Source: Synechococcales cyanobacterium GL140_1_metabinner_5_sub
GTDB lineage: Bacteria > Cyanobacteriota > Cyanobacteriia > Cyanobacteriales > Chamaesiphonaceae
Length of the DNA stretch: 40,129 nucleotides
Reading direction: 5' to 3'
NCBI GenBank assembly: GCA_025359065.1
Contig: JANYHM010000095.1
Location: 1 to 40,129 of the forward strand
The notes under the pieces: model-generated
The model's database searches: none
What the model was told of the DNA's origin: nothing
Seen by the model: only the letters and a program-made list of their open reading frames with translations
Shown here: piece by piece, positions 1 through 40,129 of the stretch
How positions within the stretch are numbered: position 1 is the first letter of the stretch
Layout: the number at the start of each line of letters is the position of its first letter
Position numbers and translations under genes: made by a program

Positions 1-480
1 TCCCCCATCTGGATGTCCCACTGCTTCAGGGTTTTATTAGCACTTCCTGAGAACAAATCTCCCCCACTGACCCCGAGGCACATTACCAAATTATCATGAC
101 CGGCAAAGGTGCGAATACATTCCCCCGTCTGGATGTCCCATCGCTTCAGGGTTTCATCAGCACTTCCTGAGAACAAATCTCCCCCACTGAACCCGAGGCA
201 CATTACCAAATTATCATGACCGGCAAAGGTGCGAATACATTCCCCCGTCTGGATGTCCCATTGCTTCAGGGTTTCATCATCACTTCCTGAGAATAAATCT
301 CCCCCACTGAACCCGAGGCACCTTACCGAATCATCATGACCGGCAAAGGTACGAATACATTCCCCCGTCTGGATGTCCCATTGCTTCAGGGTTTTATCAT
401 CACTTCCTGAGAACAAATTTCCTCCACTGAACCCGAGGCAATTTACCGATCTTTTGTGACCTGGAAAGATCTGTAAGTTA
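1..480 (-). repeat. Four tandem 120-bp WD40-encoding repeats
   Basis: Copies lie at 1-120, 121-240, 241-360 and 361-480, all exactly 120 bp and in frame, so each encodes one 40-residue WD40 blade (CIRTFAGHD ... LFSGS ... LKQWDIQTGE). By eye the first two copies differ at about six positions. The fourth diverges more at its promoter-proximal end. The near identity at DNA level indicates recent tandem duplication or gene conversion inside the NACHT-WD40 gene, and the array probably continues beyond the window. Confidence 0.9.
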
Positions 481-2849
481 CGGCCTGTAGCAATTTCCCA
501 CAGGCGGATTTTGCCATCATTATGACCACTAATCAAGATCTGATGATCTTCACTGATCACTATTGCATTACATCCAGACAAGCTGGGATAGGTCATTACA
601 GATTTCTGCAAGTCACTGCCAGCTAAATCAGTGCCCCGCAACCCCGCCCCCTGCAAACCAACATTCGCTAACCTCGCTCCCCGCAAATCCTGATACTCCA
701 AAGCATAAGCATTCAACCGCACCAACAGCGTCCCCGCATTCCCCCCCACCCAACCCGTCTCAATTTCACCCTTTCCCCGCGTCCACTGCATCAACTCCAA
801 CAACCCATTACTCTCCCGATAACGCGGCACCAAATCCACCATCATCACCAACAAATCCAACACCGCCTTCGTCAACGGAGCCTGCCCAAAAGTCCCCACC
901 AACACCCCCGGCTCCTCCGACACAAAGCGTTCCACCACCCTCACACCATCCCGCCGCCAATACCCCGACCACCGATACTCCCCCCTGACACCCACCTGCT
1001 CAGAAGTCCCAGCTTGAGGGAGATCCCGACTCCGCGCCGCCCCCAAAAAATCTTCATGCAGCAGCCCCAACTCCGCCGCAAACTTATAGGCTACAAAAAA
1101 CTCCAACATCGATCGATGCGCCGGCCCATAATTCCCATCCTCATCCCGCACCAACAGCGTCTGACCCAACATATCGTAGTGCCAATAGTCCAAATCCTTC
1201 GCCTCCACCCCAAACCACGCCCGCACCGACTCTTTAAACTCGCTATAGTGCAAACTCATCCGATCGCTCGCCAACATCTGCCACGACAACTCACACAAAA
1301 AATACAGCTTATCCGCCAAACAAGTAAACGTCCGCTCACTCTCAATATCTCGCTCCATCTTCTGGCATAGCGCATAGTAATACACCCGCGCCATATCCAC
1401 TGGTTGCCCCCGTTCCAGCCGCTCCTCTAGCTGATCCAGTGCCTCTAACAACAACTCCGTCATCACCGGACGCTTCGCCAAAGCCCACAGCGTCTCATTG
1501 CTCCTAATTCTTTCCACCGTCTTTATAGTTGTTTGTTGACCCAACACCCGCTCCACCTGCTCATCCGTAAACGGCATCAGCTCGATCGTCTGAAAAGTCG
1601 GAGCCGTCATTGGCTTATTGGCGATCGAAGCAGGCAACTGCCCATCAAACATCACCTTCGCCGCCCGCGCATCCGGAAAATGCTCCGTCCGACAAGTCAA
1701 AATCACCCGCGCTCCCGGCTCAATCACCCGCGCCAACTGCCAAAAATTATTCCCCATCTTCTGCTTATCAATCTTCGCAGCCATCTCATCAAAGCCATCA
1801 AAAATAATCAACAGCTTCCCCAGCTTATTCAAACAACTAAACACCTCCTTATTCAACCGACGAATCCCATGACGACTAAAGAAAAATTCTGCTAGCACAT
1901 TTTCCACATCGATCGCCTTCGCATAATCCCGCAATGTAATCACCAACGGTAACCGAGGACGCGGCATACTCCTAGCCTTCGCTGCCTCATAGCGCTGCAA
2001 CGCCTGCCAAGCATAGTGCAACACCAACCACGTCTTGCCTGTGCCAAATTCCCCCAACACCGACACATGCCGACTATCTGGCGCAGCTAGCCATCGATCG
2101 ATAAACCCATCAACCTCTCCCTCTGGCCCCTGCTGCCGACAGTTCAGCGCCACATAGCGATCGGGAATCTGCTGCCGCAACACCTCCCGCTTCAGCCAAT
2201 CAATATACGGTGCAAAATCCGCCTCCTGTTCCAACAACTCATCAAAAGTCAAACACTGATATCGCCGATACCGCTCCTCCGCCATTAACCCCTTCACCGC
2301 CCCACTCACCCAACAACTCGTCACCAACCACCCCTCATCGGCCTGCTGCACCTCACAAACTGCCTCCAAAGCCGCCAAATCTGCCAACCCAATTTCCCGC
2401 GCAATCCCACGCACTACTACTCGATCGAACCCCCGTCGCTGTGGCACCTGCACCACCCAAGCAAAATAATCCGGCTGACTCTCCAACTGCTGTTCTACCT
2501 GAAAGCGCAAAGCTTTAAACCACTCCGCCATCGCCCGTTCCAAATCCAATAATGGAAACTTAGCCATCGGTGACAAATCAATGGGAGTAGCAGCCGCAGT
2601 CACCATCGCCGACAGATCCATTACATCCATATAGTTCAATCCTACCGCCTGACAAATAGCCATAAAGGTGTTTTGCTTAAGCGGCTTCCGGCTCCAAAAG
2701 CGATCGAGGCTCGATCTCGAAACCTGCGCTGCCTCTTGCCATTCTATTCCTGTCTTCGCCCACCCCTTTTGCTTACGAGCTACTTCAACCCGCTCCTTCC
2801 CAGAAAACGACAGGATACATTTCTGACTTGTGGTACCTTGCTGCGCCAT
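1..2849 (-). CDS. NACHT ATPase with WD40 repeats (3' end outside window)
   Basis: Translating the minus strand from the ATG at 2849 gives one open frame of 949 codons with no stop before the window edge. Residues 1-80 form a small helical N-terminal domain. Residues 100-210 resemble a degenerate Mrr-like restriction-endonuclease fold (RRGFDRVVVRG, then DEGWLVTS and a TFDELL end). The NACHT ATPase follows, with P-loop GEFGTGKTW at 266-274 and Walker B LLIIFDGFDE at 346-355. A helical arm comes next, then a short pentapeptide stretch (YQDLRGARLANVGLQGAGL) and WD40 blades that continue off the edge. This is STAND-type signalling architecture: ligand sensing by WD40, ATP-driven oligomerisation, N-terminal effector. 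The ligand and output are unknown. The start is supported by AAGG just upstream, although spacing to the ATG is short. No neighbour shares its strand nearby. Confidence 0.85.
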   Translation of the reverse strand, partial: MAQQGTTSQKCILSFSGKERVEVARKQKGWAKTGIEWQEAAQVSRSSLDRFWSRKPLKQNTFMAICQAVGLNYMDVMDLSAMVTAAATPIDLSPMAKFPLLDLERAMAEWFKALRFQVEQQLESQPDYFAWVVQVPQRRGFDRVVVRGIAREIGLADLAALEAVCEVQQADEGWLVTSCWVSGAVKGLMAEERYRRYQCLTFDELLEQEADFAPYIDWLKREVLRQQIPDRYVALNCRQQGPEGEVDGFIDRWLAAPDSRHVSVLGEFGTGKTWLVLHYAWQALQRYEAAKARSMPRPRLPLVITLRDYAKAIDVENVLAEFFFSRHGIRRLNKEVFSCLNKLGKLLIIFDGFDEMAAKIDKQKMGNNFWQLARVIEPGARVILTCRTEHFPDARAAKVMFDGQLPASIANKPMTAPTFQTIELMPFTDEQVERVLGQQTTIKTVERIRSNETLWALAKRPVMTELLLEALDQLEERLERGQPVDMARVYYYALCQKMERDIESERTFTCLADKLYFLCELSWQMLASDRMSLHYSEFKESVRAWFGVEAKDLDYWHYDMLGQTLLVRDEDGNYGPAHRSMLEFFVAYKFAAELGLLHEDFLGAARSRDLPQAGTSEQVGVRGEYRWSGYWRRDGVRVVERFVSEEPGVLVGTFGQAPLTKAVLDLLVMMVDLVPRYRESNGLLELMQWTRGKGEIETGWVGGNAGTLLVRLNAYALEYQDLRGARLANVGLQGAGLRGTDLAGSDLQKSVMTYPSLSGCNAIVISEDHQILISGHNDGKIRLWEIATGRNLQIFPGHKRSVNCLGFSGGNLFSGSDDKTLKQWDIQTGECIRTFAGHDDSVRCLGFSGGDLFSGSDDETLKQWDIQTGECIRTFAGHDNLVMCLGFSGGDLFSGSADETLKRWDIQTGECIRTFAGHDNLVMCLGVSGGDLFSGSANKTLKQWDIQMG

Positions 2850-3020
2850 GACCTTGTAAGTAGCAATAGAAACTTTTAGTTTACTTCTTTTTTGCTTTTT
2901 TTTTGCTGAAGCAATCTAGAAGTTGACGAAATTTATAATGTCCTGAGATAGTTAGAAACTGTCTACTTCTACTATTAAGAATCTTGCAACTGTAGAATCA
3001 CCTGCACTGGTAGTACGATT

Positions 3021-3485
3021 ATGATTGTATCTCCACTTAATTCCCCGGTCAAAGCAAAGCTCACCCCAGAAGAAATTCAAGAGATTTTCGCTGCTGCTGA
3101 AGCCCGAGGCGTGACCCACACCAAGCAATTACTAGCCTACAGTAGTGGTTCCCTAGAAACTGCTGTAGCAGCAGAAAAATTGGGTGTTAGCCCCACTGAC
3201 CTCGATAAATTGCGTCAACAGCACAAAGTTCTGGGCGTATTGCTAGATGACGAAGTAACCTACGTTTACCCTGCTTGGCAGTTTGTCGCAGCAGGTCAAT
3301 TATTACCAGGTTTGGCCGAAACTTTACAGGTTCTTAAAGAAAGCTCGGCTCTACAAAACCTATCCTTCCTGCTATCTACAAATTTGCGTCTCAATGGTCT
3401 TCGCCCTCTAGAAGCTCTTCAGCAGGGTTTTATTAAAGAGGTTATTGTCGCCGCTTCCGTAGAAGGCGAACACATCGCCGATTAG
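3021..3485 (+). CDS. Xre/MbcA/ParS-type antitoxin of a RES toxin-antitoxin pair
   Basis: This 154-residue protein probably neutralises the RES toxin encoded next. Residues 15-70 look like a helix-turn-helix-type DNA-binding region (QLLAYSSGSLETAVAAEKLG and following). Residues 80-150 match the toxin-binding MbcA/ParS-type domain: VYPAWQF, then LPGLAETLQVL, then N-LRLNGLRPLEAL and a terminal helix. It sits 111-147 bases upstream of the toxin on the same strand, the usual antitoxin-first order for RES/Xre modules. In known modules the antitoxin both binds the toxin and represses the operon; autoregulation is an inference here. The ATG at 3021 is the first good start. Confidence 0.72.
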   Translation: MIVSPLNSPVKAKLTPEEIQEIFAAAEARGVTHTKQLLAYSSGSLETAVAAEKLGVSPTDLDKLRQQHKVLGVLLDDEVTYVYPAWQFVAAGQLLPGLAETLQVLKESSALQNLSFLLSTNLRLNGLRPLEALQQGFIKEVIVAASVEGEHIAD

Positions 3486-3507
3486 CAAAGCTGACATTTC
3501 CATAATT

Positions 3508-3538
3508 TGCTTCAGAAGCATTGCTACTGCGATGCTTC
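3508..3538 (+). promoter_or_regulatory. Hairpins between antitoxin and toxin genes
   Basis: A perfect 7-bp inverted repeat, GAAGCAT (3515-3521) and ATGCTTC (3532-3538), lies in the gap between the two genes of the RES module. An overlapping alternative, TGCTTC-A-GAAGCA, spans 3508-3520. No clear T-run follows, so it is more likely an mRNA processing or attenuation element that lowers toxin expression than a full terminator. The function is inferred. Confidence 0.35.
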
Positions 3539-3632
3539 AATCGTATCCTTCAGCATAATCTGTCCTGTTTTGAGGTAGTTATGTTCAGGTTCGTTAGTGT
3601 ACTCTGAAAAAGTCCGCTACTTCTCCCCGGCT

Positions 3633-4283
3633 ATGACCACTCCTCCTGATCAGCTTCCTGGCGATCATCCTCTGCCATCTCAGGACTTTACCAATCGCCC
3701 CCTGCCCATCTATCAAGTACCAGTAGGTACAGTCATGTTTCGGATTCACGACTGTAACTTCGGTGCAATCTATTACAACACCAACCCCGAAGGACGGTTT
3801 AATTCACCTGATAGCACTTATGGTGTCTTATACATCGGCTCTAGCCATGGCGTAGTTTTTCGTGAAGCCATTACCCGTGATAAATACCTCATTGACTTTC
3901 ACCCAAACAATCGCCACATCATACACAGCCGCTGCATTACAGAACTTACCCTAACTAAACAATTAAACTTAGCAGATTTGACTGGTGCTCGGATGGCTCA
4001 TGTCCGTGCAGACAACCGCCTATTCACCGGAGCATATAGCGTATCGCAGTCTTGGTCAAAAGCCATTTACCATCATCCCTACAGAGTTGATGGCATTCGC
4101 TACCATTCTCGCTACGATCCAGAACAGTTTTGTTATGCTTTTTTCAGCGAGCGCACCAATAACGACTGCTTCACTAACAACATTTCTATACCCATCACCA
4201 GCCTAGCCTATCGGTCAGAATTAGCCCAGATCATCGCAACATACCGATTCGACATCAGAAATCTATCCTACTTGCCCACTTAG
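3633..4283 (+). CDS. RES-domain toxin (probable NAD+-degrading)
   Basis: RES-domain toxins deplete cellular NAD+ and are held in check by a Xre-type antitoxin, here the gene just upstream. The name-giving conserved Arg, Glu and Ser are visible: FRIHD and GRFNSPDSTYG with nearby arginines, VVFREAI with the glutamate, and serine in the GAYSVSQSWSKAI segment. The core runs from PLPIYQVP to about SLAYRSEL, typical for the fold. I chose the ATG at 3633 (216 aa); a GTG at 3597 in the same frame would add 12 residues, and neither has a strong ribosome-binding site. The gene appears intact. Confidence 0.78.
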   Translation: MTTPPDQLPGDHPLPSQDFTNRPLPIYQVPVGTVMFRIHDCNFGAIYYNTNPEGRFNSPDSTYGVLYIGSSHGVVFREAITRDKYLIDFHPNNRHIIHSRCITELTLTKQLNLADLTGARMAHVRADNRLFTGAYSVSQSWSKAIYHHPYRVDGIRYHSRYDPEQFCYAFFSERTNNDCFTNNISIPITSLAYRSELAQIIATYRFDIRNLSYLPT

Positions 4284-4437
4284 AGTATCTTGGCTTTTAA
4301 TCCAGTCTTTTAAATCTTTTTCAGTCTTGAAATCTTTTCTGGCCGAACTCAGCAACTTCAACTGAGGCAATAAAAGGGTTTCGATCGACCATTGATTATT
4401 TTGAACAACTTGCCCAGCGCCTCACTCAACAGCTTCA
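4284..4437. other. Intergenic gap between converging RES and Mur-ligase genes
   Basis: This 154-base gap between converging genes has no convincing hairpin terminator. On the plus strand an open stretch ends with a peptide like IDYFEQLAQRLTQQLH before TAA at about 4437. On the minus strand another open stretch reads ARKDFKTEKDLKDWIKSQD. Both look protein-like but neither has a start, so they may be gene remnants or chance. Confidence 0.3.
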
Positions 4438-6081
4438 CTAAAACTTCACCTCAGCCTCATAGAGATCGGGGAGATCGTTCTCGATCAAAATCATATCGGC
4501 GGGCTGTTTGAACTCCTTGCTCATCAAATGAGCCAGAGCTTTATCCCGATTATCAAAAGTCAGAATTTTATCTTCAGACAAACCACCTTCCTTCAAACCC
4601 GTCATCAGATCTTGCTTGTTAGTATCACCTACTACAATTACGAGATCACATACCTCTGCGGCCTTCAGCGCCACTTGGCGATTTTCTGCGGCTTGCAAAT
4701 CGCCTAGCTCCACCATGCCAGGAGTCATCAAAATCTTGCGGCCACCGGGTAAACCTTCTAGTACTTCTAGAGCCGACGCAAAACCGATCGGATTAGAATT
4801 ATAAGAATCATCCAAAATAAAGCCATCGCCGTTCTTGCGCAGATTCAAACGGTTATTGGCTGGCTCAATGCTGCGAATTGCTGCAATCACATATTCTGGG
4901 TTTTTGCCCAGAGCGCAGCACATGGCAAAAGCCCCCACTAAATTAGAGAGCATTGGCACACCCAACAGCTTAGTAAAACCAGCATAGACCTCATTGTGCC
5001 AATGCAGATTAAAAGTAGTGCCATCCATGGTGGCCACGATATCGGACATCCAGCAATCCAAATGACCCAGCTCTGGCTCCAACCCATAAAGAATCGTCGT
5101 GGCCTTAGCATGTTCACCAGCCATCTTGCGAGCACCTGGATTATCACCATTGCAAATCAATAAACCATTGGGATCGATCGCCTGAGGTAACTCGCACTTA
5201 GCCTTATAAATATTCTCGATTCCACCAAAGCGCTCTAGGTGCATTACACCTACTGCTGTCACCAAACCAGCATCGGGGGGAGTAAGCCGACAAAGCTTCG
5301 CTACCGAGCCAATTTGGTAAGCACCCATTTCAATAATTGCCAGACGCTGCTGTCTTTTGAGATTTTCCCGAATTTGACGAGTAATCCCCATCTCAGTGTT
5401 GATGCTGCCGGGAGTCCAAAAAGTTGGTTCGATCGCCTCCAACAAGCTGCCCAAAATTGCCTTGGTGCTAGTTTTACCATAGCTCCCAGTAATCCCAATC
5501 ACGTAGGGATCGTAATCGGCCAAAATATCTTTGGCATCGGCTAAGAAAGCCTGCTGCTTCTTGCTTTCGTTTGGCCACAAAATAGCATTAGCCAACATCA
5601 GCCACAGGGGCGCACTCTGAATCAGAGTAACTGATGCCAGCCACAAAATTGGTGCTGCGCCATAGCCCAGAGCAGTAATTAACCATAAGATTCCCACTAC
5701 CACTGCGGCGTATAGGCCGATCGAGAGTCGATAGATGGCGGTTAGTCGATCGGTCATGTTCAGCTTGATTTTGCCCACTTTGCGAGGATCTTCTTCTGTC
5801 CAACTAGCAGCGACCAATACCAAACCACCAACTGCGCACAGAGCCAAAGTTACCAGGTAATTCTCAGCTACTGCCAACCCTAGACCTCCTACCACCAATG
5901 CCACCAAAGAGCCACGGGTGTCAAAAGCACGTTTCTCGAACCACCAGTTCACAAAGCGACTGGAGTTGTATTCTTCTTGCTGGAAAAACTGTAGGTAGCG
6001 CAGTGACCGTCTTACGTAGAAGAGAACGACGGCGATCGAAATAATCAGAGCTAGTAATAAAGGGGAAGAGGGAAGGTTCAT
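4438..6081 (-). CDS. Membrane-anchored Mur ligase family protein (MurF-like)
   Basis: An ATP-dependent amide ligase of the Mur family, related to MurF, which adds D-Ala-D-Ala to the UDP-MurNAc-tripeptide. The P-loop GITGSYGKTSTK lies at about 196-207. It is followed by the central-domain signature IIEMGAYQIGS and the C-terminal domain with DDSYNSNPIGF, as in MurF. Unlike classical MurF, about 170 residues with roughly five hydrophobic segments precede the catalytic core (7-23, 57-73, 75-92, 117-137, 143-165), so it is membrane-bound. This architecture is known in cyanobacteria. Whether it does the main MurF reaction or a related amide ligation is not decidable here. It is monocistronic, convergent with the RES toxin gene. 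The total of 547 aa is complete. Confidence 0.8.
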   Translation of the reverse strand: MNLPSSPLLLALIISIAVVLFYVRRSLRYLQFFQQEEYNSSRFVNWWFEKRAFDTRGSLVALVVGGLGLAVAENYLVTLALCAVGGLVLVAASWTEEDPRKVGKIKLNMTDRLTAIYRLSIGLYAAVVVGILWLITALGYGAAPILWLASVTLIQSAPLWLMLANAILWPNESKKQQAFLADAKDILADYDPYVIGITGSYGKTSTKAILGSLLEAIEPTFWTPGSINTEMGITRQIRENLKRQQRLAIIEMGAYQIGSVAKLCRLTPPDAGLVTAVGVMHLERFGGIENIYKAKCELPQAIDPNGLLICNGDNPGARKMAGEHAKATTILYGLEPELGHLDCWMSDIVATMDGTTFNLHWHNEVYAGFTKLLGVPMLSNLVGAFAMCCALGKNPEYVIAAIRSIEPANNRLNLRKNGDGFILDDSYNSNPIGFASALEVLEGLPGGRKILMTPGMVELGDLQAAENRQVALKAAEVCDLVIVVGDTNKQDLMTGLKEGGLSEDKILTFDNRDKALAHLMSKEFKQPADMILIENDLPDLYEAEVKF

Positions 6082-6652
6082 TATGGCCAGAATGCTTTTT
6101 TCTCACCCCTAGCATACTGCCAAGGGGCACCGCTGGCATCTTTGCTAGCTCATGCTCTCGTAACTTATCAATGGATTCTCGTTGAAAGAGCGCAAAATAT
6201 CAGTTGTTAGGACTTTCCAGTCAAATAAGGGATTGCTTCTCAGCAAAGGTTTCAAGATTTGAATCCCTTGCAGGGATGTCATTGTCAAATAAAAATCAAG
6301 CCCAAAATGGTAAGTACTTCCTTGACACTCCCCGGCGTGAACGCACTTAAACTAGATACCTTGCAGTGTCTAGCCCAGAGGTGGTTTCTCCCCAAGCGTA
6401 AATTTGGGTATGCCCTACCCTATTTGCTCAAGAGCAATTCTTTTTGGTTTTGGAGTGTCTAGCACACCAAAAAGCTGATTCGTCTAGTTCCTCCAAATAC
6501 TTTACCTACTGCGAGGCAGAACTAGAAAATTGCAGTAGAACCGCATGTATTTAAATGTCAAGGTGCAGCGCCCACGTTTCCGGGGCATAGGGTTTTTTGA
6601 GCGGTTGATTACCCTTATCCGCTATACTCTAATTATACACATCCTTGGAGCT
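6082..6652. other. Gene-free stretch with insertion-sequence-like debris
   Basis: This 570-base stretch holds no convincing gene. At about 6317 it has a TTGACACTCCCCGGC block of the kind seen near ends of IS200/IS605-type elements in cyanobacteria. Short protein-like pieces are broken by stops. The last 50 bases before the RHH gene are AT-rich with a TATACT box at 6623-6628. Assignment to IS-derived sequence rests on recollection of such ends, not on a search. Confidence 0.3.
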
Positions 6653-6778
6653 ATGGCAAGAACTAAACGACTGCAACTTTTGCTGACGGAGCAAGAATTT
6701 GAAAGTCTCAAAAAATATGCTGAATCAAAGAATTTATCAGTCTCCGAGATTCTCAGGGATTACATCAAAAGCCTTTGA
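6653..6778 (+). CDS. Small ribbon-helix-helix (CopG/Arc-like) protein
   Basis: This 41-residue protein starts at ATG 6653, beginning MARTKRLQLLLTEQEFESL and ending SVSEILRDYIKSL. A short beta strand (KRLQLLL), then a helix and a second helix beginning at the SVSEILRDYI turn is the classic ribbon-helix-helix pattern of CopG/Arc DNA-binding proteins. GGAG sits only two bases before the ATG, so spacing is tight. An upstream in-frame ATG at 6545 would add 36 residues unlike the family, so I reject it. No toxin gene follows. Instead the downstream sequence looks like the end of an IS605/TnpB-type element, and similar small RHH genes accompany such elements, so it may be an element passenger. Confidence 0.6.
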   Translation: MARTKRLQLLLTEQEFESLKKYAESKNLSVSEILRDYIKSL

Positions 6779-6795
6779 TCTGCTCAACTCCTCAT

Positions 6796-6905
6796 CCACC
6801 AGCCATCGCCTGCGGCTACACATCTTGCGACTGGTGGAATCGTCATTTCGCTCGCCTTATATCCCTGGCCTAAAGACACAGGGTTTTACGGCTGCTTTCT
6901 GATAA
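6796..6905 (+). mobile_element. Possible right end of an IS200/IS605 (TnpB-type) element
   Basis: Two structured segments follow the RHH gene: a perfect stem CCACCAG (6796-6802) with CTGGTGG (6831-6837), and a compact stem CCCTG...CAGGG followed by TTTTACGGC near 6864-6893. Subterminal hairpins with a trailing TTTTACGG are what I recall from cyanobacterial IS605/IS1341 right ends, where the region also encodes the guide RNA of TnpB. No tnpA or tnpB is present, so it would be a non-autonomous or decayed copy. The assignment is an inference. Confidence 0.35.
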
Positions 6906-7003
6906 ACTCCTACCACAATTTAAGAAATGAATTTGTTGTTCATGTAGCATTAATCTGAGTTGAAATCCTTGTTTACCTTGAATATTAATCGAATTTTTTA
7001 TTT

Positions 7004-7627
7004 CTAACGTCGTAATAATTTTCCCTGTGCATGTGCTGATCGAATAACATTGAGATTACTGGTGAACATTTGAATATTTGGAACAGTTGCGTAATCCATG
7101 TCATCGGTGATAATTCGGATTTGTTCGGTACCTGCTCGACTTATTGTTTCAAGTATTAGCAAATCATAGCCATCAACTGCTTGGGATTGGAAACGAGTAA
7201 GGGCAGCTTTGGCAACTTCATCATTAATGGTTAGATCAGCAGATATGGCGATCGATTCTATTTGCTTCCAAGTCGATTCTACTTCTGCGGCAACCTTTAA
7301 TCGTTCATCAGGTAAATTATGTCGATATTCTTTGAGCTTTAAATCTAGGCTATTATCTCGATTGTATATATCTTTTTCAATTCTTTCTATTACGCTAGTG
7401 ATTTCTGCTAGTGCTAGCACTGAATAGCTGAGAATTCCGCCTTGTATTAGTACACTAAATATATAGTTCGGGTAATCCCTGAGCTGATAGGATTTTGCTG
7501 TGAAATTAGCATTTGCATATGCTTGCCAGAGCCAAGCGTTAGTATCTGCCAAAAAAATGTCGCTTTCCCTCGGCGTGTCATTCGTAATATCAACAATATC
7601 AGCCCGGACGATAAGACTTATGCTCAT
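7004..7627 (-). CDS. PIN-like nuclease domain protein
   Basis: This 207-residue protein carries the acidic pattern of PIN nucleases: D28 in FLADTN, E75 in LALAEI, D152/D155 in VDGYDLLIL and D175/D176/D178 in ITDDMD. The order and surrounding hydrophobic strands fit the fold, with a longer helical insert (80-125) than VapC toxins have. PIN domains cut single-stranded RNA, so an effector role is likely but unproven. It is the last gene of the operon that starts with the type IIG enzyme, only 4 bases after the DUF4325-like gene. There is no small VapB-like antitoxin beside it; the STAS/GHKL genes upstream occupy that place. Confidence 0.65.
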   Translation of the reverse strand: MSISLIVRADIVDITNDTPRESDIFLADTNAWLWQAYANANFTAKSYQLRDYPNYIFSVLIQGGILSYSVLALAEITSVIERIEKDIYNRDNSLDLKLKEYRHNLPDERLKVAAEVESTWKQIESIAISADLTINDEVAKAALTRFQSQAVDGYDLLILETISRAGTEQIRIITDDMDYATVPNIQMFTSNLNVIRSAHAQGKLLRR

Positions 7628-7631
7628 TCTT

Positions 7632-7979
7632 CTAGCAGTTTGCTACATAATCTTCTATTGCGCCATCAACAGCCTGTCTATAGCTTGGCTGGGTGTAATA
7701 GCGTTCGGAGTTGTCCATAACTCGTCTCAGGATATTCTGACCATCACTACTTATTCCAGTGATTTTTATTTGATGGTTCAAATCACTGCGAGATAAGTCT
7801 TTTAACAGTTGACCCATGGCTACGTTGAAAAATGCAGTGGCGAAGATGTTAACTTTGCTAAAATCCAATTCGATGTTCTCTCCTGCACTAAGACGGGGAA
7901 AAATTTGGTCATAGAGTTCTTGCCCGCTATTGGGAGCAATGGCATATTGCCCAGTAATTTCGTAGATTTCATAGCGCAT
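7632..7979 (-). CDS. STAS-like DUF4325-type protein
   Basis: This 115-residue protein has a STAS-like alternation of strands and helices: GENIELDFSKVN, then IFATAFFNVAMGQLLKDL, then HQIKITGIS. The pattern of a strand ending in D-F-S followed by a helix with F-F-N matches the DUF4325 group as I know it. STAS-like proteins usually act as binding partners of GHKL kinases/ATPases in partner-switching circuits. The gene lies 17 bases behind the GHKL ATPase gene and 4 bases before the PIN gene, so the three are surely co-expressed. No phospho-acceptor serine can be assigned with certainty. Confidence 0.6.
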   Translation of the reverse strand: MRYEIYEITGQYAIAPNSGQELYDQIFPRLSAGENIELDFSKVNIFATAFFNVAMGQLLKDLSRSDLNHQIKITGISSDGQNILRRVMDNSERYYTQPSYRQAVDGAIEDYVANC

Positions 7980-7996
7980 AAGTTATCTCCGGAATG

Positions 7997-8887
7997 TTAA
8001 AACCACGGTGTGTCTGTATTTTGCTCCTCCGATGCCAATTGGTAATAGGATTCATCGCACTTAAGGGCAATGTTAATCAGTGTTCCCTTAAAGTTAACAG
8101 ATCTTATCTCAGATATTACTTCATTATCCTTAATGTTTACATATCCTTCATTGCTGAAAATTTTAAGGTTGCCTTGATTGCTCGATATAAAATCTTGCAA
8201 AAAGTCAAGCCCCATGCCTCTCCCAATTGTGCTCTTAGCAGTTGTGTTTCCAGGCTTTAAGGCCCATTCAATAGACTGAGCTGGGTCTAACAAGGAATTT
8301 TCCGTCATAGACTGAACGTTGTAGGGGATGCCTTGCCCAAAATCAACAATGGTCAGGTGTAACTCTTTTTTATTGGGATAGTGTTGACCACAACTAAATA
8401 CGCCGATCGAGGACTGACTGTGCTCGAAGGCATTAGCGTAGATTTCCCAAACTTTGCCTGCAATCAAGTTCCGCAAAGATGGGCTAATATTTACCCAACC
8501 TCTACCCAGCCACCTATTTAGCAGGTAATCCATAATTACAGCTTCATCTTGCTTGTCATCCTTGCGATAGGGCACAGAGTTTCCATTCCAAGACTGTGAA
8601 CCTTCCCCAAAACTAGATAGGAACCCATTTTGATTAAGGTTAGTGCGGATTCTGTCCGTTAAGGTATCCCACTTAAAAGTCAGTTTTCCTCCTTGCTTTT
8701 CTGTATGGTACACCAGTCCTCCTAAGAAGGCAACGCCAACATGGCTGAGAAAATTACAGTCTTGGAAATCAAGTTCTAGATGATTGTCAGTTATGAGGTG
8801 TTGATTAATTTTCTGCCATATATCGAGTAGGAGATGAAAACAGTTGGAGGTGTGGTATATCTTGGGGATTTTCAGGGTGACTGTCAT
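7997..8887 (-). CDS. GHKL ATPase with N-terminal STAS-like domain
   Basis: Residues 1-80 look like a STAS domain (LELDFQDCNFLSHVGVAFL). Residues 130-290 form a GHKL (histidine-kinase-like/Hsp90-type) ATPase: N-box EIYANAFEHS at 148-157, G1 box DFGQGIP at 182-188 and G2 box GRGMGL at 222-227. There is no dimerisation/phosphoacceptor histidine domain, so it is not a classical sensor kinase. It resembles anti-sigma-factor kinases or MORC-like switch ATPases. It starts 19 bases downstream of the type IIG gene and is followed at once by a STAS-like protein, an arrangement that suggests a partner switch in which ATP state governs binding. Which protein it controls is unknown; the PIN protein is the natural candidate. 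Confidence 0.7.
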   Translation of the reverse strand: MTVTLKIPKIYHTSNCFHLLLDIWQKINQHLITDNHLELDFQDCNFLSHVGVAFLGGLVYHTEKQGGKLTFKWDTLTDRIRTNLNQNGFLSSFGEGSQSWNGNSVPYRKDDKQDEAVIMDYLLNRWLGRGWVNISPSLRNLIAGKVWEIYANAFEHSQSSIGVFSCGQHYPNKKELHLTIVDFGQGIPYNVQSMTENSLLDPAQSIEWALKPGNTTAKSTIGRGMGLDFLQDFISSNQGNLKIFSNEGYVNIKDNEVISEIRSVNFKGTLINIALKCDESYYQLASEEQNTDTPWF

Positions 8888-8906
8888 TTGGCTGATTAAA
8901 TACTCC

Positions 8907-11900
8907 CTATGCCGTTTGTTGGAGATCGGCGTATTGCCAGTAGATGATATTTGCTTCTTCGCGGTGAATGAGGAGGCCGAACCATTCTAATCGATCGAGA
9001 TTTTCACTAATAGCATCAAGTTTTTTCTGAGTGTTTTTGCCAGTAAATTGGTTGGCAATTTGTAGTGCTGTCCATTCGCCGCTGCTGGTGCGCATTAGGT
9101 CACGGATGGCGGCGAGTTGGGCTTTGGCGGCGATCGGCCATTTTTGTTGTTCGACGGGGGTAACTATGGTTTCGTCGATTTCGCTGGTGTCGATGATTTC
9201 GGTTGGGGTGGCGGTGGTTTGGTTGGGGTTTTGGTATTCGGGGCGGAGCCAGCGGATCAGGCCGTTGCGTTCTTCGGCGGCGCGTTCGGCGTTGAGGGCA
9301 ACAAGGCGTTCGAGGATGGTTTCGTTGATGTCGGTGCCGGTTTGTTGGGCTGCCCAGAGGTCTTGCCAACCGTATGATTCAAAGACGGCTTGGTCTATTT
9401 GGTCATGGATTTGTTTGAGGGTGGAAACTAGGGCTTTGTTGTTGTATGCTCGATCGGCTTCACTAAATTCTTGACCTGCTCGGAGTTTTTCGAGCAGGTT
9501 GTACATGCCGGTGATGGTTATTTTGGGGTGGGCGGCTTGGACTTGTTTGCGATGGGTGTCGAGGCGATCGCCAAGTTCACGGATTTTTTGTTTTTGCTCA
9601 GAGGTAGGATCTGGAAAGGGATATGGATCGAAGCATTTCGTTTTTGAATAAACAGGATCATTCCCAACGCCATTTCTTCCACCTGTCGGTAATGACCAAT
9701 TGATATGAATAGAGCTGGAAAGAACACCTAAATAATACAAATCTTCAGAGGCGAAAACAGCAAGCTTCACATCAGGTAATACTTCTAGAGTATTTAAGGA
9801 TACGAATACTCTATGTTTAGCAGTTTCTACAGTCGCAATATATTTTTTGATACCATCAAAAGCATCACGCATTTGGATTCTTGGCTCAGCAAAAACCCAC
9901 CAAATATCTTTATAAGACTTCCTTTTTTGAACAGCTCTAATGGGGAAAACTCTATCTTTAATCCATTGGTAAATGCCTGGGTATTTTATTTGAACTTCTT
10001 TCTCACTAAAGTTGTACAAGTCAATTACTTTAAGATTTCTCGGTCTATCTGTAATATCCTTACCTTTATATATTAATTTAATTACTTCATTTGAACAGGG
10101 ATCTTGCTTAAGAAAATCTAATGTTTGTTCTTCTGACAAGAAAAATCCCTCACCTAATACTGTTACTCCTTTATGTGCAATACCTAAGTTAGAAACCAAG
10201 GGTAAAGCTGAAAAAATATCTGCTCCTATTCTTAAATTAGAGAAGATCAATCCAGTATTTCTTAAGAACCTTGGAATAGTAAATCCTTCTTCCATTATAC
10301 TTTCATCAGCTACTATGGAAAGGCATCCTTCATTTCTCCCAAATTTAGCTACAGTTATGGCAATTCTAACTGCGGCACCGTCAGTACTATCAATCCACGG
10401 GTGATCGGGAATGGCAAAAGAAATTGATATAGATTCAAGATACTTATCAATAACTCTTCTGTTGAAATTCTGGGTGATTGTATTTGTAGTTATAAAGCCA
10501 AATGATTTAATTTTTTGTTTATCTAGAAGATCTCCTGCTGTGTTCCACCAAAACATTACAAAATCGCAAGCTTCAGGAACACCTGGATAAGATTTTCTCA
10601 GGCATTTAACGTACTCATCACCTAATGAATTCTTCATCTTCTTGTCACCAATAAATGGTGGATTAGACACTATATAATCCGCCTCCGGCCACTCCGCCGC
10701 CCTCGCATTTAAATAACGATAAATCACCACTTCGTCACTAGGATCTGGCACCTCCTCACCCGTAACTACATGCTTCATCATCCGCCCACCCCACCGAGTC
10801 CTTACCTCCCCGGTCTTCGCATCCACATCCGGCTCCCGGCCATCATAAGCCAACACCGCATCCCGACACTCAATATTGCCAAACGCCTGCAACACCGGGT
10901 CTGGCGAAGCCGCATTACCATAGCGCTTAAAATACCACTGCAAATAACCAATCCAAATCACCAGCTCCGCGATCGCCGCCGCCCGAGGATTAATTTCAAT
11001 CCCCAAAAACTGCGAAGGATCAACCTGCTCAAAACCAAGCTGCACATTCCCCGCCACATCCACCAACCGCGTCAACGCCTCCTGCTCCAACCCCTTCAAC
11101 AAATCCAACGTCACATACAAAAAATTCCCCGTCCCACAAGCCGGATCTAAAATCTTCACCCGCCGCAAATTCGCCAAAAACCCCTGAATCTCCTGCACCG
11201 CCTTCTCCCGCTGCTTAGCCGTCGGCTCCTTACCCTCCCCAGCATCCAACAGCCTGCGCAACTCCAGCTCCACCTCATCCCACTGCTGCCGCAACGGCTC
11301 CATCACCACCGGACGCACCAGCCGCTCCACATACGATCGAGGCGTATAATGCGCCCCCAGCCGACTGCGCTCCTTTTTTTCTAGCGCCCGCTCCAACAAA
11401 GTCCCAAAAATTGCCGGTTCCACCTGGCTCCAATCCTTCGCCGCTGCTGCATACAGCACCTCTAACTGCTCCTTAGGCAAATCAAAAGCCGTCGCCTCCG
11501 TAAAAAAGCTGCCATTAAACCGCAAAATCTGCTCAAACCCAAAAGTCCCACCGGTATTCATCGTCTGCCACAGATTTTCAATCTCTGTCCGAAAAGTCTG
11601 AGGGTTCGGAATCCATCGATCGCGCAACGCCTTAGTAAACACCTCGCCCTTCAACAGCTCCACATCTTCCGCAAACATTGTAAAAATGCAGCGCATCAAA
11701 AAACTCGCCGCCTGCTGCGGTTCATACCCCTGCTCCTCTAACCACCGGGACAACTTCGCCAACTCCGCTGCTACCTCTCGCGTCACCCTTGCCCGATACT
11801 TCTCGGGGTTTAGCGACTGGGGATCACTAAAAATCGCCACAAATCGATCGAAGATCTCCACCTGACCCAAATCCTTCAAATTAATCTGCTGCCGTGCCCC

Positions 11901-12359
11901 ATAACTCCCATACTCTCCACTAAAACCCTCCCACACCTCAAAATGCGACCCAATATCACAGGTAATCAAAAACGGTGGCAGCGACGGAACAGTACGATTG
12001 TAAGCATAAGACTTGGCCTGGTTAAACGCTCGCTGCATCGTATCCCGATAGCCCTGCGTACCCCGCTTCCCATGACCCTTAGCCGAATTAGTGCTGCCCT
12101 GCTTGGCCTCAATTAAAAAATGCCCCTCCTTGTAAAAATCTGCAAAGCGCGTAGTCTCAGCTTTTTCATTAAAAAACTTGATATTTTTATCAAAACAATA
12201 TCGATCGCCCTCCATACTGCCTTTCGGTGGTGGGGCATCCACGGCCAACGCCACACAAAGATCGCCAAAAAAAGTCTGATAGTTTGCCCGCTCGTTGCCC
12301 TCAGAACCCAGCCATTTATTCAGAAAATCTTGCACCCGCTGGCGATCGGCACTATCCAT
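8907..12359 (-). CDS. Type IIG restriction-modification enzyme (MmeI-like)
   Basis: A single 1150-residue polypeptide combines cutting, methylation and DNA recognition. The N-terminus has a PD-(D/E)xK-type nuclease site: FADFY (D74) and FLIEAKQG (E84, K86). A helical spacer follows, then an N6-adenine methyltransferase with motif I LDPACGTGNF near 405 and motif IV SNPPF near 568. The target-recognition region spans about 600-920. The C-terminal 60 residues (GEWTALQIANQF ... LDRLEWFGLLIHRE) look like a winged helix, an addition to the usual plan. It is the first gene of a four-gene operon. DNA encoding about 560-920 is much more AT-rich than both flanks, suggesting exchange of the recognition domain. 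The reading frame is intact. Confidence 0.82.
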   Translation of the reverse strand: MDSADRQRVQDFLNKWLGSEGNERANYQTFFGDLCVALAVDAPPPKGSMEGDRYCFDKNIKFFNEKAETTRFADFYKEGHFLIEAKQGSTNSAKGHGKRGTQGYRDTMQRAFNQAKSYAYNRTVPSLPPFLITCDIGSHFEVWEGFSGEYGSYGARQQINLKDLGQVEIFDRFVAIFSDPQSLNPEKYRARVTREVAAELAKLSRWLEEQGYEPQQAASFLMRCIFTMFAEDVELLKGEVFTKALRDRWIPNPQTFRTEIENLWQTMNTGGTFGFEQILRFNGSFFTEATAFDLPKEQLEVLYAAAAKDWSQVEPAIFGTLLERALEKKERSRLGAHYTPRSYVERLVRPVVMEPLRQQWDEVELELRRLLDAGEGKEPTAKQREKAVQEIQGFLANLRRVKILDPACGTGNFLYVTLDLLKGLEQEALTRLVDVAGNVQLGFEQVDPSQFLGIEINPRAAAIAELVIWIGYLQWYFKRYGNAASPDPVLQAFGNIECRDAVLAYDGREPDVDAKTGEVRTRWGGRMMKHVVTGEEVPDPSDEVVIYRYLNARAAEWPEADYIVSNPPFIGDKKMKNSLGDEYVKCLRKSYPGVPEACDFVMFWWNTAGDLLDKQKIKSFGFITTNTITQNFNRRVIDKYLESISISFAIPDHPWIDSTDGAAVRIAITVAKFGRNEGCLSIVADESIMEEGFTIPRFLRNTGLIFSNLRIGADIFSALPLVSNLGIAHKGVTVLGEGFFLSEEQTLDFLKQDPCSNEVIKLIYKGKDITDRPRNLKVIDLYNFSEKEVQIKYPGIYQWIKDRVFPIRAVQKRKSYKDIWWVFAEPRIQMRDAFDGIKKYIATVETAKHRVFVSLNTLEVLPDVKLAVFASEDLYYLGVLSSSIHINWSLPTGGRNGVGNDPVYSKTKCFDPYPFPDPTSEQKQKIRELGDRLDTHRKQVQAAHPKITITGMYNLLEKLRAGQEFSEADRAYNNKALVSTLKQIHDQIDQAVFESYGWQDLWAAQQTGTDINETILERLVALNAERAAEERNGLIRWLRPEYQNPNQTTATPTEIIDTSEIDETIVTPVEQQKWPIAAKAQLAAIRDLMRTSSGEWTALQIANQFTGKNTQKKLDAISENLDRLEWFGLLIHREEANIIYWQYADLQQTA

Positions 12360-12512
12360 ACTGGTCTAACTTAATGAATTCTATCCAGTGGAATAGTATC
12401 ACAAATATTTAGCCCCATTCCTCCTCGATCGTTGATATTCTTTCCGAATCTTCGGGTCTAACAAATTAAGAGATGGATTTTTGAGTTGGGTCGCGGAACT
12501 CAATTAGTTTGG
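12360..12512. other. Gap between dut and the type IIG operon
   Basis: This 153-base gap lies downstream of dut and upstream of the type IIG gene, both on the minus strand. It should contain the operon promoter and dut's end, but I see no confident -35/-10 pair and no strong hairpin. Confidence 0.4.
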
Positions 12513-12947
12513 CTAAACACCTGTAGAACCAAAACCACCACTGCCACGCGCAGAGTCAGTCAACTCTTTAGCTACAGTGAATTCTCCGATCGCCACCTCT
12601 GCCAGCACCATCTGCGCAATTTTATCACCTGCTTTAATTACAAAATCACTGTCACTATGATTAATTAAAATCACTTTAATTTCACCACGATAGCCCGCAT
12701 CGATCGTCCCCGGAGAATTTAACACCGTCACACCTTTTTTGATTGCCAAACCGCTGCGGGGACGTACCTGGAGTTCGTAGCCGATCGCCACTTCTGCTGC
12801 TATTCCTGTAGAAACTGCCAACCATTTACCCGCCAAAATTTCACAGTCTTCAGCAGCAAATAAATCTGCCCCGGCATCCCCTGGATGAGCGTATTCTGGC
12901 ACCCGTGCATGGGGGACGAGGCATTGGATTTTAATCGGGATGGTCAT
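12513..12947 (-). CDS. dut: dUTP diphosphatase
   Basis: Hydrolyses dUTP to dUMP and pyrophosphate, keeping uracil out of DNA and supplying dUMP for dTMP synthesis. At 144 residues it has the length of the homotrimeric family. The five motifs are present in order: HPGDAGADL, then RPRSGLAIK, then GTIDAGYRGEI, then GDKIAQMVL and the flexible C-terminal RGSGGFGSTG that closes over the substrate. It is divergent from the dCMP deaminase gene starting about 100 bases away, and the two work on neighbouring steps of deoxypyrimidine metabolism. Confidence 0.95.
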   Translation of the reverse strand: MTIPIKIQCLVPHARVPEYAHPGDAGADLFAAEDCEILAGKWLAVSTGIAAEVAIGYELQVRPRSGLAIKKGVTVLNSPGTIDAGYRGEIKVILINHSDSDFVIKAGDKIAQMVLAEVAIGEFTVAKELTDSARGSGGFGSTGV

Positions 12948-13043
12948 GTATTCTTTGATATCTTGCAGTAAAAATATTAGTCCATAGCGGGAGAATAAGA
13001 TCGATCTGGATTAAAATTGCGATCGACCTTCAAAGAACCACCG

Positions 13044-13574
13044 GTGAACGAGATCCACGCCCGCCCCACCTGGGATGAATATTTTATGATGATCGCTAAG
13101 CTTTCTGCGGTGCGATCGACCTGCTTGGCTTTTCCGGTAGGCGCGGTGATCGTCAAACATCGGCAGATCCTGGCCACTGGTTATAACGGCTCTCCACCGG
13201 GTTCTCCCCACTGCACAGCTCAAGGCTTTTGCTATGAAGGGCTGCAAAAATGCACCGACAATAATTTGCCCTCTCGATCGATCCATGCCGAGGCCAACGC
13301 GATTGCTCAGGCGGCTAAACATGGCATTCGCACTGAAGGTGCAGCTATTTATGTGACCTTAGAACCCTGTTTGGCTTGTTTGAAGCTAATTATTTCGGCG
13401 GGTATCAGGGAGGTGTTTTACGAGACTTTGTTTAACACTGGCGATCGGGTGACGGTACGAGACTTTTTTGTAAATGATGGTTTAGTGACCCTGACACCGA
13501 TTCAGGTATCTGTAGCGGCAGCGGTGCAGGCCGCAGATTTTTTGGTGAATCCTACTTCGATCGCCAAAGATTAG
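13044..13574 (+). CDS. dCMP deaminase family protein
   Basis: A zinc-dependent deaminase that would turn dCMP into dUMP. Zinc-site motifs are clear: SIHAEANAI (His and catalytic Glu) and PCLACLK (two Cys). An added CTAQGFCYEGLQKC segment with extra cysteines fits ComEB/dCMP deaminases. The family conventionally starts just before RPTWDEYFM. I therefore take GTG 13044 (NEIHARPTW...) rather than TTG 13017, though both are in frame. It is divergent from dut, probably sharing the 97-base control region, which makes a neat pair in which one enzyme makes dUMP from dCMP and the other from dUTP. Confidence 0.85.
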   Translation: MNEIHARPTWDEYFMMIAKLSAVRSTCLAFPVGAVIVKHRQILATGYNGSPPGSPHCTAQGFCYEGLQKCTDNNLPSRSIHAEANAIAQAAKHGIRTEGAAIYVTLEPCLACLKLIISAGIREVFYETLFNTGDRVTVRDFFVNDGLVTLTPIQVSVAAAVQAADFLVNPTSIAKD

Positions 13575-13776
13575 CTGAACTCCCCATCTTTTCTTGTTCC
13601 CAATTCACTGTGGGGGTCGATCGAATAGTGATTGGCCTCTTCTGCTTGAGCTGTATCCCAGCCAAATCGCAAGGTATCAGTGGATATCAAGGTGGTGATA
13701 ACCACCCCACAAATGTGCCAACATTGGCAGCTCCTGCGCCATAATCTAATGAAGACATTTCTCGCAATTGAAGCAC

Positions 13777-14370
13777 ATGATACCCACCGTAATTGAACAG
13801 TCAGGCAGAGGCGAGCGCGCTTTTGATATTTATTCGCGGCTGCTGCGCGAGCGGATTATTTTTTTGGGTCAGCAGGTAGATTCCGACATCGCCAACCTGA
13901 TCGTCGCCCAGCTTCTGTATTTGGAATCCGAAGATCCCGAAAAAGACGTGTACTTGTACATTAATTCCCCCGGTGGCTCTGTATCAGCAGGCATGGGGAT
14001 ATTTGACACCATGAATCAGGTTCGTCCTGACGTTTCGACCATTTGCGTGGGCTTTGCTGCCAGTATGGGTGCCTTTTTGTTAGCTGCTGGAGCCAAAGGT
14101 AAACGTCGCAGTCTGCCCAACTCCCGAATCATGATTCACCAGCCTTTAGGTGGTGCCCAGGGTCAGGCTACTGATATTGAAATTCAGGCCAAGGAAATTC
14201 AATATATTAAGGACAACTTGAATGGTCACTTAGCGACTAATACGGGTCAGCCTTTGAGCAAAATTCAGGAAGACACCGAGCGGGACTTCTTCATGTCCGC
14301 AGCCGATGCGGTGAGCTATGGCCTAATTGATGAAGTGATCGATCGACCACAGCTTTCTGTCGTCAAATAA
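13777..14370 (+). CDS. clpP: ATP-dependent Clp protease proteolytic subunit
   Basis: The serine-peptidase subunit of the Clp protease, which forms a tetradecameric chamber fed by ClpC/ClpX. The catalytic triad is S96 (GFAASMGAF), H121 (MIHQPLGG) and D170 (DTERDFFMS). The length of 197 residues is normal. ATG 13777 gives the expected start [14 protein letters not shown]; a TTG three codons upstream is less likely. Cyanobacteria carry several clpP copies, so this is one paralogue. Its stop overlaps the deoC start by one base, so deoC is translationally coupled. Confidence 0.95.
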
Positions 14371-15098
14371 TGAGTGACTTTGATATCGATATCGCACCAA
14401 TGATTGATCATTCTCTGTTAGTGGCTACGGCTACCCCAGAGGACGTGAGTCGTTGGTGCGCCGAGGCCGAGCGCTATAACTTTGCAGCCGTCTGTATTCA
14501 TCCTCGCTATGTGCGGTTGGCTGCGGAGTTACTAAACAACAAACGAGTCAAAGTCTGCACCGTGATTGGATTCCCCACCGGAGCCACCACTTCAGCAGTG
14601 AAGCTTTATGAGGCTCAAGAAGCAGTCGATAACGGCGCAGAAGAGCTAGATGTGGTGATTGACTTGGGCAGCTTAAAAGCCGGCAAGGTTGATGATGTAC
14701 ACAGAGACCTAGCCGCAATTTGCAACGAAACCGGCAAGACCGTCAAGGCCATTTTAGAAATGTCTTTGCTTACCCTCGAAGAGCAGAGAACTGCCGCTGA
14801 AATCTGTATGGATGCTGGTGCTAGCTACCTAAAGACCAGTACTGGTTGGAATGGTGGTGCCACGGTGGCAGATATTAAGTTGCTGGCTGAGCTATCTAAA
14901 GAACGAGTGGGAATCAAGGCTGCTGGTGGTATTAAGACTCATGCTGAAGCGATCGCCCTTGTCCGTGCCGGAGCCACCAGATTAGGCACCTCTCGGGGTG
15001 TAGCTTTGCTGAAAGACCGCGATCAGCCAGTTCGGAGCAAGGGCGATCGCGCTGCTGATGCCGATCGAGCCAGAGAAGAAGCCGATGACCAGTACTAG
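14370..15098 (+). CDS. deoC: Deoxyribose-phosphate aldolase
   Basis: Class I aldolase that cleaves 2-deoxyribose-5-phosphate to acetaldehyde and glyceraldehyde-3-phosphate in deoxynucleoside catabolism. The Schiff-base lysine K155 lies in YLKTSTGW and the partner lysine K183 in [10 protein letters not shown]. The phosphate site GATRLGTS is also present. The last about 25 residues after the TIM barrel are charged and polar ([17 protein letters not shown]), longer than usual, and overlap the recO start. The start overlaps the clpP stop. Confidence 0.93.
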
Positions 15099-15870
15099 TA
15101 AGACCTATCAGGTCACGGGCATTAACTTGAAGGCTACGCCTTTTGGGGAAGCCGATCGACTAGTGACTATTTTGACCCCTCAACATGGCTTGCTGCGGGT
15201 GGTAGCTCCTGGTGCCCGTAAACCTAAATCTAGTCTCGGCGGTCGCAGTGGCATTTTTGTGGTGAATCAGCTTTTGCTGGCGCGGGGTAAGTCGATGGAT
15301 CGAATTACTCAAGCCGAGACGCTGCATACTTATCGCACCCTGGCTTTCGATCTTTCCAAGCTGGCGATTAGTCAATATTGGGCAGAGATTGTTTTGGCAC
15401 AGGCCATGACTGATCATCCGCAGTCTGACCTGTACGAAGTCTTTAACGTTCACCTTCGTCGCTTAGATGCTCTGACCGATGGTGATGCCTTGGGTCATCT
15501 CTGCCAGGGCATTTTTCATCTCTTGGCTTTGGGTGGTATTGCGCCTCAAGTACACAACTGCTGGGCAACCAGCCAACCGATCGTCCCAGTATTAGGTGAT
15601 CCCCACTGGCGAATTGGTTTTAACATTGATCGAGGTGGCACTGTGAAGATTGATCAGGCGGTAGAGAGTACAGGCGGGCTATATTATTTAAATGCGATCG
15701 AAACTCATTTATTTCAGCAGTTATCCGCAGGGGAGCTAGATCCGACTGGGCTGCTACCAGAAGATTTAGCAGCGGCCTGGCTGCGCATTGAAGGAATTCT
15801 GCGGCGCTATATCAAACATCATTTAGGCTGTAATATTCGATCGGCTGCTCTGTTGTTTGTTGGGAACTAA
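15085..15870 (+). CDS. recO: DNA repair protein RecO
   Basis: RecO loads RecA on SSB-coated gaps and anneals strands in the RecFOR pathway. The N-terminal OB-fold start is typical: [20 protein letters not shown], then the [17 protein letters not shown] basic stretch. A helical C-terminal part follows. I prefer ATG 15085, preceded by GAGAAGAA, over ATG 15058. Either start overlaps the 3' end of deoC, so clpP, deoC and recO form one overlapping operon. Confidence 0.92.
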
Positions 15871-15999
15871 GGCCAAAACCCCAGCGGCGATTAGATTTTA
15901 GCTCTAAGGCTGTACATCCCAACCGCTCTTTGGGAAGATGATAGCTAATAACATTGATAATTTTTATTTATTTGGCGATTTACTGCCATCACTGGTTGA
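15871..15999. other. Gap between recO and MFS transporter
   Basis: A short inverted repeat TCCCAA / TTGGGA (15917-15935) is the only structure, with no T-run. The rest is AT-rich and may hold the promoter of the transporter gene, but no clear boxes stand out. Confidence 0.3.
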
Positions 16000-17424
16000 A
16001 TGCGATTATCTGAAGACCTAGAACCCAAAATACCAGCAGAATCTACACCGTTATCTACCGAGCTAACAACAGTGGAAAAAGCCATGGCAGAAGATTACAC
16101 AGCATCTACTGCCTCCCCTGCTCCAGATTCTCCGCCTGAAGAAGCGCGGGGTATTTCTGCCGTTTTAAAAAACAAGAATTTTTTGGCTCTTTGGGGTGGC
16201 CAGGTTTTTTCGCAGTTGGCCGACAAAGTTTATTTAGTGTTGATGATTGCGATCATCGAAACGCAGTTTCAGACCAAAGGTCAAACCATCAGCGGCTGGG
16301 TCTCGGCGATTATGATGGCCAATACTATTCCAGCCATTTTATTTGGATCTTTTGCTGGAGTGTATGTCGATCGCTGGCGCAAAAAGCAGGTACTGGTAAT
16401 AACTAACGTTTTACGTGGCTTGTTGGTGTTGGCGGTGCCAGTGCTGCTATGGATTGCCCATGGTCGGATTATTGCCCAGTTACCTTTGGGTTTTGAGCTG
16501 CTGATCTTGATTACTTTTACTGTCTCAACCCTCGGTCAATTTTTTGCCCCGGCAGAACAAGCAGTAATTTCTAACGTTGTAGAAAAGCCTGATCTGCTGT
16601 CGGCAAACTCTTTGTATACCACCACTACCATGGGTGCTTTAGTGGTGGGGTTTGCTGTGGGTGAACCGCTGTTAGGCTTTGCTGACAAAGTAGGCATGGG
16701 GTTTGGCTTAGGCTTAAATGTGGGCAAAGAGCTGCTGGTGGGCTTGAGCTATACCATTGCAGGAGTTTTATTATTGCTGCTGAAAACCAATGAGCAAAAG
16801 CGCGATGCCAATATTGAAGAACCGCACATTTTAGATGATCTAAAAGAAGGAATTCGCTATCTGCAAGAAAATCGATCGATTCGGGTGGCCTTGATTCAGT
16901 TGGTGACTTTGTATGCGGTGTTTGCTTCTATTACTATTTTGGCAATTCGGCTGGCCGAGATTTTGCCAGAAATTAAAGCTTCTCAGTTCGGCTTTTTGCT
17001 GGCCACTGGTGGTATTGGAATGGGTCTGGGTGCGGTAGTCTTGGGCTTCGCCCGCAAGTGGTTTACCCCAGCTAAGCTGGCCTTCTTTGGTTCGATCGGG
17101 ATTGCAGTTGGCCTAGGTGGCATGGCGATTTCGACTCACAGTTTATGGCAGACTATCTTGTCGATCACGCTAATTGGGGTTTTCTGGGCAAATGTGGCGA
17201 TTCCGATGCAGACGGTGGTGCAGTCCGAAACTCCCCCAGAAATGCGGGGTAAGGTGTTTGGTTTACAAAATAATGCCACTAATATTGCGTGCAGTTTGCC
17301 CTTGGCGCTGACCGGCATCGCCGAATCGGTATTTGGTGTATCTAGCGTGTTGTGGGGGTTAGCGCTGATTGTTACTCTGCTGACCTTGTATCTATATGGT
17401 TGGGGATCGGCCAAATCCGAGTAA
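16000..17424 (+). CDS. Major facilitator superfamily transporter
   Basis: A 474-residue membrane transporter with about 10-12 predicted transmembrane segments starting after a hydrophilic N-terminal tail of about 55 residues. The helix 2-3 loop signature appears as GVYVDRWRKKQVLV, the MFS cytoplasmic motif. The N-terminal LWGGQVFSQLADKVY is typical of the MFS_3/enterobactin-exporter-like branch. The substrate cannot be told. A second in-frame ATG at 16084 would drop 28 residues of the tail. It lies 53 bases before the glycosyltransferase on the same strand. Confidence 0.85.
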   Translation: MRLSEDLEPKIPAESTPLSTELTTVEKAMAEDYTASTASPAPDSPPEEARGISAVLKNKNFLALWGGQVFSQLADKVYLVLMIAIIETQFQTKGQTISGWVSAIMMANTIPAILFGSFAGVYVDRWRKKQVLVITNVLRGLLVLAVPVLLWIAHGRIIAQLPLGFELLILITFTVSTLGQFFAPAEQAVISNVVEKPDLLSANSLYTTTTMGALVVGFAVGEPLLGFADKVGMGFGLGLNVGKELLVGLSYTIAGVLLLLLKTNEQKRDANIEEPHILDDLKEGIRYLQENRSIRVALIQLVTLYAVFASITILAIRLAEILPEIKASQFGFLLATGGIGMGLGAVVLGFARKWFTPAKLAFFGSIGIAVGLGGMAISTHSLWQTILSITLIGVFWANVAIPMQTVVQSETPPEMRGKVFGLQNNATNIACSLPLALTGIAESVFGVSSVLWGLALIVTLLTLYLYGWGSAKSE

Positions 17425-17477
17425 GATGTCCTGAGCGTAGAAAATTACGCTGATCGTAATTTGAATGAGATTCGACA

Positions 17478-18605
17478 ATGCATATTGCTTGGCTTGGTAA
17501 GAAAACGCCGTTTTGCGGCAATGTTACATATAGTCGGGAAATAACCAATGGCCTCAAACGGCGTGGCCATGAAATTAGTTTTATGCACTTTGGTGAAAAC
17601 GATAGCCACGATGATGTGCCGCTGCCTTTTTTGTATAAGTCTCAGGTTTTTACGATTCCCACTGTGCGCGCCAAGCGGGTACTAGAAAAATCTTTAAAGC
17701 GGCGACGGCCAGATATTGTCCATGCTTCTTTAAGTCTTTCGCCTTTAGATTTTCTGTTGCCAGAGATTTGCCAAGAGCTTGATCTTCCATTAATTGCTAC
17801 GTTTCATAATCCCTATGATGGCAAGCGGCGGAATCTGACTTCTGGAACACAGCTCTTGTCCTATCAGCTCTATGCACCATTTTTGGCTAAGTACGATCGA
17901 ACAATTATTTTTTGCCAAGAACAGCGAGATTTGTTGATTAAGCTGGGCGTACCCGGTGATCGCATCGTGGTTATTCCTAATGGGGTCGATGAACAGAAGT
18001 ATTCACCAGGTATTTCGGCAGTAAAGCAAGAGTTTGGAGCGGAGCAGCTCTATGTTTATCAGGGGCGGATTTCGACAGAAAAGAATGTGGAGTCGCTGCT
18101 GCGGGCTTGGAAGAAATCGGGGATGGGGGCGGATGGTCGCTGTAAGCTGTTGATTGTGGGTGATGGTAGTTTGAAGGTTTCTTTGGAGCCTTTTTATGAT
18201 CGATCGGATGGCATTATTTGGTTAGGAGCTATTACCGATGACCAGCGCCGGATCGATATTTTGCGTGGTGCAGACGTGTTTATTTTGCCTTCTCTGGTGG
18301 AAGGTTTATCACTATCTTTACTAGAAGGAATGGGTTGTGGGTTGGCCTGTGTGGCTACCGATGCCGGTGCAGATGGAGAAGTTTTGGCTGGGGGAGCGGG
18401 GGTGGTGATTGATACTCAAGGGGTTTCTACCCAGTTGCGAACTATTTTGCCGCTGCTAAAAGAGCATCCCACTTGGCGAGCTACTCTAGGTCAGGCGGCA
18501 CGCGATCGAGTGGTGCAAACTTATACTCTGGATGGAAACTTGACTCAGATTGAGCAGGTCTATCAAGAAATAGCTCGGACTAAAGTTGTTTCTAAAGTTG
18601 GGTAG
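17478..18605 (+). CDS. Glycosyltransferase family 4 (GT-B)
   Basis: A retaining GT-B glycosyltransferase of the GT4 type, which transfers sugars from nucleotide donors to lipids, polysaccharides or small molecules. The N-terminal domain begins HIAWLGKKTPFCGN with the Gly-rich turn and ends before the GV-EQKYSPG linker. The C-terminal domain has YQGRISTEKNVE (start of the donor-binding half) and the E-x7-E motif in PSLVEGLSLSLLEGMGCG. The 375-residue length is normal. Acceptor and sugar are unknown. Its stop overlaps a potential GTG start of the LRR gene, though that gene more likely begins 24 bases downstream. Confidence 0.88.
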   Translation: MHIAWLGKKTPFCGNVTYSREITNGLKRRGHEISFMHFGENDSHDDVPLPFLYKSQVFTIPTVRAKRVLEKSLKRRRPDIVHASLSLSPLDFLLPEICQELDLPLIATFHNPYDGKRRNLTSGTQLLSYQLYAPFLAKYDRTIIFCQEQRDLLIKLGVPGDRIVVIPNGVDEQKYSPGISAVKQEFGAEQLYVYQGRISTEKNVESLLRAWKKSGMGADGRCKLLIVGDGSLKVSLEPFYDRSDGIIWLGAITDDQRRIDILRGADVFILPSLVEGLSLSLLEGMGCGLACVATDAGADGEVLAGGAGVVIDTQGVSTQLRTILPLLKEHPTWRATLGQAARDRVVQTYTLDGNLTQIEQVYQEIARTKVVSKVG

Positions 18606-18628
18606 TGCTATTTATAGGTATTCCAGGC

Positions 18629-19942
18629 ATGAAGTTAATTTTGTTGCTCCCATTGATATTTATCAGTTTGCTGTTCTTAGGCGGAGAGCAGGCTATCTCT
18701 CAACCTCCTGCATCTACCCCAAAAAATCAACGTTTTGTCCAATGGTGTCGGCAAAAAAAATCTTTGCCCACAGCAACCAGAAAGACGATTGATGTTTTAT
18801 TAGCAGCAGCAAATACTAAAAATTGTCAGACTGCTGACTTGAAGCTGCATAGTCTTACTAAGCTCGATATTAATTACTATGGCGATAAGATCAGCGATAT
18901 TCGGCCTTTGGCTAGCCTGACTAAATTAACTCATCTATCGATCGAAGGTCAGGAGATCCGCGATTTAAGTCCGCTATCAGGATTGACTAATTTGATTAAT
19001 CTTGATCTGACTAATAATCAAATTAGTGACATAAAGCCGTTGGCTAAAATGATCAATTTAACCAAACTTGCTCTTGGTGAAAATAAGATCGTGGACATTG
19101 CACCCTTGGCTAACTTAAGTAAGCTAACTCATCTCTCTCTTTGGGTTAATCAAATTAGCGACCTAACGCCCCTAGCTAATTTGACTCAATTGAATTATCT
19201 TTTGTTGGGAAGAAATAATATTGTAGATTTAAAACCATTGTTGAAACTGACTAACTTACAAAGTTTAGAACTCAATAGCAATCAAATCAGTAGTGTATCG
19301 CCTCTTGCTAATTTAACTAGCCTGTCTGGGCTATATTTAATTGATAATCAGATTGATGATATCCAGGATTTGTCTAGGCTCAGTAATCTTGAAACCCTTT
19401 ACCTTAAAGGAAATCAAGTTGGTAATATTCAGTCGCTAGCAAGCTTAAAAAAACTAACTAGTCTTTGGTTAGATGATAATAGAAAAATAGAGAATATTCA
19501 ACATCTAAGCGGTTTGAATAATCTGAATGATTTATCTCTTTCTGGGAATCAAATCAGTAATTTGCAGCCATTGTCTGGATTATTAAATCTCACCAGACTC
19601 TCATTAAATGAAAACAAAATCAGTGATTTAGAATCTTTGAGTAAACTGAAAAAGTTAGTTAGCGTTGAACTTAGTTACAATCAAATTAGTGATTTAAAGC
19701 CATTGGCTGGTTTAAGTAATTTAACTGGACTGACGCTGGATAATAACTTAGTTGTTGATGTCCAGCCTTTAGCTGGTTTAAGAAATTTGAATATTTTATA
19801 TCTCAGTAATAATCAAATTGATGATATCCAGTCTTTGACTGATCTAAATAATCTATATTATGGACTATGGCTAGACGGGAATAATATTAAAAATAAAAAG
19901 TGTCCGTTGAAAGTCAGTACTATTTGTCGCTTTGAAAAATAA
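18629..19942 (+). CDS. Secreted leucine-rich-repeat protein (internalin-like)
   Basis: An N-terminal signal peptide (MKLILLLPLIFISLLFLGG) supports ATG 18629 over GTG 18605. After a short cap (FVQWCRQKKSL, TRKTIDVLL, CQTADLKL) come about 15 repeats of 22 residues with the pattern L..LxLxxNQIxDIxPLAxL, the internalin type. Such solenoids bind proteins or glycans; the ligand is unknown. Two cysteines near the cap and two at the C-terminal end may cap the solenoid. The cap is closely similar to that of the LRR protein at 30688-31485, so the two are paralogues. Confidence 0.85.
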   Translation: MKLILLLPLIFISLLFLGGEQAISQPPASTPKNQRFVQWCRQKKSLPTATRKTIDVLLAAANTKNCQTADLKLHSLTKLDINYYGDKISDIRPLASLTKLTHLSIEGQEIRDLSPLSGLTNLINLDLTNNQISDIKPLAKMINLTKLALGENKIVDIAPLANLSKLTHLSLWVNQISDLTPLANLTQLNYLLLGRNNIVDLKPLLKLTNLQSLELNSNQISSVSPLANLTSLSGLYLIDNQIDDIQDLSRLSNLETLYLKGNQVGNIQSLASLKKLTSLWLDDNRKIENIQHLSGLNNLNDLSLSGNQISNLQPLSGLLNLTRLSLNENKISDLESLSKLKKLVSVELSYNQISDLKPLAGLSNLTGLTLDNNLVVDVQPLAGLRNLNILYLSNNQIDDIQSLTDLNNLYYGLWLDGNNIKNKKCPLKVSTICRFEK

Positions 19943-19965
19943 GTGCTGACCAAAATATTGATAGA

Positions 19966-20718
19966 TCAGTGAGTTTCTTTAGTTTGCTCACTAATTACAG
20001 CACTCCAATTATCATCTTGAATTGTGGCCGCCAACTCTTGAGCTGCTGCTGAATCTTCTTGGTGTAAAGAGCTATCAGCCATTGCTTTGCGTAACTTTAG
20101 CTTCTTTTCGGCATAAATGGCCTGTTCGGCTGCACTCATAGCCGCTGCATCGCGCACTGTGCTAGCCCAGTCACTGCTGCCATCGCTATTTCCGGGTGGG
20201 GGGCTAGGTAATTCATTAATCCAGCGATCGCAGAGCTGCTCCATTTCTGCTCGCTTAGGAAATTTGAAAGGCTGCACCCGCACTAAAGCACAGACCTCTG
20301 CTCCATGGGCAGTGAGGTGGCTGCGCAAAGAGAGGCTGACATTGCGAGAATAGCCAATATATTGGGTTTGCTGGCTACTGTTGAGTACGGCATAGACCCC
20401 AGCAACTTTGGCATTTTGGGTGTTGCACCAATCTTCTGTGCTCATATTGGCATCAGCGGTAATTGAGGCAACTTCAGAAGCTGTCTCGGCGGCATGTTCG
20501 TCGGTGGAGCTATACAGAAAATCATGGAGGCCACGGTGCTCTTGGGGCACGTTTTGGTGTTCGATCGCCTCTGGTGCAAGAGAAGCGATCGCTGCGCTAG
20601 CGCTTTCAGAGCTAACTGCGTTCGCTAAAGGCGCAACTGGCGGATACGAGCCTGAAGCAGCTTCAGACCCGTGCGTGGCAGGTCGCGGAGCTATTGAATT
20701 GGAATCTTGGTTACTCAT
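19966..20718 (-). CDS. GIY-YIG nuclease domain protein
   Basis: Residues 106-165 carry a GIY-YIG-type fold: AGVYAVLNSS, then TQYIGYSRNV and a basic helix. The first Gly-Val-Tyr replaces GIY. The long acidic, Ala/Ser-rich N-terminus (about 95 residues) and a charged C-terminus look disordered. The active-site glutamate may be in KRAEMEQLC. I prefer ATG 20718 (MSNQDS), preceded at good spacing by GGAGAGG, over the GTG that lies in that same SD-like sequence. Similar proteins occur across cyanobacteria without known function. It is convergent with the LRR gene. Confidence 0.65.
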   Translation of the reverse strand: MSNQDSNSIAPRPATHGSEAASGSYPPVAPLANAVSSESASAAIASLAPEAIEHQNVPQEHRGLHDFLYSSTDEHAAETASEVASITADANMSTEDWCNTQNAKVAGVYAVLNSSQQTQYIGYSRNVSLSLRSHLTAHGAEVCALVRVQPFKFPKRAEMEQLCDRWINELPSPPPGNSDGSSDWASTVRDAAAMSAAEQAIYAEKKLKLRKAMADSSLHQEDSAAAQELAATIQDDNWSAVISEQTKETH

Positions 20719-20783
20719 TGGGTTCCTCTCCACAAAAGCTCTCCCATTATCATCTAGATTGGCTGGATTCTGGCGCTCTTGAA

Positions 20784-21434
20784 TTAAGCGAAGAAAGCAG
20801 GCTGATGACGAATAAGGTTTAAGAACTCTTCACGAGTTTTTTGGTCGTCTTGGAAAGCACCAACCATAGCACTAGTCACCGTCCAAGAACCGGGCTTCTG
20901 CACCCCGCGCATCACCATACACATGTGCGAAGCCTCCATGACTACTGCTACCCCGCGTGGTTCTAGCACCTCATTTAACGCCTCAGCCACCTGACGAGTT
21001 AAACGCTCTTGCACCTGTAACCGGCGAGAATACATTTCTACAATCCGCGCCAGCTTACTCAAACCCACCACCTTTTGGTTGGGGATATAAGCCACATGGG
21101 CACGACCCATAAATGGCAGCATGTGGTGTTCACAGAGACTAAAGAAGGTAATATCTCGCACCAGCACCATCTCATTGTGGCCTTCATCAAAAATTGCACC
21201 ATTAATGATGTCATCTAACGACTGATTGTAGCCACTAGTCAAAAAGCGCATCGCTTCTGCTACCCGCTTTGGTGTCTTTAACAAACCTTCCCGATCGGGG
21301 TCTTCGCCTACGCCTTCAATGATGGTTTTTACTGCTCCCATCATGGCTTCTATATTTTCTTCAGCTTGCTTTACTTTTGCTGGTTCGCCAGTAGCGGTAG
21401 TGTTGCGATCGGGTCTTACTTTCGGTGTAGTCAT
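20784..21434 (-). CDS. folE: GTP cyclohydrolase I
   Basis: Converts GTP to 7,8-dihydroneopterin triphosphate, the first step to folate and, in cyanobacteria, pterin glycosides. The zinc site is formed by C101 and H104 in [12 protein letters not shown] and a later Cys in [18 protein letters not shown] and the QVQERLT region fit the substrate pocket. At 216 residues it is complete, with a poorly conserved N-terminal tail of about 20. It is last in the co-directional run ado-aar-accA-SDR-folE, 70 bases after the SDR gene. Confidence 0.95.
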
Positions 21435-21504
21435 GGAAAATAGATAAAAATTAGTAGTGAGATAGTCAGAGATTGGAACAGAGCATTAGCAGAGATTGTA
21501 GTGC

Positions 21505-22221
21505 TTAAAAAACACCTGCACTAGGCATAATGGTGAGTTCTTCCACACAGGCGATCGCCGGAGCGGTAGCTGCATAGAGTACTGCCGCCGCCACCGTATC
21601 AGCATCGAGCATGGCCGATCGATCGAAATCTGCATCAACACCATCGCGATCCCATAGAGCGGTGTTCACCGAACCAGGATACAGCGCAGTGACTCGAATA
21701 CCATTGGCTCTTTCTTCGGCAGCTAGCGCTTTTGACAGCGCCACCAAACCAAATTTACTGACGCAATAAGCTCCCCAATTTGGGAAAGCCTGTTGACCAG
21801 CTACCGATATTAGGTTAACAATAGTTCCAGATTTTTGCTGGCGCAGATGGGGCAATGATCCTTGAATTACTTGCAACACGCTAGAAAGATTGAGATCGAT
21901 AATTCGCTGCCAATCGTCGAGGGGTGTATCCATTAAGTGATTTGTGTAGGCCGTGCCTGCATTGTTCACCAAAATGTCTAAAGCACCCACTTCCTCAATA
22001 ATTTTGGCAATACTGGAGCGCACTACCGCCAAATTACTAAGGTCTAGTTCATAGCTACGAGCCGAAACTCCCAGCTTAGTTGCTGCATCAGCTACAGGCT
22101 GTAGTCGATCAATTGATCGACCCAGCAATATTAGATCGATACCAGCTTGGGCAAAGCACAGAGCAACGGCTTTGCCAATGCCACTACTTGCGCCGGTAAT
22201 TAACGCTGTTTTGTTCGTCAT
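21505..22221 (-). CDS. Short-chain dehydrogenase/reductase
   Basis: A classical SDR of 238 residues: cofactor motif TGASSGIGKAV at the N-terminus, LVNNAGTA, and the catalytic Ser-Tyr-Lys set in NLISVAG and YCVSK. The start of the second strand lacks a clear NADP-type basic pair, though GRS follows. The substrate is unknown. Its place between accA and folE in the run with aar and ado is one I recall as common in cyanobacteria, which hints at a role in fatty-acid-related reduction, but this is only context. Confidence 0.88.
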   Translation of the reverse strand: MTNKTALITGASSGIGKAVALCFAQAGIDLILLGRSIDRLQPVADAATKLGVSARSYELDLSNLAVVRSSIAKIIEEVGALDILVNNAGTAYTNHLMDTPLDDWQRIIDLNLSSVLQVIQGSLPHLRQQKSGTIVNLISVAGQQAFPNWGAYCVSKFGLVALSKALAAEERANGIRVTALYPGSVNTALWDRDGVDADFDRSAMLDADTVAAAVLYAATAPAIACVEELTIMPSAGVF

Positions 22222-22304
22222 GAATGGGGGCAGACGAGGGCTATTGAAAATATCCCCGCTTACTCAATTGTTAAAATTTGTTAAGCCTAGTTATGATAAC
22301 ACGC

Positions 22305-23285
22305 CTAGTTAGTCTCTTCACCCAAGAACTTGCCCATTCGCCGGAATTTTTGATAGCGCAGCTCCTGTAATTCGCTGCTTTCCAGTTTTTCCAGATCTTG
22401 TAAGTTAGCAATTAAAGCTTCTCGTAAAATCTCAGCGGCCTTTACCGAATTGGCATGTGCACCGCCCCAAGGCTCCTGTAAAATGTCATCCAAAATTCCC
22501 AACCCTTGCAGATCTTGGGCGGTAATTCTGAGGGCTTCGGCAGCTTGGGGAGCTTTCTTGGCATCTTTCCACAAAATTGCAGCGCAAGCTTCCGGGGTGG
22601 CTACAGTATAGACCGAATGCTCTAGCATCAAGAGTCGATCGCCCACTCCAATACCTAAAGCACCACCAGAGCCACCTTCTCCAATAACCGTGCAAATAAT
22701 CGGCACCGAAAGCATAAACATTTCCCGCAGATTATAGGCGATCGCCTCTCCCTGACCTAGTTCCTCGGCTTCCAAACCAGCCCAAGCACCAGGAGTATCA
22801 ATAAAAGTCAAAATCGGCATATTAAACCGATCAGCATGTTCCATCAGCCGCATCGCCTTGCGATAACCGCTAGGGAAGGGCATCCCAAAGTTGCGTGCCA
22901 CATTATCTTTGGTATCTCGGCCTTTTTGGTGCCCCAGCATCACTACCGGTCGTCCATTCAATCGAGCAATCCCACCGATGAGGGCTGGGTCGTCTTTGCC
23001 AGCTCGATCGCCATGGAGTTCTACCCATTCGTCGGAGATCGCCTGGATATAGTCCAGCGTACTTGGCCTGCGAGGATGACGGGCGAGCTGTAAGCGCTGG
23101 GAAGGCGAAAGATTGGTAAAAATTTCTTCCTGAAGCTGCACGTATTTAGTTTCCAACTGTTCGATTTGGCTAGAAACATCGACGTTATTTTCTTCAGCTA
23201 GCTCACGTATCTGCTGAATCCGCTGCTGGAGGTCAAACAACGGCTTTTCAAAATCTAAAAGTAAAGGCTTGCGATCGGCTACCAT
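22305..23285 (-). CDS. accA: Acetyl-CoA carboxylase carboxyltransferase subunit alpha
   Basis: The alpha half of the carboxyltransferase that transfers CO2 from biotin to acetyl-CoA, forming malonyl-CoA for fatty-acid synthesis. The N-terminal start [17 protein letters not shown], the crotonase-type core with [16 protein letters not shown], and the oxyanion glycine stretch [15 protein letters not shown] are typical. The 326-residue length is normal. It follows aar by 27 bases, so precursor supply and alkane formation are probably co-transcribed. Confidence 0.96.
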
Positions 23286-23312
23286 GGTGCGGGGGAAAAC
23301 AGAAAGATTAAT

Positions 23313-24344
23313 TTAGCCACTAATCAACGAGAGTAAAGGCCGAAAACCGTGTTTGAGGGAAGCTTGGCCAATTTGCTCCATCTTGTCTACGGTGATTTGA
23401 TTCCGACCCCAAGAGAAATTAGTATGCCACTTTTCAAACTCTAAAATCATCGATTCGGCAAAACAAGCAAAGAGCTGGCGTGCAGGCACGTCCATATTTA
23501 CAATGCTCATGATTTTCCAATCGATATCTAAGGAATGCTCCACGATACCGCCGTTCATTACATGAATATTGGGGTGAGATACTTTGCTGCCCAGGTTTTT
23601 AGGATATCCACCATCAATTAACAAGCAAGGCTGCTTCAATTTACTGGCTTCAATTTCCATGCCCTTGGGCATACTGGCCACCCATACCACCACGTCAGCC
23701 TCAGCTAAAGCCTCGGTCATTTCCATGATTTGGCCGCCGCCCAATTCTATTTGGAGGTTTTGCAGCCGTTCTTGGTTTCTGGCTACCAACAACAATTCAG
23801 ACACATTGGTTTTGGCTTGCAGCCAACGACAGACCGCGCTGCCAATATCGCCAGTAGCTCCAATGACTGCCACTTTAGATTTGTGCAGATCAATGCCCAA
23901 CTGTTTGGCACCCTGCTCTACCTGCTGGCAGATGATGTAGGCAGTATGAGTATTTCCGGTAGTAAAACGCTCGAAATCTAGCTCGACGTTGCGTACTTGA
24001 CGATTTTTGCTCAGATCAAATTCTTCAAAAATAATCGAGGAAAATCCGCCTAAAGCCGTGATGTGAATTCCCTGCTTTTGGGCATGTGCCATGGCGTTAA
24101 GAATCTTGCGAATTGCAGCCTTAATGCGGCGGGTAGCCAGCATTTCGGGCAAAAAGCAAGATTCTACGTAATAGCCTTCGATCACTTGGCCAGTGGCGCT
24201 GGTGACAGTAATAGTATCGACGGTTTGAGGCGGGGCACTGCACCAAAAGTCTAGCCCCTGATCGGCATATTCTGGATACCCTAAGTCTTTGGCGACGGTT
24301 TTAGCGTGTTCTAAGCTAGTGAGATGACCGATGAGACCGAACAT
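23313..24344 (-). CDS. aar: Long-chain acyl-ACP reductase
   Basis: Reduces fatty acyl-ACP to fatty aldehyde with NADPH, the first step of cyanobacterial alkane synthesis. I chose the ATG at 24344 ([15 protein letters not shown]), the conserved family start; the frame is open for 42 more codons upstream but that part is unlike the family and overlaps the end of ado. The NADPH-binding motif [11 protein letters not shown] and a Cys in [13 protein letters not shown], probably the acyl-enzyme cysteine, are visible. The length of 343 aa is normal. It lies 40 bases behind ado. Confidence 0.95.
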
Positions 24345-24384
24345 GGGCAATGTACTTTGTGAGTGGAGCGATAAAATTGGGGCA

Positions 24385-25083
24385 CTAAGCTCCGACCAAG
24401 CCGTAAGCAGACATCCGCATGATTTCACCGGTACTAAAGCCAATGTTGCTGAGGGCTTCGCCGTAGGCAATCATAAAGTCTTCAATTAAGGCTTCTTTTT
24501 CCATGCCTAACACCTTGGCATCAGCAGCTACCTGGTTGAGCATTTTCCACACGATCGGCAGGTTTTGCTTGTTGGCTTCTTGCAGCTCGGCCTTGGCGGC
24601 AGCAAAATTGGCATTTAGCCACTGTTCGCCAAAGTTTAGATGTAGGTATTCGTCCTTTACTACACCTTCGGTGATCTTGCGAGCAAAAGCATCAGCTACT
24701 GGAATGTAGATGTTGTAAGCAGCAATAGCGAAGCATTCAATGATTAGAGATTGAATCAGTAAGCAGGTTACTGTCTTGTCAGCAGCAGCGGCCACCTGAA
24801 AATTCTGATGAAGAGGTGAGAAGAATTCTTTGGCGAAAGGAAGATCGGCTGTGACACTCAGGTTTCTAGCACAGGCTTCAAAGCCTTTTTTGTGTTTCAA
24901 TTCCATCTTGGAAAGCTTAATCAGCTCTTCCTGGCTCTCGGGCAACATTCCAGACAACCTAACATAGTTGTCGTGAGCTTCATCTTCGCCCTCAATAACA
25001 ATGGCGTTGATTCGACTGTATGCGTCTTTGTAAGCTTCACTATGAAAGTCAAGTTCTTCTGCGATGGTTGCCGTCTGCAACAT
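24385..25083 (-). CDS. ado: Aldehyde-deformylating oxygenase
   Basis: Diiron enzyme turning fatty aldehydes into alkanes plus formate. It has the conserved ligands E33 ([10 protein letters not shown]), E61 and H64 (KMELKHKKG), E116 ([10 protein letters not shown]), and E145/H148 (KDEYLHLNF), matching the known cyanobacterial set at an offset of one residue. The length of 232 aa is normal. It is the first gene of the alkane run. A strong AAGGAG at 25095-25100 on the minus strand lies 11 bases before the ATG. Confidence 0.97.
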
Positions 25084-25299
25084 GGGTGGTGTTTCTCCTT
25101 AGGCTGCTGTGATTTAATGCCGAGGTGTCGCGCTGGATGAAAAGTTCAGACTCCACAGTAGTCGCGGTGCGATCGGTAGTCTACTAAACTTAGCATTGTT
25201 TCGAGACATATCTTCATGATTTCGTTCCTACATATTATCAGATCAACGATACTGTGGGGTTAATGCCCCTTTTCTGCACAACGTTCTGCAAGTCCACCC
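25084..25299. promoter_or_regulatory. Divergent control region of ado and the ABC permease
   Basis: This 216-base gap separates divergent genes, so both promoters should be here. On the minus strand the ado ribosome site AAGGAG is clear. No unambiguous -35/-10 pair could be fixed on either strand. Confidence 0.4.
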
Positions 25300-26112
25300 A
25301 TGCGTCAATCTAACAGCCCGCTGCTCTTGACTCTGCTGAGCATCGGTGCCGCCATTGTGTTGTTGCCAGTGGCGATTGTCCTAGTCACCTCTTTCACCAC
25401 GGCTGAAACGGTCAATACTGGTTGGCATTGGCCACAGGTATGGACATTGGCTAACTATCGATCGGCTTGGGAACAGGGTCATTTCATCAGAGCCTTTGCC
25501 AATTCGGCGGGGGTGGCGCTGACTGTGACTGCTTTGCAAATTATGACCTCAGCTTTGGCGGGCTATGCTTTGGCACGGCTGAGTTTTCCTGGTCGTCAGA
25601 CTTTGCTGCTATTTTTGATTGCTACGCTGGTGATTCCGTTTCAGGTGTTAGTGATTCCGATTTTTTTGGTGCTGAAGTGGGGACACCTGTTAAATACCTA
25701 TGGGGCTTTGATTTTACCCAGTGCAGCTAACGGGTTTGGAATTTTGCTGTTGCGTCAACATTTCCTAACGATTCCCCCCGAATTAGAGGCAGCAGCGGCT
25801 TTGGATGGGGCGACTCGCTGGCAAATTTTGCAGAAGATTTTACTGCCGCTCTGCCGACCGGCTTTGACTGCGCTGTTTCTGTTTACTTTTATTGGGGAAT
25901 GGAATGATTTGTTCAAGCCTCTAGTCTTTACAACCCGACCAGAACTGCGCACAGTGCAGCTTACTCTGACTGAGTTTCAGGAGCAATACACTAATAATTG
26001 GCCACTGTTGATGGCGGCGATCGCGATTGCGACGGCTCCGGTGGTGCTACTGTTTATAGTCGGTCAACGCCAGTTTGTGCGGGCGATCGCTGGCACTGGC
26101 ATTAAAGGCTAA
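25300..26112 (+). CDS. Carbohydrate ABC transporter permease (MalG-like)
   Basis: A 270-residue inner-membrane permease with about six transmembrane helices. The conserved cytoplasmic loop that docks on the ATPase, the EAA motif, reads ELEAAAALDGATRWQILQKI, followed by LPLCRPAL. MalG/LacG-type proteins pair with a MalF-like permease, a binding protein and an ATPase. None of these partners is in the window, so it is an orphan subunit here and its sugar is unknown. It is divergent from ado. Confidence 0.88.
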   Translation: MRQSNSPLLLTLLSIGAAIVLLPVAIVLVTSFTTAETVNTGWHWPQVWTLANYRSAWEQGHFIRAFANSAGVALTVTALQIMTSALAGYALARLSFPGRQTLLLFLIATLVIPFQVLVIPIFLVLKWGHLLNTYGALILPSAANGFGILLLRQHFLTIPPELEAAAALDGATRWQILQKILLPLCRPALTALFLFTFIGEWNDLFKPLVFTTRPELRTVQLTLTEFQEQYTNNWPLLMAAIAIATAPVVLLFIVGQRQFVRAIAGTGIKG

Positions 26113-26125
26113 AGGATTTTTTAAA

Positions 26126-26578
26126 ATGGCAGATTTTTTTCAGTTTGAAACCGATTTTGTAGATTCTTTGCGCTGTATTCCTATGCAGGTGCGCTATCGG
26201 CTAGATAATTGTGGGGTGAAGCTGAAGCTGCACCAGTGGAATTTGTTTACGTTAGCCGATCGAGCAGATCTGGTGGATTTTGATCCACAGACGGCGGTGG
26301 AGGTCGATCGATATCGGGCATTGCTGGTGAATTTGATCAAAGAGCGCAGTGGTGAAGAAGCAACTTTGTTAACCATCTCAACCGAGCCACCCTGGCTGAA
26401 TAAAGCCGAGATCCCTACTGGGTTGGCCGAAAAAGCCAGTGCCGCCGACATAAATTTATCTTTGTTACAATGGCAAAAACTCACCACTCTCCAACGATTT
26501 GCTCTCATCAAGCTCAGCGGTGCTAGCCACGAACAAAACAATTTTTTGCCCGCCTTGAGAGAATTTAAGGTAATTTAA
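26126..26578 (+). CDS. narM: Nitrate reductase-associated protein (NarM-like)
   Basis: The N-terminus FQFETDFVDSLRCIPMQVRY and the continuation LDNCGVKLKLHQWNLF match the cyanobacterial nitrate-reductase-associated family, whose members are needed for nitrate reductase activity or assembly. I chose ATG 26126 (150 aa), with AGGA at 26113-26116 upstream; the frame runs on upstream but that part overlaps the permease gene. The last about 50 residues are poorly conserved. No nitrate transporter or reductase gene is nearby. Confidence 0.72.
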   Translation: MADFFQFETDFVDSLRCIPMQVRYRLDNCGVKLKLHQWNLFTLADRADLVDFDPQTAVEVDRYRALLVNLIKERSGEEATLLTISTEPPWLNKAEIPTGLAEKASAADINLSLLQWQKLTTLQRFALIKLSGASHEQNNFLPALREFKVI

Positions 26579-26674
26579 AGAGAATTTTTAAGTAAATTTA
26601 AGTTACTCTAACTTTTGTAAAGATAAAAATTGCGACTTTAGCAAATTTAAGTGGTGTTCAAACCTGGAGACTTT

Positions 26675-27778
26675 ATGAAAAAACTAATTTTGTTGGCCAC
26701 GTTATTTTTGCTCACGAGCTGTGATGCGATCACTGGTGCCAAGCCCAAGCCTTCGGCAACCTCTACGCCTCTGACCAGCGAATCCCCTGATCCGAATGCC
26801 CCGATCGCTGCTGGCACCCCAGGTGCTGAAACTCCTGGCCCCACTACTAATGGCCTGCCTGCTCCTTCACAGATGCCCGCTACTGTCACAGCAGGTAATT
26901 CGGTATTGCCCACTACTCCGTCAGCGGCGGGTAACGTCCCTTTAAATCCTGGACTCAATCAAGCTTCAGTTGGAGGAGTTCCTACACCTAATTCTGCCAC
27001 AGACCAAACTAAGCCGGTAAAACCGGGCGCAAAACCTCCTCTGCCATCAGGGATCTTGTCAGACCCAAACTCCACTGCTGCCCTCAATGGTGCTCCGGGA
27101 AATGACATCAAGGAGAACAGCAAAGACCCCAAAGCCAAAAATGGCAAAGGAGTTAAAGGTACAAAAGGAGTAGATCAAGCTGTTGATCCATCTTTTGCTA
27201 GTGGGAATCCGAATGCAGTTCCTCCCAAGAAAGTAGTTTCGCCCCAGACGATCGCTGATGGTGGTATTGGTGTCGCAAAAGTAGGCATGACTTTGGTCGA
27301 ATTAAAGAAAAACTTGAAAAACTCAGCGCGGTTTGAAACCCAAACCGACTTTGCCCCGGGATACAATGCTGTGGCCGTAAAACAACAGGGCAAGGTGCAA
27401 TTCTATATTCCTTATCCTAAAAATCAAAAGGTTACTGGAAATGAACAAATCAAGTTTTTAGTCACCGATAATCCCCTTTACAAAACTGCGGAGGGTGTTT
27501 CTCCGGGAATGTCGATCAAAAAAGCCACTGATATTTATGGCGGTGCCCAACTAGCCTTTAATCCCAAGGCGAAGGTAGAAGAAATCGTGGCATTTGCTAA
27601 TCAGCCCGGAGATCTGCGCTTTTTTAGTAGCGGTGCAGAAAGTAATGGTCGGGCTGGGATTTATCCGAAGAAAACTCCAGAGCAAGGCTTTGTTACCGAC
27701 AAGTTCGGTGCAAGTGGAAAGATTAAGCGGATTACTGTGGTCTGTCCAGAAAGCGTTTGCGCATCCAATCAGCTCTAA
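26675..27778 (+). CDS. Proline/threonine-rich lipoprotein
   Basis: Start ATG 26675, with TGGAGA upstream, gives a signal peptide ending in a lipobox: KKLILLATLFLLTSC, the Cys being lipid-modified. Residues 20-190 are a disordered Pro/Thr/Ser/Ala/Gly- and then Lys-rich linker. The C-terminal half (about 200-367) is a folded domain with repeated VGMTLVELKKNL and SPGMSIKKATDIYGG motifs, which look like a duplicated alpha/beta unit. The function is unknown; it probably sits on the outer side of a membrane. It is convergent with ccdA. Confidence 0.7.
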   Translation: MKKLILLATLFLLTSCDAITGAKPKPSATSTPLTSESPDPNAPIAAGTPGAETPGPTTNGLPAPSQMPATVTAGNSVLPTTPSAAGNVPLNPGLNQASVGGVPTPNSATDQTKPVKPGAKPPLPSGILSDPNSTAALNGAPGNDIKENSKDPKAKNGKGVKGTKGVDQAVDPSFASGNPNAVPPKKVVSPQTIADGGIGVAKVGMTLVELKKNLKNSARFETQTDFAPGYNAVAVKQQGKVQFYIPYPKNQKVTGNEQIKFLVTDNPLYKTAEGVSPGMSIKKATDIYGGAQLAFNPKAKVEEIVAFANQPGDLRFFSSGAESNGRAGIYPKKTPEQGFVTDKFGASGKIKRITVVCPESVCASNQL

Positions 27779-27791
27779 AATTGGTTAATGA

Positions 27792-27826
27792 AAAAGCAGT
27801 CTATCCGTCAGCGATCGGCTGCTTTT
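27792..27826. terminator. Bidirectional terminator between lipoprotein and ccdA genes
   Basis: Perfect 8-bp stem AAAAGCAG (27792-27799) with CTGCTTTT (27819-27826), plus an inner CCG/CGG pair. It is flanked by A and T runs, so it would act in both directions between two converging genes. Confidence 0.6.
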
Positions 27827-27828
27827 GG

Positions 27829-28560
27829 TCAAGTCGGAATTCGAGTTAATAGTGAAAACACCCCGAAACCCACCAGTAAAAAGCCACTGGCTGGGGTAAT
27901 CCATGCTGACCACTGGCGGAGACTGAGCAGATTTTTGATGCTGGCTGTAAAAGTCCCGGCGATTACTAATGGTGCCACGTAGCCAATCGTGTAGGCCAAA
28001 AGCAGCAAGGCTCCTAGCCCAATATTTTGAGTGCTGGCCACCCAGGCCAACAAGGTGGCTAACACCGGAGTACTGCAAGGTGAAGCTACCAAACCAAAGG
28101 TCAGACCCAGTAAATAAGCCCGCAATCCATCGGGCCAATCCTTGCCAATCCAACCCGTGCCACCCCAGTTAGGCAAGCGGATTTGGATGACTTCTAAAAG
28201 ATTTAACCCCATGATGATGGCAATCAAACTGACAATAATCGGCAGTCCCCAGCCCACTTGGCCGTAGATTTTACCCAGAGTAGCTGCGGCTATCCCTAAC
28301 CCAGCCAGAGTAGTGGCTAAACCCAGGCAAAAGAAAGTCGATCGAGTGACGGCCTGCCATCTACTCTGCTGATTTTGGCCACCAATATAGCCCACGGTAA
28401 TCGGCAGCATGGAGAGGGTACAAGGAGTTAAGCTGGTCAATAGACCAGCCAAAAACACAAAGCCGATCGACAAAGGACTTACGTGAGTTAATTGATCACT
28501 AACTAGCCGATTAGCGAATTGTTCGAGATGATAGAGCTGAAGTGTAATCTGTTCTGGCAT
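27829..28560 (-). CDS. ccdA: Cytochrome c biogenesis protein CcdA
   Basis: A six-helix membrane protein that carries reducing power from thioredoxin to the lumen for cytochrome c maturation. The two redox cysteines lie in SLTPCTLSMLP and ASPCSTPVLATLL, the duplicated CcdA/DsbD pattern. The length of 243 aa is normal. It follows ftsW by 12 bases, in the order gloB-ftsW-ccdA. Confidence 0.92.
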   Translation of the reverse strand: MPEQITLQLYHLEQFANRLVSDQLTHVSPLSIGFVFLAGLLTSLTPCTLSMLPITVGYIGGQNQQSRWQAVTRSTFFCLGLATTLAGLGIAAATLGKIYGQVGWGLPIIVSLIAIIMGLNLLEVIQIRLPNWGGTGWIGKDWPDGLRAYLLGLTFGLVASPCSTPVLATLLAWVASTQNIGLGALLLLAYTIGYVAPLVIAGTFTASIKNLLSLRQWSAWITPASGFLLVGFGVFSLLTRIPT

Positions 28561-28572
28561 AATGCGGCAAAG

Positions 28573-29826
28573 TTAAGAGGTGAAATAGGGCTGTTCGGTA
28601 GAGTCGGGGTCATCTTTGGCGCGGGCAGAATCAAAGGGAACTACTTTTTCTTCGCTGCTTTCGCGGGAAACTCGAATGAGTAGCGCAGACATTACCAACG
28701 AAGCAATCAGTGAGCTACCGCCATAGCTAAACATTGGAAAGGGCAAACCAGTAGTAGGCAATGCGCCGGTGGCGACCCCGATATTTAAAATTGACTGCAA
28801 CACAATAAAGGTCATGGCTCCCACCGCTATTAATCGGTGTACCATATTTTTCGCTCGATAAGCAATATTCAGGCTAATGGTGGCATAGGCAATAATCATC
28901 ACAATCAGCACGATCGAGCCAGCATAACCAAATTCTTCGGCAAATACCGCAAAGATAAAATCAGTATCTTGAATGGGCAAGTATGCTAGTTTTTGCTGAG
29001 AAAAACCATAACCATTGCCCCACATTCCACCAGAACCCACGGCTAGTAAACTTTGGATTAACTGAAAACCATCACCCTGGGGGTCTGCCCAAGGATTCAT
29101 AAACGACATCATCCGCTTGCGTTGATATTCTTTAAAAGCAATGCTCAATACAGCCACCATTACCCCAACGCCCGCCGTGCTGAGCAAATAGGGCATAGCG
29201 ATTCCAGCGGTACAGGCAATCAGCCATAGAGTCATGCCACAAAGCGCAGTGGTACTGAGGTTCGGCTGAAGCAAGATTCCCAACAGCACCATCGCAAAAA
29301 TTCCCAAGCCCAAGCCTTTGACCCGTATAGAGTGTTTTCGCCATTGACCAAATAACCAGGCAGCATGGAGCACCAAGAAAGGCTTAATAAGTTCGGAAGG
29401 CTGGATCTGAATCGGTCCAATTCCAATCCAGCGGCTGGCTCCTAAGGTTTCGCGCCCTAATCCGGGCAATTTGGTTGCCCAGACCATGGCGAGTATCACC
29501 CAAAGGAATCCTGGAGTAACATTGAGAATTTTTTTGAGCGGGGTTTTCACCAGCCAGCCAAAAACCGCTAGGCCAACCACCGTGTAAATTCCCTGCCGAC
29601 TTATGTAATACAGTCCGTCGCCTTTTTCTTCGCGACCATGATAATAAGAGGCCGAAAATAGCACGATCGAACCAATGGTCAACCAAATAAAAGTTAGCCA
29701 CCAAAGCATTTTGGCTGGCCCAGTCCATTCTGCACCGGTAGGGTTCAGCACGGGCATTAAGCCCCACAGTTTGGCTGCCAACTGTTTTTTGGGTTTTGGG
29801 GCTGTCCGCTTGGTCGATGATGGCAT
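28573..29826 (-). CDS. ftsW: Cell-division peptidoglycan glycosyltransferase FtsW
   Basis: SEDS-family lipid-II polymerase of the division septum. Ten or so transmembrane segments are visible. The signature region NPWADPQGDGFQLIQSLLA and DTDFIFAVFAEEFGYAG is diagnostic, with the catalytic-type Asp near DTDF. A charged cytoplasmic N-terminal tail of about 35 residues (rich in Lys and Pro) precedes the first helix. It overlaps the gloB stop by one base. Confidence 0.93.
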   Translation of the reverse strand: MPSSTKRTAPKPKKQLAAKLWGLMPVLNPTGAEWTGPAKMLWWLTFIWLTIGSIVLFSASYYHGREEKGDGLYYISRQGIYTVVGLAVFGWLVKTPLKKILNVTPGFLWVILAMVWATKLPGLGRETLGASRWIGIGPIQIQPSELIKPFLVLHAAWLFGQWRKHSIRVKGLGLGIFAMVLLGILLQPNLSTTALCGMTLWLIACTAGIAMPYLLSTAGVGVMVAVLSIAFKEYQRKRMMSFMNPWADPQGDGFQLIQSLLAVGSGGMWGNGYGFSQQKLAYLPIQDTDFIFAVFAEEFGYAGSIVLIVMIIAYATISLNIAYRAKNMVHRLIAVGAMTFIVLQSILNIGVATGALPTTGLPFPMFSYGGSSLIASLVMSALLIRVSRESSEEKVVPFDSARAKDDPDSTEQPYFTS

Positions 29827-30608
29827 TAAAATTGCTCCTTGCGTCCGCGTAGTCTAGCAAATGTTTCTATAAAATTGTTACCGGCAACTGCCAATCCCAC
29901 TGATAAAGAGACGGTAGGCACGTCCCAGCGTAAAAAAGGATTGGTCTGTCGCTCTAAACCAATAGTCGAGGGAATTGTTGGTTGGGAGTTAGATCGATCA
30001 ATACCTGCTTTATGATATCGATTTTGTAGGTTAATGTTACATGGCTCAATGGTCAATGCAAATCGCAGGTTGTTCAAAGTATATTCGTGACTACACCACA
30101 TTCTAGTGCTAGCGGGCAGTTGGCGTAGCCGATCGATTGACCCTAGCATCTGCGCCGGTGTGCCTTCAAATAATCGTCCACATCCACCACCAAAGATCGT
30201 ATCGCCACAAAAAAGTTCACCGGGCTTATTATCTACTGAGGGAAAATAATAGGCAATGTGTCCGAGGGTGTGGCCGGGGATAAAAAATATTTGGGCAGTT
30301 TGGTCGGCAAAAGTTACTCGATCGCCTTCGTTAAGATATTTGTGTTGTTTGGGGATGCGCCCTCGATCATTGGCACCACCAGAGACAATGGCTTTGGGGT
30401 AAAGTCGCAGAAGGTCTTCGATGCCCCCAATATGATCACGGTGATGATGGGTGATCCAAATGTTAATTAGTTCTAGGTGATTTTTTCTCAGCCAAGCTGC
30501 AACTGGGGCGCTTTCTCCGGGGTCAAAAACAGTGGCCTGCTGTCGGGTTCGATCGACTAAGACAAAGGCATAATTATCTTTGAGAATGGGGATGGTAACT
30601 ATTTCCAA
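29826..30608 (-). CDS. gloB: Hydroxyacylglutathione hydrolase (glyoxalase II)
   Basis: Hydrolyses S-lactoylglutathione to lactate and glutathione, the second step of methylglyoxal detoxification. The two-metal site is plain: THHHRDHIGG, then GHTLGHIAYYF and CSHEYTLNN, with the bridging Asp in FCGDTIFGGGCGR. The C-terminal helical domain (FLRWDVPTVS and ETFARLRGRK) binds glutathione in the family. It is the first gene of the gloB-ftsW-ccdA run. Confidence 0.93.
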   Translation of the reverse strand: MEIVTIPILKDNYAFVLVDRTRQQATVFDPGESAPVAAWLRKNHLELINIWITHHHRDHIGGIEDLLRLYPKAIVSGGANDRGRIPKQHKYLNEGDRVTFADQTAQIFFIPGHTLGHIAYYFPSVDNKPGELFCGDTIFGGGCGRLFEGTPAQMLGSIDRLRQLPASTRMWCSHEYTLNNLRFALTIEPCNINLQNRYHKAGIDRSNSQPTIPSTIGLERQTNPFLRWDVPTVSLSVGLAVAGNNFIETFARLRGRKEQF

Positions 30609-30687
30609 AATTCAGCCGCTGCGCAAGCAAGATTATTATTCATCCTAAAGCATCCTGGTTCTTGTGCCGAAAATCATCATATTGATA

Positions 30688-31485
30688 CTAGTGGTGGTGT
30701 GGTTTGTCGTCTGGATCTTTGGCAGGAAATGGATCTGGTGGTTTTGGGATATCGAAATTTTGTGATGCTCCACTAACTGGGTTGTCACTCAAAAGGAGCG
30801 TTGATAAACTCAGACGAGATAACGGCGAAATATCGCTGATTTTATTACTATTCAAGTAGAGTGTTAATAGGTTGAGATTAGCCAGTGGCCTAACATCACT
30901 GATTTGATTATTACTCAGAAGAAAATACCGTAGAGATTTCAGGTTCGATATTGGTGCTAAATTATCAATTCGATTATTTCTAAGATCTAGAACTATTAAT
31001 GTATCTGATTTAGCTAAAGGCTGTAAATTACTAATTTGATTATTTCTGAGATCAATAATTTCGAGGTTCTTTAGACTAGTCAAAGATGTTACATTTCTGA
31101 TCTCATTAGTCGCTAAATAAATTTCCTTAAGGCTTTTTAGCCCTGACAATGGCTCTAAATCAAAAATTTGATTTTTGCTCAGAAATAGATGCTCTAATCT
31201 ATGGAAGCTGGCAAATGGTCGTAAATCACTGATTTTTTTGTCGTAAAGATTAAGTTTGGTTAATTGACTAAGTTTCAGATCAGCTTGCTGGCAGTCAGTG
31301 GTTCCGGCTTGTTGGAGCAGCACTTCGATCGTCTTACGAGTATTTAACAGCAAGGAATCTTTCTGGTCACACCATTGAGCAAAATTTTTAATTGGTTGAA
31401 GTGGGGTAGCATGAGCTGGTAAGGCGGATAGTGCAGCTAAGGTAAGAAGCATAAGTATTTGGCAGGCATTTTTCATTGGGTTCAC
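30688..31485 (-). CDS. Secreted leucine-rich-repeat protein
   Basis: A 265-residue protein with a signal peptide (MLLTLAALSALPAHA), a cap (FAQWCDQKDSLLLNTRKTI, CQQADLKL) and about seven internalin-type repeats (LRNNQISNLQPLA and similar). The C-terminal tail is Pro/Asp-rich and ends in three histidines. The cap is the same as in the longer LRR protein at 18629-19942, so the pair arose by duplication and differ in repeat number. The ligand is unknown. Confidence 0.82.
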   Translation of the reverse strand: MNPMKNACQILMLLTLAALSALPAHATPLQPIKNFAQWCDQKDSLLLNTRKTIEVLLQQAGTTDCQQADLKLSQLTKLNLYDKKISDLRPFASFHRLEHLFLSKNQIFDLEPLSGLKSLKEIYLATNEIRNVTSLTSLKNLEIIDLRNNQISNLQPLAKSDTLIVLDLRNNRIDNLAPISNLKSLRYFLLSNNQISDVRPLANLNLLTLYLNSNKISDISPLSRLSLSTLLLSDNPVSGASQNFDIPKPPDPFPAKDPDDKPHHH

Positions 31486-31786
31486 GATGAATTTTGCTTA
31501 GTTTTTATCGATGATGGCTGCTGCTCAATCCCTATTGAGTTAGCTGAATAACCTATCTGCTAGCTCATTGTAGTTTAGATTTTTAAAATGCACCACATGT
31601 TTTATTAGGTGACAAATCAGCAATTCAAAGCCTAATAAACCAGCAGATTCAAACCTATCCACTCTAAAAGATTGCTTAACTGGTTTTTTGGACTTTACCC
31701 AAAAAACCAGGTAAAGTAGATATCAGATAGGTTACAAAAGTAATCTTGAAATTAAAGTCGGTTTAAACTCAAACCATCTAGCAACC
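31486..31786. other. Gap between the LRR and NB-ARC-WD40 genes
   Basis: This 301-base gap separates divergent genes and should hold both promoters. It is AT-rich and contains the paired hairpins described at 31680-31717. I see no short gene in it. Confidence 0.4.
31680..31717 (+). promoter_or_regulatory. Overlapping alternative hairpins upstream of NB-ARC gene
   Basis: A perfect 12-bp inverted repeat CTGGTTTTTTGG (31680-31691) / CCAAAAAACCAG (31699-31710) encloses ACTTTAC. That loop begins a second inverted repeat, ACTTTACC (31692-31699) / GGTAAAGT (31710-31717). The two cannot form fully at once. They sit about 70 bases before the GTG start. They could be an attenuator, an operator or the end of a small element. 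Confidence 0.45.
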
Positions 31787-34417
31787 GTGAACAGCCAACT
31801 TCAATGCGATCGGCTTGATCGAGACTTGATCGATCGGGGATATTCTAGCCTCAATCCAATCCAAAGAATTATTTTGAGCGGATCTCTGGCGGGCGAGTCC
31901 TATCCAGAAATCGCGGGTCAATCGGGCTATGCTGTGGAATACCTGCGAGAAGTTGGTGCACAGCTTTGGAAAGTGCTTTCACAGCTATTTGATAAAACCG
32001 TTACCAAGCGAAATATTCAACAAGTCCTGCAAGGTAAGACATTAGTCGTCACGACTCCAGAACCACAATATGTTTGGGATGAAGCGATCGATGTATCTGT
32101 TTTTTATGGCCGCACCCCAGAACTTCAGATGCTATCTCAATGGGTGATAATTGATCGATGCCGATCGATTTCTATTCAGGCAATTGGCGGGATGGGAAAA
32201 ACATCGCTGGCCATGAAGCTGACACAGCAAATCGCTCCAGAATTTGAATTCGTGGTGTGGCGATCGCTGCGCAATGCTCCACCATTGACAGCGCTACTCA
32301 CCGATTTGGTAATCCTATTTTCCCGGCAACGTGAGACTAATCTACCAACTGATTCATTGGCAATGCTCGATCATCTAATGTCCTACTTACGGCAAAGTCG
32401 CTGTTTATTGGTGTTGGATAACGTTGAGTCAATTTTGATGAGCGGGAGTTCGCATCAGTATTTAACGGGTTATGAAGGCTATGGAGAGTTATTTCGACAG
32501 GTAGCCGAAGGCACTCATCAAAGCTGCTTATTATCGACTAGTCGTGAGCAAATCTCGGAGATCTCTAGTTTTGCCGGTCATAGTCTGCCAGTGCGAATTT
32601 TAGCCCTGAATGGGCTACCGATTGAAGATGGGGTGAATGTGTTGGATGACAAGGGTTTATATATCACCATTGATCTCGCTCAAGATTTGATTGATCTCTA
32701 CCATGGCAACCCACTAGCGCTAAAGATTGTCTCCACTTCAATTCTGGAGCTATTTGATGGTCAAGTCGAGGCATTTTTAAAGCAGGGGGTGGCGGTTTTT
32801 AATGGGATAAAAGTGTTGTTGGAGAAGCAATTCGATCGACTTTCTCCGATCGAAACTCAAGTGATGCACTGGCTAGCTATTCGCCGGGAATGGGTGTCGC
32901 TGAAGGATCTACAAGGTGATTTTTTTCCGGCAATTACTCTAGCTCAACTGCTAGAAGCGCTGGAGTATCTGCGGGGTCGATCGCTCATTGAGCAGAAAGC
33001 AGGGCGATTTACCCAGCAGCCGGTGGTGATGGAATATGCCACCGATCAATTACTAGCTACTGTTTGCAGAGAAATTAGTCAGCAGCATCCCCAAATTTTG
33101 TTGCAGTATGCGCTGATGCAGGCTCAAGTGCCAGAATATCTGCGAGATAGCCAGGTTAGAACAATTATCGCGCCCTTACTCAGGATGCTAGAGAGTAATT
33201 TAGGTGGACAAGGAATTGTGATTCACTATCTGCGGCAACTCCTCACTGCATTTTCTGGCAATGAGGCGATGGCAGCCAGCTATGGGGCGGGTAATTGCCT
33301 CAATTTACTCTGTCAATTACAAGCTGACCTACAAGGGTTAGATCTGTCCGGCCTACAGCTCAGACAAGCTGATTTGCGCAATGCCAACCTAGCCCAGGTT
33401 AATTTGACTGGCTGTAACCTCTCCACTGTGCTATTTGCCGATGTGATTGGTGATGCTTATAAAGTTTGCCTCAGCCCAGATGATCGGCTTTTGGCCAAGG
33501 GCGGCAGTGATGGCAAAATTGCAGTGTGGGAAGTTCAGAGCGGTCATTACCTGCTGAATATTCCAGCTCATGAGGGGAATGTGGTGGGCTTGGTCTTTAC
33601 CCACGATAGTCAAGCTCTTATTAGTTCGAGTTTCGATCGCAAGATTGCAATTTGGGATGTGGCTAGTGGAGCCTGTTTGCGATCTTGGCAGTTGGCTACA
33701 ACCACCTATCGAATTACCTTAAGCCACGATGGTACAATCTTGGCTACCAGCAGTAACAGTGGAGATGTGTTGCTTTGGGACATCGCTACAGGTAAACAGG
33801 TAGCCACATTATCAGGTCATAGTTTGACGGCGGTGGATGTGGCTTTTCATCCTAACGATCGGCTCCTGGCAAGCTGTAGTTTCGATGCTTCGATCAAAAT
33901 TTGGGATTTAGAGACAGCGAAATGTCTCCAAACTCTCGTTGGTCACACGGGCATTATCACGGCGATCGATTTTAATGCCTTGGGCACTCATCTGGTGAGC
34001 AGTAGCTTTGATAAGTCGATTAAAATTTGGCAGGTTGATTCTGGTGAATGCCTACAAACCCTAGAACAACATTCCAATGCTGTGATTGATGTGGTATTTA
34101 GCCCTACTGGAGATCGGGTGATCAGCGCTAGCCATGATTTGACTGTCAAAATTTGGGATATGCTGCCATCTGGCCATTGGGAATGTACTCAGGTTTTACA
34201 GGGTCATGACAATACTATTTGGTCGATCGCCCTAAATTCTACCGGAGACATGTTGGTCAGTAGCGATCAAAGTGGTGTGCTGATGTTTTGGCAGTTGCCC
34301 ACGGGACTTTGCCTTAAAACTTTCCGCAGTGTTTCTAAGGCCGTTAAGTCACTGGCCTTTCATCCCGATGCGGATTTGTTGGCCAGCAGTTACGAAGATC
34401 GCCATATTCGCCTGTAG
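31787..34417 (+). CDS. NB-ARC ATPase with pentapeptide and WD40 repeats (N-terminal part)
   Basis: STAND ATPase of 876 residues starting at a GTG. Residues 10-80 form a helical N-terminal domain with an HTH look (RIILSGSLAGESYPEIAG). The NB-ARC domain has P-loop IGGMGKTS at 133-140 and Walker B CLLVLDNVES ending near 214. A winged-helix/helical arm follows, with pentapeptide repeats about 510-550 (LDLSGLQLRQADLRNANLAQ) and then WD40 blades. Translation ends at TAG 34415-34417 exactly where a blade would have the Trp of its W-D pair (HIRL, stop, DLKTDQCLQ). The frame then stays open for another 306 codons, so this is one WD40 gene broken by a nonsense change. Whether the short product works is unknown. 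Confidence 0.8.
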   Translation: MNSQLQCDRLDRDLIDRGYSSLNPIQRIILSGSLAGESYPEIAGQSGYAVEYLREVGAQLWKVLSQLFDKTVTKRNIQQVLQGKTLVVTTPEPQYVWDEAIDVSVFYGRTPELQMLSQWVIIDRCRSISIQAIGGMGKTSLAMKLTQQIAPEFEFVVWRSLRNAPPLTALLTDLVILFSRQRETNLPTDSLAMLDHLMSYLRQSRCLLVLDNVESILMSGSSHQYLTGYEGYGELFRQVAEGTHQSCLLSTSREQISEISSFAGHSLPVRILALNGLPIEDGVNVLDDKGLYITIDLAQDLIDLYHGNPLALKIVSTSILELFDGQVEAFLKQGVAVFNGIKVLLEKQFDRLSPIETQVMHWLAIRREWVSLKDLQGDFFPAITLAQLLEALEYLRGRSLIEQKAGRFTQQPVVMEYATDQLLATVCREISQQHPQILLQYALMQAQVPEYLRDSQVRTIIAPLLRMLESNLGGQGIVIHYLRQLLTAFSGNEAMAASYGAGNCLNLLCQLQADLQGLDLSGLQLRQADLRNANLAQVNLTGCNLSTVLFADVIGDAYKVCLSPDDRLLAKGGSDGKIAVWEVQSGHYLLNIPAHEGNVVGLVFTHDSQALISSSFDRKIAIWDVASGACLRSWQLATTTYRITLSHDGTILATSSNSGDVLLWDIATGKQVATLSGHSLTAVDVAFHPNDRLLASCSFDASIKIWDLETAKCLQTLVGHTGIITAIDFNALGTHLVSSSFDKSIKIWQVDSGECLQTLEQHSNAVIDVVFSPTGDRVISASHDLTVKIWDMLPSGHWECTQVLQGHDNTIWSIALNSTGDMLVSSDQSGVLMFWQLPTGLCLKTFRSVSKAVKSLAFHPDADLLASSYEDRHIRL

Positions 34418-35335
34418 GACTTGAAGACCGATCAATGCCTACAGAGTATTTCGGGTCATACCATGGCGGTTTCGCGGGTGGCATTTTCTCCTACCGCTCA
34501 GCTTTTGGTGAGTGGGGGAATGGATGGTGTCGTAAAGCTTTGGGATGTAGTTAATCAGGTGCGACTGCGAGAGCAGCCCCAAGTACTTGGTTCTAAGTCT
34601 GGTTTGGTGACAACGGTAGCTTTCCATCCTTCTGAAGCGATGGTCGCAGCCGGTGGTGTGGATAACGTGCGGATCTGGAATTATCAGCACGGGGAGTTAT
34701 TGCTGACCCTGGATCGATCGGCTATTGGTGATCTGGCGTTTCATCCTACGGGGCAATATTTAGCGACAACCAGCCATGAACCAGCGATCGATATTTGGGA
34801 TCTGCAAACTGGCGAATGTTGTCAGACTTTGATCGGTCATCAGAGTGAAAACTGGACGGTAGCTTACCATCCCCAGGGAGATCTGCTGGCTAGTGGTGGA
34901 GAGGATAATGAAGTCCGGTTGTGGCATCTTCCTAGTGGAGACTGTCGGGCGGTGCTCAAAGGACATTCGGCGGCAATTTCTTGTGTGGCCTTTAGTCCAG
35001 ATGGTCTTTATTTGGTTAGCACTAGTAAGGATCGGACTGTGCGGGTTTGGGTGGTGGCTACGGGTGAATGTATCCGCACCTCAACTAACCATACGGATTT
35101 GGTGAATTTTGTGGTGTTTCATCCCGACCCCGATCGGCTGTTAATGGCTACTTGCAGTCATGATGAAACGATCCGCCTGTGGGATACAGATTTTTGGATT
35201 TGTGTGAAGGTGTTACGTCCACAGCGGATGTATGAGGGCATGAATATTACAGGTGTAACAGGGCTGACGACAGCGCAGTTGATGGCTTTGAGGGAGTTGG
35301 GAGCGATCGAATCGGGGGATGATCAGTCAGCGTAG
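34418..35335 (+). pseudogene. C-terminal WD40 part of the interrupted NB-ARC gene
   Basis: The same frame continues for 305 residues after the [18 protein letters not shown], then six to seven more WD40 blades (for example [18 protein letters not shown]) and the typical end [18 protein letters not shown]. That terminal motif is the usual end of the family, so the original protein was about 1182 residues. A TTG at 34421 could restart translation, but no good ribosome site is seen, so I treat it as the separated tail. Readthrough or a sequencing error are alternatives. Confidence 0.75.
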
Positions 35336-35603
35336 TATATAGATTTCATAAGCAATACATACCGAATATCTTACTTTTTCTTACTGACATTACTGGTGAA
35401 CAAACTTTAAAATTCCATTGTTAGTAAAAACCCAATAAATTTACAAAGGATAATAATCATTATGACAGAACTAAAAGTTAAGAATGACTCTCCTGAATCT
35501 TCGTAGTTCTCCCACAACTGCTAATAGTAGCAATATTATAGGGGCTTTGACATTAGCTCAAAAGCTATAGAAACCAATTAGATTCACTTAGGAGTAAGAA
35601 ATT
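35336..35603. other. Gap with broken short reading frame before the amidase
   Basis: Most of this 268-base, AT-rich gap holds no gene. At 35462 an ATG with AAAGGA upstream opens a 14-residue peptide (MTELKVKNDSPESS) ending at TAG 35504-35506. A +1 shift continues the coding-like text to another TAG at 35569-35571. GGAG before ATG 35604 serves the amidase. Confidence 0.4.
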
Positions 35604-36350
35604 ATGAAATTTGGCATTGATATAGGACATAACTGTCCTCCTGACACTGGTGCCACAGGAGTCAAGCAAGAAGATGTTTTGACAAAGGATGTAGGCACTC
35701 GGCTGATGGCCAAGTTATCGGCTGCCGGTCATAGTGTCATCAACTGTACTCCAAATACGGCTAGTACAGTGAATGATTCACTGCAAAAACGGGTAGACAA
35801 AGCCAATAATAATAACGTTGATGTCTTTGTTTCTATTCATTTCAATGCTTTTAACGGGACAGCTAATGGATCGGAGGTTTATGCTCTTAGTAGAACAGCA
35901 GCCGCGATCGGTCGATCGGTTTTAGATGAAATTGTTAGTTTAGGATTTGTCGATCAAGGTGTCGAAAAAGCTCCTTTCTTTGTGATTCGCAATACCTCCA
36001 TGCCAGCCATTTTAATTGAGTGCTGCTTTGTGGACTCCCCATCTGATATGGGGCTATTTGATGCAAACAAGATGGCTGAAGCCATCAAGGATGGATTAAT
36101 TGGCGATGTAAAAAGCTCTTCGCCCGCACAACCTGCTACTTTAGTGGTGACTACAAACACTGTCCTGAAGCCCTCTACTGAGCAATCAGCCAATTTACCG
36201 GCAGCATCTGTAGTAGCTATTGCACCAGGTAGTTATCCAGTGCTTAATGTACGTCGTGAGGAACGCCACTTTTGGGTCAAGTGGACAGATAACAGCCAAG
36301 CTGGTCGTGATGAGCATTTTGTCTTTGAGGATCACGCTAACATCCAATAG
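35604..36350 (+). CDS. N-acetylmuramoyl-L-alanine amidase (Amidase_3)
   Basis: Zinc amidase cutting the bond between MurNAc and the stem peptide. Zinc ligands are visible: FGIDIGHNCPPD (His), SIHFNAFNG (His), and the catalytic Glu in ILIECCFVD. The core ends near 170. A linker follows, then about 60 residues with NVRREERHFWVKW of unknown type. The N-terminus is MKFGIDIGHN with no signal peptide or lipobox, which is unusual for a periplasmic cell-wall enzyme and resembles phage endolysins or injected effectors. It is preceded by AGGAG and is first of four same-strand cell-wall genes. Confidence 0.85.
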   Translation: MKFGIDIGHNCPPDTGATGVKQEDVLTKDVGTRLMAKLSAAGHSVINCTPNTASTVNDSLQKRVDKANNNNVDVFVSIHFNAFNGTANGSEVYALSRTAAAIGRSVLDEIVSLGFVDQGVEKAPFFVIRNTSMPAILIECCFVDSPSDMGLFDANKMAEAIKDGLIGDVKSSSPAQPATLVVTTNTVLKPSTEQSANLPAASVVAIAPGSYPVLNVRREERHFWVKWTDNSQAGRDEHFVFEDHANIQ

Positions 36351-36469
36351 TAAAGCGATTTTACAGGAGTGATAGTCCAAGCTGATTTAGTTGGAATTGG
36401 ATGGTAAGGTTTTCACCTTCACCAACAATGGTACATAAAGTTCAATAAAACAAGTACAGGAGAATTATC

Positions 36470-37312
36470 ATGTCTAATACTGTTCGGGACGCGATCAATG
36501 AGATGATCAATGACGGAGCTGCTGATACAAGCAAGGTTGTAGCTCTGAGTCGGCAAATTATAGCTCAAACCAATACGCTGTTTGGCAGCATTCTGTTCAA
36601 CTTCGAAAGTCTTGCTAATGGTACAAAACTTGTTATTCCCAAATCTGGAAGCATGAATCCATTTTTGCAAGCTGGTGCAAGGGATTCCCTGCGACAAGTG
36701 CTGAATGATCACCCCAACCGTACCATGAAAATCAATTCAGCCTACCGCACCGTGGCACAACAACATGTCTTATATCAACTCTATAAGCTTACTGATGGAA
36801 GACTTGTAGGTTTAGCTGCTCGACCAGGACGGAGTAATCATGAAGATGGACTAGCTTTGGATATTGAGGAATGGCAAGAATGGCAAAGTGATTTAACAAA
36901 TGATAATTGGAGTTGGCAAGGATCCGACGACGAGGTGCATTACTCCTATGAAATCGGTAATAATGCCATGGGTGATTTGGGGGTTCAGGCTTTTCAATCG
37001 CTATGGAACAAGTTCAACCCTCAAGACCAAATTGATGTAGATGGCGATTTTGGTCCTCAGACTGCTGCCCGGATGGACAAATGTCCAGTTGAGGGTTTCT
37101 CCCAACAAATCTTTCGCAAGGGTGATAACAGTCCGGCGATCGCTAAAATTCGACAAGCTCTTATCAATGCTGGTGCTAATATTCCGGTGAGCAATGTTTT
37201 TGATGATCCTATGCTGAATGCAGTGAAGGACTTTCAGAAACAACAAGGATTATCACCTGACGGTGTAGTTGGTTCAAAAACCCTAAGAGAATTAGATGTG
37301 AAATTGGGTTGA
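36470..37312 (+). CDS. M15/VanY-like peptidase with peptidoglycan-binding domain
   Basis: The motif SNHEDGLALDIEEW matches the SxHxxGxAxD zinc site of D-Ala-D-Ala carboxypeptidases and L-Ala-D-Glu endopeptidases of the M15/VanY type, and the third ligand is His in DDEVHYSYE. The first 70 residues are a helical region. After the catalytic core come IDVDGDFGPQTAARMD and a C-terminal PG_binding_1 domain (KIRQALINAGA, then VKDFQKQQGLSPDGVVG). No signal peptide is visible. It is preceded by a good AGGAG at 36459-36463. Confidence 0.82.
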   Translation: MSNTVRDAINEMINDGAADTSKVVALSRQIIAQTNTLFGSILFNFESLANGTKLVIPKSGSMNPFLQAGARDSLRQVLNDHPNRTMKINSAYRTVAQQHVLYQLYKLTDGRLVGLAARPGRSNHEDGLALDIEEWQEWQSDLTNDNWSWQGSDDEVHYSYEIGNNAMGDLGVQAFQSLWNKFNPQDQIDVDGDFGPQTAARMDKCPVEGFSQQIFRKGDNSPAIAKIRQALINAGANIPVSNVFDDPMLNAVKDFQKQQGLSPDGVVGSKTLRELDVKLG

Positions 37313-37326
37313 TTTTTCGACACTAG

Positions 37327-37359
37327 ACCAGGTGCTTTGTGTCTTACAGAGCATCTGGT
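37327..37359 (+). terminator. Hairpin downstream of the M15 peptidase gene
   Basis: ACCAGGTGCT (37327-37336) pairs with AGCATCTGGT (37350-37359) at nine of ten positions, followed by TTTC. It is a plausible weak rho-independent terminator or attenuator between the M15 and Amidase_2-like genes. Confidence 0.5.
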
Positions 37360-37411
37360 TTCAATCATAATATTTATTAAAAAATTAAATTTTGTTGGAG
37401 GTCAAACAACC

Positions 37412-38533
37412 ATGACTAATAAGAAGTACCCCTTTGACTTTAACACGATGAAATTCCAAGGGACTCCGTTGCAGCAGGCAGGTGGCTTGTTGCGGACGAT
37501 TAAAATGCTTGGCGATATAGAGGATGCCCCAAGGGTAATCCCAGCAACTTTAACAAGGTTGCTATCTAACGTCGAACAACTGGGGTTTACTAAGGATCAG
37601 CTACGCAAACTATTGAATAGCAAGGGTGTTGATGCCAAGAATATTGGTGGCTCATTAGATAAATCAGTATGCAGAGCTAATAACAATGATGAGGATGCAG
37701 GATTTGCTGATTACTTTGTTATTCATGATACGAGCTATCTATTAGACAATGGGGAAACCTTTGCTCCGGAATTTATCAATACTAGTAAGTGGTTAAAAAA
37801 TTGGTTAGAGAACAATAGTGGAGATACCCATATTTTCATTACCCGCAATGGCCGCTCTAAAACTCAAAATGACTACACAACACCTTTTCGAGCCACCAGG
37901 TTTGAAATGGAAAACATAGGGTCAGAAGGAGATGAAATCCATAAAGGTCGTTTTCTACACCATGAGCTAATTCAGCCTCGCCTACCTGCTAGGGGAGTAG
38001 CCGATGCCCAAGCGCCAGTACCCGGCTTTACCCCAGAGCAATATACCCTTTTGGCTCTGTGCTATTTATCAGCCAGCTTGCGTCGAGGTCAGTGGTTAAT
38101 TCCGGTGCTCCATGGGGTGCTGGATTTAGAATTTGGAGATCACGATGACCCCCAGAACTTTGATCTGAATGCCTGGGACACGACGATCGACCAGCTCCTA
38201 AAAGCCATGGCAAATCCATCTACCAGTAACGCTACTTTAAAGTCAAAACTGTTTAAAAACGATCCAACATTGCAGAAAGTGGCGCGGAGAGAATTACTCT
38301 TGGTAGCTACAGGGGGAATGGTATCGGGCATCGACTTAGTGCAAGACGCTTTAAATCTTTTGGGGGCAACTAACCCGGACTTACTAATTGCGGTGGGTAG
38401 TAACCGAGGTTCTTTTGGGCCACGGACTAAAGCCGCTATTGTAGCTTTCCAAAAATTGCAGAGCATTACCCTAGATGGGAAGGTGGGTGCTCAAACGATT
38501 TTGAAGCTGGATGCCTTATTGCCAACTTCCTAG
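37412..38533 (+). CDS. Amidase_2-like protein with peptidoglycan-binding domain
   Basis: I chose ATG 37412 (MTNKKYPFDF), with TTGGAGG upstream, over the GTG at 37337. After about 115 residues with a helical segment comes an AmpD-like pattern: DYFVIHDTS (His), FLHHELIQPRLP, PGFTPEQYTLLAL, then VLHGVLDLEFGDHDDPQNFD, which corresponds to the His and DP end of the Amidase_2 zinc site. The C-terminus is a PG_binding_1 domain (VQDALNLLGA, GSFGPRTKAAIVAFQ, LDGKVGAQTILKL). No signal peptide is seen. The sequence is divergent enough that the catalytic assignment is tentative. Confidence 0.6.
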   Translation: MTNKKYPFDFNTMKFQGTPLQQAGGLLRTIKMLGDIEDAPRVIPATLTRLLSNVEQLGFTKDQLRKLLNSKGVDAKNIGGSLDKSVCRANNNDEDAGFADYFVIHDTSYLLDNGETFAPEFINTSKWLKNWLENNSGDTHIFITRNGRSKTQNDYTTPFRATRFEMENIGSEGDEIHKGRFLHHELIQPRLPARGVADAQAPVPGFTPEQYTLLALCYLSASLRRGQWLIPVLHGVLDLEFGDHDDPQNFDLNAWDTTIDQLLKAMANPSTSNATLKSKLFKNDPTLQKVARRELLLVATGGMVSGIDLVQDALNLLGATNPDLLIAVGSNRGSFGPRTKAAIVAFQKLQSITLDGKVGAQTILKLDALLPTS

Positions 38534-38646
38534 CCAGTCAGTTTTCAGATAATGTCATTGAGTTATCGATCGAAAAGGCTTGTCACAGGTTTTTTCTTTC
38601 GATGCTCTTTGAATAAACTCAACACAATAATTAAGAGATTATAAAC

Positions 38647-40026
38647 ATGAAACGCAAGCGTTTTGGATGGGCAGTCCTGCTATCGATGTGTTTGTATTTA
38701 TACATAAACTTAACTACATCACTGCCGACTAATGTTGTGCCGATGCTGCTTCGCGGAAACTTCGTGAACGCTCAAAGCCCCACAGTCCAGCCAACTGTAG
38801 TCAAAACTCCCAGTAGCACTCCGATAGGCCGTTCAGTACCAGCAGTTAGCGCTACTCCTAGCCCAGCCCCGAAGAACGTTGATAGTGCTCTACCCAAATC
38901 CGATAACAATATTGACAGTAAAACTGTCTCAGACCGAAAAGCAAGCCAATTAACACCCGCAAAAATCATCGAGATTTACAAGATAAATGACAACGAAAAT
39001 AATAAAAGCAACAGAATTCATGAGGCAGCCATTAATGACACAATTGCTGTGGACGTTGCCGAATTTCAAAAGCATTATGATGAATTATGCCCTAGTGGCA
39101 ATTCCAGTACGACCAATTGTGAGCAGCAGATTTTTTTGGAACTCAATGGACGCAAATTTCTTGGTACCAAATCCGAGTCGATTTCTCAGCCCGATAAGAG
39201 TGGGTCTGCTACTATCAAGTTTCATCTCCTCTATCAAAATGACAAAGACAATAATAACACTGAAGCATGGGCTGACTTGCTGGGTAATCCTCAGCTTGGT
39301 TCATTTTGGAGTCGCTCAACTAAGATACGCATCATTTCAGTAAATAATGGAGCCTTAATTGCCGCACCACCAAGTGATGGAAGCACTCCTGAGTTTAAGG
39401 TCGTTCGACTTAATGCCAGCTATGTTGTGTCGTGGATTGTCGGATTAGCAGTTGTTTTATCTGCTCTGCGAATCAGCTTTGGCAAAAACATCTCCAGTCT
39501 TATTCGTGAAGATAATCCTCAAAGACCTGCACCTTTTAGTCTGAGTCGATGTCAAATGCTTTGGTGGTTTATTTGTATTATTTTTTCTTATGTTTTTATC
39601 TATATGGTTACAGGCAACAAAGAATCTCTGAATACCAGCACCGGAATTTTAATGGGGATTGGTACATCAACTACGTTATCTGCCATATTCATTGATAAAC
39701 CCAATCCAGCTCCTCTCACTAACCCAGTTACTCCCACTGATCCAACTCCTCCCACTAATCCAGCTCCCTTCCCTTTATCAAAAGGACTTCTGACGGATGT
39801 ACTCAGCAGTACAAAAGGCTCTGGGCCAAAGCTTCTGCGGCTACAGTTAGTAATTTGGACATTCATTATGACTGTAGGGTTCATTGTTCATGTCTGGAAT
39901 CGGTTGGAAATGCCCCAACTCTCAGAATCTCTTTTGCTTTTACAAGGAATAGCATCAGGAGGGTATATTGTTGGCAAAACAATGGAAAATATAGCGGTTT
40001 CAGCTCGAATGAAGTCCATTAAATGA
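38647..40026 (+). CDS. Polytopic membrane protein with duplicated TM module
   Basis: This 459-residue protein starts with a hydrophobic anchor (WAVLLSMCLYLYINL), a Pro/Ser/Thr-rich linker and a folded domain of about 140 residues with several cysteines. Four to five membrane segments follow. Two of them begin alike: SLSRCQMLWWFICIIF and KLLRLQLVIWTFIMTV, each followed by a helical pair ending near MGIGTSTTLS and LQGIASGGYIVG, so the membrane part is an internal duplication. Between them lies a Thr/Pro-rich stretch. It is not recognised by name. It closes the cell-wall gene cluster and could be a channel or anchor for it, which is a guess. Confidence 0.6.
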   Translation: MKRKRFGWAVLLSMCLYLYINLTTSLPTNVVPMLLRGNFVNAQSPTVQPTVVKTPSSTPIGRSVPAVSATPSPAPKNVDSALPKSDNNIDSKTVSDRKASQLTPAKIIEIYKINDNENNKSNRIHEAAINDTIAVDVAEFQKHYDELCPSGNSSTTNCEQQIFLELNGRKFLGTKSESISQPDKSGSATIKFHLLYQNDKDNNNTEAWADLLGNPQLGSFWSRSTKIRIISVNNGALIAAPPSDGSTPEFKVVRLNASYVVSWIVGLAVVLSALRISFGKNISSLIREDNPQRPAPFSLSRCQMLWWFICIIFSYVFIYMVTGNKESLNTSTGILMGIGTSTTLSAIFIDKPNPAPLTNPVTPTDPTPPTNPAPFPLSKGLLTDVLSSTKGSGPKLLRLQLVIWTFIMTVGFIVHVWNRLEMPQLSESLLLLQGIASGGYIVGKTMENIAVSARMKSIK

Positions 40027-40042
40027 ATAAAGCAGGTAATTT

Positions 40043-40129
40043 TTATACAGTAAGCTCCATAGAGTCATGACCGTAGCAATCATGTGTGAACCAACTGCGA
40101 ATATCTTGAGTAGAAATTTGTTCATAAGC
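40043..40129 (-). CDS. C-terminal end of probable transposase (partial)
   Basis: The last 28 codons before the TAA at 40043 read AYEQISTQDIRSWFTHDCYG and a short tail, entering from the right edge. The IRSWFTHC/D-type ending is reminiscent of the C-terminus of IS630-family transposases in cyanobacteria. It is too short for a firm call. Confidence 0.4.
   Translation of the reverse strand, partial: AYEQISTQDIRSWFTHDCYGHDSMELTV

Follow-up and report, generated by a model that had tools for sequence, protein, structure and literature searches.

The DNA analysed here, a cyanobacterial stretch of 40,129 nucleotides (contig JANYHM010000095.1; hereafter the window), carries a restriction enzyme gene followed closely by genes for a GHKL ATPase, a STAS-like protein and a PIN nuclease. 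The question raised by this locus is whether the three downstream genes form a defence system of their own, and how they relate to the enzyme encoded ahead of them. We conclude that they very probably represent a cyanobacterial VapKSC trailing a type IIG enzyme, in an arrangement where restriction would act first and growth arrest second. This reading is based on homology, conserved residues, gene order and a repeated position behind restriction-modification (R-M) genes; phosphorylation, RNA cutting, a single-stranded DNA (ssDNA) trigger and any coupling to restriction in the source organism are inferred.

Organization of the locus

All four reading frames are open and start with ATG (Table 1), and the ORF listing places gaps of 19, 17 and 4 bases between them, in agreement with the tight minus-strand packing noted in the original prediction. 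A crude promoter and terminator scan, whose signal was no better than that from shuffled sequences, identified no terminator-like sites on the minus strand between the four genes, and no Rfam families were found in the window. Since the trio, or the STAS-PIN pair alone, recurs across genomes, the arrangement is more than chance.

Table 1. Features of the type IIG-vapKSC locus (window coordinates).
Feature	Position	Strand	Evidence
Type IIG (MmeI-like) R-M enzyme, 1150 aa	8907..12359	-	ORF calls, Pfam, PADLOC, motifs
VapK, 296 aa: N-terminal STAS-like part and GHKL kinase domain	7997..8887	-	Pfam, alignments, AlphaFold2/Foldseek
VapS, 115 aa: STAS antitoxin (DUF4325)	7632..7979	-	Pfam, 9z7o match, alignments
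VapC, 207 aa: PIN nuclease toxin	7004..7627	-	9z7o match, alignments
VapS Thr48 codon, counterpart of Escherichia VapS Ser48	7836..7838	-	Alignments; published Ser48 role

The first gene encodes a protein with Pfam matches to MmeI_Mtase (3.5e-30), MmeI_N (8.3e-20) and MmeI_hel (6.1e-15), together with a match to MmeI_TRD (5.1e-6) that at 26.4 bits falls just under the Pfam cut-off of 27. It scores 1375 bits against the PADLOC REase_MTase_IIG model and contains the motifs EAK (residue 84), DPACGTG (405) and SNPPF (565-569), which we take to be catalytic. It therefore shares with MmeI-like type IIG enzymes matches to the N-terminal nuclease, spacer, methyltransferase and target-recognition regions, and no feature tested separates it from them.

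Identity of the three downstream genes

The original prediction knew of no named system of this composition and proposed an undescribed one. This proposal is ruled out by the report of Chambers et al. (June 2026), who named VapKSC for its GHKL kinase VapK, STAS antitoxin VapS and PIN toxin VapC and solved the structure of the Escherichia VapS-VapC complex (PMC13373217; PDB 9z7o), and by matches of the window proteins to that structure. Window VapS matches the Escherichia VapS chain with an E-value of 1.4e-15 (residues 7-110 of 115), in addition to a Pfam match to DUF4325 (1.1e-14), and window VapC matches the Escherichia VapC chain with an E-value of 1.7e-36 (residues 2-205 of 207). Judged by sequence, the trio is a new example of VapKSC and not a new system.

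Taken by themselves, the Pfam calls for two of the proteins fall under cut-off: VapK gives HATPase_c at 1.6e-4, STAS_2 at 0.0066 and STAS at 0.0076, and VapC gives PIN at 0.053. VapKSC relatives lend these calls firm support, namely the VapC chain of 9z7o, VapK of E. coli JNE25-001 (42% identity over 290 aa) and VapC of the same strain (38% identity), for which the Pfam PIN match (1.1e-6) exceeds the cut-off. Furthermore, VapK residues E148, N152 and H156 are invariant across the alignments made; an AlphaFold2 model of VapK had modest confidence, and Foldseek matched it weakly to GHKL ATPases.

The window copy resembles published VapKSC in its domain content and in the adjacent order vapK, vapS, vapC, which is common to E. 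coli JNE25-001. Thr48 of window VapS aligns with the published phospho-acceptor position, and Asp28 of window VapC, one of five acidic residues (D28, E75, D152, D176 and D178), aligns with the published catalytic position. VapS likewise retains a short C-terminal region, and in VapK Pfam and the alignments identified no N-terminal helix-turn-helix (HTH), the STAS-like part coming first. The window copy differs in being cyanobacterial, in carrying Thr for Ser at VapS position 48, in lying directly behind a type IIG gene, and in the modest VapK and VapC identities given above.

The Escherichia work, in its available text, reports that VapC is toxic while its D28A variant is not, that VapS rescues cells and VapS S48E fails to, and that vapKSC confers approximately 2-log protection against phage Bas42, abolished by D28A, S48A or VapK F54A (PMC13373217). 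F54 is there a putative ssDNA-binding phenylalanine; activation of VapK by ssDNA is the model of that text, which states that it could not be tested directly and describes no direct VapK kinase assay (PMC13373217). Window VapK has Phe54 within the motif VAFLGG, aligned with Phe57 of E. coli JNE25-001, such that the number agrees with Escherichia F54 by the window's own numbering (the comparison being with JNE25-001, without the E4736 VapK). In four distant copies (Deinococcus, L064, L065 and L190) a residue other than Phe occupies the aligned position. Two further elements of the original prediction, that a GHKL-STAS protein and a free STAS protein gate a PIN nuclease and that growth arrest is the outcome, coincide with the published VapKSC model.

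Other known systems fit less well. In VapBC an antitoxin likewise holds a PIN toxin, but the window antitoxin is a kinase-controlled STAS protein rather than VapB, and the PIN systems DS-3 and DS-5, so far as the available DefensePredictor account describes them, differ from the window trio. DISARM consists of the DISARM helicase with the partner genes drmA, drmB and drmC. Parts of DISARM or BREX, suggested by PADLOC and NCBIfam matches to DrmA and PglX, were rejected since only GHKL or methyltransferase stretches were matched: the PADLOC DrmA match (36 bits) spans only residues 143-279 of VapK, its GHKL stretch, VapS and VapC have no PADLOC match, and the scores of the type IIG protein against DrmMI methylase models are, among the best 25 of 40 matches, far under that for its IIG model.

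Distribution and restriction-modification neighbours

Many cyanobacterial genomes contain the trio or the STAS-PIN pair, and further copies were found on a Deinococcus plasmid, beside E. coli prophage genes and in two viral contigs. Searches of plasmids yielded no matches with VapC, six marginal matches with VapS, and six records with VapK, the Deinococcus plasmid among them; a GenBank phage search with the L189 VapC gave none, and in IMG/VR the VapC search recovered three loci and the VapK search one.

The original prediction linked the trio to defence genes, a link that was to fall if the trio usually lay away from them. This stands in part: among 41 loci where a VapK trace is present and the upstream gene is visible, an R-M gene lies directly upstream on the same strand in six, while in the other 35 the direct upstream gene was not recognised as R-M. 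In the published survey, 103 of 289 vapKSC had a defence gene no more than 10 kb away (PMC13373217, available text). The position of an R-M gene directly ahead of vapKSC is a new observation over published VapKSC. Of eight flanking ORFs with methyltransferase-like motifs, four were retained as R-M, and all four precede vapK on the same strand. The rest were set aside, one (L108) because it lacks a PADLOC match and resembles ribonucleotide reductase, and three by eye (L119, which resembles HemK, L122 and L129). The tally of R-M and other defence neighbours may be too low, since the motif scan is blind to stand-alone nuclease or specificity genes and PADLOC was applied to 10 neighbour genes and 10 other window ORFs.

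There is a substantial chance, somewhat short of even, that VapKSC works on its own in stress or addiction and that the site beside the type IIG gene is merely a permissive landing place next to a mobile gene. Many relatives lie between what by eye are ordinary genes, with products resembling arfB, uvrB, psaB, dnaE, infB and atpG; many of the 35 upstream genes not recognised as R-M likewise look, by eye, like housekeeping genes, and vapKSC is often decayed. Across 388 genomes of the order, 53 contain type IIG relatives, and in only two of these does vapKSC adjoin them. Of the six R-M-linked loci, only three (the window, L125 and L054) look intact in both R-M and vapKSC: in L111 a shortened HsdM is separated by an extra ORF from a split HsdS, L136 has a vapK fragment and no vapC, and the IIG gene of G296 is a remnant. 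Against a chance landing, however, stand the uniform placement of the four retained methyltransferase genes, the pairing of IIG with vapKSC both in G424 and in the genome of the window although the surroundings differ, and the repetition of a unit of type I R-M with vapKSC in G340, G408 and, decayed, in G654 (HsdM 92-98% identical).

It is improbable that the GHKL-STAS pair is instead a CapKS-like transcription switch controlling the IIG gene or operon. Among described systems CapKS is closest to VapK-VapS, with a GHKL kinase bearing a STAS part that acts on a STAS protein, and 88 of 443 capKS pairs lie immediately downstream of R-M (PMC13373217, available text). However, CapK carries an HTH at its N-terminus, and CapS, a transcription repressor, carries a winged HTH at its C-terminus (PMC13373217, same text), whereas window VapK begins with its STAS-like part and no winged HTH was found by Pfam or alignment in VapS, whose STAS-like domain is the only one detected in its 115 aa. 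In addition, the IIG gene is upstream of the pair rather than downstream.

SpoIIAB/SpoIIAA-type partner switches also use GHKL and STAS proteins, but a sigma-factor switch of that kind, to which the PIN gene would be unrelated, is highly improbable, given that VapS adjoins VapC at all 11 loci with a near-complete VapC (in two frames at two of them) among 13 VapC-query loci, the other two having the VapC 3' end only, one at a contig end. The solved Escherichia VapS-VapC complex argues likewise (PMC13373217, available text; 9z7o).

Loss of the kinase and of the phospho-acceptor

In contrast to VapS, which accompanies every near-complete VapC found by the VapC query, VapK is broken in 11 (the break in L053 being a contig end) and missing in 19 of 56 loci with a full VapC. 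VapSC pairs without VapK are a new observation over published VapKSC. In all 40 rows of the tree that show a VapK trace, VapS residue 48 is Ser or Thr, while the acceptor has been lost, to Pro, Ala or Trp, in 10 of 21 VapSC pairs without VapK. On a quick tree this association reduces to 10 kinase changes and 5 acceptor changes, few independent events, and by independent pairs it is not significant. Some VapSC pairs without VapK lie beside a TIGR04255 protein or a 229-aa protein, or carry a new N-terminal part.

Proposed mechanism and implications

In the VapKSC reading that we prefer, VapS would in the resting state be bound to VapC, with the RNase blocked. A DNA-damage signal, ssDNA in the published model, would activate VapK, which would phosphorylate VapS at residue 48 (Thr in the window), upon which VapS would release VapC, RNA would be cut and growth would stop. 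A likely source of the signal would be DNA breakage, whether by the restriction enzyme or by phage, hence the ordering of restriction first and arrest second. Restriction as the trigger of the switch is plausible, and restriction-triggered switching fits equally well as a back-up after failed restriction.

A more extended scenario, which we consider doubtful, combines two parts. Under the first, defence would run in two stages: the type IIG or type I enzyme encoded upstream would leave ends or gaps in invading DNA, and these would lead VapK to free VapC. Under the second, cyanobacterial VapSC would have lost its kinase on several occasions, and the phospho-acceptor with it; these losses, joined in some cases by a new partner or N-terminal part, would point to a switch with a different input.

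Together, the window places the newly named VapKSC directly behind a cyanobacterial restriction enzyme, and so offers a compact test of restriction-triggered abortive arrest, while its kinase-less relatives provide natural variants for probing to what extent the control of a STAS-bound PIN toxin needs a phospho-switch.

Results

The trio that lies directly behind a type IIG restriction-modification (R-M) enzyme is a cyanobacterial VapKSC, a new member of this system joined to a type IIG enzyme. The original prediction observed the four-gene unit correctly: all four genes are open and are separated by spacers of 19, 17 and 4 bases, with a dUTPase gene upstream and a Mur-ligase-like gene downstream. 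Within the enzyme we take the EAK motif to belong to the nuclease, and DPACGTG and SNPPF to the methyltransferase. The window is one complete contig (40 kb) of a 3.9-Mb genome that holds one VapS. The DNA around a small peptide beyond vapC (see table) is single copy except for two short matches, and a gene pair at 31787-35335 probably encodes HEAT-type repeats and not defence.

Features of the window and of compared loci (L-numbers)
Sequence	Feature	Span	Strand	Remarks
Window	MmeI-like type IIG enzyme	8907-12359	minus	EAK, DPACGTG, SNPPF motifs; target-recognition part
Window	Gene 2 (VapK)	7997-8887	minus	GHKL ATPase domain and STAS-like N-terminus, both weak in Pfam
Window	Gene 3 (VapS)	7632-7979	minus	DUF4325
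Window	Gene 4 (VapC)	7004-7627	minus	PIN, Pfam score below cut-off
Window	41-aa ribbon-helix-helix-like peptide	6653-6778	plus	Between vapC and Mur-ligase-like gene; Pfam scores below cut-off
Window	Two genes	31787-35335	plus	Match part of PADLOC HEAT-ARM_XIII model
L060	Kinase-less VapSC	11573-13679		TIGR04255-type gene overlapping vapS (protein tested)
L124	Kinase-less VapSC	8573-10679		TIGR04255-type gene overlapping vapS (on the basis of L060)
L052	Kinase-less VapSC	6204-8101		229-aa protein alongside
L130	Kinase-less VapSC	8823-10174		VapS N-terminal extension
L134	Kinase-less VapSC	8746-10088		VapS N-terminal extension
L131	Kinase-less VapSC			Likewise a long open frame
L139	Two VapSC pairs in tandem	9136-11102
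L045	704-aa protein and vapS	7500-9942		Protein directly upstream of vapS
L189	vapKSC, viral contig	4730-6618		Helicase, integrase, terminase genes (by eye)
L190	vapKSC, viral contig	173-2132		Filamentous-phage-like genes (by eye)
L195	vapKSC, viral contig or beside prophage genes	5666-7525
L191	VapC part only	1-525		Among viral/prophage-linked loci
L037	Apparent gutted IIG arrangement of genome G296	1608-3383
L175	Apparent gutted IIG arrangement of genome G296	45-1177

The claim that the system was undescribed has been overtaken by Chambers et al. 2026 (PMC13373217), where the vapKSC set counts 289 loci. Against the Escherichia chains of PDB 9z7o, the window VapS matches over residues 7-110 (E 1.4e-15) and VapC over residues 2-205 (E 1.7e-36). 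E. coli JNE25-001 carries all three genes in identical order, with 42% identity in VapK (290 aa) and 38% in VapC; among 5426 E. coli genomes, a near-identical copy of its VapC DNA occurs in 2. The catalytic Asp28 of VapC corresponds to Asp28, and the published acceptor Ser48 of VapS to Thr48, at a position described as "serine or threonine" (PMC13373217).

VapS matches occur in 24/386 genomes of the phylum, and with a cut-off of E <=1e-4 a VapS profile recovers 71 of the 388 genomes of the order, where other DUF4325 proteins are among the weaker matches. Searching the genome collection with VapC found 13 loci, every record cyanobacterial by name. A Deinococcus gobiensis plasmid also carries the trio, the E. 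coli trio adjoins prophage tail genes, and two viral contigs (L189 and L190) hold it complete.

The VapC tree comprised 61 rows with near-complete VapC (L133b and L138b removed as duplicates). VapS residue 48 is Ser or Thr in all 40 rows with a VapK trace, while the 21 without comprise 11 Ser and 10 Pro, Ala or Trp (Fisher 4e-6, a value that ignores shared descent). On the tree the kinase state changes 10 times and the acceptor 5 times; no independent pair runs in the opposite direction, the pairs being too few for significance. Kinase-less pairs, which find no mention in the sections of PMC13373217 drawn on here, often have another gene or part instead of VapK. The acceptor position is Pro or Ala in L060, L124, L052, L130 and L134. 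Divergent two-gene pairs with Trp or Pro there (L138, L139, L140, L142) are possibly a plain STAS-type toxin-antitoxin family. Separately, a long protein with a weak YraN-like nuclease stretch directly precedes vapS in L045, L109 (696 aa) and L050; it overlaps vapS in L045, as does its 105-aa end in L050. None of the three loci showed a trace of vapK or vapC, and the acceptor position is Ser in L050 and Pro in the other two.

The nearest upstream gene of vapK was surveyed in loci fetched at length, leaving out those whose VapS DNA duplicates that of another locus (L033, L035, L036, L037, L038, L055) or with VapC ends only (L039, L040). Of 43 loci kept with a VapK trace, four stop at a contig edge; an R-M gene lies immediately upstream on the same strand in 4 of the 39 scored, or 6/41 with the window and G296 added, a lower bound because PADLOC covered only 10 neighbours. 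L125 has a type IIG enzyme (71% identical) 13 bases from vapK; L054, L111 and L136 have HsdS behind HsdM. Only the window, L125 and L054 look intact on both sides, because G296 retains an IIG remnant, L111 has a shortened HsdM and an extra ORF before a split HsdS, and L136 has a fragmentary vapK and no vapC. By eye, L132 has an HsdR-like gene three genes upstream, and many other neighbours resemble ordinary genes. No same-strand upstream R-M gene was recognised in 27 loci lacking a VapK trace whose upstream gene is visible; L030 has an HmaC-like gene on the opposite strand.

In G296, vapKSC seems to sit inside a gutted IIG gene, since codons 1-247 lie just upstream of vapK (contig C139) and codons 927-1150 immediately follow vapC (contig C83), the two contigs being joined here across an assembly break in vapK. 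The downstream remnant contains a repeated GC-rich tract and a DUF559 domain.

Discussion

The link between R-M genes and vapKSC is repeated but loose. The six cases are not independent, because the three type I cases share HsdM (92-98% identical, with divergent HsdS) and L125 and G296 (L053) are sisters on the VapC tree, where the placement of the window is not settled. With two candidates scored per genome, IIG relatives occur in 53/388 genomes and, compared by eye, have vapKSC alongside in 2. The differing surroundings of the window unit and that of genome G424 favour joint movement of the IIG enzyme and vapKSC. The presence of vapKSC on viral contigs or next to prophage genes hints at use against superinfecting phages.

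The predicted gating of the PIN protein by the GHKL and STAS proteins largely agrees with the steps published for Escherichia VapKSC: VapC is toxic through Asp28, the antitoxin function of VapS depends on its C-terminal region, the S48E change abolishes both rescue and co-purification, and phage protection is lost with VapC D28A, VapS S48A or VapK F54A; activation of VapK was not directly demonstrated there (PMC13373217). By homology, the window trio should act likewise. For capKS, a related kinase-STAS controller pair of immune operons, it is proposed that restriction damages DNA and that this damage could switch the kinase on, and 88/443 capKS lie immediately downstream of R-M genes (PMC13373217). 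The same layout is also seen for VapKSC in the window, in whose organism cutting by the IIG enzyme may trigger VapK.
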